Shown: positions 1 through 64,000 of the stretch, piece by piece
Layout of the letters: every line of letters begins with the position of its first letter
Numbering within the stretch: position 1 is the stretch's first letter
Origin: Trichormus variabilis 0441
Lineage (GTDB): Bacteria; Cyanobacteriota; Cyanobacteriia; Cyanobacteriales; Nostocaceae
Length of the DNA: 64,000 bases
NCBI RefSeq assembly: GCF_009856605.1
Contig: NZ_CP047242.1
Location: 5,646,501-5,710,500, forward strand
Reading direction: 5' to 3'
Translations under genes and position numbers: made by a program
Notes under the pieces: generated by a model
Database searches by the model: none
Told to the model about the DNA's origin: nothing
What the model saw: only the letters and a program-made list of their open reading frames with translations

Positions 1-203
1 AAGCACCTCTGCTTGGGAAATTTAAAAACTATAGAAAGTAGCCTTAATTCGTTATTCTACAAGCCTTTTAAGGATTTTATATGCTTCTAGAGTGCTTGCA
101 ATTTCCTGGAATGCTCTAAATACAAGAGTTAGGAGTGTTAAAAACTTTACTTTTGCTATGAATAGCTATTAATTTTTGCAACTTGGCTAACCTTAAAGAG
201 TAG

Positions 204-242
204 GTGCTTGTAAAATTGATGTAGAGCTTAGGCAAGTCAGCA
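204..242. repeat. Degenerate CRISPR repeat upstream of the array
   Basis: Aligned with gaps to the 35-bp array repeat, this stretch keeps the blocks GTGCTT, TAA, ATT, GATGT, TAGGC and the terminal AGCA in the same order and orientation, about 26 of 35 positions. Only 15 bp (243-257) separate it from the first intact repeat, compared with 37-bp spacers inside the array. It may be a decayed repeat or an atypical repeat with a short guide. Confidence 0.55.
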
Positions 243-257
243 AATGTGGCTATCGCT

Positions 258-436
258 GTGCTTTAACATTAGATGTCGTTAGGCGTTGAGCAGGGGGCTG
301 GGTCATCATATTGATCTCGCTCAGTCCGGGTGCTTTAACATTAGATGTCGTTAGGCGTTGAGCAACGATCGCAACCCTTGATTCATGAAATGCTTGGTAG
401 CGTGCTTTAACATTAGATGTCGTTAGGCGTTGAGCA
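258..436. CRISPR. Short CRISPR array, 3 identical 35-bp repeats, 2 spacers of 37 bp
   Basis: Identical 35-bp repeats lie at 258-292, 330-364 and 402-436 with a strict 72-bp period. They begin GTGCTTTAACATTAG and end GGCGTTGAGCA. The two spacers (293-329 and 365-401) are unrelated to each other. The repeat ends are partly complementary (GTGCT...AGCA). No cas gene is inside the window, so the subtype cannot be read directly; cas genes, if linked, lie left of position 1. The AT-rich 1-200 side and the diverged repeat at 204-242 make the left side the more likely leader side, but orientation is not certain. The next plus-strand gene is a tnsD/tniQ-type transposition gene, a neighbourhood typical of CRISPR-associated Tn7-like elements. 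Confidence 0.9.
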
Positions 437-506
437 GGATTCCCAGAGGCGAATGTATTTACGGGTTATTGTCTTTGCTAGAAATATGTTGTCAGTGAAG
501 CCAAGA

Positions 507-925
507 TTAGCCCTCTTGATTACCATCATTCCGAGAAATTTTACTGAGAATTTTTTCCCACTGCTGAATCTGGTTCTGTATTTGTAATTGGGGATGGGCT
601 TCCCCCCGCCGTAGGCGATCGCTCAAATCTTGACTATCATCAACAGACAAATCCTGACCGCTCAATCGCTCACGGTAAAGAGCAATCAGTTCGGTTAGGG
701 CTTTTTTATTGCTTGATTATCCTCCTGGGTCAGAGAACTCACATTGACTGGGATCAGCTTTCTGCCAATTCTCTCGACAAACTCAGACCGACTTAAATCC
801 ATGCTGTCAGCGATCGCATCTAATCCATCAATCCCGGTAGGAGTTAGGGCTAGGTTAACTCTCTTCTTTACCTCATCGTACAGTTCTGGTACGTCTTTTT
901 GACCTTTTTGCCCTTTCTTACCCAT
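507..925 (-). pseudogene. Small DNA-binding-like protein broken or recoded at a -1 slippery heptamer
   Basis: The 76-residue first part (925 down to a stop at 695) has a basic Gly/Lys-rich start and a segment LALTPTGIDGLDAIADSMDL followed by SRSEFVERIGRK, reminiscent of ribbon-helix-helix or CopG-like proteins; I do not recognise a named family. The frame ends just after the sequence A AAA AAG (complement of 702-708), and the -1 frame then stays open for about 60 codons (ALTELIALYRERLSGQDL...) to a stop at 507-509. The full product would be about 138 residues. Either one A was lost from a run of seven, making a pseudogene, or the ribosome shifts -1 on this canonical heptamer. The gene is divergent from tnsD, and twin palindromes lie between them. 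Confidence 0.6.
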
Positions 926-1010
926 TGCCGTCTACTTTTTACATTCCTCCCAATCATAGTAAACACATTCAGCACTTTAAGTTATACATTAAAACTTTTT
1001 CCAACAGGTT

Positions 1011-1064
1011 AGGTATTGTGTAATGCCTGAGTTGGTTGGATAATATAGGTATTGCGTAATGCCT
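1011..1064. promoter_or_regulatory. Twin 18-bp imperfect palindromes upstream of tnsD
   Basis: AGGTATTGTGTAATGCCT (1011-1028) and AGGTATTGCGTAATGCCT (1047-1064) differ at one base and start 36 bp apart. Each has dyad symmetry AGG-ATT....AAT-CCT. They sit in the intergenic space between the divergent small gene (507-925) and tnsD, the expected place for a shared operator. No cognate regulator is identified. Confidence 0.6.
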
Positions 1065-1220
1065 AAATAGTCATTTTTTTAGGGATATGAGTAACTAATA
1101 CCACCGTTTGGCTTGCCAACATCTAAACGGCTTACTTTTCATGGGCAATCATTAATTGCTGGTTATGTAATTCAAATTAATAAAAATCTGCTAAATGATT
1201 TGGTCATTTTTAACAACTAT

Positions 1221-3131
1221 ATGGTGAGTTTTTTCCCTCAACCTTATCCAGATGAAATTTTATATAGTGTTATTGCTCGTTATCACATTAGAAGTGGCAA
1301 TACGAGTCCAAAAATTACATTACAAGATTTATTTAAGTCACAGACTACTGTGGCGACAGTAGATTTACCATCGAACCTTAGTAATTTAATTAAAAACCTA
1401 CAATTTATCTCAAATTACCAAGTTGAAGAGTTGATATATAAACATACTCTCTACCCTTTATATAGCCCTTTTTTGCCAGCAAACAGGTCTAGTCAGGTAC
1501 TGGAATCTATGAAAGGAGATTATGGGGGAGATATTCATACAAGAGCCGGAATTATGGCAAGCTCAATTACTATGCCGAAATATTTGCGGTTTTGTCCAAC
1601 TTGCTGGGAAGAAGACTTAAAAAATTATGGCGAACCTTACTGGCATCGCATCCATCAAATACCAGGGATTTTAGTTTGTCCATTTCATGGTGAAGTTTTG
1701 CAAGATAGCCTAGCTCCTTTACATGGTTTTAATAAGCATGAATATTATGCAGCTAGTACAGACAACTGTTCTATTACTAAAGAACCCAGTATTCTTAGCC
1801 CTGACACACTGAAAAAATTACTAATATTAGCCAAAGATTTTTGGTGGTTACTCAATAGTGAAATACCTTGCCAAGAGCCACAGTGGTTTCGCAAACAGTA
1901 CACAAATCTGATGATTGAGCAGGGTTTTGCAACTCCAACTGGTCGAATTTACCAGAACAAACTACTAGATAATTTTTTGTTCTTTTATGGTCAAGAAATG
2001 CTCAGTGCTGTTGATTCAATGGTAAATCATAATGATTCAAACAACTGGGTTACTAGCATCGTCAGGAAATATAGGAAATCTTTCCATCCTCTTAGACATC
2101 TGCTAATGATGCGTTTTTTGAAAACATCAGTAGAGGAATTTTTTCAAAAAGATACTGAATACAAGCCTTTTGGCGAACCCCCCTGGTTGTGTCTCAATGC
2201 TGCCGCAGAACATTATCTACAACCAGTGATTACCAATTTAGTCATTACTTTATGCTGCGATACAAAAAAGCCTGTCGGTACTTTTTCTTGTGCTTGCGGA
2301 ATGGTTTATTGCCGGACTGGGCCTGATGAAACGGATGAAGACAAAGTTCGCATTGGTAAAGTCAAGGCATTCGGTCAAATATGGGAGCAAAAGCTGAAAG
2401 AATTGGTGGAAGTTGAAAAGTTGGGTTTGCGGGAGACAGCCAGAAGATTAAATGTTGATGCCAGAACTATCAAACGTTATGTATCTCGTCTAAAATTGAC
2501 AACTTATTGGCAGACTAGAACAGAAAATGACTCTGTAGGCTTACAGGGAGTCCCAGAAATAGATCCCAATTTTGCAACTGAACTCAAATTAAAACACAGG
2601 CAAAATTGGATGGCTTTACAAGTACAGAACCCTGAAGCTTCAAAGACAACTCTGAGAAAACTAGTACCAGCCACCTATATTTGGCTATACAGGAATGACA
2701 GAGAATGGCTCAATCAAAACTCACCCACTTTACAAGTTGCCGTTCCTTCCGTTGTGAGAGTTGATTGGCATGAGCGAGATCAGCAAATTCTCGCTCAGGT
2801 TCAAGATGCAGTGCGATCGCTACTTAAGGCTGATATACCAGAGAAAATTTCTATTAGTAGGGTAGGGAAAACTATCGGCTTACTTGCATTACTCGAAAAA
2901 CATCTCGACCAGATGCCTTTAACAAAGGCTTATTTGGAATCAGTCGTTGAAACTGTAGAAGAATTTCAGATGCGCCGGATCAAGTGGGCAATCAAGCTGC
3001 TTGATGAATGTGGAGAAGAAATTATGCGCTGGAAGGTAGTCAGAGTTGCTGCTTTGCGAGAGGATTGCTCCCAAAGAGTCAGTGCATTTCTGGAAAGTGA
3101 ACTGGAGAAAGCATACAAGAAAGAGAGGTGA
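1221..3131 (+). CDS. tnsD: TnsD/TniQ-family transposition target-selection protein
   Basis: The product is about 636 residues with start ATG at 1221; a reading frame open further upstream adds 36 non-conserved residues, whereas MVSFFPQPYPDEILYSVIAR is the usual TniQ/TnsD N-terminus. A zinc finger CPTC (C125, C128) ... CPFH (C153, H156) follows, the signature of this family, and a helix-turn-helix-like stretch (LGLRETARRLNVDARTIKRY) lies around residues 400-420. TnsD proteins bind an attachment site and recruit TnsC and the TnsAB transposase. At this length it is longer than Tn7 TnsD and fits the long TnsD of cyanobacterial Tn7-like elements. tnsA/B/C are not in the window and would have to lie to the left. 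No strong Shine-Dalgarno precedes 1221. The family is confident; activity is not known. Confidence 0.9.
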   Translation: MVSFFPQPYPDEILYSVIARYHIRSGNTSPKITLQDLFKSQTTVATVDLPSNLSNLIKNLQFISNYQVEELIYKHTLYPLYSPFLPANRSSQVLESMKGDYGGDIHTRAGIMASSITMPKYLRFCPTCWEEDLKNYGEPYWHRIHQIPGILVCPFHGEVLQDSLAPLHGFNKHEYYAASTDNCSITKEPSILSPDTLKKLLILAKDFWWLLNSEIPCQEPQWFRKQYTNLMIEQGFATPTGRIYQNKLLDNFLFFYGQEMLSAVDSMVNHNDSNNWVTSIVRKYRKSFHPLRHLLMMRFLKTSVEEFFQKDTEYKPFGEPPWLCLNAAAEHYLQPVITNLVITLCCDTKKPVGTFSCACGMVYCRTGPDETDEDKVRIGKVKAFGQIWEQKLKELVEVEKLGLRETARRLNVDARTIKRYVSRLKLTTYWQTRTENDSVGLQGVPEIDPNFATELKLKHRQNWMALQVQNPEASKTTLRKLVPATYIWLYRNDREWLNQNSPTLQVAVPSVVRVDWHERDQQILAQVQDAVRSLLKADIPEKISISRVGKTIGLLALLEKHLDQMPLTKAYLESVVETVEEFQMRRIKWAIKLLDECGEEIMRWKVVRVAALREDCSQRVSAFLESELEKAYKKER

Positions 3132-3146
3132 TTCAATTCACCTCTC
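3123..3146 (+). terminator. Hairpin overlapping the tnsD stop codon
   Basis: GAGAGGTGA (3123-3131) and TCACCTCTC (3138-3146) form a perfect 9-bp stem with a 6-nt loop; the TGA stop of tnsD is inside the left arm. No T-run follows, so it is a weak or non-canonical terminator, or an RNA-stabilising hairpin. Confidence 0.4.
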
Positions 3147-3173
3147 CAAGTGATGGGATAAATGCTTTGTGTG

Positions 3174-3476
3174 TTAGGCCGCGTCGGCTACCAGTAAGCC
3201 ATTTATAGCGATGATGATGATTTGCGCTGCTAAAGGAGTATCACAACGTGGTCTATCGTCGCTATTACAGGGTTGTGCTACCCATTTACCCTCCAGATTT
3301 TGGTAGAAAGTGCCGAGAAGTTGAGAACCATTCCAAACACGGTAAAGCTCCCCAAATACTTCGGATACCGAATCAATCTCAATTTCTGGTGCTTCTGGGT
3401 CGGCAAGGTGTTCAATATACTCCTCAAACTCTGAGTCAGTCGAGGCTGAGTTTCTAAACTCATCTTGTACAATCAT
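3174..3476 (-). CDS. Hypothetical acidic protein, about 100 aa
   Basis: The frame is open from 3506 (TTG), but ATG at 3474-3476 is preferred because GAGG lies 8 nt before it on the minus strand. The product has an acidic N-terminal half (EFEEYIEHLADPEAPEIEID) and a C-terminal half (YRVWNGSQLLGTFYQNLEGK) resembling small hypothetical proteins common in Nostocales. There is no recognisable enzyme motif, signal peptide or membrane segment. It converges on tnsD and lies just downstream of the HTH gene on the same strand, with a strong hairpin between them, so it is probably a separate transcript or attenuated from the HTH gene. Confidence 0.55.
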   Translation of the reverse strand: MIVQDEFRNSASTDSEFEEYIEHLADPEAPEIEIDSVSEVFGELYRVWNGSQLLGTFYQNLEGKWVAQPCNSDDRPRCDTPLAAQIIIIAINGLLVADAA

Positions 3477-3504
3477 CTGAGTAACCTCATTGATGGGGTT
3501 TAAC

Positions 3505-3548
3505 AAAAGGCGATCGCATTTCTCTTCCCGGAGGGGCGATCGCCTTTT
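3505..3548. terminator. HIP1-based hairpin, bidirectional terminator-like
   Basis: AAAAGGCGATCGC (3505-3517) and GCGATCGCCTTTT (3536-3548) form a perfect 13-bp stem built from two HIP1 sites, with T-runs outside the stem on both strands. It lies between the HTH gene (stop at 3609) and the small gene starting at 3476, so on the minus strand it could end the HTH transcript. Confidence 0.6.
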
Positions 3549-3568
3549 TGATTTCAGATTTTGTTTTA

Positions 3569-3586
3569 GCTACTATAGTAACCAAT
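3569..3586. promoter_or_regulatory. Operator-like site, third copy
   Basis: GCTACTATAGTAACCAAT is related to the two sites upstream of the HTH gene (3909-3926 and 3941-3958) and contains a 10-bp perfect palindrome TACTATAGTA. It lies just 3' of the HTH gene and upstream of the small gene at 3174-3476. Confidence 0.4.
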
Positions 3587-3608
3587 ATCAATATATGTAT
3601 GAAAAACT

Positions 3609-3902
3609 TTATTCAGTCACTTCCACCGTGCTAAGAAAATCCTTTAAAGAAATACCCAAAGCCAAGCAAACAGCCTCTAAGACTTTTATGGAGACGCTTT
3701 CAGATTCGCCATACTCTAATTTTTTCAGGTTTTGATGAGAGCATTCCCCACCCTTAGCCGAAATTTCATCTACCAATTTCTGCCGGGACTTTTTACCACG
3801 TAGACGCTTTAAAACTTCTGCTCTGTCTTTATTCCAGGTTACAGAAACAACGTCTGCAACATAAATATACATTTTAGTTTCTTTATTCCTTTCATTGGTC
3901 AT
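3609..3902 (-). CDS. Cro/C1-type HTH regulator, possible controller of the R-M locus
   Basis: The product is 97 residues from ATG at 3902, or 87 if the ATG at 3872 is used (AAAGGAA lies about 12 nt before it). The region SRQKLVDEISAKGGECSHQN followed by LKKLEYGESESVSIKVLEAV is a classical HTH_3 arrangement (helix-turn-helix, then L-x-K-x-E and LEAVCLALGI). It is transcribed away from hsdM. Two copies of an 18-bp operator-like sequence lie in the intergenic region between it and the hsdM promoter. Small HTH proteins of this kind act as controller proteins in some R-M systems; that role here is inference from position. Family assignment is confident, the regulated target is not. Confidence 0.8.
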   Translation of the reverse strand: MTNERNKETKMYIYVADVVSVTWNKDRAEVLKRLRGKKSRQKLVDEISAKGGECSHQNLKKLEYGESESVSIKVLEAVCLALGISLKDFLSTVEVTE

Positions 3903-3908
3903 ATAATA

Positions 3909-3958
3909 GCTACAGCAGTAAACAAAGCTTATTGATTTCGGCTACTACAGTTTACAAA
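3909..3958. promoter_or_regulatory. Paired operator-like direct repeats between HTH gene and hsdM
   Basis: GCTACAGCAGTAAACAAA (3909-3926) and GCTACTACAGTTTACAAA (3941-3958) match at 14 of 18 positions and start 32 bp apart, about three helical turns. They lie directly upstream of the HTH gene start and about 70 bp before the hsdM promoter. Binding by the HTH protein is inferred. Confidence 0.5.
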
Positions 3959-4029
3959 TTATGGGAATAGAGGTAAGCGATCGCATGAAATCAAATTTTT
4001 CAAGTTGTGGATCAGGGGAGTGGCTGTTT

Positions 4030-4059
4030 TTGTCACAGAACCCAATGCGTGCATATAAT
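4030..4059 (+). promoter_or_regulatory. Sigma70-type promoter for hsdM
   Basis: TTGTCA at 4030-4035 and TATAAT at 4054-4059 are separated by 18 bp, a near-consensus promoter. The predicted start near 4066 gives a leader of about 34 nt before the TTG start of hsdM. Confidence 0.6.
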
Positions 4060-4099
4060 TTCATAACAGATAAATTACCGACCTACAGCATCTAAAGCC

Positions 4100-6184
4100 T
4101 TGACCCCAGAAGAACTAAAACAACTTGAAGCGAACCTTTGGCAAAGTGCTGATACCCTACGGGCAAACTCAGACCTGAAATCTAGTGAGTATTCTACGCC
4201 CGTGATGGGGTTAATATTTCTCAAGTTTGCTGATAACAAATATCGCCAGTATGCGGCAGAGATTCAGCAAGAATATGAAGCACTCAAAGGAACTCGCAGA
4301 GAAAAGGCGATCGCCGAAATTGCCATTGAGAAGTGTGGGTTTTATCTGCCAGACCATGCTCGTTATAACTATTTGCTCAACCTACCAGAAGAGGAAGATA
4401 TCGCCAAGGCTATCAAAGCGGCGATGGTGTCCATTGAATCATATAAGCCAGAACTTAAGGACACCTTACCCCAAGATGAGTATTTTCGGCTGACGCGCAC
4501 AGACAAAGGTATTCCGAAGCAACTGTTAAAAAACTTCTCGAATATTCCTGAAAATGCTACTGGGGATATGTTCGGGCAGATTTATGAGTATTTTCTGGGT
4601 AATTTTGCTCTCTCAGAAGGGCAGGGTGGAGGTGAGTTTTTCACACCGCGTTCTGTGGTGCGGTTGATGGTAGAAATCATTGAACCTCATCAGGGGACTG
4701 TGTTTGACCCCGCTTGTGGTTCTGGGGGAATGTTTGTCCAGTCTGCTCAATTTATTGAAGAACAGCGCAAAAAGTTAAATCAGTCTGCTGCTGACGATCT
4801 GTTTGTCTATGGGCAAGAGAAGACCCTGGAGACGGTGAAGTTGGCAAAAATGAACATTGCAGTCAATGGGTTACGGGGCGATGTGCGTCAGACAAATACG
4901 TACTATGAAGACCCGTTTGGCAGTTTTGGCAAGTTTGATTATGTCCTAGCTAATCCGCCATTTAATGTGGATGATGTTAATCTTAGCCGAGTGGAAATCG
5001 ATGCTAGATTTAACACCTACGGTATCCCGCGCAATAAGACTAAGGGGAAGAAGCAGGAACAGGGTAATGAGACTGTACCTAATGCCAATTATCTTTGGAT
5101 TAATTTATTTGCTACATCGCTAAAACCCAAGGGTAGGGCGGCGTTAGTAATGGCTAATTCGGCATCAGATGCGCGTCACTCTGAAGCAGATATTCGCCAA
5201 AAGCTAATTGAAGAAAATTTGATTTATGGGATGCTGACGCTGCCATCAAATATGTTTTATACGGTGACGCTACCTGCAACTCTGTGGTTTTTTGATCGGG
5301 GCAAGACGGATGATAAAATTCTGTTTATTGATGCGCGAAATATTTTTACTCAGGTTGACCGCTCACATCGGGAGTTTTCCACAGAACAAATTAGTAATAT
5401 TGCTATTATCAGCCATTTGCGCCGGGGTAGGAGCCATCGGTTTATTGAACTGATTAATAATTATTTTCAGCAAGGGATGGTGAAGCTAAGAGAGAATCAA
5501 GCACAGGTGCAGCAAGTTTCCCAGCAGTTAATCACTGTGTTGAATGATGGAATGGATGATATTAAAGCTAGGGAAGCGGCTGTTGATTTTCTCAATTTGT
5601 GGGATGATTTGCCAGATTTAGAAATTCAGTATCAAGGTTATTTAGATAAATATAATTTTCCAGAAATAAATATAGAAATACAAAATCAAGCACAGCAAGA
5701 ACTCAGTGCGGCATTTAAACCATTTTTTGATGACATCCATCTGGGATTGAAGCAGCTTGATAAAACTATCCGCGCCCATGAAACGGCTTTGGCAGAAAAA
5801 GCAAAGGAAGAGGGGAAACGGGGACAGATTGACAAGCAAGTTAAGACTCTCAAAGCCACGCTGGAAACGCTGCATACAGATGTAAAATCGGCAGAATCAT
5901 TTTTTATCCACATTCGCTGGTTACAGGAACGTTTCCCGAAGGCAGAATATGAGGATGTGACGGGGTTGTGTAAGTTGGCGACTCCCGCAGATGTGAAGGA
6001 ACAGGATTATTCCCTAAATCCTGGGCGGTATGTGGGGGTAGTGATTGAGGAAGATGGGAAGACGGAGGAGGAGTTTATTGAGGAGATTTTAGGGTGGAAT
6101 ACAGAGTTAGAAAAGCTGAATCAGGAAGCAATAAAACTAGGAGACGTAATACGTCACAATATTCAGCAGTTAGTAGGGGAATAA
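4100..6184 (+). CDS. hsdM: Type I restriction-modification DNA methyltransferase subunit
   Basis: The 694-residue product begins with the HsdM N-terminal helical domain (LEANLWQSADTLRANSDLKS). SAM-binding motif I DPACGSGGMF lies near residue 203 and the N6-adenine methylase motif NPPF near 285. The long C-terminal part is helical with coiled-coil character (residues about 480-600). The start codon is TTG at 4100; an in-frame TAA lies at 4064-4066 and no ATG or GTG lies between. No good ribosome-binding site is visible. HsdM methylates adenine in the recognition sequence together with HsdS and is also needed for cleavage by HsdR. hsdS starts 6 nt after its stop. Confidence 0.95.
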   Translation: MTPEELKQLEANLWQSADTLRANSDLKSSEYSTPVMGLIFLKFADNKYRQYAAEIQQEYEALKGTRREKAIAEIAIEKCGFYLPDHARYNYLLNLPEEEDIAKAIKAAMVSIESYKPELKDTLPQDEYFRLTRTDKGIPKQLLKNFSNIPENATGDMFGQIYEYFLGNFALSEGQGGGEFFTPRSVVRLMVEIIEPHQGTVFDPACGSGGMFVQSAQFIEEQRKKLNQSAADDLFVYGQEKTLETVKLAKMNIAVNGLRGDVRQTNTYYEDPFGSFGKFDYVLANPPFNVDDVNLSRVEIDARFNTYGIPRNKTKGKKQEQGNETVPNANYLWINLFATSLKPKGRAALVMANSASDARHSEADIRQKLIEENLIYGMLTLPSNMFYTVTLPATLWFFDRGKTDDKILFIDARNIFTQVDRSHREFSTEQISNIAIISHLRRGRSHRFIELINNYFQQGMVKLRENQAQVQQVSQQLITVLNDGMDDIKAREAAVDFLNLWDDLPDLEIQYQGYLDKYNFPEINIEIQNQAQQELSAAFKPFFDDIHLGLKQLDKTIRAHETALAEKAKEEGKRGQIDKQVKTLKATLETLHTDVKSAESFFIHIRWLQERFPKAEYEDVTGLCKLATPADVKEQDYSLNPGRYVGVVIEEDGKTEEEFIEEILGWNTELEKLNQEAIKLGDVIRHNIQQLVGE

Positions 6185-6190
6185 CAATTT

Positions 6191-7408
6191 ATGAATTGTA
6201 TAGAATTGAGTCTTGCTGATACTTGTGAATTTATAAATGGAGGTGCATGGTCTGATAAAGAGTATGTAGAAGCCGGAATTCCTGTTGTAAAAGTCACTAA
6301 CATGGTTGATGGCACAATTGAAACTAATAATCTTAGCTATCTACCATTATCAAGTTCTGATAAATACAAAAAACATTTATTATTTGTTAACGATTTAGTA
6401 GTTACCACTGTTGGCTCTCATCCAACACAACCGGGGTCAGTAGTTGGTAGAACGTCAGTTGTACCACAACATTTTGATGGAGCTTTTCTAAATCAAAATG
6501 CGGTATGTATTAGAGTCAAATGTAAAAATTTAATATCTCCAAAATTTCTGATATATATATCTAAAACTATATTATTCAAGCATCATATTGAATCACGAGC
6601 TAGAGGTAGTGCAAACCAGGTAAGGATGGCACTTGGAGAGTTGAAAAAATTTACATTCAAATTTCCCCCTCTTCCGGTTCAGAAAAAGATTGCGGCGATA
6701 CTTTCTGCTTATGATGACCTGATTGAAAACAATAATCGCCGTATTGCCATATTAGAAAAAATGGCTGAGGAAATCTACCGCGAGTGGTTTGTGCGTCTGC
6801 GCTTTCCGGGTCATGAACAGGTTAAGTTTAATAAAGGCATCCCGGAGAGTTGGGAGAGAAAAAGGTTCGATGAATTTTGTCTACTCCAGCGTGGGTATGA
6901 TCTACCAGATACTCAAGTAATTCCTGGTCAATATCCTGTTATCGCGTCAACTTCAATTAAAACTTACCATAATCAATTTAAAGTTAACCCTCCAGTAATT
7001 ACAACTGGTCGTTCAGGCTCTTTAGGCATAATTTTATTCATCAATAGTCAAGCATGGCCTTTAAACACGACATTATTTGTAAAAAACTTTTATGGTAATT
7101 CACCCTATTTGATTTACTACACACTAAAATTCTTAAAACTTGAGAATTTTAATTCTGGTGCTGGTGTACCCACACTAAACAGAAATCATTTAGGTGGACT
7201 ATATATGTCCGTTCCTCCTAAAAGCCTGCAAAATAATTTCAATGACAAAATTGCAATTCTCTTTAAGCAAAAAGAGCTTTTATCAAAGTCAAAGAATGCA
7301 CTTATTGAAATACGCGATCGCCTACTAACTCGTCTTATCTCAGGTAAGCTTTCCGTCGAAGACTTAGACATCCAATTCCCGCCCAGCATGACAGAAGAAT
7401 TAAAATAA
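6191..7408 (+). CDS. hsdS: Type I restriction-modification specificity subunit
   Basis: This 405-residue protein has two target-recognition domains, each followed by a conserved helical spacer. The central spacer reads PPLPVQKKIAAILSAYDDLI and continues to YREWFVRLRFPG (about residues 158-215). A second TRD (about 216-350) ends with KNALIEIRDRLLTRLISGKL. HsdS fixes the bipartite DNA target and bridges two HsdM and two HsdR subunits. It follows hsdM by 6 nt, so the two are cotranscribed. TRDs are the variable part of such systems and the recognition sequence cannot be read from sequence alone. Confidence 0.95.
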   Translation: MNCIELSLADTCEFINGGAWSDKEYVEAGIPVVKVTNMVDGTIETNNLSYLPLSSSDKYKKHLLFVNDLVVTTVGSHPTQPGSVVGRTSVVPQHFDGAFLNQNAVCIRVKCKNLISPKFLIYISKTILFKHHIESRARGSANQVRMALGELKKFTFKFPPLPVQKKIAAILSAYDDLIENNNRRIAILEKMAEEIYREWFVRLRFPGHEQVKFNKGIPESWERKRFDEFCLLQRGYDLPDTQVIPGQYPVIASTSIKTYHNQFKVNPPVITTGRSGSLGIILFINSQAWPLNTTLFVKNFYGNSPYLIYYTLKFLKLENFNSGAGVPTLNRNHLGGLYMSVPPKSLQNNFNDKIAILFKQKELLSKSKNALIEIRDRLLTRLISGKLSVEDLDIQFPPSMTEELK

Positions 7409-7433
7409 ATAGTAAGATTTGGAATTTCCCTAG

Positions 7434-7679
7434 ATGAGCGTCACAATTCCCGATGATATCCTCAGAGCATCAAACATGACAGAGGATGAACTGAAATTAG
7501 AAATTGCTATCTTGCTTTACCAGCAAGGTAAAATTAGCAGTGGCAAAGTCCGAGCATGGACAGGAATCACAGTCCTGGAATTTCAGCATGAATTAGCCAA
7601 ACGAGGTTTACACATTAACTATGATGTTGAAGATTTCCAATCTGATATAAAGACACTGCAATCAATGGGTTTGCTGTGA
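7434..7679 (+). CDS. UPF0175 family antitoxin-like protein
   Basis: This 81-residue protein (MSVTIPDDILRASNMTEDEL start, then LLYQQGKISSGKVRAWTGIT) matches the UPF0175 family, small helix-turn-helix-like proteins found next to PIN-like toxins. It starts 25 nt after hsdS and its TGA stop overlaps the GTG start of the next gene by four bases, the usual antitoxin-toxin coupling. Embedding inside an R-M operon may stabilise the operon; that is inference. Confidence 0.85.
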   Translation: MSVTIPDDILRASNMTEDELKLEIAILLYQQGKISSGKVRAWTGITVLEFQHELAKRGLHINYDVEDFQSDIKTLQSMGLL

Positions 7680-8173
7680 TTATAGTTAGCGATACATCAC
7701 CAATCACAAACTTAGCCGCGATTGGTCAGTTAGATTTATTGCGACAGCTGTATGGTAGCGTTATCATCCCTGAAGCTGTATATAACGAGATGGCTAGTGT
7801 CAATAAGATTGTCCCTGGTGCAGTAGAGGTACAAACTTTATCTTGGATTCAGACACAGACAGTTATGAATTCTCTACAAGTCACAGAAATTCAAGAGAAT
7901 AACGAAAGTATTCACTTGGGAGAAGCCGAAGCAATTATTTTGTCCTTAGAAATGAAAGCTGACCTGCTCTTAATGGATGAACGCAGAGGACGAATAGTAG
8001 CTACCAATTATGGAATTAATGTAACAGGTCTGTTGGGAGTCTTGCTACAAGCCAAAAAACAGGGGCTAATTCCAGTTATTAAACCATTGATTGATCAGTT
8101 AATTACCCAGGCAGACTTTAGAGTTAGTCCTCAGTTGTATACCGTCGTCTTGCAAGCATCTAACGAGGTTTAA
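7676..8173 (+). CDS. DUF3368 PIN-like nuclease (toxin)
   Basis: The product is 165 residues from GTG at 7676, overlapping the antitoxin by 4 bp. It opens with VSDTSPITNLAAIGQLDLL, containing the first acidic residue of the PIN fold, followed by conserved E in PEAVYNEM, the central LGEAEAIILSLE segment and LLMDERRGR, all typical of DUF3368 proteins. These are predicted Mg-dependent ribonucleases paired with UPF0175. All acidic positions look intact. The pair sits between hsdS and hsdR and reads in the same direction. Confidence 0.85.
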   Translation: MIIVSDTSPITNLAAIGQLDLLRQLYGSVIIPEAVYNEMASVNKIVPGAVEVQTLSWIQTQTVMNSLQVTEIQENNESIHLGEAEAIILSLEMKADLLLMDERRGRIVATNYGINVTGLLGVLLQAKKQGLIPVIKPLIDQLITQADFRVSPQLYTVVLQASNEV

Positions 8174-8304
8174 ACCTTGGATCAAACCACTGCCGACAAA
8201 GCGGTGTGAAATCACTACACATTTATACAGCCAAAGGTTAAAATTTGTACATCGGGAGAGTATAAATATCTAAAACGGTCATTACCGTGTAGTTTTCCTA
8301 AACT

Positions 8305-11300
8305 ATGCCTAACTTTATTTCTGAAGATGACATCGAACAAGCGGTACTTGCCAAATTAAAGCAGCAAGGCTTTAAATTACTCAACTGCTTCACAACCAAC
8401 CCCGACGATCTCAACGACAGATCCAACCGCACAGATAAAAGCGAGGTCATTTTTAGCGATCGCCTGAAAGCAGCAGCAATTCGCCTCAACCCCAACTTAC
8501 CAGCAGAAGCGATCGCCCAAGGTTTAGAAACTCTTACCAATAAACGCCAGTTGATGTCTCCCATCGCCGCAAATCGGGAAATAGACAGGCTAATTCGTGA
8601 TGGTATCCCCATTGAATATGAAAACGCCCAAGGTAGAAGCGAACACGGGAAAGTGCGCTTAATAGATTTTAATGACTTGAGTCACAACGGAAATAATGAA
8701 TATTTAGCCGTTTCCCAACTTTGGATTAAAGGAGAAAGAAACTATCGCCGTCCTGATATCTTGCTATATATCAACGGTTTACCCCTGGTTTTCATCGAAC
8801 TAAAAAACTCCAACGTCAAACTGCAAACAGCCTTTGACGACAACCTCAGCAACTACAAAAAAGATATTCCTCAACTCTTTCTCACCAACGCCTTCTGCAT
8901 TCTCTCCAACGCCCTAGAAACCAAAATTGGCAGTTTTACCGCAGAGTGGGAACACTTTTTTAACTGGTTACGGGTGGAAGATGAAAAGGAAAAAATAGAT
9001 CGTCAGCAGATTCAAGAATCTGGTACTAGCCTAGAACTAGCTATAGATGGGCTTTGTCACCCTTCTAAACTACTCGACTACATCGAAAACTTTATTCTCT
9101 ATCACAAAGAAACTCAGAAAATCATCGCCCAAAACCACCAGTTCATCGGTGTGAATCGCGCTATTGATGCTTTTGACCACCGGGAAGTAAAACAGGGCAA
9201 ATTAGGAGTTTTCTGGCACACACAAGGCTCTGGTAAAAGCTTTTCGATGATTTTTTATGCCCGAAAGATTTTCCGCAAGCTCACGGGCAATTTTACCTTT
9301 GTGATTATTACCGACCGCGATGATTTAGATGGGCAGATTTACCGCAATTTCTTAAACACCGAAACAGTCAAAGAGAAAGAAGCAGCTCGACCCAAAAACA
9401 GTAAACAACTCCGGGAGTTTCTTTCCCTCAACAAGCGAATAGTTTTTACCCTGATTCAAAAGTTCCGCTACGAGAAGGGGGAGGAGTATCCCATATTGAG
9501 CGATCGCAATGACATTATTGTAATTGTCGATGAAGCACACCGCACCCAGTATAAAACCTTAGCGGAAAATATGCGGGCAGGTTTACCCAATGCCAATTAT
9601 CTCGCCTTCACAGGTACTCCCCTATTAGGTAAAAAGCGCAAGACTAACGAATGGTTTGGGGATTATGTCAGCGAGTATAATTTTTCTCAGTCAGTAGATG
9701 ATGGCGCAACCGTCCCCCTGTTTTACCAGAAGCGAGTACCAGAGGTACTGATTCAAAACGAGGATTTAAGCGAGGAATTTTACCAAATCCTTGAAGATGA
9801 AAACCTTGATGACACCCAGCAAGCCAAGCTAGAAAGGAAATTTGCCCGCGAAACCGAAGTTATTAAACGTGATGATAGGTTAGAGACAATAGCAAAAGAT
9901 ATTGTTTACCACTTTCCTCGTCGTGGCTATCTTGGTAAAGGCTTGGTGGTTTCTCTTGATAAATTCACTGCGGTGAAAATGTACGACAAAGTACAGTACC
10001 ACTGGAAAGCAGAAATTAAAAATCTGGTGGGACGAATTAAGAAATCTAGTAATGATATTGAGAAAATTCGCCTGAAAAAGATTCTCGACTTTATGCGAGA
10101 AACAGAAATGGCTGTGGTGATTAGTCTGGAAGGAAGCGACAGCGAAGTTGAAAAATTTGCGAAACAAGGACTTGATATCAAACCCCACCGCGAAAGAATG
10201 AATACCGTTGATGCACAGGGACATGATATCGAGTATCAATTTAAAGATGAGGAAAATTCCCTGCGGTTGGTGTTTGTCTGCGCCATGTGGCTGACGGGTT
10301 TCGATGCGCCCACTCTCTCGACGCTTTACCTTGACAAGCCCATGAAAGACCACACGCTGATGCAAACTATCGCCCGTGCGAACCGCATCACCTCATATCA
10401 GATTCACAACGTCACCAAAACCAACGGCGAAATTATTGATTATTACAACGTCTTCCGCAACATGAAGCAAGCCTTGGCAGATTACGCTTTGGGCGATGAT
10501 GGAGACAAAGAAGACTCACCCATTCAAGAAAAGTCTAACCTGTTTGAGTTACTTGATGATGCGATCGCCCAAGGACTGAATTTTTGTCGGGAACTGGGGA
10601 TTGATTTAGAAAGCATCCTCAAAATTCAGGAAACTTTCGAGAAATTAGGACAATTTAACCAGTTTGCTGACACTCTACTGCAAAAAGATGAATGGCGTAA
10701 AGGATTTTTTGTCTATCAAAATACTATTACCTCACTCTATGAAGCCTGTAAACCAGAGATAATCAAGAAACCACGTCCATTGGTTTTCATCTTCCAATAT
10801 CTGCGAGGGGTGATTGATAGCATCATTGAACGCAAAGATATTGACCATGCAAGTTTAAAAATTGCGGAACTGCTAGATGAAAGCGTAGTTGCTGATAATC
10901 AAGGAATTACCACTAAAGAATATAGTGCAGAATACAACATTATCCAGACAGGTCAAGTCTGGGATTTAAGCAAAATTAACTTCGAGCAACTCAAAGCCGA
11001 ATTTAGCTACAAACCCTATAAAAATATTGAAATTACCGATTTACGCAGTTTTATTGAAGACAAGCTGAACAAAATGATTCAGCAAAACACCACCCGCACC
11101 GACTTCGCCCAAAGGCTACAAGCCATCATTGACAAATACAACGCTGGTGGTTCATCAATTGATAACTACTACGAAGCTCTGGTTAATTTTACAGAAAACC
11201 TGAAAGCAGAAGCAGAAAGACATATTCGGGAAGGCTTAACAGAAGACGAATTGGAACTATTTGATTTACTCAAGAAAGACAAAATGACTGCGGAGGAAAC

Positions 11301-11544
11301 TCAAAAAGTCAAATTAGCTGCACAGTCTCTCTTGCATCGACTCATAGCAGAACAACCAAAAGTCTTAGTGCAAGATTGGTATAAAGATATGCAGAGCCAG
11401 CGCAGAGTGCAATCCGTAGTTGAAGCAGTTTTAGATCAAAACCTGCCTGAAAGCTATGATAGAGCGTTATTTAAGTTTAAATGCGATACAGTATTTGATT
11501 TGATGTATGACCACGCTAGCAAAGGTTCAAAGTGGGCGGGATAA
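8305..11544 (+). CDS. hsdR: Type I restriction endonuclease subunit R
   Basis: The 1079-residue product has the three-part HsdR plan. An N-terminal PD-(D/E)xK nuclease is visible (RRPDILLY with D near 150, then FIELKN near 164-168). A DEAD-box translocase follows with Walker A HTQGSGKS (about 305-312), DEAH at about 409-412 and TGTPL motif III. A C-terminal helical region binds the methylase. The gene is full-length and intact. It is separated from the toxin gene by 131 bp that may contain its own promoter (TATAAA around 8261). HsdR translocates DNA and cuts unmodified sites. Together with hsdM and hsdS this is a complete type I system. Confidence 0.95.
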   Translation: MPNFISEDDIEQAVLAKLKQQGFKLLNCFTTNPDDLNDRSNRTDKSEVIFSDRLKAAAIRLNPNLPAEAIAQGLETLTNKRQLMSPIAANREIDRLIRDGIPIEYENAQGRSEHGKVRLIDFNDLSHNGNNEYLAVSQLWIKGERNYRRPDILLYINGLPLVFIELKNSNVKLQTAFDDNLSNYKKDIPQLFLTNAFCILSNALETKIGSFTAEWEHFFNWLRVEDEKEKIDRQQIQESGTSLELAIDGLCHPSKLLDYIENFILYHKETQKIIAQNHQFIGVNRAIDAFDHREVKQGKLGVFWHTQGSGKSFSMIFYARKIFRKLTGNFTFVIITDRDDLDGQIYRNFLNTETVKEKEAARPKNSKQLREFLSLNKRIVFTLIQKFRYEKGEEYPILSDRNDIIVIVDEAHRTQYKTLAENMRAGLPNANYLAFTGTPLLGKKRKTNEWFGDYVSEYNFSQSVDDGATVPLFYQKRVPEVLIQNEDLSEEFYQILEDENLDDTQQAKLERKFARETEVIKRDDRLETIAKDIVYHFPRRGYLGKGLVVSLDKFTAVKMYDKVQYHWKAEIKNLVGRIKKSSNDIEKIRLKKILDFMRETEMAVVISLEGSDSEVEKFAKQGLDIKPHRERMNTVDAQGHDIEYQFKDEENSLRLVFVCAMWLTGFDAPTLSTLYLDKPMKDHTLMQTIARANRITSYQIHNVTKTNGEIIDYYNVFRNMKQALADYALGDDGDKEDSPIQEKSNLFELLDDAIAQGLNFCRELGIDLESILKIQETFEKLGQFNQFADTLLQKDEWRKGFFVYQNTITSLYEACKPEIIKKPRPLVFIFQYLRGVIDSIIERKDIDHASLKIAELLDESVVADNQGITTKEYSAEYNIIQTGQVWDLSKINFEQLKAEFSYKPYKNIEITDLRSFIEDKLNKMIQQNTTRTDFAQRLQAIIDKYNAGGSSIDNYYEALVNFTENLKAEAERHIREGLTEDELELFDLLKKDKMTAEETQKVKLAAQSLLHRLIAEQPKVLVQDWYKDMQSQRRVQSVVEAVLDQNLPESYDRALFKFKCDTVFDLMYDHASKGSKWAG

Positions 11545-11705
11545 AAGGTATTAATTTTAACAAGCTTTCTAGCTTATAAACTAACGCACAAAAAAACAAC
11601 CTCTTTCAATATGTCCTTTTAGCTGTCAGCAATTATTGAGGAAAGTAGGTTGGGATACGTCACTGGATCTAAGCGTAAAAACAATCACTGATTAAGAAAT
11701 AAGTA

Positions 11706-11846
11706 GTGTTAGCTAAGAAGAAAAATAGCAACCCAGAAATCAAATATAGTGTGTTTAAAAATTTGGGATGGGTGCGGTTAGAGCAAGGTAAGAATAAAGA
11801 AGCACAACAACGTCTGCAAGCTTCAAAAATGTTTCGATTCCTTTAA
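11706..11846 (+). pseudogene. TPR protein fragment
   Basis: A 46-codon frame, preceded by an in-frame stop, translates to a stretch containing YSVFKNLGWVRLEQGKNKEA followed by QQRLQAS, a clear tetratricopeptide-like repeat in isolation. TPR repeats do not work alone, so this is probably the remnant of a deleted TPR or TPR-CHAT gene. It lies in the 500-bp gap between hsdR and ietA, which otherwise shows no gene. Confidence 0.45.
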
Positions 11847-12045
11847 TGGGATAAATTTAAGTCACTAGATATACTACGGTATCCTCTTGAAGCTTTACTA
11901 TAAAGTAGTTCACAACTTTATACTGAATTGGTTTTTGGAGACAAATATAATATCTTAGTGCTAAAATATCTAGTTTTGGTCTTTAATAGTACAATTGATC
12001 TACATCAATGAGGATAGACCAGTTATCCAATAGCAGTTCTAAAGT

Positions 12046-13092
12046 ATGGCTCGCGGTGAAATTCTCAGAAAACTCTTTAAAAGCTTCTCTCGCAACGAGA
12101 GAGAAGAGTTTTTGGCTGCGGCTCAAGAACTGATTGAAGAAGAAAGAAATAAAAATCACATCCTGCTGGCTAGAGATTTGGAAAAACTGCTTCAAAATGG
12201 CAATGGCTACACTAAACCCCTAGCATCTAACCTAGCTCCCTGGCATCAGTTTCCTGAACCACCTAAAGATAAAGACACTGGACTAGCTTTACTGGATGTC
12301 AAGCGATTTGACCTGACATGGGATAATATCGTCCTCAGTGAAAAAATTTTTGATATCCTGCAAGAAATTGTTCTGGAAAACCGTAAGCAAGACATCCTTG
12401 CAGCTTATAACCTCAAACCCAAAAACAAACTACTCTTTTGTGGGCCACCAGGTTGTGGCAAAACCCAAACCGCAAAAGTTCTTTCTAGTGTCTTGAGTTT
12501 ACCCCTTGTTTATGTCAACCTGACAGCAGTATTTTCTTCTTACTTAGGTGAAACAGCAACCAATCTTCAGAAAATTTTTACATACATAGAAAAAGGCGAA
12601 TGGCTGGTTTTATTCGATGAGTTTGATGCGATCGCTCGTGATCGAGATAACTTAAATGAACATGGTGAAGTCAAACGTCTAGTCAATAGCTTGTTACAAC
12701 TCATTGATAATGCAACTAATCAAAGTATATTTGTTGCTGCTACTAATCACGAAAAACTATTAGACAGTGCAGTTTGGCGACGATTTGATGAGGTGATTTT
12801 CTTTGACAACCCAACACTAGAATTACGCACGGCTCTTTTAAGCCGTTATCTGTCTGGTATCCGTTATACTGCTATTAATCTATCTACTTTTGCAGAACGG
12901 CTAGAAAATGCTACTGGAGCAGATATAGAACGTATTTGTTCTGATGCAATTAAAGCCGTAATTCTACGTGGGGAGCGTACCTTGAGAGCTGATGATTTAG
13001 AAGTTGCGATAGGACGTTTTTTAGAAAGGCAAAGTATAATATCAAACTCAAAATTATCATCTAAGTCAAATCCTAATGGTAAGTCAGTTTGA
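12046..13092 (+). CDS. ietA: AAA+ ATPase, IetA-like component of an anti-phage pair
   Basis: This 348-residue AAA+ protein has Walker A CGPPGCGKT (about 132-140), Walker B LVLFDEFDAIA (about 185-195), a sensor/arginine-finger region WRRFDEV, and the N-terminal linker LARDLEKLLQNG common to these ATPases. Its stop overlaps the following subtilase gene by 17 bp. AAA ATPase plus S8 protease is the layout of IetAS, first described on an Agrobacterium plasmid and later reported as an anti-phage system. The assignment rests on the pairing and domain type, so the name is provisional. The ATPase probably gates or feeds the protease. Confidence 0.8.
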   Translation: MARGEILRKLFKSFSRNEREEFLAAAQELIEEERNKNHILLARDLEKLLQNGNGYTKPLASNLAPWHQFPEPPKDKDTGLALLDVKRFDLTWDNIVLSEKIFDILQEIVLENRKQDILAAYNLKPKNKLLFCGPPGCGKTQTAKVLSSVLSLPLVYVNLTAVFSSYLGETATNLQKIFTYIEKGEWLVLFDEFDAIARDRDNLNEHGEVKRLVNSLLQLIDNATNQSIFVAATNHEKLLDSAVWRRFDEVIFFDNPTLELRTALLSRYLSGIRYTAINLSTFAERLENATGADIERICSDAIKAVILRGERTLRADDLEVAIGRFLERQSIISNSKLSSKSNPNGKSV

Positions 13093-15559
13093 ACACCTTA
13101 AATTACCGAGAATAATCAATATCGAATTACCACGACGATCTCATGGTGGAGGTGGTGGTGGAAAACGCGCTGATTTTATTGAACATGGTAAGCATTTATT
13201 AGATCAACTTTCTGGACTGACGGAACGTACCAAGCAAAAGAGCAACCCTTTCCGCCTTGATCCAAAATTAATTTTTAAGATTAAAGTTACTAAAAAACTT
13301 TCAGACGATCTAGTTAATCAGACAGGATTAGATATCCTAGCATTTGAGCCTGATAAAGCCATAGTTGTCTTCTCGTCTGATCTGGAGTTAAAAGAATTTA
13401 GGAGACGTTTAGAAAATTACAGTCATATTACAGAAGGACACGAATATTCATATTTAGGAGCGATTGATGAGTTAGTCCCCCTCGAACGTGAAGATCGCAT
13501 TGGTCGTTTGTTAGAGTTAAAGCCTGTACAACTAGGTGAACTTGCAGCTTTAGATTTAGAATTATGGCACACAGGCGATCGCCAAGAAATGAAAGTTTCT
13601 CTAGAACATATTGCTGAAACAATAGAGTACTTTTCCAGCGATACTGCTCCTATGAGAATGAGTGATAGTTACGTTGGTGAATATCTGTGTATAGCTAGAA
13701 TTAAAGTCACTCACGAAGTTTTAGAGTTTTTACTGGAACTCGAAACTGTCAAAGAAATTGATCGTCCTCCCCAACCTGCATTTGAGAGAACTGCCGATTA
13801 TAATTTACCAATTTCCCGTATACCCGAAGTTATTTCTCCACCTGAAGATAATTGCGGCATTCTTGTTATTGACTCAGGTGTACAAAGAGGTCATCCCTTA
13901 ATTGCTCGTGTACTCGGTGAAGCTGATGTATTTCCAGATCCAGCACAGCAATTAATAAGAGGTGGTGCAGATGATGTACATGGACATGGTACAAATGTTG
14001 CTGGCATTGCTATATATGGAGATGTCGAAAATTGTATTAAAAAACTGTCATTTGATCCAACAGTTTGGTTATTTTCTGCTCGTGTAACAGATGAAAACTG
14101 CGAATATTATGAGGATCTTCTCGTAGAAACTCAACTAGATCAAGCCATTCGTGCTTTTGTAGATCAGTACCCTAACTGCAAAGTCATAAATATTTCATTA
14201 GGTAATGCTAAACAAATCTATAGAGATGGAATGAAGCAGTTTCGATTAGCAGCAAAAATAGATGAAATTGCTTATCAATACCAAAACCAAAACAAAAATA
14301 TTATTTTTGTGATTTCAGCAGGAAATTCTTATCATGAAGAGTTAGGGTATGAACAATTACGAACTGAATACCCAAATTATTTACTGAATAAGAAGGCCCG
14401 AATTATTGATCCAGCAACTTCTGCGATCGCACTAACTGTAGGTTCTTTATCTTATGGACGTGGTAGTATGACAGAACCTGGTGATGTGCGTCGTCAGGCG
14501 ATCGCAAAATTACGAGGATACCCTTCTCCCTTTACCAGAACTGGTTTTGGAGTAGATGGTATGATTAAGCCTGATGTTGTAGATTTTGGTGGAGATTTAG
14601 CATTAGACCTTAGTTATCGAGAAGCGTTAGGTTTGCCTAAAGTTAGTCAATTAGAAGATAATGTAGCTGGGATTTCTGTTGTTACTTTCTCCAAAAATTT
14701 CCAAAGTTCTTTATTTAATATCTGTAGCGGTACAAGTTTTGCTGCACCTCGTGTAGCTAACATTGCTGCTCAACTCTTCACAAAATATCCAAATGCCAGT
14801 TCTAACCTCATTCGAGCATTAATTGTCAATTCTGCGGTGCTTCCCAAAGAAATTCCAGATGAATTTAGTAAGGGTACAGAATCTAAAAAAATTAAAAAGC
14901 AGCTACAAATCTATGGCTATGGACAGACTGATTTAGAACGTGCAATGTATTCTGCTGAAAACTATGTTGTTCTATCTGAAGATAATATTTTTATTCCAGT
15001 GGGCAAGTTCCATATTTATGAAATCCCCCAACTACCAGAGGAATTTTTTGATATAGAAGGTACCCGCACATTATCAGTTACCTTGGCCTTTGATCCTCCA
15101 ACTCGTCCAACTCGTGGCGACTCATATTTAGGGGTAACTATGGAATTTAATATTTTTAAAGGTATTGACAAGGAAAGTGTCGTAAATGCCTATGTAGATG
15201 CAAGTAGAACAGATAAGCCTGGTGAATTTGCAGAAATACCAATAAAAAATTTGAAGAAAAAATATCCAAAACGTAGTATTACTATTGATTTATCCCCAGG
15301 TTCCAATCTTCGTAAGAAAGGAACTGTACAAAGAGGTCAAACACAACTAAAGTCAGGAGCTAAGAAATACAATAATTTACCGATGACTTTGGTGGTGAGT
15401 TGTAATCGTAAATGGGCAAATCCAGATGAAATTGAAATCCAACGTTATGCTTTAGTTGTTAGCGTCAGTCATTCCGATCCGCAAGTTAATTTATATAATC
15501 GTCTAAAACTAAAGGTTGATGAGATTGATCTAAGAGAAAGAAGCCGAGCAAGGATTTAA
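13076..15559 (+). CDS. ietS: Subtilisin-like serine protease, IetS-like
   Basis: This 827-residue S8 peptidase has its catalytic triad visible: Asp266 in VIDSG, His304 in GHGTNVAG, Ser554 in GTSFAAP, plus the oxyanion Asn in VISAGNS. No signal peptide is seen, so it acts in the cytoplasm, unlike secreted subtilases. An N-terminal region of about 250 residues without obvious protease motifs may regulate it, and a C-terminal beta-rich region (about 640-820) follows. A Gly-rich stretch (GGGGGG) occurs near residue 25. It is translationally coupled to the ATPase gene by a 17-bp overlap. Substrate is unknown. Confidence 0.85.
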   Translation: MVSQFEHLKLPRIINIELPRRSHGGGGGGKRADFIEHGKHLLDQLSGLTERTKQKSNPFRLDPKLIFKIKVTKKLSDDLVNQTGLDILAFEPDKAIVVFSSDLELKEFRRRLENYSHITEGHEYSYLGAIDELVPLEREDRIGRLLELKPVQLGELAALDLELWHTGDRQEMKVSLEHIAETIEYFSSDTAPMRMSDSYVGEYLCIARIKVTHEVLEFLLELETVKEIDRPPQPAFERTADYNLPISRIPEVISPPEDNCGILVIDSGVQRGHPLIARVLGEADVFPDPAQQLIRGGADDVHGHGTNVAGIAIYGDVENCIKKLSFDPTVWLFSARVTDENCEYYEDLLVETQLDQAIRAFVDQYPNCKVINISLGNAKQIYRDGMKQFRLAAKIDEIAYQYQNQNKNIIFVISAGNSYHEELGYEQLRTEYPNYLLNKKARIIDPATSAIALTVGSLSYGRGSMTEPGDVRRQAIAKLRGYPSPFTRTGFGVDGMIKPDVVDFGGDLALDLSYREALGLPKVSQLEDNVAGISVVTFSKNFQSSLFNICSGTSFAAPRVANIAAQLFTKYPNASSNLIRALIVNSAVLPKEIPDEFSKGTESKKIKKQLQIYGYGQTDLERAMYSAENYVVLSEDNIFIPVGKFHIYEIPQLPEEFFDIEGTRTLSVTLAFDPPTRPTRGDSYLGVTMEFNIFKGIDKESVVNAYVDASRTDKPGEFAEIPIKNLKKKYPKRSITIDLSPGSNLRKKGTVQRGQTQLKSGAKKYNNLPMTLVVSCNRKWANPDEIEIQRYALVVSVSHSDPQVNLYNRLKLKVDEIDLRERSRARI

Positions 15560-16224
15560 ATAATAAAAACCTAATATTTACCGTAATGAGAATTATATAT
15601 TTTTTTGTCTAAGTACCGATAATTCAGGAGAGTCATAGCTGACTATGGATGTCGAGTGCAAGATTATATGTGATCGCACAAGTTTCGACAATGTGTGGTG
15701 ACAAGATGGCGATCACAGAAAGTGCGATCTCATTGATACATCCCATTGATACTAAGAGCAATTAGCTTTGCAGATGGAAATTAATTACTGCTAATACAAT
15801 GATTTGGCTGTTACTGGGGAGCAATCATAATTGAATCTAAACACTAATAGTGATAAATCTTTACTGAGCTTGATTTTTAAGAATTATACAACTTTTTTAT
15901 TTATAAATAATAGCTGCGCTCAACAAATTATACAACTTTATTTTCTGAGACTTAGATGAACTAGAATGTAAATGTAGGGCTTATAGGCTTATAAATTATA
16001 TAATTTTTCTATATTTTTACAAGATATTTTGGATTAAAATAGCGTAATTAATTTTTAAGCTGAAGTTATTATATAACAATTCGTTGTTGATGCTTCAGCT
16101 TCTTTTTTAACTGGCAATCGCTTGACTTTAAACATTACAACAAAGAGCATATTAAAATTTTTATTCTTCCGTAAGCTTTAATTGGAAGGCGAGAGCGCGG
16201 TTAAGAGCGCACAATAAAGAGTTG
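15560..16224. other. AT-rich 665-bp intergenic stretch with three related motifs
   Basis: No gene is seen. Three related AT-rich motifs start at 15882 (AATTATACAACTTTTTTA), 15926 (AATTATACAACTTTATTTT) and 15994 (AATTATATAATTTTTCT). Repeats of this sort can be transposase binding sites at a transposon end, but they are low complexity. A hairpin terminator lies at 16057-16107. Genes on either side point towards the gap (ietS plus, 449-aa gene minus). Confidence 0.4.
16057..16107 (+). terminator. Hairpin with T-run between convergent genes
   Basis: AAGCTGAAG (16057-16065) and CTTCAGCTT (16093-16101) are a perfect 9-bp inverted repeat with a 27-nt loop, followed on the plus strand by CTTTTTT. 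It could end ietAS read-through, although it is about 500 bp after ietS and the loop is long. Confidence 0.45.
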
Positions 16225-17574
16225 TTAGCGGCGAATTTTTTTAAATAATATCCAGGCTATTATACTGGTAAGCACTCCAGCAACAACGCTTCCACCAAAG
16301 ACTGCTGTCAGGAAAAAAGGTGTTTCTTTTTGTGGTGGATATTGGCTTACTAATATTGAAGATGCGATTTGGCTGATTGCTAACCCGATACCAACACTAC
16401 CGATAATATTTTCTAAATTGCGATCGCTTTTAGTTCGCTCAATATCGATAATACCTTGTATGGTCTTAATGTAATTTTCCATTAATGTTAAACCAGGGCT
16501 AAAGTTAGCTTGGTCAGTTTCGATTTGTACTAAAAACTTTTCGTTAGCATAGTTGCTGAATATTTGCAAAAATTCCCAATCGCTATTACTATCTAACTTT
16601 ATTAGTTCTTGGTAACGTTTTTGATAATTGTTGATGTTTACTTCTATGGTGCGTTTTTGGTCATCTAAATACGCTAAGTTATTAGTATATTTTAATAAGA
16701 TTTCTGGGGTGTTTTTCAGAAAAGTTTCTAATTCATTAATTTTAATATCTGGTTTTTTCAAGTTAGCATTCAAATTATTCACAATAGCTTGTGCTAGGTT
16801 AGCTGCTTGTTTTAAATTATCTTTAATTTCCTGACTTTGAGAATTAGCCCAATAAATTTTATGGCGGTATCTTAAAAGTCGGAGCAATTGAGGAGATAAC
16901 TTGCTATTAATTTCCCTAATTGCATCTGTTTTAATTTGATCAGGAAACAAACAAATTAATAGATGATAACTATCATGCAAGTTTTGTGCTTTTGCTGGAA
17001 GTCGTTGCAGTTCAAATATAGTTCCACCAAAAAACTTACCTTGACCGATAAAATCATTTTGCCAATTTTGCTGCGGATGTAATTTTAATTGGGCAAAACA
17101 TTCTTGTGCTGTGGCTTGGGGGTCTTGATTATCTGTAGATAACTGGCCCCAAATTAACCAACTTTGACCAAGGTTGCCATGTTGGTTATTTATTTTATTC
17201 AGAATTTCTGTTTGTAAATTATGCAAACAATCAATAGATTGCGGAGAGTATTTGTAATCGGATATATAGTTAGCAGTACAGTCTACTTGCAGTGCATAAG
17301 TATCTCCCATTTGGACGGGATAGTAATAACCATTTAAAGGACTGGGAAAAATTTCATATTTTTTATGACCTAGTAATTCAACATAATCTAAACTATCTGT
17401 TTCTGCTTGGGCTAGTTCTGCAAGCTGTTTACTATCTAACTGATTACCATAAACTTTTTGCCAAAAAAGTTGCCGATTTTGTTTGAGTTTTTCTTCATCT
17501 TGTCCCAAACCAGCTTTAAGGTCATAAAGAAACAAATCGAGGGTGGGATAAATTAATTGATAATTTTGATTCAT
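16225..17574 (-). CDS. Helical protein with C-terminal transmembrane hairpin, unknown function
   Basis: This 449-residue protein has no family I can name. Its N-terminal half is mixed alpha/beta with a Tyr-rich segment ([20 protein letters not shown]). The middle (about 240-370) is predicted helical or coiled coil. Two hydrophobic segments close the protein: [19 protein letters not shown] and [20 protein letters not shown], followed by a KKIRR tail, so the bulk should face the cytoplasm with the C-terminus anchored in the membrane. It is the last gene of the minus-strand run after the CHAT gene and the 140-aa gene, 67 bp downstream of the latter. A membrane effector released or activated by the CHAT protease is a reasonable hypothesis only. 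Confidence 0.75.
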
Positions 17575-17641
17575 AATGTTTTTGTTTCGCGTAAAGACGC
17601 AAAGAAAGACGCTATAATTATGACTTTGGCAAGAAGTCTAT

Positions 17642-18064
17642 TCATAAGGAAAAAATGGTGTTGATGACTTCTTTCGCTGTTTTTATAGGATTTAACGCCT
17701 GAAAAACTTGCTGTGCTATTACTGCTAATTTATTTTGATCAACTTTTCGATCAAATTTGACTAGCTGCTCTTCAATTTCTCTCGAAGCATTGTCAATTTC
17801 TGTATTTGTGGAATCTGGTTTATATTGAGGTAAACTTTCCACACCTTTACTGCGGAGTTGAGCGATCGCATCTATATTGTCATATATTTGATCGTAGGCG
17901 GCTTTGAGGGGAGGGTGACTGATGGCGATCGCATATAGTTGCTCGATATCGCCAGGAATATTAATTGTCTGTAGTTGTGCCTGAATATGACTTGGTAATG
18001 GTGAGTCAAGCTGGTAGAGTGCGAAAATAAAGGCTTTTAGTTCTGATACTTCTAATGGTTTCAT
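17642..18064 (-). CDS. Small helical protein translationally coupled to a CHAT protease
   Basis: This 140-residue protein has ATG at 18064 sharing ATGA with the stop of the CHAT gene, so the two are translationally coupled. Its N-terminal half (KPLEVSELKAFIFALYQL and following) looks like a small helical bundle of the kind used as adaptor or effector-associated domains. The C-terminal half (about 85-130) is amphipathic helix. No signal peptide or enzyme motif is present. It is probably a partner of the CHAT protein; the exact family is not recognised. Confidence 0.75.
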   Translation of the reverse strand: MKPLEVSELKAFIFALYQLDSPLPSHIQAQLQTINIPGDIEQLYAIAISHPPLKAAYDQIYDNIDAIAQLRSKGVESLPQYKPDSTNTEIDNASREIEEQLVKFDRKVDQNKLAVIAQQVFQALNPIKTAKEVINTIFSL

Positions 18065-21000
18065 TGTGAAAAGTTGCCAGTAATAGTAAAAGCTGCCCAG
18101 AAGTAAGGGTGATTATAGGGTTGTTTACTAGGTTCTGGGTTATTCTTAAGTTTATTTAAATGGCGTGACCAGCAATTGTAAAGGAGTCCTTGATTTTCAG
18201 GAACTTTGGCAAGTTGCGCTGCATACCATTGTGCTAGTTCTGCATTGGTGACATTTCGCAACCATTGGGTAGCTTCAGCTAAAGCTATAGTTTCTGGTTT
18301 ACCTTGTTGCAGCAGTTGGTAAAACTGAATCATCACCAAAGCACTAGCGGCTGATTCTACAGTCCACAGGGTACTGACGACATGAGCCACACCGCAACCC
18401 ATAAAGCCACTGACAAGCCCTACATATTCTGTAGTGATGGTGTGATTTCCGGTGATTGCAGTTTCGCAAGCTGCTAAGGTGACGAGTTGATAGCTTTGCA
18501 ATTTAAAGCCGTGGATATCCGCTAGAGTTAACTTGTCTTCATCTGCTAATGCTAAAAAAGATAACGCCGGATTTTGGAAGTTATATACACCATGTCCTGT
18601 AAAGTGAAAAATATTGTAGCTTTGGGGCAAAGCATTTATCAGTGCTTTTTGTGTGGCTTGTTCAGAATGCAGACGTGTAGGGTTGGCAAACATTTGGCTG
18701 ATGGCTTCTGATTCGATTTCGGCGAAATCTAATGAGGGATAACCCGTACTGTTGGGATGTTCGATGCTAAGTAAATTTTTTTGGTTATAATTGTCTTTCT
18801 TAACAGAGATAGAGCCAATTTTTGCACTGGGTAAATAGCTGATGGTAAATTCAGGTGGAAACAGTGCATGAAGAGGGAAGCGGTGCAAATCGCGGTGAGG
18901 AATGAGAATTAATTGAGTAATATCTGGAATTGTGGAGACGACAGCATTTATATCGAGAATATGACTCAGATTCCGCAGCATTTCGGGTAAATTGTCGCGC
19001 CATGTTCTATCTTTTTCGCCTTGCTTGTCTTTATCCTTGGGATAATTGGCGTATTGTTCGTTCCATTTTTTCACCCAGGCTTCAAAATCGCGTAAACGTT
19101 GCGCCTGAGTTAGACACTCGGTATTGCCTAAAACAATTGGTGACGGGGCGTTATGTTTAAGAATGAAAGTATGTAAGGCGTAAGAACTGAGATGCCAATA
19201 AACAATGGCAGTTGAAGGATTAAGCAGTTGTTGTATTTCTGAATAATTAGGAGAAGAAATTTCATCGCTCCATCCATCCAAAAGCCAACGCAAGCAAGTA
19301 TTTTTGCCTTCTTCTGCCAATTCAATCGCTTGCAGCAAATCTCCAGACTGCACGGCTAAATCAACAGTTAACTGCTGAATCCAAGCAAATTTTAAAGCTA
19401 GTTGTTTTTTACTTCGCTCAGAGCGATTTGGTTCATTTAATAAGCGCCGCAACAACTCAGTACCTTGGCGCTGGAGTTCTGTAGCTTCGGCTATTTCTCC
19501 CAAATCTAACAGCACGCGAATTAAATCTTGCAAAACTTCCAGATGCAACTCAGGAAAATTTGTTGCTGTGAGAGTTTGCAGTGCCGTTTTGTAACTGTTA
19601 ATAGCTTTGCGCCAAAAATAGCGAGTGTTATAATTACCTCGCCCTTGGTAATAATGAGAATCACCTATCGCCCGATGCAATTTTCCCCAACCTTCTGGGT
19701 GAGTTTCTTGCTGACAATGTTTTAATCCTTCCTCATAGCTGGCTAATCTTCCCTCATAGCCACGCTTATTTAAATCTGGATTGTTAAATTTTAAAGCTAG
19801 GTTATGTGCTGCCGCATGAGGTAAAGGAAATGTAGAGAAATCTATCCTCTCTACTATTACGTTTCCAGCTACAATTCCTCGGTTCATCCAAGCTATGTAA
19901 AAGTCAGCTTTGAATTCTATGGCTTTGTCATAAGATGTGATCGCTTCTTGAAATCGCCCTAAATTACTCAGCGCCACACCTCGGTTGTACCAAGCTGAGT
20001 AGTCGTCAGCTTTGAATTCTATGGCTTTGTCATAAGATGCGATCGCTTCTTCAAATCGCCCCAAATTAGCCAGCGCCACACCTCGGTAATTCCAAGCTGA
20101 GTAGTCGTCAGCTTTGAATTCTATAGCTTTGTCATAAGATGCGATCGCTTCTTCAAATTGCCCTAAATTATCCAGCGCCACACCTCGGTTGTACCAAGCT
20201 GAGTAGTCGTCAGCTTTGAATTCTATGGCTTTGTCATAAGATGCGATCGCTTCTTCAAATTTCTCTAAATTGAATAGTGTGTTACCCCTACCATACCAAG
20301 CATTGAATACTTCTGGAAAGTTGGGATTGATTTGCAAAGCAGTTTCAAACGAGGTCAGTGCTTCTTGATATAATTTGAGGCTATTTAAGATTACCCCACG
20401 ATTAGTCCAAGCTTCAGGAAAATTATGTTTGAATTCTATAGCCCTATTATAAGAAGCGATCGCTTGTTCAAATCGCCCCAAATTACACAGCGCCACACCC
20501 CGGCTGTACCAAGCTGAGTCATCGTCAGGCTTGAATTCTATAGCTTTGTCAAAAGATGTGATTGCTTGTTCTAATTGCCCTAAATTAGCCAGTGCCACAC
20601 CTTGATTTAACCAAGCCTCTGCTTCGTCACTCGTCAATTCAATAGCATCATTGAATTGATTACTTGTTTCTTCTTCCTCCGCGTCCTCTGCGCCTCTGCG
20701 GTTCGTTTCTCCTCCCCCCAACCGCCTCCCAATATCACCCGCAACATCACTAACTTCCCCAATACTCAACTCACCCAGCCGCACCATCCGACTTACCAAT
20801 TCATCATTTGGCTTAGCTGAAGCGAACAATCTTTCGCCAAAACCCCGCAACCACTCCACCAAATCACCTTCATTGATGTGCTTTGCAGCCAAGAAACCTT
20901 TTGCTTCTCCTCTAGTCAAGCCATCATTGACTTCTGCTAACAACTGGAGAAACAACGATTCATACTCCGCATCCGTTAACCGTTGCGGTGGTTCTACTTT

Positions 21001-21084
21001 GTTCTGTTCCCTGACTGGGGAATGCTTTCTGCCAAATAAACGCCCAAAAGACCTCTTGAGCCACTGCCAAAGTTGCTTGAGCAT
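18061..21084 (-). CDS. TPR-CHAT caspase-like protein
   Basis: The product is about 1007 residues, start ATG at 21084 (a TTG three codons upstream is also open). A basic amphipathic N-terminus (LKQLWQWLKRSFGRLFGRKH) is followed by a 100-residue domain. An acidic linker comes next, then about eight to ten TPR repeats, several nearly identical (FEEAIASYDKAIEFKADDYS), then more helical repeats. The C-terminal CHAT protease domain has His831 in FTGHG and Cys873 in AACET. CHAT proteins are cysteine proteases related to caspases and separase, and TPR-CHAT forms are triggered by partner sensing in several immune systems. It heads a three-gene operon with the 140-aa and membrane-anchored proteins and is next to a NACHT protein. 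Confidence 0.9.
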   Translation of the reverse strand: MLKQLWQWLKRSFGRLFGRKHSPVREQNKVEPPQRLTDAEYESLFLQLLAEVNDGLTRGEAKGFLAAKHINEGDLVEWLRGFGERLFASAKPNDELVSRMVRLGELSIGEVSDVAGDIGRRLGGGETNRRGAEDAEEEETSNQFNDAIELTSDEAEAWLNQGVALANLGQLEQAITSFDKAIEFKPDDDSAWYSRGVALCNLGRFEQAIASYNRAIEFKHNFPEAWTNRGVILNSLKLYQEALTSFETALQINPNFPEVFNAWYGRGNTLFNLEKFEEAIASYDKAIEFKADDYSAWYNRGVALDNLGQFEEAIASYDKAIEFKADDYSAWNYRGVALANLGRFEEAIASYDKAIEFKADDYSAWYNRGVALSNLGRFQEAITSYDKAIEFKADFYIAWMNRGIVAGNVIVERIDFSTFPLPHAAAHNLALKFNNPDLNKRGYEGRLASYEEGLKHCQQETHPEGWGKLHRAIGDSHYYQGRGNYNTRYFWRKAINSYKTALQTLTATNFPELHLEVLQDLIRVLLDLGEIAEATELQRQGTELLRRLLNEPNRSERSKKQLALKFAWIQQLTVDLAVQSGDLLQAIELAEEGKNTCLRWLLDGWSDEISSPNYSEIQQLLNPSTAIVYWHLSSYALHTFILKHNAPSPIVLGNTECLTQAQRLRDFEAWVKKWNEQYANYPKDKDKQGEKDRTWRDNLPEMLRNLSHILDINAVVSTIPDITQLILIPHRDLHRFPLHALFPPEFTISYLPSAKIGSISVKKDNYNQKNLLSIEHPNSTGYPSLDFAEIESEAISQMFANPTRLHSEQATQKALINALPQSYNIFHFTGHGVYNFQNPALSFLALADEDKLTLADIHGFKLQSYQLVTLAACETAITGNHTITTEYVGLVSGFMGCGVAHVVSTLWTVESAASALVMIQFYQLLQQGKPETIALAEATQWLRNVTNAELAQWYAAQLAKVPENQGLLYNCWSRHLNKLKNNPEPSKQPYNHPYFWAAFTITGNFSQ
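20672..20707. repeat. Dispersed repeat inserted in the CHAT coding sequence
   Basis: On the minus strand this stretch encodes ETNRRGAEDAEEEE, the translation of an intergenic repeat common in Nostocales genomes (the CGCAGAGGCGCAGAGGACGC type). It sits in frame in the linker between the N-terminal domain and the TPRs. A related sequence (CGTAAAGACGCAAAGAAAGACGC type) occurs just upstream of the 449-aa gene at about 17589-17612. Confidence 0.5.
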
Positions 21085-21327
21085 CTGCCGCAATCATGTA
21101 TCGCTTTTATGATACATTCTAGCAATTTTACGGTTGGTCATTGGTCATTGGTTATTGGTAAGCGTTTCCGGGATATTTACGTTTTGTAATCACGAATAGA
21201 TTCTTGATTGCAAGATGAATTGCGATCGCATCTTTGTCGCACAGCAGAACTTTCTCAAATAATTTTGAACTTATGGAATTACTCAAAACCTTTATCAGTA
21301 ATGGATTCAAACAATTGTTTAACCGTT

Positions 21328-21444
21328 TTATTTGAGATTTTTACTAAAAATCAAGTTTACCATAGAGGTTAAGCTGAAATTGTTCAATCGTTTTATTTTA
21401 TCGACAACGGCAGATTAAATATTCGAACTGTAATAATTGTTTAA
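21328..21444 (+). pseudogene. Cyclic-nucleotide-binding-domain remnant
   Basis: One frame reads LFEIFTKNQVYHRG, a stop, then AEIVQSFYFIDNGRLNIRT, then stops at 21442-21444. The pattern (V-Y-x-x-G ... YFIDNGRLNI) is that of a cNMP-binding (Crp-like) domain core, interrupted by TAA. There are no complete flanks. Upstream and downstream of it, 21094-21327 and 21445-21591 show no gene. Confidence 0.4.
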
Positions 21445-21487
21445 CCGAATTCTTTGTCTACAAATATTTGTAGAGTAGATAAGATAA

Positions 21488-21531
21488 TTTCTAGATGTGA
21501 CTACTATATCACATCTAGAAATATTTTTTTT
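21488..21531 (+). terminator. Strong 13-bp hairpin followed by T8
   Basis: TTTCTAGATGTGA (21488-21500) and TCACATCTAGAAA (21509-21521) form a perfect stem with an 8-nt loop, followed by TATTTTTTTT on the plus strand. No plus-strand gene is evident upstream except the cNMP-domain remnant, so the terminator may belong to that dead gene. On the minus strand it lies after the NACHT gene but lacks a T-run. Confidence 0.65.
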
Positions 21532-21591
21532 GGCATTGCCTAAAGCAATACTGTGTCTATCTCGCCAAAACTGATTTGTTAGATGGTAATG

Positions 21592-24500
21592 TCAGGTTGT
21601 CTCGCCACATATCAATTCCCATAGCAAATCTATCCCATCTCCAATATATTCAGAATCTTGGTTTTCATTAATCCATCGAGAAAGATTAATGACTACGCTA
21701 TGAGTTTTTTCATCGATTTTCTTCAGCACAAATGCGCCAATAAGACGCACATTAAATTCTGAGTCTTTGAGGAGTTCTAGTAAGCCAGGAATTGCTGCTT
21801 CTTTACCTATATTACCCAACGCAAATGCGGCACTAGACCGCACATTCAATTCTGAGCCTTTGAGAAGTTCTAGTAAGCTAGGAATTGCTGCTTCTGTACC
21901 TATGTTACCCAACGCATTTGCGGCACTAGACCGCACATTAGATTCTGAGTCTTTGAGGAGTTCTAGTAAGCTAGGAATTGCTGCTTCTGTACCTATGTTA
22001 CCTAACGCAAATGCGGCACTAGACCGCACATTAGATTCTGAGTCTTTGAGGAGTTCTAGTAAGCCAGGAATTGCTGCTTCTGTACCTATGTTACCTAACG
22101 CAAATGCGGCACTAGACCGCACATTAGATTCTGAGTCTTTGAGGAGTTCTAGTAAGCCAGGAATTGCTGCTTCTGTACCTATTCTAACTAACGCATTTAC
22201 GGCACTAGACCGCACATTAGATTCTGAGTCTTTGAGAAGTTCTAGTAAGCCAGGAATTGCTACTTCTGTACCTATATTACCTAACGCATCTGCGGCACTA
22301 GACCGCACATTAGATTCTGAGTCTTTGAGGAGTTCTAGTAAGCCAGGAATTGCTGCTTCTGTACCTATTCTACCTAACGCAAATGCGGCACTAGACCGCA
22401 CATTAGATTCTGAGTCTTTGAGGAGTTCTAGTAAGCCAGGAATTGCTGCTTCTGTACCTATTATGCCTAACGCAAATGCGGCACTAGACCGCACATTAGA
22501 TTCTGAGTCTTTGAGGAGTTCTAGTAAGCCAGGAATTGCTGCCTCTGTACCTATTCTAACTAACGCAAATGCGGCACTAGACCGCACATTAGATTCTGAG
22601 TCTTTGAGGAGTTCTAGTAAGCCAGGAATTGCTGTTTCTGTACCTATGTTACCTAACGCATTTGCGGCACTAGACCGCACATTAGATTCTGAGTCTTTGA
22701 GGAGTTCTAGTAAGCCAGGAATTGCTGTTTCTGTACCTATTCTACCTAACGCATTTGCGGCACTAGACCGCACATTAGATTCTGAGTCTTTGAGGAGTTC
22801 TAGTAATCTATCAACTGCCGCCTTTTTCTCTCCTAATGCAGCACGATATTTTTGAAATCGTACTTGTTCTATTTGTTGTTCTTTCTCTTTTAACAATTGC
22901 AAAGCTTGAGTTTGAAAAGCCGTTTCATTCAGGCTACATAAAATTTGAAATACTTGTGATTTAATTTGAGAACTAACTTGCAAAGAATCGCTGACTTCAA
23001 GATTTACTAAATTTTGTAAAATTTCTATGGCTGGAGAATCTTTGGCAGTTTTTAAATTTTTGATATCTTCAGCAAGGCAATTCCCAGCAAATAATAAGTC
23101 ACGATGCAACCACTGTTCATATTCGCTATTCTTGCTGAGAACTTTTCTAATAGCTGTAGCCGCTTTATTTGGTGCTTGCTGAGTAATTAATAGCAGTAAT
23201 ACCTCTCGCCAATGAGGGTCATGGAGATGCTGATCAATATACTGTAAAACAATATCAAAATCGTCTTGATCGTCTGCTTGATAATTAATTTCTCTAGCAC
23301 ACAGATATTCCTGAAAGGTTTTATGCACAAAAGCATAGCAATCTTGACCTTGTTCATTAAGCAGTCCAGTACGTTCCTGAATCAAACTTAAAAACCGTTT
23401 CGCTTTCTCCTCTGCTTTATAAAGTTCAATTTCCTTCAAAGATTTGATTTCTCTTTTTAATTTGTCAAGCAAATCTTCACAAGCAATTAGTGTTCCCCCT
23501 TCTTTATCTGCTGTACTGCCTTGTCCATGAATCCAAAAGGCTAATTTTCGCATCAAAAATAGTAAATCTTCAATATCAATATCTTGTAAAAAATGGTTGA
23601 CGTTAATTTCCTTATTCGCATCCCAAGAAGTTAAGAGAGTTTCTACGGCTTTCTCATAAAGTTTGTGACGACCTTTAGGCAAAACTGCCTGGTAGCGGTG
23701 AATCAGAGCAATAATAGTCAACAGCAAAGGGTTACGCGCTAGTAATTTGAGACGCTCATTTTTATTTAATGCTTCTCGTAAAGTTGTTTTACGTCGCTCT
23801 GCCTCTGATTTATCCTGAATACGGCTGTTATACCAACAGTTAATAAACTTTTCTATCTTCTCATCATCAAAAGATAAAAGCTCGTAATGGGCAAACTCTT
23901 GAGTATTGAAAAAATCACGTTTATAACCAGCAGGACGAGAAGTAATAACTGCACAATTTGTCGGAAATTGTCCTAAAAAATTCTCAATTTTCCGCACTAC
24001 ATCATATCGTTTATTTTCCTGAGCAATTTCATCCAATCCATCAAAAAAGATAAAAGTGTGTCCATCTTCTAACCAATATTCAAAAAAACCTACAGGTAAG
24101 GTTTTAACACATAGATTTTTTTCAACAAATTGCTTAACATATTCAATAACGCTAATATTTGCTTGCCTAGCAAAATCTCGTATAGGAATTATAATAGGTA
24201 AATAGTCTGCTGCTGTTATATTCAGTTGTTCAATCTGCTTCTGAGCTAACATCACCACAAAATAACTCAGTAAAGTAGTTTTTCCAGAGCCGGGCGCACC
24301 TAAAAGAACAAACTTTTGGCAGTTGGTTTGACTTAAAATTTGGGAAGCTAAAAATTTTCTCCCGGAAGATTTTCTTAAAGCACGCTGTCTCTGTTCCCAA
24401 AGTAATTGTTGCTGACTTTGGCTCAAATTGGATGACAATAACTCTGTTTCGATGCTGGAGTTGAGATTATTTATATCCTTGTGGTTATCCTCCTGCACTT

Positions 24501-25038
24501 CTGGTAATACAAAAATATTTACTAGCTTCTCCGATTTTTCTACTTCTTGTCCTGGTACAGCAATCCCAGCAAACTTAACATCATCAAACCAATTTACTAA
24601 TTGCTGAAGATAGTTTTCCTTGGCAATCTGAAACCTTATGCAATTATCTGTATTTTGAAAATAAGTTGTAACAAAAACCTCCATCCATGAATAAACATAA
24701 TCAATTTTAATTTCTTTCATTTTTGAGTCAGCTAAAGCTGCTTTTTGGAAAACAACAGCTAAATAATCTACATCAGGCTTTCCCTCATTTTCTAAAGGTT
24801 TCTGTAGCTCTGACAATCCTTGTTCTTTAAAAAAATTACATAAAAATTTTGGTATAAAGTCTGGTGGACAAGAATAAAATAATCGGGTTTCTTGCTTACA
24901 AGCTTCTATCGTTGCAGTTTTAATCGCCTTATCTAAATCACTAGGGTTAAGTTTGCTCGTAACACCACTCAGTAAAGCTTTAGAAACTTCTACTGTGACT
25001 AATTCTCCTACCCATGCACCAACCATTGCACCAATCAT
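21592..25038 (-). CDS. NACHT-HEAT NLR-like NTPase
   Basis: Start ATG at 25038 is preferred because GGAGA lies 9 nt before it; a GTG five codons upstream is also open. The product is about 1148 residues. An N-terminal domain of about 190 residues starts with a hydrophobic helix (MIGAMVGAWVGELVTVEV). The NACHT NTPase has Walker A LGAPGSGKTT (about 247-256) and Walker B IFFDGLDEIA (about 328-338), then winged-helix and helical parts including the FVHKTFQEYLCARE motif typical of NACHT proteins. HEAT repeats run from about 742 to 1115: eleven nearly identical 31-residue units plus one diverged. Bacterial NACHT proteins are NLR relatives and many defend against phage, with the repeats as the sensor. 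The N-terminal effector type is not recognised. Confidence 0.9.
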   Translation of the reverse strand: MIGAMVGAWVGELVTVEVSKALLSGVTSKLNPSDLDKAIKTATIEACKQETRLFYSCPPDFIPKFLCNFFKEQGLSELQKPLENEGKPDVDYLAVVFQKAALADSKMKEIKIDYVYSWMEVFVTTYFQNTDNCIRFQIAKENYLQQLVNWFDDVKFAGIAVPGQEVEKSEKLVNIFVLPEVQEDNHKDINNLNSSIETELLSSNLSQSQQQLLWEQRQRALRKSSGRKFLASQILSQTNCQKFVLLGAPGSGKTTLLSYFVVMLAQKQIEQLNITAADYLPIIIPIRDFARQANISVIEYVKQFVEKNLCVKTLPVGFFEYWLEDGHTFIFFDGLDEIAQENKRYDVVRKIENFLGQFPTNCAVITSRPAGYKRDFFNTQEFAHYELLSFDDEKIEKFINCWYNSRIQDKSEAERRKTTLREALNKNERLKLLARNPLLLTIIALIHRYQAVLPKGRHKLYEKAVETLLTSWDANKEINVNHFLQDIDIEDLLFLMRKLAFWIHGQGSTADKEGGTLIACEDLLDKLKREIKSLKEIELYKAEEKAKRFLSLIQERTGLLNEQGQDCYAFVHKTFQEYLCAREINYQADDQDDFDIVLQYIDQHLHDPHWREVLLLLITQQAPNKAATAIRKVLSKNSEYEQWLHRDLLFAGNCLAEDIKNLKTAKDSPAIEILQNLVNLEVSDSLQVSSQIKSQVFQILCSLNETAFQTQALQLLKEKEQQIEQVRFQKYRAALGEKKAAVDRLLELLKDSESNVRSSAANALGRIGTETAIPGLLELLKDSESNVRSSAANALGNIGTETAIPGLLELLKDSESNVRSSAAFALVRIGTEAAIPGLLELLKDSESNVRSSAAFALGIIGTEAAIPGLLELLKDSESNVRSSAAFALGRIGTEAAIPGLLELLKDSESNVRSSAADALGNIGTEVAIPGLLELLKDSESNVRSSAVNALVRIGTEAAIPGLLELLKDSESNVRSSAAFALGNIGTEAAIPGLLELLKDSESNVRSSAAFALGNIGTEAAIPSLLELLKDSESNVRSSAANALGNIGTEAAIPSLLELLKGSELNVRSSAAFALGNIGKEAAIPGLLELLKDSEFNVRLIGAFVLKKIDEKTHSVVINLSRWINENQDSEYIGDGIDLLWELICGETT
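21690..22815. repeat. 93-bp tandem repeats encoding HEAT units
   Basis: The minus-strand coding sequence repeats every 93 bp (31 codons) with only a few differences between copies, about eleven good copies and one decayed at the gene's 3' end. Differences cluster at the codons for ALGNIGTE-type positions. The near identity points to recent expansion or gene conversion. Confidence 0.9.
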
Positions 25039-25439
25039 TATGATGGTCTCCACATAATTGATTTAAATGAATAAGTATAGATTATATATTGATACTAATG
25101 ATACCAGTATATTTACTATATTAATTAAACTTACGCAATTTTTTTCTGATTTTTCGCTGTTTGAAGTCTTTTATCATCTAATTTTGGGCTGCTTATACTT
25201 GCTACCAGAGTTTACTTAGCGAAAACCAGCAACTGAATAAAAAAGACTACAGAAAGATTTGCGAATAGCAGCAATTGCCCTTTCCATAAATGCAGTGATG
25301 GTTACTCGTAACCAAAAGGATTTCTCTCAAATTCCCAGTTTAGTGCTGGAGAATGGAACAAATTAAAACAGAGGAATTTTCACTACGATGAAAATACTAC
25401 AATAAAGTAGTAACGCATCTAACCTCTGGAGTTCTAACA
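25039..25439. other. Intergenic region at the island/core boundary
   Basis: About 400 bp of AT-rich DNA lie between the divergent NACHT gene and the plus-strand coiled-coil gene. I see no gene, tRNA or clear inverted repeat. Promoters for both genes must lie here. It is the last gap before continuous core genes and so a candidate for the island edge. Confidence 0.3.
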
Positions 25440-26015
25440 GTGGGCTTATTTGATGATTTGAGTCGGTTTCTGGAAAACCGTTTAGAGGAATTCTTGCGGA
25501 ATAATCCACATTTGGAGTTGGAGGCGCTGTTAGAACAGCTGCGTCAGCAAGAGGAAGATACTTTAAAGTTGATAGCAGATTTACAGTTACAAGAGAAGCG
25601 ATCGCAAGAAGATATTCTCGCCACAGCGCAAGAAATCCAGCGTTGGCATATCCGAGTTCAAAAAGCCAAAAATGCTAATAGACAAGATTTGGTGGGGCCA
25701 GCAGAAGAGAGAGAAGCAGCTTTATTGCGCGAGGGTAATCAGCTTTGGGGACATATGCAGGGGCTAAAAGAACGCTTAGAGCAATCCAAAGAATTACTTA
25801 GTAAGATACAAGCTAGGCGGCAAGAAGTACAAACCAAAGCAGCACAAGCACAAACAGCACGGGCTAAAGCCCAAACCCAACAACGTATAGAAACTAATGG
25901 TTGGTGGAATTCTACTACCAGTTCTAGTGGCGGATTTGATGATTTAGAAGAAAAGTTCCGCCGTTGGGAAACCCAAGATGAACTAGAGCAAATGAAGCGT
26001 AATTTGGGAAAATAA
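25440..26015 (+). CDS. PspA-like coiled-coil protein (TIGR04376-type)
   Basis: This 191-residue protein starts with GTG at 25440. After a short N-terminal segment (LFDDLSRFLENRLEEFLRNN) almost the whole of residues 25-150 is coiled coil rich in Gln, Glu and Ala. This matches a cyanobacterial family I recall as TIGR04376, which resembles PspA/IM30 in layout. Its exact role is not established. A low-complexity Ser/Thr segment (about 158-166) separates the coiled coil from the tail. It converges with the GTPase gene. Confidence 0.75.
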   Translation: MGLFDDLSRFLENRLEEFLRNNPHLELEALLEQLRQQEEDTLKLIADLQLQEKRSQEDILATAQEIQRWHIRVQKAKNANRQDLVGPAEEREAALLREGNQLWGHMQGLKERLEQSKELLSKIQARRQEVQTKAAQAQTARAKAQTQQRIETNGWWNSTTSSSGGFDDLEEKFRRWETQDELEQMKRNLGK

Positions 26016-26084
26016 GTAAAAAATGTCTACATAGGAGATAGTCTGGGGAGATATCCCATTATTCAATGGAGAAAGAAAATATTT

Positions 26085-27344
26085 TCAGGATTTAATTCCT
26101 TTAAATTGTTCTTTCGCTTTGGCAAAAGCTTCCTGCATGACAGATTGGATTTTTTGCGGGTCTGGTTTATTACCACCCATTAAATCGCCAAAGTAGACGC
26201 AGGCTGTCTCCCCTAAAGACCAGGTGTAAGCGGCTGCCCAAGATGCGGCGATCGCACTCCCAAATCCTGGGATAAACTTAACTAACTCTCTTCCTATGGC
26301 TTGGGCTAAAAAACCACCGGCGATCGCACTCACAATACCACCTGCTTGGGATGGTGTGAGTGTTTGACCATATAATTTACCTAAAAGCGTCACCATCGAT
26401 ACTTGCAATGCAGTGAGTACTGGCATCGTGGCAAAGGGTAAGGGTACGGCTGCGAGTGCAGCAGCCATCACCGCAAATGATAAGGTGTAACGTCTGCCTG
26501 CATCCCGGTAAATATTGCCCAGTTTCTCGCTTGTTGGCTTATCTAATAACTGGTAAATAGCTTGGGCTTCCGCTTCTGGGAGGAGTTCTGCCAAATTATC
26601 TCTGAGGGCATCTAAGCCGTAAAATACAGGATTGTAGCCATCTTCTTCTAGGGTAAAGTCGATGAGGAGTGAACGGTCATAAAGTCCTGTAAAAGCTGCT
26701 TGAATCGCCGCAAAAGCCCTGTTTATTTCCTCATAGTTTGGTGGATAATCTGGATGATCCTCAACACCAGGGGGGTAAACTTCATGTAAACAAGTAACTG
26801 CGAGTAAACAGGGAATTTCTGGATATTTGCGCCGCAATTCTTGGGCAATTTGTCGCAAGGTATCAGTAGCGAAATCATTGATTTTCACTGTCAAAATCAA
26901 GACTCTGGCGCGGCTACTTTTTTCTTGTAAGTCTCCTATCAACTCTTGAATTACTGCCTGAGTTTCCTGGTTGATATCGCCTAGCCCTACGGTATCAGTA
27001 AAAACTAGTAAAGGCAAGTCGTTAGATGGATAGGCGTAGCGTTGGGTGTGTTGGGTGTGGGGACAAAAGCCTTGTCCGACAATCTCCGCAGAAACGCCTG
27101 TTAGACCCCGCACAATGGAACTTTTACCTGCTTGTGGCTTGCCAATTAGCACAGCCTCTGTAGTTGGCAGTTCTTGGCGTACCTTTTCCAAAATCTCGGC
27201 AACTTCGGCTTCACTCACACTAAACCACTGGACAAACTTCTGAGAAACCTGTTCCACTGGTAATCGCTGCACCACACTATCTGCTGCCTTTTTCCAGACA
27301 CCAGTCACACGATTTGCCCAAGAATTATCGCCTCGCCTAGTCAT
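26085..27344 (-). CDS. DUF697 domain GTPase
   Basis: This 419-residue protein has a G domain with G1 GKPQAGKSS (about 68-76) and G3 DTVGLGD (about 117-123). The usual NKxD of G4 is not obvious; AVTCLHEV stands in its place. The C-terminal third is a hydrophobic DUF697 region (FAVMAAALAAVPLPFATMPV and following), which associates these GTPases with membranes. Homologues in cyanobacteria are described only as small GTP-binding proteins. It probably works at the cytoplasmic face of a membrane. The next gene upstream on the same strand is dgcN, 35 bp away. Confidence 0.85.
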   Translation of the reverse strand: MTRRGDNSWANRVTGVWKKAADSVVQRLPVEQVSQKFVQWFSVSEAEVAEILEKVRQELPTTEAVLIGKPQAGKSSIVRGLTGVSAEIVGQGFCPHTQHTQRYAYPSNDLPLLVFTDTVGLGDINQETQAVIQELIGDLQEKSSRARVLILTVKINDFATDTLRQIAQELRRKYPEIPCLLAVTCLHEVYPPGVEDHPDYPPNYEEINRAFAAIQAAFTGLYDRSLLIDFTLEEDGYNPVFYGLDALRDNLAELLPEAEAQAIYQLLDKPTSEKLGNIYRDAGRRYTLSFAVMAAALAAVPLPFATMPVLTALQVSMVTLLGKLYGQTLTPSQAGGIVSAIAGGFLAQAIGRELVKFIPGFGSAIAASWAAAYTWSLGETACVYFGDLMGGNKPDPQKIQSVMQEAFAKAKEQFKGIKS

Positions 27345-27379
27345 TGCACTTGCTGGTTAAGTTACACCCTTTATATATT

Positions 27380-28426
27380 TTAATTTTGCATGACGGCATC
27401 TAATAAAACATCAGCACCAAAGCGGACGACATCAGTGCAGGGTAAACCAGTTTCTGCTATTGTGTGAGCGATCGCCTCTTTTGCTGCATACTCATCTAAG
27501 TGGGCAGTATTCAAAGCTATACCTACCACAGGCACAGTCCCAAACGCCCCGCCGCCACTGGCTACAGTTTCATACAGCCGAATTACTTCTGGTAAGGGCG
27601 GAATTGGTACATGAGGATTATTGCCGTTGTGAGTCTGTCCGGCGCGGTGTACCAATACTAGTTGGGTGGGTTGGGAACCACGAATCAGAGGTAAGGTAGC
27701 GGTAGAACCAGGATGTAGTAAGGAACCTTGCCCTTCAATGTGCAAAATATCGTAGTTTTTGCCATAGCGCATCACCATCTGTTCCACTGCACCAGCAGCA
27801 AAGTCTACCCGTACCGCATCCAAGGCGACACCATCCCCTTCCAACATCACACCAGTCTGCCCAGTAGCCAAAAACTTAGAACGCCAACCCCGCAATTTTG
27901 CCGCCCAATGTAGTTCTAAACTAGTGGACATTTTCCCGATTGCCATATCCGTTCCCACTGTCAGCACCCGCCGACAGGGTAAAGTCCGCGCTGCACCACT
28001 AGCCACATCTAAATTAGCTGGTTCTTTGCGGACATCCCAAATTAATTGTCCTGGTTGGAGGAGGGCATTTAAATCGGGGATATTTGCCAAGGGGGTGTGT
28101 AAGCCATTTACCAATGACATCCCCGCTTGCAGGGCAGTTTTCAGTTCTATCCAGTAATCATCTGGTATACCACCACCCTTGGGGGCAATACCAATCACTA
28201 AGACTTGGGGTTTATACTCTAAAGCTGCTTCTACCGACTTGACAATCGGGACATCTCGCTTAATCCCTGTGATTTCTCTCAAGGATTGGCCTGCACAGTT
28301 GCGGTCAATGACTGCGACAATAGGGGCTTCACTGTAGCGTAAAAGTGCTAGCCCTGTTTTGCCAATAGTTCCCGTAGTTCCTTCATGTAGCAGAATTGCT
28401 ACTCGTTGATTAAGTGGCAGACGCAC
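27380..28426 (-). CDS. dgcN: DUF1611 protein, DgcN-type D-amino-acid N-acetyltransferase
   Basis: The 348-residue product has the DUF1611 layout: an N-terminal Rossmann-like domain (EGTTGTIGKTGLALLRYSEA) and a C-terminal P-loop-like domain (VLTVGTDMAIGKMSTSLEL) ending with SQPTQLVLVHRAGQ. Its start overlaps the end of the epimerase gene by 17 bp, so the two are coupled. In marine bacteria the DgcN-DgcA pair converts D-glutamate to N-acetyl-D-glutamate and then racemises it. Transfer of this role to the cyanobacterial pair is inference from the conserved neighbourhood. Confidence 0.8.
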   Translation of the reverse strand: MRLPLNQRVAILLHEGTTGTIGKTGLALLRYSEAPIVAVIDRNCAGQSLREITGIKRDVPIVKSVEAALEYKPQVLVIGIAPKGGGIPDDYWIELKTALQAGMSLVNGLHTPLANIPDLNALLQPGQLIWDVRKEPANLDVASGAARTLPCRRVLTVGTDMAIGKMSTSLELHWAAKLRGWRSKFLATGQTGVMLEGDGVALDAVRVDFAAGAVEQMVMRYGKNYDILHIEGQGSLLHPGSTATLPLIRGSQPTQLVLVHRAGQTHNGNNPHVPIPPLPEVIRLYETVASGGGAFGTVPVVGIALNTAHLDEYAAKEAIAHTIAETGLPCTDVVRFGADVLLDAVMQN

Positions 28427-29462
28427 TATATTTTACCCCCAAGCCTGGTAAATCGTTTGGTAATACTCGCCCTTCTTTTAACAATGCACCTGTAAAAGGA
28501 TCATCGCTTAAGTTGAGGTGACTGTCTAAGTCTAAATAATCAGCTAATGGCGCTAATTGTGCCGCCGCCGTATTGGATAATGTACTGTCAGAATAACAGC
28601 CAAACATGACTTGTAACCCACAAGCTTTGGCTGTGTGTACCATCCTTAGTGCCTCAGTTAAACCCCCAGATTTCATCAATTTAATATTGATGCCATCTAC
28701 ATAACTAGCTAAACGGGGAATATCTTTACTGTTAAAGCAACTTTCATCCACAAAAATCGGTAGGGGGGATTTTTCCTTGAGTTTGATTAAATCCTCTTCT
28801 CGTCCTCTAACTAGTGGCTGTTCAATATATTTGATCCCCAAATCAGCCAGCCAATTGCACATTTCCACCGCATCTGACAAACTCCAACCACCGTTGGCAT
28901 CCACAAAAAACTCTTGTGCTGGTGCTTCTTGCTGCACAGCTAAAAGCATCTTCTTATCTGCTTCTATACCCTGCGGACTGCCCAACTTCACTTTCAACAA
29001 GCGAACATCTGTAAAATCTAACCAGTCTCTTGTCCGTATCCTGGCGGCTTCCGGTGTATCAATACCAATGGTAACAGAAGTTGGTACTATAGCCTGGCGA
29101 TCGAGTCCCCAGATTTGCCACAAAGGTAAACCCACAGATTTACCCAGCCAGTCGTGCATCGCCATATCTAAAGCTGCCCTGACTGCGGAAGGAACCTGAT
29201 ATTTGATAAAGACTTGCTCTATTTCCTGTCGCTGCAACGGGCTAAATGGTTCTAAGAATGGCACAATTTGCTGCAAGTAGTCTTTGATGACATTAGTTGA
29301 TTGTCCATAATTACCTACACCAAACGGTGAAGCCTCTCCCCAACCTTCGATGTCATTGTGTACAATCTTCACCCAGACATTTGTAGTCTTTGCCGTAGTG
29401 CCACGACTAATGGTCAAAGGAAATCTTTTATTGACCGTAAACAAAATGACTTCTACCTGCAT
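28410..29462 (-). CDS. dgcA: Enolase-superfamily epimerase/racemase (dipeptide epimerase or DgcA)
   Basis: The preferred start is ATG at 29462, giving 350 residues; the frame extends 15 codons further but MQVEVILFTVNKRFPLTISR is the family N-terminus. It belongs to the muconate-lactonising subgroup: KxK catalytic pair in LLKVKLGS, metal ligands in DANGG, EQPL and DES, and the second catalytic Lys in INIKLMKSGG. All are present. Relatives are called L-Ala-D/L-Glu epimerases; coupling to DgcN suggests N-acetyl-D-Glu racemase activity. Substrate cannot be settled from sequence. Confidence 0.85.
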   Translation of the reverse strand: MQVEVILFTVNKRFPLTISRGTTAKTTNVWVKIVHNDIEGWGEASPFGVGNYGQSTNVIKDYLQQIVPFLEPFSPLQRQEIEQVFIKYQVPSAVRAALDMAMHDWLGKSVGLPLWQIWGLDRQAIVPTSVTIGIDTPEAARIRTRDWLDFTDVRLLKVKLGSPQGIEADKKMLLAVQQEAPAQEFFVDANGGWSLSDAVEMCNWLADLGIKYIEQPLVRGREEDLIKLKEKSPLPIFVDESCFNSKDIPRLASYVDGINIKLMKSGGLTEALRMVHTAKACGLQVMFGCYSDSTLSNTAAAQLAPLADYLDLDSHLNLSDDPFTGALLKEGRVLPNDLPGLGVKYSASAT

Positions 29463-29551
29463 AACAACGCTCAATCTTTGCTGAGAGCAAAAACAGTGTA
29501 AATACAAAGTCTAGCTTATTTGAGGTATCTGTTATACTTTTTTACATTCAT

Positions 29552-29666
29552 TAGGGAACACCAAAAAATAAATTATTCCAAATTGATGGTTAGTAGGGTG
29601 CGTCAGTAGGAATTATTTCTTGGTACAGCTAGGTTCTGTTGCACTGACGCACCCTACATTTTGGAT
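29552..29666. repeat. Miniature inverted-repeat element, copy A
   Basis: Perfect 15-bp arms GTAGGGTGCGTCAGT (29593-29607) and ACTGACGCACCCTAC (29643-29657) flank a 35-bp loop. The left flank (ACCAAAAAATAAATTATTCC type) and right flank (ATTTTGGA) are shared with copy B near 49.6 kb. It lies upstream of the Nudix gene. No coding capacity. Confidence 0.8.
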
Positions 29667-29735
29667 ATCTTTTATCTGGAAATTCCTTAATGAGTGGATG
29701 TAAATTTAAATATTAATTCGTAAATAAATGAATCT

Positions 29736-30290
29736 ATGAGTAAATTACAAGAATGGCAAATATTAAACTCCAAAATGGTTTTAGATCATCCCTGGTGTCA
29801 AGTCAGGCAAGATGAAGTTAAATTACCAAGCGGTACAATAATAGATGATTATTTTGTCAATGTCAGACCAGATATTGTCCTAGTTTTGCCGATTACCGAT
29901 AATAGAGAAGTTATATTTGTACGTCAATACAGACATGGGGTGGGAGATTTCTTTTTAGAACTGCCAGCCGGGAGATTTGATCCAACACAAGAAAGTGCTG
30001 AAGATGCAGGGTTGAGAGAATTGCAAGAAGAAACTGGTTATATTGCTCAACAATTAATCAAAATTGCCATACTATACGATAATCCCAGCAAAGACACTAA
30101 TCAAATACATTTATTTCTAGCAGAAAATGTGGTTAAAGTTGGGGAGCAAAATTTAGATATTACAGAGGAAATAGAAATTATTTTAATTCCTCTTGAATCA
30201 GTCTTAGAAAAAATTACTCAAGGTGAAATTTCGGTAGCGGGAACTATTGCAGCTTTATTTCTAGGGTTGAATTTTATTACTGATAAGTAA
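29736..30290 (+). CDS. Nudix hydrolase, ADP-ribose pyrophosphatase-like
   Basis: This 184-residue protein has a complete Nudix box GRFDPTQESAEDAGLRELQE followed by ETGY (about residues 88-112), with all catalytic Glu residues. The N-terminal beta strands (VRPDIVLVLPITDNREVIFV) and ELPAGR-like ELPAGRF before the box resemble ADP-ribose/NDP-sugar pyrophosphatases. It probably hydrolyses ADP-ribose or a related nucleoside diphosphate in the cytoplasm. It is monocistronic, with miniature repeats on both sides. Confidence 0.9.
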   Translation: MSKLQEWQILNSKMVLDHPWCQVRQDEVKLPSGTIIDDYFVNVRPDIVLVLPITDNREVIFVRQYRHGVGDFFLELPAGRFDPTQESAEDAGLRELQEETGYIAQQLIKIAILYDNPSKDTNQIHLFLAENVVKVGEQNLDITEEIEIILIPLESVLEKITQGEISVAGTIAALFLGLNFITDK

Positions 30291-30356
30291 TTAACGTAAT
30301 ACCAATTAAAAAATACGACAGATATATACGACTAGTATTTGATTTTTAAAATATAA

Positions 30357-30411
30357 GTAGGGTGGGCAATTCCCACCACAAACATGATAAGGTGGGCATT
30401 GCCCACCCTAC
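30357..30411. repeat. Miniature inverted repeat (GTAGGGTGGGCAAT type)
   Basis: Arms GTAGGGTGGGCAAT (30357-30370) and ATTGCCCACCCTAC (30398-30411) form a 14-bp perfect inverted repeat with an inner GGTGGG/CCCACC pair. Related single palindromes occur at 55580-55602 and 56952-56972. It sits between two convergent-spaced plus-strand genes and may also act as a terminator. Confidence 0.7.
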
Positions 30412-30456
30412 AGATAATTAGAGAAATTTAATAATCAAATCTGATTCCTAAAGCTG

Positions 30457-30927
30457 ATGAAAATACGATTATTTCACATACAAGATGCGGAACAGATAGC
30501 ACTTTTATTCCACCAAACAGTACGTGAGGTTAATATCAGGGACTACTCGAATAATCAAGTAATAGCATGGGCCCCAGATAATATTCATTTTAGGGACTGG
30601 GCAAAAATTTGTTCAGAACGATTTACTTACGTTGCTGATGATCAAGGAGTGATTGCAGGTTTTGGCGAGTTAGAGTTAAACGGACATATAGACTGCTTCT
30701 ACTGCCATAAAAATTATCTGGGTATGGGCGTAGGCAGGAAAATTTATTCGGCAATTGAGACTAAAGCTGATGAATTAGGAATTAGTCGCTTGTACACCGA
30801 AGCCAGCATTACTGCCAAGTCGTTTTTCCTGCGTATGGGTTTTTCCATTATCAGAGAACAGCAGGTGGAACGCAGAAGAGAATATTTTATAAATTTCGCA
30901 ATGGAGAAGTTTTTAATCTCTAGCTGA
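30457..30927 (+). CDS. GNAT-family N-acetyltransferase
   Basis: This 156-residue protein has the GNAT fold: N-terminal FHIQDAEQIALLFHQTVREV, motif A around YLGMGVGRKIYSAIETKADEL (Q/RxxGxG/A form GMGVGR, acetyl-CoA pyrophosphate binding), and motif B with SFFLRMGF near the end. It resembles YafP/PhnO-type acetyltransferases. Substrate is unknown. It converges on ribBA with an 8-bp gap. Confidence 0.85.
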   Translation: MKIRLFHIQDAEQIALLFHQTVREVNIRDYSNNQVIAWAPDNIHFRDWAKICSERFTYVADDQGVIAGFGELELNGHIDCFYCHKNYLGMGVGRKIYSAIETKADELGISRLYTEASITAKSFFLRMGFSIIREQQVERRREYFINFAMEKFLISS

Positions 30928-30935
30928 TTAACTAG

Positions 30936-32738
30936 TTATTCTTCCACCTCTTTACTAAAACTATAAATTTTCTGTGTTTCCAAATCGCTACCTACGGAGG
31001 AAGGTAATTTATCAGGTGAAATTGTTTGCCGGTCTAATTGGACTTGCAAGTTACTGAGGGGATCGCTACCGGAAGAAATCAGAAATTCAAGTTTCTGGAC
31101 GTAAGGTAGGGTTGCGAGGTTATCGAGAATTGGCAAAATTGCTTGTAGGTAAGGATGACCGCTTTGGCTATACCAATCACAACTAGCGACTTTTTCTTGG
31201 TCGAAACCTAAGTGTACTATCAAGGATGGCTTATCGAAAAGAGCGATCGCCAATGGTCGGGCTTCTTCCTGTAACAATAAATCATAGCTTCTGACTAAAT
31301 GCCGCAGTTTCTCTAAACGTTCATAGCGTTTTGTTACCAATTGTGGGTCATCTTGCCAGTGAATAGCTACAGTTACGAGGTAAGTCTGCAACAGCATATG
31401 ACCGAGTTTTTTCGCCTTGGTCGCCAAGTAGTAAGAATTATAATCGTTGGCTTCAATGAGTAATGGCACGCGGTCAACTACTTCCAAGCCGTATCCCTTA
31501 ACCCCGGCAATTTTCCGGGGATTGTTGGTAATCAGGCGGATCTTTTTCACACCCAAATCCATGAGCATTTGCGCTCCCATACCATAGTCACGCAAGTCTG
31601 CGGGGAAACCCAAGCGCTCGTTAGCTTCCACTGTATCCAGTCCCATATCCTGTAAGGAGTAGGCTTTGAGTTTGTTAATTAACCCAATCCCCCGTCCTTC
31701 TTGCCGTAGGTAGACAACCACACCTTGACCCGCAGTTTCAATCATTTTCAAGGCAGCTTGTAACTGCATCCGACAATCGCAGCGCAAAGAACCCAAAGCA
31801 TCACCTGTTAAACATTCTGAGTGCATCCGCACCATCACAGGTTCATCTCGAAAATTTTCTGGATTGCCCTTGACGATAGCAACGTGTTCTGTATTGTCGA
31901 GGGTGTGACGATAGGCGTAGATGTCAAATTGACCGAATTGACTGGGTAGTTTGGTAATTACTTCACGATATACCAGGCGATCGTGTTGTAGGCGATAACT
32001 AATTAAATCGGCAATACTAATAATTTTCAGATCGTGGTGTTTGGCATATTCAATTAACTGCTGTAACCTTGCCATTGAACCATCGGGGTTTTGAATTTCA
32101 CAAATCACCCCAGCCGGGTATAGTCCAGCCAAGCGAGATAAATCAACAGCAGCCTCTGTATGTCCAGCACGTTTCAGTACCCCGCCAGCTTTAGCCCGTA
32201 AAGGAAAAATATGACCAGGACGACGCAAATCTGAAGGTTTGGTGGCTGGGTTGAGTGTGATTTGAATTGTCCGCGCCCGGTCTTCGGCTGATATACCAGT
32301 AGATACGCCCAGATGGGGGCTAGCATCAACACTGACAGTAAAAGCTGTCTGGTTGGGGTCGGTGATATTTGTCACCATCAATGGTAGGTCGAGTTCATCG
32401 AGGCGATCGCCTGTCATTGCTAAACAAATCAACCCTCTTGCTTCCACTGCCATAAAATTAATCATGTCAGGTGTGGCGAATTGAGCAGCACAAATCAAAT
32501 CGCCTTCATTTTCTCGATTTTCATCATCTACCACTACAATGGCACGACCGGCTTTTAAATCTGATAAGGCAGCATCAATAGAATCAAACATAAACTTTTC
32601 GGTTGAAGAGGCAAATATCTGAGGAACAACACCCGTGCCAAGGTTCTCCCCATTTAGGGGATGAGCGGAGGACTGCTGTGTATTTTTAGGTTGTGACACA
32701 GAGGATTTTGAGCCAGGGATAGTAAATTTTCTTAACAA
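30936..32738 (-). CDS. ribBA: Bifunctional riboflavin enzyme: DHBP synthase / GTP cyclohydrolase II
   Basis: The product is 600 residues from a TTG at 32738; a GTG at 32699 or ATG at 32591 are alternative starts because the first 50 residues are low complexity. The RibB domain (about 52-250) carries [11 protein letters not shown] and [13 protein letters not shown]. The RibA domain (about 258-450) carries the zinc ligands in [16 protein letters not shown] and the RQEGRGIGL motif. Both enzymes look intact: they make the two precursors of riboflavin, from ribulose 5-phosphate and GTP. An extra C-terminal region of about 140 residues is the extension usual in cyanobacterial RibBA. No FMN riboswitch is recognisable upstream. 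Confidence 0.95.
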
Positions 32739-33105
32739 TTTCTTATTCTAAATTGTAGCTCGTTTATACGGCGGAGATATAGACTAGCAATGTTTTGATA
32801 ACAAGGAGAAATTTCTGTCGCTAAAATGCCCTTGGTTTAACTTGTATATCTTTTCGTGTTGGCTGTTCACAGTTGACGGTTAACTGTGAACAAACCATAC
32901 TTACTAGAGTCCCTGAGTGCTGAGTTCCGAGGGCAACACTAAAGATTAGAGGTTATGATTTTTGGCTCAAAACTCAAAATTCTGCACATGGCTCAACCTC
33001 AGCTACTGCTAACGGAACTCAGTATACATAACTCATCACTCACCATAAGTTCTATAGTTAATAGCTGATCACAGATTCACCAAAAGCGGATAAGGATTTG
33101 ATAAC
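32739..33105. other. Divergent ribBA-argC intergenic region
   Basis: It holds promoters for two divergent genes. A 10-bp inverted repeat GTTCACAGTT / AACTGTGAAC with a 7-nt centre lies near 32866-32892; it may be an operator or a hairpin. No gene is seen. An upstream ORF-like stretch is not supported. Confidence 0.35.
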
Positions 33106-34164
33106 ATGGGCAATTTTGGGCGCGTACCCGTTGGGATTGTTGGCGCGTCAGGCTATGGTGGGGTACAGTTAGTCCGATTACTGATGGATCATCCAGAAGT
33201 TGAACTAGTTTATTTAGGTGGTGAGAGTAGTGTAGGTAAATCTTTTGCATCTCTCTACCCCCATTTAGCTCATGCAGTTAAATTATCAATTGAAGAAGTA
33301 GACCCAGAAGTTATTGCGCGTCGCTGCGAAGTGGTATTTCTCTCGATGCCGAATGGTCTAGCTTGTCAAATTGTGCCAACATTGTTGGAAAAAGGCTGTA
33401 AAGTACTGGATTTGAGTGCAGACTATCGATTCCGTAACTTGACAACTTACACCACTTGGTATGGTGTGGAAAGGAGCGATCGCCCGACAGCTGACACCGC
33501 CGTATATGGTTTACCGGAACTGTACCGCGATCGCATCTCTGAAGCCCAGTTAGTCGGTTGTCCCGGTTCCTACCCCACCGCTAGCCTCTTAGCATTATCA
33601 CCACTGTTAAAACAAGGGTTAATCGTTCCGGAAACCGCTATTGTTGACGCTAAATCCGGCACATCTGGCGGCGGGAGGGAAGCCAAAACTTATTTATTAC
33701 TAGCGGAAGCAGATAATTCTCTTGCCCCTTATAGTGTCGTTCGTCATCGTCACACACCAGAAATCGAGCAAATTTGTAGCGATTTGGCAGGACACGAAGT
33801 TACAGTCCAATTTACGCCACATCTGATCCCCATAGTGCGTGGAACCTTAGCAACTGTATACGCTACCCTCCGCGACCCCGGTTTAGTAGGAGATGATTTA
33901 ACTACTATTTATACAGCATTTTACCGTAATTCCCCTTGGATAAAAGTCTGTGAAAGTGGCATTTATCCCCAAACCAAATGGGCTGCGGGCAGTAATCTTT
34001 GTTATATCGGTGTAGAAGTTGACCCGCGTACTGGCCGGGTAATTGTCATGTCAGCCATTGACAACCTGATTAAAGGCCAAGCGGGTCAAGCAATTCAGTG
34101 TCTCAACATTATGATGGGTTGGGATGAGACATTGGGTTTACCAAAGATGGGGTTTTATCCGTGA
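33106..34164 (+). CDS. argC: N-acetyl-gamma-glutamyl-phosphate reductase with Ser at the catalytic Cys position
   Basis: The 352-residue product has the NADP-binding start [17 protein letters not shown] and conserved SGTSGGGR and HRHTPEIEQ segments, so the family is certain. It catalyses NADPH-dependent reduction of N-acetylglutamyl phosphate, third step of arginine synthesis. The active-site motif, normally P-G-C-Y-P-T, reads PGSYPT here: residue 155 is Ser (codon TCC, 33568-33570). A Cys remains at 152. The rest of the protein shows no sign of decay. It is either an inactive or altered enzyme backed by another argC, or a single-base (TGC to TCC) sequence error. Divergent from ribBA. Confidence 0.95.
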
Positions 34165-34247
34165 TTGGGTATTGGGTATTGGGTATTGGGTAATGAAAGA
34201 GGATTTAATTTGTCCCCAGTCCCCAGTCCCCAGTCCCCAGTCCCCAG
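34164..34247. repeat. Heptamer short tandem repeats
   Basis: Four ATTGGGT units follow the argC stop and five CCCCAGT units (34213-34247) precede the eno stop. Such STRRs are a hallmark of heterocyst-forming cyanobacteria. Here they separate two convergent genes. Confidence 0.9.
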
Positions 34248-34250
34248 TCC

Positions 34251-35588
<1,338 letters not shown>

Positions 35589-35804
35589 TCAACCCCATCG
35601 CTAGCATAGGCGCTGAGGCGACTTATTGGCTGAGATTAAATGAAGATTTCCAAAGATTGGGTAAGTCTATGCCCAATGCACGGACTTTGGATTTTGAATT
35701 ATTTTTTGGCCAATAGTCAATAGCCAACAGTTAATAGTCAATTTTTTTACTGGAGATAATTATTGCAGCGAGTAAAATCGATTACAGTCAAATGAGGAAT
35801 ACTC

Positions 35805-36647
35805 ATGAAATTTACTTTAAAAGCGATCGCCTTTTTTACTGGTCTGGCTATGTTCGGGGAAGCGGCAAATGCTGTCCAATTACGTCTACCCCAGCAGCCT
35901 CTTAATCATGCCACCAGCATTAGTCAAGCTACAGAACCGTTAGATTTATCTTTGCTGGCGAAAAGTGTTACCAATCTCTTACAAAGCGATCGCCATCAAA
36001 CTGATTCTCAGATAGAATTTAAAGTCGGTAGTAAAGGTACTGAGACGACAATTTACTTGCAAAGTAGAATGATTACCCAGTCAGGGAAAAAGTTTCGGGC
36101 TGAAGTTGCTTATACAAAGCCAGGAGAAGCTGCCAAAACTGGTAACTTAGTTATTTCTGACGGTAAACAAGTGTGGATTTATCGCTCCGATTTGCGACAA
36201 TATTCCGTTACTTCCTATCAAGATTTTAAAGACTCTAGCGACTGGGTTTTAATTGGTATCTCCTCTTTTGTTTTTCTAGATTTCCCAGAGGAAGATAGAA
36301 AAGTTGTTGTTGATGGTAACTTATCAGACAAAAATGTTTTGACATACCTTGGCTTGGTTAGTAACGGCGAACTCAAGGGAGAAACACGTAAATTTGATGG
36401 TCAAACAGCTTACGTGTATGACTACAAAGACCCAAAAGACGGATTTACATTAAGCGCCTTCGTCAATCTGGAAACAGCTATTCTCCAGCAAGTACAATTA
36501 GCCGGCAAATCAGACGATTTAGATATTCTCTTAACCGAAAAAATCTTAAGTAAAACAGTAAATCCTACTATCAATGCCAATACTTTCCGATTTGTACCGC
36601 CTAAAGGTACTCAAAGAGTGAAAACCCTCTCTATTAGCCCTTTGTGA
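35805..36647 (+). CDS. Exported LolA-like protein (DUF2092 type)
   Basis: This 280-residue protein has a signal peptide (MKFTLKAIAFFTGLAMFGEA, cleavage probably after ANA). The mature part is beta-rich with TTIYLQSRMITQSGKKFRAE and ISDGKQVWIYRSDLRQYSV, the pattern of LolA/LolB-like and DUF2092 outer-membrane lipid carrier folds. It probably works in the periplasm with hydrophobic ligands. It stands alone between divergently placed eno and convergent thiD. Confidence 0.75.
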   Translation: MKFTLKAIAFFTGLAMFGEAANAVQLRLPQQPLNHATSISQATEPLDLSLLAKSVTNLLQSDRHQTDSQIEFKVGSKGTETTIYLQSRMITQSGKKFRAEVAYTKPGEAAKTGNLVISDGKQVWIYRSDLRQYSVTSYQDFKDSSDWVLIGISSFVFLDFPEEDRKVVVDGNLSDKNVLTYLGLVSNGELKGETRKFDGQTAYVYDYKDPKDGFTLSAFVNLETAILQQVQLAGKSDDLDILLTEKILSKTVNPTINANTFRFVPPKGTQRVKTLSISPL

Positions 36648-36652
36648 GATGA

Positions 36653-36746
36653 CTGGGGATTGGGGATTGGGGACTGGGGACTGGGGATTAGGGACTGGGG
36701 ACGAAATTTACTCCCTACACCCATATACCCCTACACCCCTACACCC
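36653..36746. repeat. Heptamer short tandem repeats
   Basis: Runs of GGGGATT/GGGGACT heptamers (36655-36700) and a CCCCTACA run (about 36715-36750) fill the gap between two convergent genes. They are typical low-complexity Nostocales STRRs. Confidence 0.85.
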
Positions 36747-36747
36747 C

Positions 36748-37575
36748 TTACCCATCATTTTGTAACAACTGAAAGAAATGCCCTACTGGCCCTTGTCCTT
36801 GCCCAATATTGAGGGAGTAAGTGAGTGCAGTAGTGACATATTCCTTTGCTTGAGTTACAGCTTGGTGCAAATTTTGACCCTTTGCTAGATTGGAGGCGAT
36901 CGCAGCTGATAAAGTACAACCAGTACCGTGAGTATTTTTGGTATCTACCTGCTTTGTTGTCAGGGTTTCTAGATGTTGTCCATCAAACCAAATATCCACA
37001 CCACGGGCATTTCCCTGCATCCCTCCACCCTTGACTAACACAGCCTTTGCTTTTAAATTGCGGTGAATTACTTGAGCTGCTGCCCTCATATCATCTAGGG
37101 TATTTATCGGTAAACCGCTTAAAATTTGGGCTTCGTACCTGTTGGGTGTAATTATCGCCGCCAGAGGGATTAGTTGCTGGCGCAGAGTCTTGATAGCATT
37201 ATCATCAATTAATTGCGCCCCAGTCCGTGAAACCATTACCGGGTCAACTACTAAGTTATTTATTCCTAAAGTTTCCACTTGCTGGGCAACAGTAGCGATA
37301 ATTCCTTGATTGAGCAACATACCAGTTTTCGCTGCCTGTACACCAATATCCTCCACAACGGCTTGTATTTGGGCTGCAACTGCCTCCGGCGACATAGCGT
37401 CAACTCTGGCTACTCCCAAGGTATTTTGTGCCGTGACGCAGGTTATAGCGCTAGTACCGTGGACACAATGAAAGGCAAAGGTGCGTAAATCAGCTTGAAT
37501 TCCTGCACCGCCGCCACTATCGGAACCGGCAATGGTTAATGCAACAGGAACCCTGGATATTGTTTCAGCATTCAT
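36748..37575 (-). CDS. thiD: Hydroxymethylpyrimidine / phosphomethylpyrimidine kinase
   Basis: This 275-residue ribokinase-fold enzyme begins ALTIAGSDSGGGAGIQADLR, the ThiD signature, and ends with the kinase motif NTHGTGCTLSAAIAS containing the catalytic Cys/Asp region. It phosphorylates HMP and HMP-P for thiamine synthesis in the cytoplasm. ATG at 37575 lies only 9 bp after the end of the upstream lipoprotein gene, so the two could be cotranscribed. No TPP riboswitch is visible. Confidence 0.95.
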   Translation of the reverse strand: MNAETISRVPVALTIAGSDSGGGAGIQADLRTFAFHCVHGTSAITCVTAQNTLGVARVDAMSPEAVAAQIQAVVEDIGVQAAKTGMLLNQGIIATVAQQVETLGINNLVVDPVMVSRTGAQLIDDNAIKTLRQQLIPLAAIITPNRYEAQILSGLPINTLDDMRAAAQVIHRNLKAKAVLVKGGGMQGNARGVDIWFDGQHLETLTTKQVDTKNTHGTGCTLSAAIASNLAKGQNLHQAVTQAKEYVTTALTYSLNIGQGQGPVGHFFQLLQNDG

Positions 37576-37584
37576 AAGCGAAGA

Positions 37585-39219
37585 TTACTGACGAGATGGT
37601 AGTTGCTTGGCTACTGCTGCCAAAGGGTTTGGTTGAGGGTTTTGGGGTCTAGTTTGGGATATAACCGTGAGATAGGGTTTGAGTGCAGTATCATCTACCC
37701 AACCAGAGTAATATTTTACCTTGGTAGATTTTGTAGACAAATCGAGTAATTCTAAATCACCGCGCATTGTATTCCAATTGATGGGAACCTCCGGTTGCAG
37801 TTGACCAGAACCAATACCCCTTGGGCCGCCACCAGATAAATTCAGAGAAACTTCATCAAAACCGCGTACAAAACGTTCTCCATTCCAATTCCACTCAACA
37901 CCAGGCCAATCAACGGATATTTTTCCTGGTGATAGAGAACGCGGAAACTGATAAGTACTCGCACCTTCTTCTAACTCCACAGTGAAGCCTGGGGAATATC
38001 TCACTTCATAACGTCCCTTTTGAGTCTGATAGTTGACGGGACTCCACCATAAAACCTCAATATCATCCCCGCTAGATAAAGAAGCGACTGGTGTTTTATT
38101 GGTTAGGGCGCTGTAGATTGGTAGTTGCTGGGGTAGTTTAGTCATTGTGGCAAATCGCCAACAATTCCAACTTTCAGGATTATCAGCAGTTTCCCACTTA
38201 ACTTGACAAACACCGTTGGCAGTACTAACCCAAAGTTTGTCATTTTCTAATCTGAGTTTGTCAGGAATTGCCCCGACAATTGGGCTGTTATTGACAGTGT
38301 AAGCAGTTAAAGAACCTCTATTAGGATTTTGTGAATCTGGGCGATAAGCCACCAGTCCTTGAGATGGAATGTAGAGATTTCCTTCGCCACTAATATTAGT
38401 ACCCACCCAAAATGTAGGGTTATTAGGGTTGCCAGTGATGGCTAAATCAGTAATTTGAGTAAACCACAGTGCTTCTGGTTGAATGATGTTAAATTTATCA
38501 GTTTTTGGGTCATAACTGATGATGGTAGCAATGCCGTTATTGCCTTCGCCTTGTTCAAAAGCCACTGACCACCAAACACGGTCATTGTAAACACTAGCAG
38601 ATGTAATTTGAGGGAAGCCTAATTGATTTCCTGCCGCAGAATATCCCGCCTTGACTGCTATTTCTTGTAAATCTTTTAGTGTATATAAAGTTTGTCTTTG
38701 AGTATTTTGATTGTTGGGGTTAATTAACTCAAAAACAACTGCATCTTTCGCGGGGTCTGTTACATCCGGTCGAGAAATATTATTGTTTTCCCCCAAGGTG
38801 AACTGTGGTTGTCTAGCAACTCGATACTGATATGTTTTACCTTGGAAATCAATATTTTTAAATTTTGGATTTACCAATTCTTGTGCAAAGGTGGCGTAAT
38901 TATTTTCTGGTTGCAGTTCCTTGGGTAAAGTCCCAGATTGGACTGTCCAATTATTATTACCACGACAGAAAACAAAATCCTGTTTTAAAGTCTGAAACTT
39001 AACTGTGTCACCATCAGCGACAATATTGCGGATGTGAAAATCAAACCTATCGTAGAAACCTTCATCTTTGTTGGGTGCGGGTAAGGAAACTACTTGTGCC
39101 TGGGGACAGTTTTCTATTTTAGCGTTAATATTATTTGCTGCTTGAGAGTTACTGTCAATATTAGTAGTGCAACCACTCAGAAAGAAAATAATACCAAAAC
39201 CCAGAATATTGGCTCGCAT
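37585..39219 (-). CDS. Predicted lipoprotein, unknown function
   Basis: This 544-residue protein has a lipoprotein signal (MRANILGFGIIFFLSGCTTN; lipobox LSGC at about residues 14-17). The mature part has beta-propeller-like repeats (DKLWVSTANGVCQVKW, DRVWWSVAFEQGEGN). It is not a family I can name beyond cyanobacterial hypothetical. It should be attached to a membrane facing the periplasm. It precedes thiD on the same strand by 9 bp. Confidence 0.75.
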   Translation of the reverse strand: MRANILGFGIIFFLSGCTTNIDSNSQAANNINAKIENCPQAQVVSLPAPNKDEGFYDRFDFHIRNIVADGDTVKFQTLKQDFVFCRGNNNWTVQSGTLPKELQPENNYATFAQELVNPKFKNIDFQGKTYQYRVARQPQFTLGENNNISRPDVTDPAKDAVVFELINPNNQNTQRQTLYTLKDLQEIAVKAGYSAAGNQLGFPQITSASVYNDRVWWSVAFEQGEGNNGIATIISYDPKTDKFNIIQPEALWFTQITDLAITGNPNNPTFWVGTNISGEGNLYIPSQGLVAYRPDSQNPNRGSLTAYTVNNSPIVGAIPDKLRLENDKLWVSTANGVCQVKWETADNPESWNCWRFATMTKLPQQLPIYSALTNKTPVASLSSGDDIEVLWWSPVNYQTQKGRYEVRYSPGFTVELEEGASTYQFPRSLSPGKISVDWPGVEWNWNGERFVRGFDEVSLNLSGGGPRGIGSGQLQPEVPINWNTMRGDLELLDLSTKSTKVKYYSGWVDDTALKPYLTVISQTRPQNPQPNPLAAVAKQLPSRQ

Positions 39220-39391
39220 AAATTATTACCCTGCAATTATATATCATTGCCGTGAATGAGCTTTAATATTAACTACGCGATCGCCTGATGATTTTTCTGA
39301 ATTATGCTCAATGATTACTGATAAATTAGACCACAAAGATAGAAATATAAAAACTTATAATTTTCCCATTACATTCATGACTATATAATGA

Positions 39392-39823
39392 TTAATTTTG
39401 TTCCTCTGGTAATTTTTGTAAGACCCCCCGCAAAAACTTACCCCATTCTGCGGCTAAAGGAATTTCTGTAAATGGAACTAATACCGAACTAGCAGACTCA
39501 GCAAAATTAAACTTGAGTTCGATAGAACGACCCTTCTCTGGTGGTGCATCTAAATTTACGACTTCATTATTTACCACAAGTTGAATTTCTTGTACATCAA
39601 GTAGAGAAAAAGTTTGCACTTCAATTAAACCCTTTGCTGTAGGTTTACCCCAGGTAATGTCGTTACCTTTTTGACCCAATACGGCGTAGATATCATATTT
39701 AGCCCGATCAAATTGCTCTGCCCAAATACGATAAGCTTCAACTTTTTGATATTCTTTTGAGCCTTGCCAAGCTAACCAGAAAAAAATGATTAACAGTGGC
39801 AACCAGAAAAGACCACGTTCCAT
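39392..39823 (-). CDS. Membrane-anchored hypothetical protein
   Basis: This 143-residue protein has one N-terminal transmembrane helix (LFWLPLLIIFFWLAWQG), then a soluble domain with alternating strands (IYAVLGQKGNDITWGKPTAK). I recognise no catalytic motif. It is separate from the lipoprotein gene by 172 bp and divergent from the subtilase gene. Confidence 0.65.
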   Translation of the reverse strand: MERGLFWLPLLIIFFWLAWQGSKEYQKVEAYRIWAEQFDRAKYDIYAVLGQKGNDITWGKPTAKGLIEVQTFSLLDVQEIQLVVNNEVVNLDAPPEKGRSIELKFNFAESASSVLVPFTEIPLAAEWGKFLRGVLQKLPEEQN

Positions 39824-39949
39824 TGTTTAAATATTCCTATGTGCAAGATTTAACTAAAAACATTTAAGTAGATGACAAAGTACACCAATCAGGGACGCAG
39901 ATAGGTTATCGTAGTGAGCAATAACTGGCAAAAAGCGTGATGAATTGAT

Positions 39950-41797
39950 ATGAGAAGACTTATATTATTGTGCTTGTTTGTCATCGGGCTGATATCTGCT
40001 GTATTTGGTTTCCTGAGTTTTCAGGGACTAGCAGCTAAAGGCGAATTCGAGACAATTTTGTTAGATTTTCGAGAAGATATTCCAGCCGAGGTGATCAAAC
40101 AGGATTTACAAGCGATCGCTCAACAATACAACGTTACACCCCAATTAGATAATAAATTTTCCGAGCAGGATCATGTTTATATTATCAAAGGCGATCGCCA
40201 GCGACTCAAAGCGTTACAAAAATCGTCCTTTGCTAAAGCCACAGAAATTATCGAGCCGAATTATATCTATAAGCTAACTCCACCAGCCAAACCAGTTTGG
40301 TTAGGAGAAATCTTAGGAAAAGAACAAAGGCAAGAGTTTAACTCCTCCTTAATTGGCCCCAACGATGAATATTACAGCAAACAGTGGAATCTCCACAAAA
40401 TTGGTATAGAAGGTGCATGGACTCAAACCAAAGGTAGCGGCGTAACTGTAGCAGTCATCGACACTGGTGTTACCCAGGTACGTGACTTAAAAGAAACCAA
40501 ATTTGTTCAAGGTTACGATTTCGTCAACGATAGAGTAGAAGCCACAGATGACAACGGACACGGTACTCACGTCGCCGGTACAGTCGCCCAAGCTACCAAC
40601 AATAAATATGGGGTAGCTGGAGTTGCTTACGAAGCCAGCCTCATGCCCTTAAAAGTCCTGAGTGCTTACGGTGGCGGAACCGTTGCTGATATTGCCGAAG
40701 CCATTAAATTTGCTGCTGACAAAGGCGCAGATGTGATTAATATGAGCTTGGGTGGCGGTGGTGAAAGCCAATTACTCAAAGACGCTATCAACTATGCCCA
40801 TAATAAAGGCGTAGTTATTATCGCGGCTGCGGGTAATGAAAACGATAGTTCCGCCTCCTACCCCGCCCGTTATCCCCATGTAATTGGTGTTTCCGCCTTT
40901 GGCCCCGATGGCGAAAAAGCCCCCTATTCTAACTTTGGTGCTGGCGTTGATATTTCTGCCCCTGGTGGAAGTGATGCAGGTGCAATTCTGCAAGAAACCA
41001 TCAACGAAGAAGGCGAAGGCGTGTTCCTGGGACTCCAAGGAACAAGCATGGCTGCACCCCACGTTGCTGGTGTCGCTGCTTTAATTAAAGCTAGTGGCGT
41101 AAAAGAACCAGACGCAATTTTAGAAGTACTCAAACAGTCGGCGCGGGTAATTCAAGACGATGGCTTGAACTACTACGGTGCGGGACAACTCAACGCCGAA
41201 GCCGCAGTTAAATTAGCAGCCCAAGGACAAATCAGTTTCCAAGATTTCTTCCGTTGGTTGCGAGATAACGGCTATCTCAACCCCCGTTTCTGGTTTGATG
41301 GCGGTGCTGTAGCCCTATTACCCAAAATCTTAATGGTGGTTGGTTCTTACCTATTAGCTTGGTTTTTACGGGTTTACCTCCCCTTCCCTTGGAGTTGGTC
41401 TTTATCCAGTGGCTTGATTTTTGGTAGCTCTGGTCTATTCTTCCTCAAAGGAATCTATATTTTTGACCTACCCCAATGGCCATTCCGAGTTTTGGGTAGT
41501 TCCATTCCCGAATTGGGTAACACTTTACAGGGAAGCAATGCTTTAAACCCCGTGTTTGCCAGTGTGTTGATTCCGATTTTGTTAATAGCATTGCTATTAG
41601 GTCATCCCAGTTGGAAATGGTTTGCCATCGGTTCAACTTTAGGCGTAGCGGCTTGTTTAACCGTCAGTGCGGTTTTAGACCCAGCAGTTTGGGGACTAAA
41701 TGATGTGAACTTAGCTCGTATATTCCTAATTATCAATGCTCTACTGTGTTATGCACTAGCTCGTTTAGCATTGAAAAACGAAGAGAAAACAGCGTAG
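39950..41797 (+). CDS. Membrane-anchored subtilisin-like (S8) serine protease
   Basis: This 615-residue protein has an N-terminal signal or anchor (LILLCLFVIGLISAVFGFLS) and a propeptide. The S8 domain follows with Asp171 in VIDTGV, His204 in GHGTHVAG, Asn in AAAGNEND and Ser366 in GTSMAAPH. A C-terminal tail of four or five hydrophobic segments (about 450-610, such as LPKILMVVGSYLLAWFLRVY) is unusual for subtilases and would anchor the enzyme with the catalytic domain outside the cytoplasm. The next gene begins 81 bp downstream and may be cotranscribed. Confidence 0.9.
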   Translation: MRRLILLCLFVIGLISAVFGFLSFQGLAAKGEFETILLDFREDIPAEVIKQDLQAIAQQYNVTPQLDNKFSEQDHVYIIKGDRQRLKALQKSSFAKATEIIEPNYIYKLTPPAKPVWLGEILGKEQRQEFNSSLIGPNDEYYSKQWNLHKIGIEGAWTQTKGSGVTVAVIDTGVTQVRDLKETKFVQGYDFVNDRVEATDDNGHGTHVAGTVAQATNNKYGVAGVAYEASLMPLKVLSAYGGGTVADIAEAIKFAADKGADVINMSLGGGGESQLLKDAINYAHNKGVVIIAAAGNENDSSASYPARYPHVIGVSAFGPDGEKAPYSNFGAGVDISAPGGSDAGAILQETINEEGEGVFLGLQGTSMAAPHVAGVAALIKASGVKEPDAILEVLKQSARVIQDDGLNYYGAGQLNAEAAVKLAAQGQISFQDFFRWLRDNGYLNPRFWFDGGAVALLPKILMVVGSYLLAWFLRVYLPFPWSWSLSSGLIFGSSGLFFLKGIYIFDLPQWPFRVLGSSIPELGNTLQGSNALNPVFASVLIPILLIALLLGHPSWKWFAIGSTLGVAACLTVSAVLDPAVWGLNDVNLARIFLIINALLCYALARLALKNEEKTA

Positions 41798-41878
41798 AAG
41801 TGAGTGGGGTAAGAAAGTAGACAAGTATTATCTCTTCTCACCCTCCTCATTTCCCCTATTCCCCAATCCCCAACTTTT

Positions 41879-42115
41879 ATGAGTATCACAGTCACAGGCA
41901 AAATCGAACGCCGTAATCTTGGCACTGGCGCATGGGCGTTAGTCTCAGATGACGGCGTTACTTACGAAATTCTCAGAGGCGCAGACAAAGAATTACTCAA
42001 GGCTGGACAAAAAGCCAAGGTAAAAGGACAGGTACGCGAAGATGTGATGACTATCGCCATGATTGGCCCTGTCCTAGAGGTAAAATCTTTTGAAGTTCTG
42101 AGTGATGAGTCATGA
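41879..42115 (+). CDS. Small OB-fold-like hypothetical protein
   Basis: This 78-residue protein (ITVTGKIERRNLGTGAWALV start) has the strand pattern of a small OB-like beta barrel (TGKIE...GAWALVSDDG...AKVKGQVRED...LEVKSFEVL). No enzyme motif is present. It follows the membrane subtilase on the same strand by 81 bp, after short C-rich tandem repeats. Confidence 0.65.
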   Translation: MSITVTGKIERRNLGTGAWALVSDDGVTYEILRGADKELLKAGQKAKVKGQVREDVMTIAMIGPVLEVKSFEVLSDES

Positions 42116-42178
42116 GTGCTGAGTAAATTATCTCCCTCACCCCTCTCATTTCCCCTACACCCTTACCCCCCTACACCC

Positions 42179-42496
42179 CTAATTACTACTAGAATCAAGA
42201 ACCTGCTGTAAGCGAGTTCTGAATTCACCTTTGGGATGACCTCCTTTAACTTCACCAATAATATTGAATTCTCCTTCGGGAGACTCGCAGATAATATAAG
42301 TAGGCCATCCCATTTCGGATTTATCGGGATACTGAGTCAGCAAAATCTTGCGATACTTACGATAAGCCGCCGTATCCTGCATTTTGACATCAATAAATTG
42401 TAAACCCAGTTCTTCAGCCACTTTTTGGTCATAGAAAGCCATTTTGTGGCAGATGCCGCACTCTTCGGAGGAAAACTTAATGACAGCTAAACTCAT
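42179..42496 (-). CDS. Thioredoxin-like protein
   Basis: This 105-residue protein starts VIKFSSEECGICHKMAFYDQ, with a CxxC active site CGIC at about residues 13-16, and has the cis-Pro-equivalent MGWPTYII. It is a cytoplasmic thiol-disulfide protein of the thioredoxin superfamily; the Glu-Cys-Gly-Ile-Cys surroundings are not those of classical thioredoxin (WCGPC). It faces the NsiR1 array and is transcribed in the same direction as NsiR1. Confidence 0.85.
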   Translation of the reverse strand: MSLAVIKFSSEECGICHKMAFYDQKVAEELGLQFIDVKMQDTAAYRKYRKILLTQYPDKSEMGWPTYIICESPEGEFNIIGEVKGGHPKGEFRTRLQQVLDSSSN

Positions 42497-42990
42497 GTAG
42501 CTCTGTGTCTCTTGTTGATCTAGCCAATATTATTCAGCATAGCGCTTAGGCTACAGACATTAAACTGTTACAGGTGTAAAAGTAAAATTTCTAGAGAAAA
42601 ATTAAAATTTTGAGAGAATCTAGACATGAGTGCTGAGATATGCTCTCTCTGCACAAAAATCATCACTACTTGTGAACTAATATATAGAAATCAACTGGAT
42701 TGATGGTAGAGTATACCAACGCATCACTCAAATAGGGTATTTTCTATCAAATTCCAGAGCGATCGCAGTCGCAAAATAAGTAATCAAAAGGGTAGCATTT
42801 TTTTAGATTACTTATTTAATTTAAAAATAACGAAAGTAAGTTATAATTCCTAAGACTCAAGAAATTCTAGTCAAAAGATGGTGACATTCATCGCAATAGT
42901 ACTCCATCCGCGCTAGAATATAACTCCGATCTTGAGCTAAACTGTAGCCCTAAGCAACTACCAATCCATAGGGCAAGCAACCTAAAGGTT
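42497..42990. other. Intergenic region between thioredoxin gene and NsiR1 array
   Basis: No coding region is convincing. A 12-bp inverted repeat AAATAAGTAATC (42774-42785) / GATTACTTATTT (42806-42817), with a T-run in the loop, may be a terminator or attenuator. The promoter of the thioredoxin-like gene should lie near 42500-42600. Confidence 0.35.
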
Positions 42991-42994
42991 GATG

Positions 42995-43111
42995 AAAAAA
43001 GCTCCTACCTACTATTAACCAAACAGGGGAGTTAGTTATCAAGGTGCATCTACCAATCACCAGTTAGTATTAACCAAACTAGGGAGTTAGTTATTGAGGT
43101 GCATCTACCAA
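42995..43111 (-). ncRNA. nsiR1: NsiR1 copies 1+2 fused: promoter from copy 2, terminator from copy 1
   Basis: Copy 2 keeps TCCGGA (43140-43145) and -10 (complement of 43118-43123) but has lost its hairpin and T-run. Copy 1 keeps a terminator (T-run 42995-43000) but has no promoter. A transcript would therefore be about 117 nt, twice the usual size. Confidence 0.55.
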
Positions 43112-43183
43112 TTAATTGTTCTATTTTGAATTACAGTCTTCCGGATAAATTGCATCAAAGGTGTGCTGTAGTTCATTTCCAAT

Positions 43184-43243
43184 AAAAAACCCCTAGTGGT
43201 GGCAGCCAGCTAGGGGAGTTAGTTATCAGGGTGCATCTACCAA
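43184..43243 (-). ncRNA. nsiR1: NsiR1 copy 3
   Basis: A diverged but complete unit: TCCGGA at 43272-43277, -10 at 43250-43255, 16 bp between them, start near 43243, hairpin CCCCTAGCTGG/CCACTAGGGG type and T6. Its hairpin is more perfect than that of the seven uniform copies. Confidence 0.8.
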
Positions 43244-43311
43244 TTAATTGTTCTCTGATTCAACAGGATGTTCCGGATGAAATTGTCACAAATGAAGTTG
43301 CTTTTTTTCAC

Positions 43312-43375
43312 AAAAAAAGCCCTTACAAGTGGCAGCCACTGGGGAGAGTTATTTATTAGGGTACGTTCATCAAAA
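43312..43375 (-). ncRNA. nsiR1: NsiR1 copy 4, decayed (no DIF+ promoter)
   Basis: The hairpin and T7 remain (43312-43350), but no TCCGGA is found at the expected position near 43403 and the leader is rearranged. It is probably silent or only acts as a terminator. Confidence 0.4.
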
Positions 43376-43449
43376 TAATCGGTTTTGCATCAGCAATCAG
43401 TATATTTTCAACAATCTTATGATCAATGAAGTTACTGATTGCTACACAT

Positions 43450-43512
43450 AAAAAAAGCCCCCAGTCGGTGTTAGCCAGCTAGGGGAGTTAGTTATCAGGG
43501 TGCATCTACCAA
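43450..43512 (-). ncRNA. nsiR1: NsiR1 copy 5
   Basis: About 63 nt. TCCGGA lies at 43541-43546, -10 box TAGAAC is the complement of 43519-43524, and the start is near 43512. The 3' end is a stem of about 11 bp (CCCCTAGCTGG with CCGACTGGGG, one mismatch) followed by CTTTTTTT. NsiR1 is a heterocyst-specific, HetR-dependent small RNA; function follows from that knowledge. Confidence 0.85.
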
Positions 43513-43518
43513 TTAATT

Positions 43519-43546
43519 GTTCTACCCATATTCAACTAATTCCGGA
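43519..43546 (-). promoter_or_regulatory. DIF+ promoter of NsiR1 (representative unit)
   Basis: TCCGGA (43541-43546) in the -35 region and TAGAAC as -10 box, 16 bp apart. DIF+ promoters with TCCGGA drive heterocyst-specific transcription in Anabaena. The same pair recurs with TCCGGA at 43140, 43272, 43674, 43807, 43940, 44067, 44200, 44333 and 44621. Confidence 0.8.
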
Positions 43547-43582
43547 TGAATCTGCACAATGATGCTGGTTATTTATGAACAT

Positions 43583-43645
43583 AAAAAAAGCCCCCAGTCG
43601 GTGTTAGCCAGCTAGGGGAGTTAGTTATCAGGGTGCATCTACCAA
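43583..43645 (-). ncRNA. nsiR1: NsiR1 copy 6
   Basis: Same unit as copy 5; TCCGGA at 43674-43679, terminator T7 at 43583-43589. Confidence 0.85.
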
Positions 43646-43715
43646 TTAATTGTTCTACCCATATTCAACTAATTCCGGATGAATCTGCACAATGATGCTG
43701 GTTATTTATGAACAT

Positions 43716-43778
43716 AAAAAAAGCCCCCAGTCGGTGTTAGCCAGCTAGGGGAGTTAGTTATCAGGGTGCATCTACCAA
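43716..43778 (-). ncRNA. nsiR1: NsiR1 copy 7
   Basis: Same unit; TCCGGA at 43807-43812, T7 from 43716. One substitution in the leader (plus strand ATTGATTG instead of ATTAATTG). Confidence 0.85.
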
Positions 43779-43848
43779 TTGATTGTTCTACCCATATTCA
43801 ACTAATTCCGGATGAATCTGCACAATGATGCTGGTTATTTATGAACAT

Positions 43849-43911
43849 AAAAAAAGCCCCCAGTCGGTGTTAGCCAGCTAGGGGAGTTAGTTATCAGGGT
43901 GCATCTACCAA
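43849..43911 (-). ncRNA. nsiR1: NsiR1 copy 8
   Basis: Same unit; TCCGGA at 43940-43945, T7 from 43849. A to G change between the two promoter boxes. Confidence 0.85.
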
Positions 43912-43981
43912 TTAATTGTTCTACCCATATTCAGCTAATTCCGGATGAATCTGCACAATGATGCTGGCTATTTATGAACAT

Positions 43982-44038
43982 AAAAAAAGCCCCCAGTCGG
44001 TGTTAGCCAGCTAGGGAGTTAGTTATCAGGGTGCACAA
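43982..44038 (-). ncRNA. nsiR1: NsiR1 copy 9, shortened
   Basis: This copy lacks the TCTAC stretch of the leader and one G of the GGGG run, so the unit is 127 bp. The RNA would be about 57 nt and miss part of the conserved 5' region, which may affect target pairing. TCCGGA at 44067-44072. Confidence 0.8.
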
Positions 44039-44108
44039 TTAATTGTTCTACCCATATTCAACTAATTCCGGATGAATCTGCACAATGATGCTGGTTATTT
44101 ATGAACAT

Positions 44109-44171
44109 AAAAAAAGCCCCCAGTCGGTGTTAGCCAGCTAGGGGAGTTAGTTATCAGGGTGCATCTACCAA
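44109..44171 (-). ncRNA. nsiR1: NsiR1 copy 10
   Basis: Same unit; TCCGGA at 44200-44205, T7 from 44109. Confidence 0.85.
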
Positions 44172-44241
44172 TTAATTGTTCTACCCATATTCAACTAATT
44201 CCGGATGAATCTGCACAATGATGCTGGTTATTTATGAACAT

Positions 44242-44304
44242 AAAAAAAGCCCCCAGTCGGTGTTAGCCAGCTAGGGGAGTTAGTTATCAGGGTGCATCTA
44301 CCAA
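44242..44304 (-). ncRNA. nsiR1: NsiR1 copy 11
   Basis: Same unit; TCCGGA at 44333-44338, T7 from 44242. It is the last of the uniform copies before an interval of about 190 bp. Confidence 0.85.
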
Positions 44305-44337
44305 TTAATTGTTCTACCCATATTCAACTAATTCCGG

Positions 44338-44481
44338 ATGAATCTGCACAATGATGATTGTTACTGGGTAAATATCAAAGATGGCTATTCCATGTTTGCC
44401 AACTGGGAAATTAATGATGAAACTTTTTTAAAAGTTAGACAAAATACTTATTCGTTAAGGTCTGTCTTTGAGAATTGGTAA
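44338..44481 (+). CDS. Possible 47-aa ORF between NsiR1 copies 11 and 12
   Basis: An ATG overlapping the last TCCGGA opens a 47-codon frame including WVNIKDGYSMFANWEINDE and FLKVRQNTYSLRSVFENW. Its first ten codons belong to the repeat unit, so its start is accidental, but the rest looks protein-like and may be a remnant of a gene trimmed by the array. No ribosome-binding site is seen. Confidence 0.2.
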   Translation: MNLHNDDCYWVNIKDGYSMFANWEINDETFLKVRQNTYSLRSVFENW

Positions 44482-44531
44482 ATTTTCCCTGCCTAAGACA
44501 GTAGAATAATCTAAGTATATGCTAGTTATAG

Positions 44532-44592
44532 AAAAAACCCCCAGTGGCTATCAACCAACTAGGGGAGTTAAAGATCAAGGTGCATCTACCGT
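44532..44592 (-). ncRNA. nsiR1: NsiR1 copy 12, antisense to the hetF leader
   Basis: A diverged copy with TCCGGA at 44621-44626, -10 at 44599-44604 and T6 at 44532-44537. It lies 180-240 bp before the hetF start on the opposite strand, so its RNA would be fully complementary to the hetF 5' UTR if hetF transcription begins upstream of 44532. Confidence 0.8.
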
Positions 44593-44770
44593 TAAAGTGT
44601 TCTGGGCAGATGCTAACCAATCCGGATAAAGTTGTAGATGTAGAACCAGCAAAACCTTTGAGTGGAGAAACATTCAATGGCTTGCTGCATCTAGATTTAC
44701 AGGAAAAGAAGGAAATCGAATTGAAACTTTGGCGTTTCAAACTAGATTTAGGAGGCAGATAGGAGAAGTT

Positions 44771-47278
44771 GTGTCCCAGGAATTTCACATTTCTGTAACC
44801 CCAGTAGGGCAGAATGACTACTTGGTGCGGACGGAAGAAGTCGCGCCTGGGGTACCTTTGGCAGAAGAACTGGTGACATGGCCTGTAGCTGATTGGTTGG
44901 CGGCGGCTGGGCATTTGATGAATGACCCATTGAAATCAGTTTTGCAGGGAGATGCGTTTCTTTCTATGGGGCGGGAAAGTGCGATCGCCCGCAACTCTGT
45001 TAATTTAGTAGCATTAGGTCAACAATTATATAACGCACTGTTTCAAGGTACTCTCAGAGATAGCTTGATTACAGCCCAAGGTATTGCTCAAAACCACCAA
45101 CAAGTACTACGTTTACGGTTGGGTCTCAAGGATACTAGGTTAGCACGTCTGCCGTGGGAAGTGATGCACGCAGGCGATCGCCCCCTAGCCACAGGCCCTT
45201 ATATTGCTTTCTCTCGCTACCAAAGTGGTATTTCCCCAACTTCCCGTGTACCTTCAGCCAACAGACTCAAGCTACCAGAAGATGGGGTTGTGAGAGTTTT
45301 AATGATCCTTGCATCACCCACAGATCAAGCGAGTTTGGATCTGCTGAAACAAGAATCTATTCGACTGCAAGCGGAACTACATCGTCAGCTACCGAGATCA
45401 ATTGAAGGTGGTAATTATCTCCCAGAAATTGATCTCACCCTACTCAACCAGCCAGGGAGGGAAGAAGTAACCCAGGCTTTAGAACAAGGCAGATATCATG
45501 TTTTACACTACTCCGGTCATAGTAACTTGGGGCCGAATGGTGGGGAAATTTATTTGGTTAGTAGCCGGACTGGCTTAACAGAAACCCTATGTGGCGACGA
45601 TTTAGCGGGTTTGTTGGTTAATAATAATATCCAAATGGCGGTGTTTAACTCCTGTTGGGGTACCTACACCGCTAGCTTTGATAATAGTGGCGACACAGGA
45701 GAACGCAACCTTACAGATAGTTTAGTTAAGCGGGGTATTCAAAGCGTCTTGGCCATGTCGGAACGTATTCCTGATGAAGTGGCGCTGACTCTCACGCAAT
45801 TGTTTTATCGAAACTTGAGTCAAGGATATCCTGTAGATTTATGTGTGAGTCGGGTACGTCAGGGATTAATTTCTGCCTATGGTTCACACCAGCTTTACTG
45901 GGCATTACCAATTTTATATCTCCAACCGGAATTTGACGGTTTCCTTAGCCCCAAACTCTCTGCGGCTACAAGTGTTGGTTCCCTGGATGAATATAGTTCA
46001 TCTTTAGCAGCAAATACCGCATCCACTTACTCTGGTGTGCTGGATGATGGGGAAATGTCTTTACCAATTGAGGATATGATGCCCTCTGGTTTAGTGCATG
46101 ACTCTTCAGGAGTTGACTGGTTAGGGGAAGAAACTTGGGGTGATCTCGTGGATGAGATTGAGTATGATGACCCAAGTTATGCCGAAGATTCGGCTTTTGT
46201 TTCCGATATATTTCGCCAACTAGACCAGCAAATTATAGGGGATGAAGAAACTGAAGTACCTCCAGAAGTTAGACAACCTTTACCAGATAGTCATCTAGAA
46301 CGACCGATTGCAACTGCACCCAGGGAAGATTTCTCCAGAATTGTACCTCCGGCAACTCATCATACTGCTCAAAACCTGAACCAAGACTTAGAAAATTTCC
46401 GCCTCCTGGCATCGAGAAATCGTGTCCGTCGCCAGCGTTGGCAGATTTTCGGGATGATTGGGGTGGGTGCGATCGCCATTATACTGATCTTTAGTTGGTG
46501 GCAAAGTCGCCAGACATCAGTAGTACGCGACATACCCCCCATTCCCACCCCATCTTTACCAGTTGAGACTCAGCCCCCAACGGATTTACGCCAAATGCCT
46601 ACGGGAATGGTGACAGCCATTGCCACAGAAAAATTGAATCAAGGTGATTTGGAACCAGGATTGGCAGCTGTAGAAGAATTACTCAATCGCAACGCACTAC
46701 AACCCGCCCAAACGGCATTACAATTAATTCCTGCCAACCAAGAAAAACAGGCATCAGTTAACTTCCTCAGAGGAAGATTAGCTTGGCAGTCTATCCAAAC
46801 AGGAGATAAAAAATACAGTATTGATGATGCCCGTCGTTATTGGGAAAGAGCGGTGAAAGCTAACCCAAAATCGCTTTCATATATCAATGCTTTAGGATTT
46901 GCCTATTATGCTGAGGGTAATATCAATCGAGCCAATAACTCTTGGTTTCAAGCAATAAGTTTAGGACTTAAACAAGTGAATACTGCTGATGCTGCCGAAG
47001 TTTCCCCTAAAGCAGATGTACCGATTGAGGCTTTACCTGCCTATGCTGGTTTAGCATTGGGGATGTATAAAAATGCCCGTAACCGTAATTTCCCTCCCGA
47101 TAAACAGGCGCAATATATAAATGAAGCCCTCAAATTACGACAAACAGTTTTAGAAAAAGATCCCATCAATTTTCAGCTAGACGAATTGAGCAAAAATTGG
47201 CTATGGACAGAAAATAGTCTCCGAGACTGGCGATCGCTTCTGCAACAAAAAAGCCCCAAGCAAAGTAGGGGAAGATGA
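44771..47278 (+). CDS. hetF: HetF, CHAT-domain protein required for heterocyst differentiation
   Basis: Start GTG at 44771 is preferred: AGGAG lies 5 nt before it and the following SQEFHISVTPVGQNDYLVRT looks conserved; this gives 835 residues. An internal ATG at 44918 would put the catalytic Cys at 246, the number I recall for PCC 7120 HetF, so published numbering may use that start. The CHAT dyad is His250 in HYSGHS and Cys295 in FNSCWG. A transmembrane helix (FGMIGVGAIAIILIFSWW, about 570) is followed by a TPR-like C-terminal part. HetF with PatA controls HetR levels and so heterocyst pattern and cell division. The NsiR1 array upstream and its antisense last copy support both identity and post-transcriptional control. 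Confidence 0.92.
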   Translation: MSQEFHISVTPVGQNDYLVRTEEVAPGVPLAEELVTWPVADWLAAAGHLMNDPLKSVLQGDAFLSMGRESAIARNSVNLVALGQQLYNALFQGTLRDSLITAQGIAQNHQQVLRLRLGLKDTRLARLPWEVMHAGDRPLATGPYIAFSRYQSGISPTSRVPSANRLKLPEDGVVRVLMILASPTDQASLDLLKQESIRLQAELHRQLPRSIEGGNYLPEIDLTLLNQPGREEVTQALEQGRYHVLHYSGHSNLGPNGGEIYLVSSRTGLTETLCGDDLAGLLVNNNIQMAVFNSCWGTYTASFDNSGDTGERNLTDSLVKRGIQSVLAMSERIPDEVALTLTQLFYRNLSQGYPVDLCVSRVRQGLISAYGSHQLYWALPILYLQPEFDGFLSPKLSAATSVGSLDEYSSSLAANTASTYSGVLDDGEMSLPIEDMMPSGLVHDSSGVDWLGEETWGDLVDEIEYDDPSYAEDSAFVSDIFRQLDQQIIGDEETEVPPEVRQPLPDSHLERPIATAPREDFSRIVPPATHHTAQNLNQDLENFRLLASRNRVRRQRWQIFGMIGVGAIAIILIFSWWQSRQTSVVRDIPPIPTPSLPVETQPPTDLRQMPTGMVTAIATEKLNQGDLEPGLAAVEELLNRNALQPAQTALQLIPANQEKQASVNFLRGRLAWQSIQTGDKKYSIDDARRYWERAVKANPKSLSYINALGFAYYAEGNINRANNSWFQAISLGLKQVNTADAAEVSPKADVPIEALPAYAGLALGMYKNARNRNFPPDKQAQYINEALKLRQTVLEKDPINFQLDELSKNWLWTENSLRDWRSLLQQKSPKQSRGR

Positions 47279-47344
47279 GGAAATGGGGAGTAGGGACTAA
47301 CTGACCGAACAAAAAAAGGATACAAGCCCCCGGATTTATCCGTG

Positions 47345-47455
47345 AGGTCTTTAATTTTGAATTTTGAATTTTGAATTTTGAATTTTGAATTGGAGCGTAA
47401 AGCCTGCGGCATAGCTTCGCTTAACGCGTAGCGTCTCGTAGAGAAGCGACTTGAC
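47345..47455. repeat. TTTTGAA heptamers and a palindromic dispersed repeat
   Basis: Five TTTTGAA units (about 47355-47390) are followed by the GCGTAGCGTCTCGTAGAGAAGC sequence family (about 47426-47449), a repeat scattered through Nostocales genomes. They fill the gap after hetF; no gene is seen between 47279 and 47625. Confidence 0.75.
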
Positions 47456-47625
47456 GCATATAAAGATTTTGTGAAGTGCAGGCTAGATAGTCGCTATTGT
47501 GAAAATTTGTAAAAGTACTTTGGGAAAAATAAATATGGGGATACTGCTTTTTTAGTAATTGGCTGAACTGTAATTGTTCGGAGTGAAAAGTAGCAAAAAT
47601 ACTTAAGGCCCAAAGGAACAAAATT

Positions 47626-49002
47626 ATGCTCGCCAGTCAAAGCGTAAAAAATGGTCATGATTTGAGCCTGAGATTAGATTCTACGTTACAAGAATTACCT
47701 GTGTGGGATGTTGAGGTGGAAATTCATCTTCCAGGTAACAAATTGATTAGATGTTTTGAGCATGAGCCTTTATTGCCAGGAGTTATCTTAACTGATCATC
47801 AACAAGTTGTAGGGATGATTTCACGACAGAGTTTTTTTGAGTGTATGAGTCGTCCTTATAGTTTTGGCTTGTTTTCGATGCGCCCGATTGAAAGTCTCTA
47901 CAATTTTCTCAAACCACAGGTTTTTATCTTTCCTGCACATCAGTTAGTTACAGAAGCTACTCAGGAAGCATTGCAGCGATCGCCTAGACTTGTCTATGAA
48001 CCAATTTTAGTGAAAAGTTCATCGGGAAAGTATAAGGTACTTGATTTTCATCAGTTGCTTTTAGCTAACTCCCAAATTCATGCTCTCACCCTAGAAAAAC
48101 TACAACACGTCAAAAAACAATCACGAATAGCTAAGGCAGGATTTCGTGACCTGCAAAATAACTATACTCAACTATTGCAAAATGAGAAAATGGCGGCTTT
48201 AGGTCAGTTAGTCGCGGGTATTGCTCATGAAGTTAATAATCCCATCAACTTTATTGCTGGTAATCTTGTTCACACTATTGACTATACCCAGCAATTACTC
48301 AACCTCATCAATTTATACCAAAATAATTATCCCCATCCTGTGGAGGAAATTGCAACTGCGATCGCTGAAAGTGAACTGGGCTTCATTACCCATGATTTAC
48401 CTAATCTACTAACTTCTATGCGGAGTGGGTGCGATCGGATCGTACAAATTATTCGCTCTTTACGCAATTTCTCTCGTCTGGATGAATCTGATAGAAAATT
48501 GGTGGATATTCATGAAGGTATTGATAGTACTCTGCTAATTTTACAAAGTCGGCTCAAAAACCCAAACATTACTCACCCTATTAACGTTATCAAAGAATAT
48601 GAGAACCTGCCTCTAGTTGATTGCTATGCTGGTTTACTCAATCAAGTATTTATGAATCTTCTCAGCAATGCCATTGATGCTTTAGAAGAATCCACAGTCA
48701 AATATCCGGGAATGGTAACTAAGCCACAAATTATCATTCGGACAGAAATTATAGGTGATCAGCAAGTAGTAATTCGCATTGCTGACAATGGGATAGGAAT
48801 TCCAGAAGAGGCAAAACAGCGATTGTTTGACCCGTTTTTCACTACTAAACCTGTAGGTAAAGGTACTGGCTTAGGGTTATCTATTTGCCATCAGATTATC
48901 GTTGAGAAACATGGTGGACAGATGGATTGTGTATCTAGTTTAGGACAAGGAGCCGAGTTCATTATTAAAATTCCGCTCAAATTTCAAGGAGTCGGCAAAT
49001 GA
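47626..49002 (+). CDS. Sensor histidine kinase
   Basis: This 458-residue protein has an N-terminal region of about 170 residues with CBS-like character ([20 protein letters not shown], then [20 protein letters not shown]), a coiled-coil linker, and a kinase core: H-box [14 protein letters not shown] (phospho-accepting His about 204), N box [11 protein letters not shown]1 DNGIGI and G2 GKGTGLGL. No membrane segment is seen, so it is a soluble sensor. No response regulator gene is adjacent. It follows hetF by 347 bp and may be separately transcribed. Confidence 0.92.
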
Positions 49003-49086
49003 ATCAATATTTTTATACAAAATACTTGCGTATATTGACTGAATCGTGTCAGGATCAATCTGCATAAACCAATAAATTAATATCTT

Positions 49087-49542
49087 ATGAGCAAAAAATG
49101 GGCATTTAGCCTCATACTGCTGACAACTTTGGGAAATTTAACGTCCTCAGGGAGTGCTAGGGCTAATTTTAATGGCAAGCTGACTGTAGAAATTGATGGG
49201 TTAAAAAACAAACAAGGACAAGTCTGCGTCAGCATATTTACTAGTAGCCAAGGATTCCCCGGCGATCGCAAACGGGTGTTTGATAGGCAGTGTACTCAGA
49301 TTAACGAAACACCCTTGAAACTTACTTTTAACAACTTAAAAGCAGGAACTTACGCTGTAGCTGCTATTCAAGATTTGAATGGTGATGGTACTCTCAATCG
49401 CAATGACTTAGGTATGCCTGTGGAACCCTTTGGGTTTTCCCGTAACCCGGAAGTTCGCACCAGCGCCCCCAAGTTTGGAGATGCGGCTTTTATTTTGGCA
49501 GGCAGCAACACTACTATTCAAGTACAGATGAAAAAGTTATAA
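49087..49542 (+). CDS. Exported DUF2141 protein
   Basis: This 151-residue protein has a signal peptide (MSKKWAFSLILLTTLGNLTS, cleavage near GSARA) and a DUF2141 domain (LTVEIDGLKNKQGQVCVSIF, then YAVAAIQDLNGDGTLNRNDL). DNGDGxLxxNxxG-like spacing resembles a Ca-binding loop. It is periplasmic or extracellular; function is unknown. It lies 84 bp after the histidine kinase. Confidence 0.85.
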   Translation: MSKKWAFSLILLTTLGNLTSSGSARANFNGKLTVEIDGLKNKQGQVCVSIFTSSQGFPGDRKRVFDRQCTQINETPLKLTFNNLKAGTYAVAAIQDLNGDGTLNRNDLGMPVEPFGFSRNPEVRTSAPKFGDAAFILAGSNTTIQVQMKKL

Positions 49543-49579
49543 TTAGCCTCTTATCAGTGACTAAATCCCCATCTTTTTG

Positions 49580-49690
49580 TGAGTCCAAAATGTAGGGTGC
49601 GTCAGTATGAATAATTTCTTGGTACAGCTAGGTTTTTTGCACTGACGCACCCTACTAACCGTCAATTTGGAATAATTTGTTTTTTGGTCT
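49580..49690. repeat. Miniature inverted-repeat element, copy B
   Basis: Perfect 15-bp arms GTAGGGTGCGTCAGT (49592-49606) and ACTGACGCACCCTAC (49641-49655). Read on the minus strand, its outer flanks match copy A at 29.6 kb, but its 34-bp centre matches only when read on the plus strand, so the centre is inverted between copies. Confidence 0.8.
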
Positions 49691-49701
49691 TCCCTAACTT
49701 T

Positions 49702-50871
49702 TTAGCGAGAATCTTCTGGAGTATTGTCTGCTAGGCTTGTTTTATCTACGTTCCGCATTCTATTCATCTGAGTTAGGGCATACCTTGCTGTTGCCTGGAC
49801 TTCAGCATCAGGATCATCTAGGGCATGAGCTAACATCTGACTCATCTGAGCCATCATGTCATAGACGCGGGTCAAATCACGAATGGCGTTTTGTCTGACT
49901 TGTGGGCTTTCGTCCTGCATGGAGACGGCAAAAGCCTTGTTGATTGGTTTGAGTGAACGGACGTTAATTTCTGATAAAGCAGCCAAAATTAAATTACGTT
50001 GTTGTGAATCGGCATCAATCAACATATTAACGAGTGGTTGAATTGCGCGTGAATCGCCCTGCTGTCCTAAATCCCAAATAGCTTTGTGTCGTTTTTTAGG
50101 GTCGGTACTGCGTAAATCTTGAACTAACTCATCAACAATGTTGAGTTTAGCAAGACGGGAAGTTGTTTCAACAGGCATCACTGTTGCGGGGAATGATGCT
50201 GGCGCTGTTTGGGAAACGCTGGCTTGAGCAGTAGTTTCCTGATAATTAGATGTATGTGCTAACTCTTGTAAAACTGGGGCAATGGGATCTTGTTGATTGG
50301 CACTTAAAGCTTTTTGTGGTGCTGTTTTGAGTTGCTTTTGTGGTTTGTTGGGGTCGAACCGCCGTAATAAATATAGGATTGCGCCAATAGTTCCTAAAGT
50401 TCCTAAGCCCAATATTGACCACCAAAGAAAATCTCTAAAGGCTGAATTAGAGTTATTGGTAGTTGTGACGGGAGCTTCAGAAGATGAGGCGACAGCCAGT
50501 TTATTCTGATTATCTATCAAGGCTGTTTGTAAAACCCTTTTAGTGGCTAGATCCGCCACCCCATCAACTCTACTAAACACTTTAGCTTGCTGAAATTTTG
50601 CTACAGCCTGTTTTGTACTGTCACCGTATTTTCCATCAGTAATGCCACTGTAGTATCCTAGCTGCTTTAATTGCATTTGTAGTGTTTGCACATCCGGCCC
50701 TTGACTACCTGGCTTAAGAGCAACTTGCCCAGTCGCTGAAGTGGAACTGACTTGTGCGACTTCTAATTTTTTAGGTGCGAAGTTGGTTGTAGCTGTGCTG
50801 GCTTGAGTTGAGTAAAAACCCACACAAGAAACACAGGTAAGTATGACAATTGAGGGGTAGTTTAGCCTCAT
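49702..50871 (-). CDS. Peptidoglycan-binding / HEAT-repeat membrane protein
   Basis: This 389-residue protein has a signal peptide (about 1-28), a PG_binding_1 domain (VALKPGSQGPDVQTLQMQLK and GITDGKYGDSTKQAVAKFQQ, about 50-112), a transmembrane helix (WWSILGLGTLGTIGAILYLL, about 148-168) and a C-terminal HEAT-like region (VDELVQDLRSTDPKKRHKAI and following, about 240-375). The wall-binding part should be periplasmic and the HEAT part cytoplasmic, linking wall and interior. The combination is seen in cyanobacteria; function is unknown. Confidence 0.85.
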   Translation of the reverse strand: MRLNYPSIVILTCVSCVGFYSTQASTATTNFAPKKLEVAQVSSTSATGQVALKPGSQGPDVQTLQMQLKQLGYYSGITDGKYGDSTKQAVAKFQQAKVFSRVDGVADLATKRVLQTALIDNQNKLAVASSSEAPVTTTNNSNSAFRDFLWWSILGLGTLGTIGAILYLLRRFDPNKPQKQLKTAPQKALSANQQDPIAPVLQELAHTSNYQETTAQASVSQTAPASFPATVMPVETTSRLAKLNIVDELVQDLRSTDPKKRHKAIWDLGQQGDSRAIQPLVNMLIDADSQQRNLILAALSEINVRSLKPINKAFAVSMQDESPQVRQNAIRDLTRVYDMMAQMSQMLAHALDDPDAEVQATARYALTQMNRMRNVDKTSLADNTPEDSR

Positions 50872-51288
50872 ATTAAAAGTTAGAGCCTGAATGTGTTTTT
50901 AAAGTTATCGGGAAATTGATAACCTAAATCTATGTAAGTACTAATTTTTATTTTGACGCAAAAATCTAACCTTAGTTGCTAGTAATATACCTTATTTTGT
51001 CTAATTATTTTATTTTTTCTTCTGATTCAGGTAATCTCAAAACTCAGATTCTTGCGACTGTACTGGCTCTGCACACTCAGGGATTGATTATAGGACTTAC
51101 GCACTCAGATTTTCTGTTGAGACCGGGTGTAAGGGTTTCAAACATTGATGGATAAGCCTTGATGATTTTTTATTGGCAAGTGTCTTATACCAATTCTCTC
51201 TGAAGTTGCGCCAAATAAATGATGTACAGACTTTGCGTGCAACGTCTCTACAGTACAGAATAAAGTGCATCTTTATCAAGAAACGGTA
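50872..51288. other. Intergenic region, no gene seen
   Basis: This 417-bp stretch is upstream of the peptidoglycan-binding gene and after the transporter gene. It holds only short unsupported frames. The promoter for the 49702-50871 gene should be near 50880-50990. Confidence 0.3.
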
Positions 51289-52359
51289 TTAGGGTAGAGT
51301 TTCTGGCTCAGATTCTCTGACTTTTACAGCTAAGGGGTTGAGCTTTTTCGTAGTTGCTTCTGCGAGCATTGGTTGGGATTTTGCAGATATTTCTTCCATG
51401 ACAGACTTTTTGTTTTGTCCTGCCAGGTTATCACGCTGATTTATGAGGTAGATGCTGATTAAAGTGAGGAATACTCCTACCCATTGCAAGGTAGAGAGAA
51501 CTTCTGAAAGTAAGAGATGACCGAATAACAGAGCAAATATGGGAGTAAGGAAGGTGAGGGAACTGAGACTGGTAAGACTACCACTAGAAGCGAAGTAGAA
51601 AAATAATCCGTAGGCGATCGCACTGCCAAAGACGGTAGCATAAGCTAAAGCTAGCCATTCCGAACCTACCAGATTTTCCCATTGTTGAGATTCTACGACT
51701 GCGGAAATTCCCCACAATGGCAAACCACCGATAATCATGTGCCAGCCTGTAGCCGTTACAGGGTCTACATACCGCGTCACAAATCTAATTAACACCGTTC
51801 CTACGGCCATTGACAACGCCGCCAACAACATTAACCATTCACCACTGGCAAACAGGTTTTGCCAGTTGCCAATCGTCACCTCTGCACCTGTACCTAGTAA
51901 ACTGAAAATCCACTCATCAGGTAAGCCAATTAAACTAATTCCTGTGACTCCCAGACCTAATCCCAGCCATCCCCATAAACCAATCCGTTCTTGAAATAGC
52001 CACAACGACAGCAACGCCACCGCTAAAGGTTGGGAGTCAATCATGACTGAACCTAACCCCGCACTGGTACGGACTAACCCCTCAGCTAAGAACCCTTGAA
52101 ATAAGGTTCCATCCACTAGCCCAAATAAGGCAATCCACAACCACCCTTGCCAACTATTAGGCTGGGGTCTACCTGACAGTGCGGCGGCAATTAAAATTAA
52201 CACTCCCGCCGGTAGCAGCCGCACTCCCGCCATGAAAAACGGTGTGGTGTGGGGTATGACTCCTTTCATTGCTACCATTGCCGTCCCCCATAGGAAAAAT
52301 GGCGCAATTAACAGTAGAGGGGCTATGGGAAATTTGGATGCACTGAGTTTCAGTTGCAT
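51289..52359 (-). CDS. EamA/DMT-family transporter
   Basis: This 356-residue protein has ten hydrophobic segments in two EamA halves (PLLLIAPFFLWGTAMVAMKG at the start and YATVFGSAIAYGLFFYFASS in the second half) and a hydrophilic C-terminal tail. DMT exporters of this type carry amino acids or metabolites across the inner membrane; the substrate is unknown. It is monocistronic. Confidence 0.92.
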   Translation of the reverse strand: MQLKLSASKFPIAPLLLIAPFFLWGTAMVAMKGVIPHTTPFFMAGVRLLPAGVLILIAAALSGRPQPNSWQGWLWIALFGLVDGTLFQGFLAEGLVRTSAGLGSVMIDSQPLAVALLSLWLFQERIGLWGWLGLGLGVTGISLIGLPDEWIFSLLGTGAEVTIGNWQNLFASGEWLMLLAALSMAVGTVLIRFVTRYVDPVTATGWHMIIGGLPLWGISAVVESQQWENLVGSEWLALAYATVFGSAIAYGLFFYFASSGSLTSLSSLTFLTPIFALLFGHLLLSEVLSTLQWVGVFLTLISIYLINQRDNLAGQNKKSVMEEISAKSQPMLAEATTKKLNPLAVKVRESEPETLP

Positions 52360-52563
52360 GGTGTTGGTGATGCCTTTGGTTTACGGGTGCAGAGATTACT
52401 TTAACCAATTCTACCCAATTGTGTCTTTTTGTGAAGGAAATAATACTTAGGGGCTTTGGTCATGGGTAACGGGTAATTGGTAATTGGGAGAAGATTTTTA
52501 GCTATTACCTATGACCAGTTACCTATTATCACTCCTGAATTGATCACCAGCAACGTAGATTGT

Positions 52564-54216
52564 TTAGGAGAAATTAGGAAGTAGATTTTTTTCTAAATGG
52601 GTGAGTAATTTCACGCCAAATTCTGCTTCAAAGACTGCTTTTTTGTAGTCTAAACTCCATAGTTCTAAAGCGCAATCGTCATCGGGTCGAGATGGATAGA
52701 TGAGTAAGTTAAACTGCTGGAAGTGGTGATAATAATCACATTTGATTTGAGCGATCGCCCCAATTTGTCGCCTATCTAATGCTACTGCCAATCTTAACAG
52801 CGCACTTAATTGGCTCACGATTTGCCGATGCTCTTTACTCAATAGGTTTCGGTAATTTTCATGCTTTTTCTTGGGCGGTGATTTGCGGTGATAACGGGCT
52901 AAATTGGCAATGATTTCGATCTCGGTTTCGTTGTAACCGAGTAGTTCACTATTGCGAATGAGATAGTAGGAATGTTTGTGGTGGGATGAATGGCTGACAT
53001 GATGGCCGCAGTTGTGTAAAATTGCTGCCGCCCAAAGTAATCGCCGTTCGTTGCTGCCCCAGTGGTGTAGTAGTCCTTGGGTTTGGTCAAATAAACTCAG
53101 GGCAAATGTGGCTACGCGATCGCTATACTCTAAGTTAACTTGATACTTGCTGGCCTGTTTGAGGACACTACGCTGGCGAATCGAACTTTGAAACCGCAAT
53201 CTGTCTTCAATTAAGCCGTGGCTTAACATCCAGTCAACAATTACCCCTTCCCGTAATGCGCGACCACAAGCGGTTAATGACTCCACACCCAACAGGGTCA
53301 TAGCTTCTTGCAAGATGACAGCGCCGGCGAGTATGACTTCAGAACGCTTTTCAGGCATTCCAGGGATAGCGGCTCTTTCGGCATTTGTCATTCTCCGCAG
53401 GCGATTTACCCACTCTCGCAAGTCTTTGAGGGTGAATTGATAGCCATTGAGGGTAGAAGGGACTGTACCCGTTTTTTCCCGCGCATGAATCATGGCAATG
53501 GTTTCAATTGTGCCGGAAGTGCCAATTAAACGGGGAGATTCGCCAGGATTCAGGTTAGCTAGCACTTCTTCCACAGAACGTTCTAACATCCCCCTGGCGT
53601 AGGCTTGCAGGTATTGAAACTCGATATTGCTGATGGGGTCTGTGGTGATTAACTCGCTCGTGAGTCGTACAGCACCAACTTTTGTGCTGGTGAGGGTGCG
53701 AGGTTCTTGAGTGTCGCCTAAAATCAATTCTGTAGAACCACCACCAATATCAATAATCAGGTGCGGTTGGTTATGAAATTCCATCCCCGACAAAACACCC
53801 AGGTAAATGCGTCGTGCTTCTTCTTGCCCAGAAATCAAGTCAACGCTTAAACCCAATTCTGTTTCGATCTGGTGTAAAAAATCTTTACCATTGGGAGCTT
53901 CTCGCACTGCACTAGTCGCTACAGCAATTAATGCTTCCGCGTTAGCAGTTTTAGCTGCTTCTTGAAAGCGCTTCAACGTAGCAATCGCTTTTGCCATAAC
54001 CTGTGGTTTTAACTCCCCAGTGGTAATATTGCGATCGCCCAGTCGCACTGTTTCTTTTTCTCTGGAAACAATACTAAAAGCTGGTAGTGTCGGGTCAATC
54101 TTTACCACTACCATGTGCAGAGAATTGGTTCCCATGTCAATGGCAGCAATAATCCGGTGTTGCTGAACTGGTTGAGTGTTGACACTCTCCCAGCTAGATG
54201 AAACTAAATTCACCAT
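52564..54216 (-). CDS. ppx: Ppx/GppA exopolyphosphatase
   Basis: This 550-residue protein opens with the ASKHA phosphate-binding motif AAIDMGTNSLHMVVVKI, followed by SAVREAPNG, the second phosphate motif IDIGGGSTELILG and GTSGTIETIAM. The C-terminal part (about 330-540) is an HD-like domain with LHNCGHHVSHSSHHKHSYYL. It degrades polyphosphate or pppGpp in the cytoplasm. Length and domains are usual for cyanobacterial Ppx. It is divergent from ubiA. Confidence 0.93.
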   Translation of the reverse strand: MVNLVSSSWESVNTQPVQQHRIIAAIDMGTNSLHMVVVKIDPTLPAFSIVSREKETVRLGDRNITTGELKPQVMAKAIATLKRFQEAAKTANAEALIAVATSAVREAPNGKDFLHQIETELGLSVDLISGQEEARRIYLGVLSGMEFHNQPHLIIDIGGGSTELILGDTQEPRTLTSTKVGAVRLTSELITTDPISNIEFQYLQAYARGMLERSVEEVLANLNPGESPRLIGTSGTIETIAMIHAREKTGTVPSTLNGYQFTLKDLREWVNRLRRMTNAERAAIPGMPEKRSEVILAGAVILQEAMTLLGVESLTACGRALREGVIVDWMLSHGLIEDRLRFQSSIRQRSVLKQASKYQVNLEYSDRVATFALSLFDQTQGLLHHWGSNERRLLWAAAILHNCGHHVSHSSHHKHSYYLIRNSELLGYNETEIEIIANLARYHRKSPPKKKHENYRNLLSKEHRQIVSQLSALLRLAVALDRRQIGAIAQIKCDYYHHFQQFNLLIYPSRPDDDCALELWSLDYKKAVFEAEFGVKLLTHLEKNLLPNFS

Positions 54217-54595
54217 CTAGTCTTCTCTCTGTATTCAGGATGGATGGTAATGAATGATGTGTCGGGGTAGTTGGCACTGATATTATGTTGCAACACACTT
54301 AATTTTCAGGTTGAGCGTAGTTGGAACTACCTGAACTTAAGTATATTCACCCTGCTACTGACAATTTTCGTGACTATTTAATTAAATTTAGTTAAAGTTG
54401 CCACTGAAGATTATGTCTTTACAAATATCAAATAACGCTATTCTATAGATGTAAAGATGTGTGAAGTAGGGACTGGGGACTGGGGACTAGGGACTGGGAA
54501 GAGTAGAAAGAAACAGGATAGTCATAGGTAATCTACATCGATACCCAATACCCAATCCCCAATACCCAATCCCCCATACCCGATCCCCAATCCCC
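54217..54595. other. Divergent ppx-ubiA intergenic region with STRRs
   Basis: Heptamer runs GGGGACT (about 54469-54500) and CCCAATA/CCCCAAT (about 54543-54595) fill the side next to ubiA, reaching its start codon. No gene is seen. The ubiA ribosome-binding region is made of the repeat, so no Shine-Dalgarno is visible. Confidence 0.5.
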
Positions 54596-55468
54596 ATGCT
54601 AGAAACTAACCAAGAACCCATTTGGCTAACGATTTTCCGTCTTTTGCGGTGGCACAAACCAGAAGGACGATTGATTTTGATGATTCCGGCACTTTGGGCT
54701 GTGTTTTTGGCGGCGGCAGGCAAACCCCCTTTGCCTTTGGTGGGGGTAATTGTCTTGGGTACTCTGGCTACCAGTGCGGCTGGATGCGTGGTTAATGATT
54801 TATGGGATCGGGATATTGATCCAGAAGTGGAGAGAACACGCGATCGCCCCTTAGCATCTCGGACGCTTTCTATAAAAGTTGGTATTGCAGTTGGTATTAT
54901 ATCTTTATTTTGTGCAGCAATTCTCGCCTACTACCTTAACCCCTTGAGCTTTTGGTTATCTGTGGCTGCCGTGCCTGTAATTTTGCTTTATCCGGGTGCA
55001 AAGCGAGTGTTTCCTGTCCCGCAGTTGGTTTTGTCCATTGCTTGGGGTTTTGCGGTGTTAATTAGCTGGAGTGCGGTAACACAAAACATTTCTCAAGCAA
55101 CGTGGTTACTGTGGGGGGCCACCTTACTCTGGACATTGGGATTTGATACAGTTTACGCCATGAGCGATCGCGAAGATGATCGACGCATTGGAGTTAATTC
55201 CAGTGCCTTATTTTTTGGTGATTATGCTCCTTTAGCTATTGGCATTTTCTTTTTAGGCACAATTATTTGCCTAACTTGGTTGGGTGTTGCCATCCACCTA
55301 CATCTAGCATTCTGGATTACCTTAGGAATCGCTTCAGTTGGTTGGATTTGGCAGGTTTTACTTTTAAGACAGCCACAATTGCCTAATCCGGCTTACGGTG
55401 AGATGTTCCGGCAAAATGTCTGGATTGGTTTTATTGTACTGGCTGGGATGATATTCGGTTCTTTGTAA
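54596..55468 (+). CDS. ubiA: UbiA prenyltransferase (4-hydroxybenzoate solanesyltransferase type)
   Basis: This 290-residue membrane protein has about eight transmembrane segments and both aspartate-rich motifs: NDLWDRDIDPEVERTRDRPL (about 69-90) and YAMSDREDDRRIGVNS (about 187-202), which bind the Mg-prenyl diphosphate. The sequence matches the 4-hydroxybenzoate polyprenyltransferases used in cyanobacterial plastoquinone synthesis. The start at 54596 follows directly after tandem repeats. Confidence 0.92.
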   Translation: MLETNQEPIWLTIFRLLRWHKPEGRLILMIPALWAVFLAAAGKPPLPLVGVIVLGTLATSAAGCVVNDLWDRDIDPEVERTRDRPLASRTLSIKVGIAVGIISLFCAAILAYYLNPLSFWLSVAAVPVILLYPGAKRVFPVPQLVLSIAWGFAVLISWSAVTQNISQATWLLWGATLLWTLGFDTVYAMSDREDDRRIGVNSSALFFGDYAPLAIGIFFLGTIICLTWLGVAIHLHLAFWITLGIASVGWIWQVLLLRQPQLPNPAYGEMFRQNVWIGFIVLAGMIFGSL

Positions 55469-55893
55469 GGAAGGGTATAGGGGTGTAAGGGTGTAAGGCG
55501 TTTAAAATTGACATCCCCACTTAATACCTTGCACCGCTCTCTTATTGCGAAAATAACAAGGTAAAAGGCTAATTATTTCGTAGGGTGGGCAATGCCCACC
55601 ACTTGCTGATTGAGAAGCTGCAAGATGTTAGCCTCACCCTTGTCCAAACCCTTGATTTTTCATTTTCATCCGTAAGTCCTAATAAATTCACACTCAGAGG
55701 GACAAAGCAATGCTGTGTCCTTATTTTTCTACGTATTCCTACTGAACAATCTTTACCTGAATTTTATAAAAAAGCAGTATTTTCCGTACTTTTAAAAAGT
55801 TTTTATCAAAATATCTGCGATCACCTCCGAAATATTACGAATATAGTTTAGTAGTTGGGTATATAGCTATAGAAGTTAGACTCACCCAACTCT
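55469..55893. other. Intergenic region with a GGGTGGGC palindrome
   Basis: The palindrome CGTAGGGTGGGCAATGCC and following CACC lie at 55579-55602, same family as 30357-30411. An open frame at 55585-55851 starts inside this repeat and shows no family features, so I do not call a gene. Confidence 0.45.
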
Positions 55894-56496
55894 ATGAAGC
55901 GATCACTTATATTGGGTCAGAACCCATCGCACCTAGTCAAAATCACCATGATAGTTTTATTGTCTCTTGGCAGCGTTGGTGTTGTTGGGGGAAGTTTCTT
56001 TCTAAGAAAAGCTTTTATCACTAGTAGCCAGTCGGAAATAGTCACAGATACATCACGCTACAAAGAAATACGCCATCAACTTTGGTCTACTCAGGACGAA
56101 ATTAAACACTTTCCTTCAGAAATACCTGCTGGAGTCGAAAATGAGCGTCTAGCCTATGCACCAGGAAGTTCACAAACTGGTAGTTACTTTCAAGTAAGGC
56201 TGAGAAAGTCACCAGAACAAATTCAACAATTACTCAACCAGTACCGCAAACTGGCTAAACATCAATACAGAGGCGGTGACACAAACGTTCACGCCAATTT
56301 ACCTAATGGTGTACCGACTACGTTTTTCTACACCAGTGAATCTGCTGCCGAGTCTTTTCCACCTTCTTATGAAATACTTGTTTTAAATGCAAAGGATAAA
56401 GGTAGACCTGGTTTTAAGTGGAATCACGGTGATAGCTATGGCGTGGCCATTGATAGTTCAGCTTCAGAAATTATTTATTGGGCTGAAAAATGGTAA
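55894..56496 (+). CDS. Hypothetical protein with N-terminal membrane anchor
   Basis: This 200-residue protein has one N-terminal hydrophobic segment (VKITMIVLLSLGSVGVVGGS, about 14-35) and a soluble domain with FPSEIPAGVENERLAYAPGS and YFQVRLRKSPEQIQQLLNQY. The rest should be exported. No named family is recognised. It stands alone. Confidence 0.7.
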   Translation: MKRSLILGQNPSHLVKITMIVLLSLGSVGVVGGSFFLRKAFITSSQSEIVTDTSRYKEIRHQLWSTQDEIKHFPSEIPAGVENERLAYAPGSSQTGSYFQVRLRKSPEQIQQLLNQYRKLAKHQYRGGDTNVHANLPNGVPTTFFYTSESAAESFPPSYEILVLNAKDKGRPGFKWNHGDSYGVAIDSSASEIIYWAEKW

Positions 56497-56547
56497 TTGG
56501 TAGTTTAACTCATAAGATATGTAGTCATTATTCATTTGCTCCATTGG

Positions 56548-56760
56548 CTAATCATGGAAATTATTTGGGTTTAAATCAACAGGAAAAACAAAAAATTCTT
56601 TGTTTGCTTCAATTAGTGTTTTGTAATGAAGGTCAATTGCCTTTGATAAATTGCAATATTTAATCGGTACCCATAGTCCATCGCTGAAAAAATATATGAC
56701 AACCCGATGATTTAGGTATTGATCCAACGGAAGTGGAATTTGCCAGTTTGAATTCAACAT
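56548..56760 (-). CDS. Small hypothetical protein, 70 aa
   Basis: The frame reads LNSNWQIPLPLDQYLNHRVV, then YFFSDGLWVPIKYCNLSKAI. Amino-acid use is protein-like and no repeat is involved, but no family is recognised and no clear ribosome-binding site is visible. It converges with the preceding gene by 51 bp. Confidence 0.4.
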   Translation of the reverse strand: MLNSNWQIPLPLDQYLNHRVVIYFFSDGLWVPIKYCNLSKAIDLHYKTLIEANKEFFVFPVDLNPNNFHD

Positions 56761-56951
56761 CTAATTCTTAAGGATTATATAACACATTATTCGCTTTATT
56801 CTTTCTCATACTATTGGTATACAACTAAGGCGTTAGACTATCTGTAGTTAGGTTACTTAGTATGACAAAAGTTAGAAATTTAGTTGATTAGGTTAAATAT
56901 TTAGTGGTTATCTATCTATATCGGCAAATCATGATAAAAAACTAATTTTAT

Positions 56952-56972
56952 GGTGGGCATTGCCCACCCTAC
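56952..56972. repeat. GGTGGGCATTGCCCACC palindrome
   Basis: Single palindromic copy of the repeat family at 30357-30411 and 55580-55602, here as GGTGGGCATTGCCCACCCTAC. The surrounding 56761-57187 shows no gene. Confidence 0.65.
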
Positions 56973-57187
56973 GACTACGAGGATAAAAAATAATTATAAA
57001 AGTTTGGCGTAAAGTCTTCAGTAAACAAGTTTATGGAATAACTCAAGAAAAAACACTGTGACGATTCAATAACTTGATGGAAGTGCAGTTATATATTTTA
57101 TTGGCACAAATTTCACTATAATTACTTTCTATGGTTCGCTGAGTCTTGACAACAATCGGCGACAACAGCAAAAGCCAAGAAAATAGT

Positions 57188-57245
57188 GTTTGTAGTCAGC
57201 ACTTCAGTGCTGAGAGAAATTAGAAATAAAGTGCTGACTACAAAC
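57188..57245. terminator. 17-bp inverted repeat after the 2-OG decarboxylase gene
   Basis: GTTTGTAGTCAGCACTT (57188-57204) and AAGTGCTGACTACAAAC (57229-57245) are perfectly complementary with a 24-nt centre that itself repeats CAGTGCTGAG. It lies 22 bp past the stop of the minus-strand gene. It is a dispersed cyanobacterial-type repeat that could serve as terminator, although no T-run follows. Confidence 0.5.
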
Positions 57246-57266
57246 TAAAACATTTCTAGAATATTA

Positions 57267-58910
57267 CTAAACAGAACAACTTAACTCACCAGCTTTTTGT
57301 GTAAAGCGGCGATTTTCTCGGTAATCTACAGGGCAATCAATCACGGCTGGTACATCTTGTGCTAGGGCTTCTTTGAGTACGGGAATTAAATCTAAAGCTG
57401 ATTCAACTCTGTAACCTTTTAAGCCCATACTTTCGGCTAATTTGACAAAATCTGGATTACCGAAATGCACAAAAGATGATTGTCCTTTACCAAATTGATT
57501 TTCTTGTTTCCATTCAATTAAACCGTAGCCGCCATCATTGAAAATTAGAGTGACAAATGGTGTACCAACTCGTAAAGCTGTTTCTAATTCCTGGCAATTC
57601 ATCATAAAACCACCGTCACCAGTAGCGGCGACAACTTTACGGTTAGGATAAACGAGTTTTGCAGCCAAAGCGCCAGGAATAGCAATACCCATTGCGGCAA
57701 AGCCATTAGAAATAATACAGGTATTAGGGCTATGGCAATGATAATGACGGGCTATCCACATTTTATGAGCGCCAACATCAGAAATTACGATATCATCAGG
57801 CCCCATTACTTGCCGTAAGTCATAGATCAACTTTTGTGGCTTAATCGGATAACCATCATCATTGGCATATTGTTCGTAATCTTCCCGAATATTGCCTCTT
57901 AAGCTGATAGCATAAGGATTAGGTTTACCTTGTCTATCTGCTACTTTTAATATTTCCACCAGAGAATCAGAAATATCACCAATAACGGATACATTGGGAA
58001 TATAACTGCTGTCAATTTCCGCCGAATCTGCACCAATATGGACAATAGGAATTTTGCCTTCTGGGTTCCATTTTTTGGGTGAAAATTCGATCAAATCGTA
58101 ACCAATAGCAATTACTAAATCTGTATTATCAAAGCCGCAAGTAATGAAATCTCTTTGTTGCAATCCTACCGACCATAGGGCTAAGGGATGAGTGTAAGGA
58201 ATTACACCTTTACCCATGAAAGTATTAGCAACAGGGATATTCATTTGGGTAGCAAATTGGGTGACAGCATCACTAGCTTTAGCCCTAATTGCACCATTTC
58301 CTACTAATATTAAAGGATTAACGGCTTGAGAAATAGCGGCGGCGGCGGCACGAATACTGGCGAAAGATGCGTATGTTTTTTCGATATTGTCTTTCTGCAA
58401 AGGTTTGCCCTCTACGGGCATAGCGGCAATATTTTCTGGTAAATCTATGTGAACTGCGCCTGGTTTTTCGCTTTGCGATCGCTTGAAGGCTTTACGCACA
58501 ACTTCGGGTGTAATACTCGGTCGGACAATCTGTTTATTCCACTTAGTTACAGGGGCAAACATCGCTACCAAATCTAAATATTGATGGGATTCGATGTGCA
58601 TTCTATCGGTTCCCACTTGTCCAGTAATCGCCACCAAAGGCGCACCATCTAGGTTGGCATCAGCCACCCCAGTCATGAGATTTGTTGCCCCCGGCCCTAA
58701 GGTAGAAAGACATACGCCGGCTTTTCCTGTCAAACGTCCATAAACATCTGCCATGAAAGCTGCACCTTGTTCATGACGGGTTGTAATAAATTGAATCGAG
58801 GAATGTTTAAGTGCTTCTAAAACGTGTAAATTTTCTTCACCAGGAAGTCCAAAAACATATTGCACTCCTTCATTTTCTAAACACTGTACTAACAGTTCTG
58901 CTGTATTCAT
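57267..58910 (-). CDS. ThDP-dependent 2-oxoglutarate decarboxylase (acetolactate synthase-like)
   Basis: This 547-residue ThDP enzyme has the N-terminal Pyr domain with catalytic Glu in TRHEQGAAFMADVYGR (about 47), the central domain, and the PP domain with ATGDGGFMMNCQELETALRV and the closing Asn in FNDGGYGL. By sequence it would be labelled acetolactate synthase. Its pairing with SSADH is that of the 2-oxoglutarate decarboxylase described in Synechococcus PCC 7002 (A2770/A2771), so succinic semialdehyde formation from 2-oxoglutarate is the better call. It is 85 bp downstream of the SSADH gene, same strand. Confidence 0.85.
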   Translation of the reverse strand: MNTAELLVQCLENEGVQYVFGLPGEENLHVLEALKHSSIQFITTRHEQGAAFMADVYGRLTGKAGVCLSTLGPGATNLMTGVADANLDGAPLVAITGQVGTDRMHIESHQYLDLVAMFAPVTKWNKQIVRPSITPEVVRKAFKRSQSEKPGAVHIDLPENIAAMPVEGKPLQKDNIEKTYASFASIRAAAAAISQAVNPLILVGNGAIRAKASDAVTQFATQMNIPVANTFMGKGVIPYTHPLALWSVGLQQRDFITCGFDNTDLVIAIGYDLIEFSPKKWNPEGKIPIVHIGADSAEIDSSYIPNVSVIGDISDSLVEILKVADRQGKPNPYAISLRGNIREDYEQYANDDGYPIKPQKLIYDLRQVMGPDDIVISDVGAHKMWIARHYHCHSPNTCIISNGFAAMGIAIPGALAAKLVYPNRKVVAATGDGGFMMNCQELETALRVGTPFVTLIFNDGGYGLIEWKQENQFGKGQSSFVHFGNPDFVKLAESMGLKGYRVESALDLIPVLKEALAQDVPAVIDCPVDYRENRRFTQKAGELSCSV

Positions 58911-58995
58911 TTTGAATTAATTCCTTATTTGCGAAAGAGTCAATAGTCAGTTGTCAGTGGCAAAGAATAAACAACTAACAACTGACAAAAACAAC

Positions 58996-60363
58996 TTATT
59001 TCACCCAAACGGTTTTAACATTAACGAACTCGTGTATGCCTTGAATGCTTAATTCTCGGCCATACCCAGAACGTTTTATGCCCCCAAATGGTAGTCTGGG
59101 GTCGGATTTTACTAAACCATTAATAAATACTGCGCCTGCTTCAATTTCGGAAATCAGGCGATCGCGTTCTTGGTCGTTATTTGTCCAAGCACTTGCACCT
59201 AAACCAAAGGGTGTAGCATTGGCCAGTTGAATTGCCGTATCGATATCTGGGACACGAAATAACAACGCCACTGGGCCAAAAAATTCTTCTTGGGCAATGG
59301 GCTGATCAACTGGGATATCTATGATAATTGTGGCCGGGTAAAAGTTGCCAGGACGATCGGCTAAAGGATAGCCACCGGTCAAGACTTTACCGCCACTTTT
59401 GACGGCAGTTTGTACTTGTTGGTCTAAATCTTGGAGAATATCGGGGGTTGCTAGTGGCCCTAAGTCTGTATCTGGATGTAAAGGGTCGCCAATTTTTAGC
59501 GCTGTGAATTTTTCTAACAGCAACTTTTCAAATTGATCGGCGATCGCTTCTGCCACAATGAAGCGTTTCGCGGCAATACAAGATTGTCCGTTATTTAACA
59601 TCCGTGCTGATGTAGCTGTAGCGGCGGCTGCTTCTACATCAGCACTTTCTAACACAATAAATGGGTCACTTCCCCCCAATTCCAAGACTGTTTTTTTAAT
59701 TTGTTTTCCCGCCGCCGCCGCTAGAGATGCGCCGGCTGGTTCGCTTCCGGTTAAGGTAGCAGCTTTTACTCGCTCATCAGCCATTAAATCGGCAACTTTC
59801 GCCGCACCGATTAACAGAGTTTGAAATACACCTCCAGGAAAACCTGCCCGATGGATAATATCTTCGATGGCTAAAGCGCACTGTGGTACATTCGATGCGT
59901 GTTTGAGTAAGCCGACATTACCTGCCATGAGTGCAGGTGCAGCAAAGCGGAACACTTGCCAGAAGGGGAAATTCCACGGCATGACTGCCAAAATTATCCC
60001 CAAGGGTTGGTAGCGGACAAAGCTATGACTGGCATCAGTTTTGACACTGACATCAGCCAGAAAATCGGCGGCATTTTCCGCATAGTAGCGGCAAACAGCA
60101 GCACATTTTTCGACTTCGGCAATGGCTGCTTTGTAAGGCTTGCCCATTTCCAAGGTCATTAACTTAGCAAAGTCAGCTTTTTCTTGCTCCAGTATATTGG
60201 CGGCTGCTTGCAAAGCTTGCGATCGCTCTGCAAAACTCGTATGTCGGTACTTTTCAAAAGCCTGGTCTGCCAAATCTAATTTAGCGGCAATTTCTGCATC
60301 GTTGAGTGGCTCAAAGGTTTTGAGCGTTTCCCCAGTGGCGGGATTGATGGTGGCGATCGCCAT
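58996..60363 (-). CDS. gabD: NAD(P)-dependent succinate-semialdehyde dehydrogenase
   Basis: This 455-residue aldehyde dehydrogenase has the general base Glu in VLELGGSDPF and the catalytic Cys262 in NNGQSCIAAKRF. Length and the GSEPAGASLAAAAGKQIKKT segment match the SSADH group of about 455 residues (YneI/Sad type). It oxidises succinic semialdehyde to succinate, second step of the cyanobacterial bypass for the missing 2-oxoglutarate dehydrogenase. It is the first gene of the pair with the decarboxylase. Confidence 0.92.
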   Translation of the reverse strand: MAIATINPATGETLKTFEPLNDAEIAAKLDLADQAFEKYRHTSFAERSQALQAAANILEQEKADFAKLMTLEMGKPYKAAIAEVEKCAAVCRYYAENAADFLADVSVKTDASHSFVRYQPLGIILAVMPWNFPFWQVFRFAAPALMAGNVGLLKHASNVPQCALAIEDIIHRAGFPGGVFQTLLIGAAKVADLMADERVKAATLTGSEPAGASLAAAAGKQIKKTVLELGGSDPFIVLESADVEAAAATATSARMLNNGQSCIAAKRFIVAEAIADQFEKLLLEKFTALKIGDPLHPDTDLGPLATPDILQDLDQQVQTAVKSGGKVLTGGYPLADRPGNFYPATIIIDIPVDQPIAQEEFFGPVALLFRVPDIDTAIQLANATPFGLGASAWTNNDQERDRLISEIEAGAVFINGLVKSDPRLPFGGIKRSGYGRELSIQGIHEFVNVKTVWVK

Positions 60364-60489
60364 TGCCTAACCTCCCGTTTAAAAATAGCTTGAGGTAGCT
60401 TCTTAGTGTTACACATATTTTCCCAAGGAGGCTACCACCCAAATTTTAATCTTTTGGACAAAATTTAGTTCCTATATTTAAAAGCTTGC

Positions 60490-63400
60490 TCAACGAGTGA
60501 TAATCGGTAAGGTGATGACAAATTCAGTCCCTGCACCGAGTTGAGAATTTACAAATAGTGAACCATTGTGTTTTTCTACGACAATTTGACGGGCGATCGC
60601 TAGTCCTAGACCTGTACCTTTACCAACGGCTTTCGTAGTAAATAAGTGGTCAAAGATTTTTTGTTTCACTTGTTCATCCATCCCAATGCCATTATCAGCA
60701 ATGATAATTTTCACTTGGTCATTATTAACTGTAGTAGTAATTGTAATTTGGTGAGGATGAGCTTTTATTTCCTCAAGAGTTTGTCCTTTATTTGTTGCTT
60801 CTAATGCGTCAATAGCATTGGCTAGAATATTCATAAACACCTGGTTTAATTGCCCAGGAAAACATTCAATTTGAGGTAAATTACCATAATCAGTTATCAC
60901 CTCAATGGCGGGACGTTGTTCATTAGCTTTGAGCCGATGCTTGAGAATAAGAATGGTACTGTCTATACCTTCGTGGACATTAAAGCTTACTTTATGGTCT
61001 GTATCGGCACGGGAGAAAGTTCTTAAGCTGGTGCTGATATTTTTTAGTCTGTCGCTAGCCATCACCATTGCATCTATCATCTTTGGCAAATCTTCTAAGC
61101 TATAATCTAAGTCAATTTCTTCAGCATGGTTAATAATTTCTGCACTTTTGTTGGGGAAATTTGCTTGGTATAATCTTAGATGTTCAGCAATATCGGCAAT
61201 TGTGGGTTTAGCTTGTTTTAAAGTCGCGGTAATAAAACCCAAAGGATTATTCATTTCATGGGCTACTCCAGCCACTAAATTACCCAAGGCAGACATTTTC
61301 TCACTTTGGATAATTTGTAATTGGGCTGCTTGTAAATCTTGTAATGCTTGTTGAGCTTTTTGATACAGGCAAGCATTTTCTAGAGATATAGCTGCTTGAG
61401 AGGAAAGCAAGTTAATTACTTGCAAGCGTTCTAGGGTAAATACTCCAGAGGTAATTTGATTCTCCAAATATAAAATGCCTAATAAATTGCTTTGTTTAAT
61501 AATTGGCTGACATAATACACTTTTCGGTTGATGTTTGAGGAGATATTGATCTATTAGCCCAGGAATATCTATTTGATAATTATCGATTACCAGAGTTTCC
61601 AGGGTGTTTTTAACATAATTAATGATTGTTCCAGGGATATGTTTACAAGTATCAATTGGTTGTAGAAGTAGAATGTTTTGAATTTTTCCTTCTGGTTTGT
61701 TTTCATAACTAATAAAAGTAATTGCTCGAACATACCAAGCATTGTCTTGGGGAAGGATTAAAACAATCTTTTTAGCTCCAGAAATTTCGAGGATAATTTT
61801 TGTCAAATTGACAATTAATTCTTCTAATTCGATGGTGCTGGATATTGCTTGAGCAGCTTTGAGAACAGAAGTAAAATCCAGGATATCAGAAATACTAGTG
61901 CTACTTGTGCCAGCAGTGTCAGTTGGGACGGCGATGGTGTTGCGGTTAATCGGTGCAATAGTTTCTAAGGGATTAAGGTTGAGTTGTCGCCGTTGCAAGA
62001 TGGGTTTAAGCAGTTGAGGGTAGAGTTTTTCTAAGTTATCAATTTTAGCTTTTGCGCCCCAACGTGCGTAACAATAATATGCCTCCTGCATATATATCTG
62101 GGCAACTTTGTCTTTGCCCCAGTCCAAGTAAAATTTAGCTGCTAGCTCATTGCTGAGTGCTTCTTCTTGAATGTATTGGGATTTTTTGGCTCCGGAGATA
62201 GCGTGATCGTAATATTCAATTGCTGAGGTTTTTTCACCCAAAACTCGATATCTTTCTGCTGCCACTAAATCAAGTTTATGCTGGTGATTCATGGGGGCAT
62301 ATTGCGCCCATCGTTGTAACTTGGCTTGGTTTTCTGCAACGTACTGTAATGTGGCTGATACTTCTTCTGAATTTTGTCTTAACTGTGCTAAAGCAATCAG
62401 AGAATCATAGAGATAAAATATTGGTTCACAGAAAAGTCCAGCAGCAGCCATTAAATGATCTTTAATCTTAATAGTAATGCTTTTCGCTGTCTCAATTTCG
62501 CCAAACAAGTAGCACAGCATCAGCTTGTACAAATAGAAAATATACAACCCATACCCATCATTGGCAGCTATTAACAGAGGGATAAATTCTTGTTCTTGCA
62601 AGGCTTCCCCAGACAAGATGGTGGGATGGACAGCAAAACCAAGTAAATTTAGTGTAGATTGCCAATAAATGCGGACATAATTGGCTGTTGTTATTTGATT
62701 GAGTTGCTCCAACTCATTGCTGTAGGCGCGAGCATCTTCTTGTAAAGTGGCAAGGTGCTGACCACACCAAAAAGAATGGCTACAAAAATTGTGGGCATGA
62801 TGACCGGCAAACTCTAGGTTGCCCACTTCTAGAGCGATCGCATAGCCTTTTTGCAAGAGTGGTAAAATCTCTTGGACATGAGATTTGCGTTGTAAAATAT
62901 ACAATGCCAAAACTAGCAAAACTTGGGGTTGAGTCGCCTTAGCGTCCACTTTTGACACTATTTGCAGTGCTAATTGACCAAACTCGGTTGCTGTATCCAC
63001 ATCTTGCAAAACATTACACAGCAGCACACCATAAGTACTATAGATATACCCTGTAGCTGGTGTATTTCCGTACTGGATGGATATTTTGACTAACAGCAAA
63101 GTGATTAATGGAAACAGGGGAGAGCCGGAGAGGTAAGCCACTGTCATGATGCTACTGGCAATCTGGACAATGGCAACTTTCTCCTCATCTGTGATGATGG
63201 GTAGGTGAACTAAATCTGCAATTGCTCTGTCACCAATCAGTTCCCTAATCTCTTGGATTTCCTGTTGAATAACTGCTGGTGTGGTTGCTTCAGCAAAGGT
63301 TACCCCCAACTGTTGTAAGATTTTTTGGGCGATGGCAATTGCTTCGGCAAATTTATTCTGGGAAATATAAGCTTGAATCCTAATACGGTAAACGTTAACC

Positions 63401-64000
63401 TGTTCAATTAAAGTGTGCGCTTGGGCGGTGACGATATTAATAAACTGTTCCATCTGTGCAAAGTCACCACGCAGAGAAGCGACTTCCGCCGCAAATTCAT
63501 GTAGATGCAAGGTGATTTCATACTGGTGCTGCCAAGCTTTCTCGCCCAACAATAACAACCCCACGGTAATATATTCATGAGCCGCTTGATAAGCTGTGGC
63601 ACTCCTGGCTTTACGACAGGCAGTGAGATTGAGTTGGGCTAATTCATCTCGTTCTGTTTGTTGGGTAATTAAAGCAACTCCGTAATTGAGTTGATTGACC
63701 AGTTCAAAAATTCGCTCTTCTCTAGCGACTGGAGAAATCTGTTTTAACAGCAGTTGTCCGATTTGGTAATGAGTCGCTTGTTTTTGGTCTTGGGGAATCA
63801 AAGAATAAGCAGCTTGTTGGACGCGATCGTGTAAAAATCGATATTCCACATTTTGGCTATTGTTAACATGGGCATCTTGGCGATCATGATCCAAATAAAA
63901 TTTGTAGACTTCGCTTTGAGGCAGAATTAATCCTTCCTGTAAAGCTTTCCATAAAGCATCTGCCGTATCTGCTGCTGATTTTTCTAAAACAATTGCTAAG
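60490..64000 (-). CDS. Large sensor: ATPase/helical region, GAF, histidine kinase (5' end outside window)
   Basis: The frame stays open to the right edge ([20 protein letters not shown] upstream of the first internal Met), so the gene is truncated by the window, not by mutation. Visible parts are the end of an AAA/STAND-type region ([18 protein letters not shown]), a long helical TPR-like region, a GAF domain (about 800-940 from the internal Met) and a histidine kinase core with H-box [15 protein letters not shown] box [19 protein letters not shown] and [10 protein letters not shown]. In Nostoc such proteins usually carry an N-terminal Ser/Thr kinase domain; that part would lie beyond 64000. 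Confidence 0.92.

Follow-up and report, generated by a model that had tools for sequence, protein, structure and literature searches.

Does a short CRISPR array that lies beside a tnsD gene belong to the same mobile element as that gene, or are the two chance neighbours? The question arises near the left edge of the window analysed here, a stretch of 64,000 nucleotides (C1:5646501-5710500, on one of the five contigs of a genome totalling 7.1 Mb). An earlier note, made from the letters of this stretch, had proposed a type I-B-like CRISPR-associated transposon (CAST), with its tnsABC, tniQ and cas genes to the left of the window. We are highly confident that array and tnsD are parts of one complete type I-B1 CRISPR-associated Tn7-like transposon downstream of glmS, almost certainly the published AvCAST (Tn7743). 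The element measures 31,369 bp, from TGT at C1:5636594 to ACA at C1:5667962; the far end is position 21462 of the window.

Components of the element

The 20 kb on the left of the window (L007, C1:5626501-5646500, of which position 20000 is the base before window position 1) contain the following features, numbered within those 20 kb:

8187-10088, + strand: glmS
From 10094: glmS-side transposon end, with TnsB-like sites at 10109, 10129 and 10149
10225-11040, + strand: tnsA (Tn7 TnsA match, 2.6e-49)
11063-13291, + strand: tnsB (PDB match to Tn7 TnsB, 5.2e-112; no Pfam match at 0.001)
13278-14948, + strand: tnsC (Tn7 TnsC match, 1.1e-70)
14956-15906, + strand: tniQ (316 aa, covering the first 107 positions of the TnsD model)
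16075-16758, + strand: cas6
16776-18314, + strand: cas8 (match to PDB 8fcj, 7e-93)
18373-19347, + strand: cas7 (NCBIfam TIGR02585, 8.6e-34; no Pfam match at 0.001)
19349-19981, + strand: cas5

All of the tnsABC, tniQ and cas genes predicted on this side are present, within 10 kb of the window and in the order tnsA-tnsB-tnsC-tniQ-cas6-cas8-cas7-cas5; by their NCBIfam names, the cas genes form a type I-B/MYXAN set. In alignment with Tn7, TnsB keeps three acidic residues (D-D-E) and TnsA keeps E, D and K, which we take to be the catalytic residues of the two proteins. The TniQ of 316 aa fits the description of I-B1 TniQ as a truncated TnsD in the accessible text of a 2024 review (PMC11406308). 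Within the window, the element and its far end comprise:

258-436, + strand: CRISPR array, three identical 35-nt repeats and two 37-nt spacers
695-925, - strand: 76-aa ribbon-helix-helix (RHH)-like protein, candidate repressor of tnsD, between the array and tnsD and divergent from tnsD
1011-1028, no strand: candidate operator 1, palindrome AGGTATTGTGTAATGCCT
1047-1064, no strand: candidate operator 2, palindrome AGGTATTGCGTAATGCCT
1221-3131, + strand: tnsD, homing target selector (636 aa, ATG at 1221; Pfam TniQ 3.5e-32, and TnsD 4.4e-126 over the whole TnsD model)
3174-3506, - strand: 110-aa ORF after tnsD (no Pfam family; 95% and 77% identical in two relatives)
3609-3902, - strand: 97-aa Cro/C1-type HTH protein (HTH_26, 4.3e-8; 97% and 91% identical in two relatives)
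4100-11544, + strand: cargo, type I restriction-modification (hsdM, hsdS, hsdR) with a UPF0175/DUF3368 pair inside
12046-15559, + strand: cargo, IetA AAA ATPase and IetS subtilase (PADLOC IetA 3.4e-91, IetS 1.1e-125)
16225-21093, - strand: cargo operon, TPR-CHAT protease, 140-aa protein and 449-aa protein
21314-21462, - strand: distal transposon end, three spaced TnsB-like sites (21314, 21379, 21436) and an ACA terminus at 21462

The adjacency of array and TnsD-type gene that had been described from the letters holds on closer inspection: the array at 258-436 is followed at 1221-3131 by a gene with both the TniQ domain and the full TnsD model. The array repeats lie at 258-292, 330-364 and 402-436, with spacers at 293-329 and 365-401. 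Searched at up to three mismatches, the repeat has three matches in the 7.1 Mb genome, all of them in the array, and a reversed control has none. Both spacers match only the array itself, with no target in 217 family genomes (up to three mismatches), in viral contigs or in plasmids.

The description as a "type I-B-like CAST" was right, and the subtype is I-B1: tnsA and tnsB are separate; tnsC and a short TniQ derived from TnsD are present; Cas5, 6, 7 and 8 are of type I-B; the array lies within the element; TnsD is present and the insertion is just downstream of glmS; and the Tn7-like TGT/ACA ends carry several TnsB-like sites each, compact at the att side. The separate tnsA and tnsB and the glmS site rule out a type I-B2 CAST, which has a fused TnsAB and a tRNA-gene site. 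A Pfam scan found no Cas1, Cas2 or Cas3 among the eight left-hand tns and cas genes or among 13 of the element's 18 ORFs in the window that reach 80 aa (the other five overlap scanned genes); the sole Cas1 found in the genome, at C1:160419, is far away from the element. Prototypic Tn7 is the nearest classical system: the best PDB matches are Tn7 TnsA, TnsB, TnsC and TnsD, and both elements have the glmS site and one compact plus one spaced end. Unlike Tn7, the present element has no TnsE in the scanned ORFs, and carries Cascade, TniQ and an array instead. By analogy with the published mechanism, TnsD, the likely selector of the glmS insertion site, would recognise glmS and recruit TnsC and TnsAB for homing, and a complex of TniQ with Cas5-Cas6-Cas7-Cas8 would use the array guides, sending the element to other DNA.

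The defence cargo that had been noticed after tnsD was confirmed over about 18 kb (3.2 to 21.3 kb), and much of it is anti-phage genes; in the accessible text of one source, no other defence cargo is as common in Tn7-like elements as restriction-modification (PMC8649781). For the 449-aa protein of the TPR-CHAT operon, a long helical stalk is predicted and there is a weak match to a CorA-like fold; hydrophobic stretches are visible by eye towards its C terminus. Its relatives occur in 144 of 207 family genomes, and of 24 such loci of other genomes, viewed over 1.5 kb per side, 22 have the 140-aa gene next to it and 19 a CHAT domain. PADLOC has no match for the 449-aa family and weak matches only for the TPR-CHAT protein; the three-gene operon is a candidate protease-triggered membrane effector. 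Another CHAT-domain protein, of 849 aa, is encoded outside the element (window 44729-47278).

Transposon ends and the insertion at glmS

The terminal inverted ends that the earlier note had suggested seeking were found beside glmS and at window 21462. The motif CGRTTNAACAAT occurs just after glmS in three copies, 20 bp apart (0.02 expected in that 20 kb), and at window 21314-21447 in three inverted copies about 60 bp apart (0.11 expected in the window), with none elsewhere in the left 20 kb or the window. These sites are probably bound by TnsB. The compact end faces glmS, an orientation toward the target side that appears usual in the accessible portion of the 2024 review (PMC11406308).

Of 12 other genomes of the genus, three (G006, G010, G011) have empty sites: there glmS is followed immediately by the right flank of the element, across the 1-1.5 kb compared. 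In two more (G001, G005), the right flank matches beside glmS for only about 55-65 bases, and in the remaining seven there is no match to the right flank beside glmS. The comparison with the three empty sites fits a single insertion of array, tnsD and cargo together. It also exposes an irregularity at the left edge: at all three empty sites the right flank begins at base 22 after the glmS stop, and the left flank of the element ends 5 bases after that stop, so that 16 host bases (6-21) are missing. No bases are repeated between the left flank (to base 5) and the right flank (from base 22), and the target-site duplication that had been anticipated is lacking, with no 5-bp duplication at the element edges. 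If the insertion was normal, the left copy of the duplication may have been lost afterwards in a small deletion adjoining the end.

On the right of the element lies a gene for a NACHT-HEAT protein (window 21592-25053), with NNH2, NACHT and many HEAT repeats, whose HEAT-coding DNA shows a repeat period of about 93 bp; since this flank is also found at the three empty sites, it is not cargo. In G009 (L026), G003 (L028/L089) and G008 (L033/L090), glmS is followed directly, as judged by eye, by Tn7-like sequences that resemble ends or are decayed, with at least two types of end among them. What is probably a decayed copy lies no more than about 3 kb from glmS in G003, where a fragment of tnsA (50% identity over 50 residues) and fragments of cas6 (84-90%) were seen. 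The glmS site looks like a repeated landing point.

Ordinary Tn7-like elements are marked by tnsD alone, and the array is short with spacers that match nothing except itself, but the idea that a plain Tn7-like element and a stray or defence CRISPR array are unrelated neighbours here can be set aside as extremely improbable: cas5-cas8 are present without cas1, cas2 or cas3 in the scanned ORFs, a short TniQ accompanies TnsD, the gene order is the same in relatives, and the empty sites support the arrival of array, tnsD and cas genes in a single insertion.

Identity with AvCAST and mosaic relatives

In the accessible texts of two papers, AvCAST (Tn7743) is the I-B1 CAST of A. variabilis (PMC11406308, PMC12719977). 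What it has in common with the present element is the subtype, the glmS site and a TniQ together with a glmS-type TnsD (as far as set out in the accessible text of PMC11406308), and also the repeat end: the accessible part of a 2026 table gives GCA for the CAST of T. variabilis ATCC 29413 (PMC13199841), and the repeat here ends in GCA as well. Among the plasmids, contig C4 and plasmid B of ATCC 29413 are both 35,762 bp long, and they are identical over 8,162 bases at the best place of a 10,000-base query; for contig C2, a 20,000-base query matches plasmid A without a difference in its first 10,047 bases, and a transposon fragment of C2 is identical across 3,300 bases to plasmids A and C. Because these plasmids match T. 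variabilis ATCC 29413, the source of AvCAST, the element is almost certainly AvCAST itself, as judged from plasmid-level identity and the repeat end GCA. On the strength of this match we count it as already known, its kind having been described from the same cyanobacterial lineage.

It is unlikely that the strain is instead a near relative of ATCC 29413 carrying an I-B1 element of its own. The difference in length between C2 (362,032 bp) and plasmid A (366,354 bp) would allow it, and the comparison is one of plasmids, not of the chromosome; against it stand the equal size and the identity of C4 and plasmid B, the identity of C2 to plasmid A, and the fact that the two TnsD-family matches found genome-wide are both inside the element.

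The plasmid contig C2 also bears a Tn7-like gene set of its own (L003, at about 88222-91521), annotated as TnsA-like and ATP-binding proteins, with identical copies on ATCC 29413 plasmids A and C and relatives on plasmids of other Nostoc strains.

A TnsD match was found in two of the 12 other same-genus genomes, in full in G002 and as a fragment in G004. The I-B1 CAST of Nostoc parmelioides FACHB-3921 (L035, apparently G002) occupies the same glmS site, and we compared it with the present element in 200-base windows of DNA. Identity is 94-99% in glmS and 64-81% in tnsA-tnsB; from about 60 bases into tnsC through tnsD, with the array excepted, it is mostly 94-100%, with a lowest value of 88%. 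The two elements differ in TnsA and TnsB (63% and 67% identical as proteins), in their end sequences and in their cargo. The TnsB-like site beside glmS has a different sequence in FACHB-3921, and at its probable far end (C46:722-834) this different motif recurs three times, spaced and inverted, with two mismatches to a near-end copy in each case. This pattern suggests that the transposon ends changed together with tnsAB. A different division is seen in Calothrix membranacea FACHB-236 (L036): tnsD is 92%, cas5 90% and cas7 76% identical, and tnsC, tniQ, cas6 and cas8 are 63-67% identical. Going by these identities, blocks appear to have been exchanged between relatives with different breakpoints.

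A candidate regulator divergent from tnsD

What might the small gene between array and tnsD do? Its 76-aa product matches Pfam RHH_1 at 0.018, below the cut-off, and has a weak HicB-like antitoxin match (0.055); among 71 relatives, three are named ribbon-helix-helix or CopG and three carry Pfam PF01402 (RHH_1). RHH matches of some kind, most of them weak, occur in 106 of 207 family genomes, and the wider RHH family is therefore not CAST-specific. Near-full-length relatives with at least 72% identity are confined to 12 of the 207, the present genome included. At ten of these 12 loci tnsD stands divergent beside the RHH gene, and at ten a cas gene and at least three repeats lie on its other side; L093 is cut by a contig end, L103 has tnsD with no array in view, and L096, whose RHH gene is 95% identical, lacks tnsD, any cas gene and the palindromes over a distance of 1.5 kb. 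None of 13 weaker RHH loci has tnsD in view, though L104 has cas genes and repeats. In L106 and L107, where the palindrome pair is absent, RHH relatives (59-65% over 51-58 residues) adjoin tnsA-like genes that belong to other Tn7-like elements.

The palindrome form AGGYATTNNNNAATRCCT was written from the present window after seeing it, and before counting. The pair (34-36 bp apart, up to three mismatches per site) is found at all ten loci with divergent RHH and tnsD genes and in 0 of 3000 dinucleotide shuffles; these loci fall in two related groups (L092, L094, L095 and L097; L098-L103) and so are not ten independent tests. The palindromes stand out in the intergenic region, the second half of which shows little conservation from one group to the other, though a stretch near the RHH start is conserved as well. 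No such pair occurs in L096, L104, six further weak RHH loci that were checked, or L093, which the contig end cuts. Within the element, at up to two mismatches, the form occurs at these two sites only. Between the RHH gene and tnsD no sigma-70-like promoter was found (1.6 expected).

We consider it somewhat more likely than not that the RHH-like protein would bind the two palindromes before tnsD and repress both tnsD and itself, which would leave homing on only in some states. It is possible, if doubtful, that the gene is left over from an antitoxin or works on behalf of the array, and that the palindromes are promoter parts and not its operators. The weak HicB-like match and the occurrence of the gene without tnsD in L096 speak for that explanation; the palindrome pair, present at all ten divergent loci and absent from L093, L096, L104 and the six weaker ones, argues against it and for repression of tnsD. 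The 97-aa HTH protein encoded after tnsD is a candidate second regulator.

Regulators have been credited to V-K and I-F3 CASTs in the accessible text of the review (PMC11406308). Those of V-K CASTs, some of them RHH proteins, sit upstream of cas12k in reverse orientation (PMC9938897, accessible text). The arrangement of Arc_1, Arc_2 and CvkR in that text is alike, a gene for a small DNA-binding protein in reverse orientation upstream of a target-selection gene; theirs is upstream of cas12k, whereas here it is upstream of tnsD in an I-B1 element, and the likeness is one of arrangement. In position the RHH gene thus departs from the V-K Arc-type regulators. In the literature searched, which was seen in part and mostly without subscription papers, we found no regulator of I-B1 CASTs; one may be in print elsewhere.

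The discovery value of the element itself is low because it is a known CAST, and the analysis fixes its boundaries, cargo and insertion site. The new leads are the RHH-like regulator with its palindromes and the mosaic exchange. If both elements are active, the mosaics suggest that an almost unchanged TnsC functions with TnsA and TnsB proteins that share only 63-67% identity. The repressor matters because regulators are named for V-K and I-F3 CASTs and none for I-B1 in the texts found, as far as these were accessible; its predicted operators are directly testable, and its presence or absence could affect the performance of AvCAST as a DNA-insertion tool. More generally, we lean toward the view that I-B1 CASTs carry a dedicated RHH repressor, divergent from tnsD and with two tandem palindromic operators, that would gate TnsD homing versus RNA-guided jumping, and that RHH and tnsD would be exchanged as one module, tnsAB and the ends as another. 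If true, this would add another class of CAST to those, V-K and I-F3, that have independently captured a regulator.
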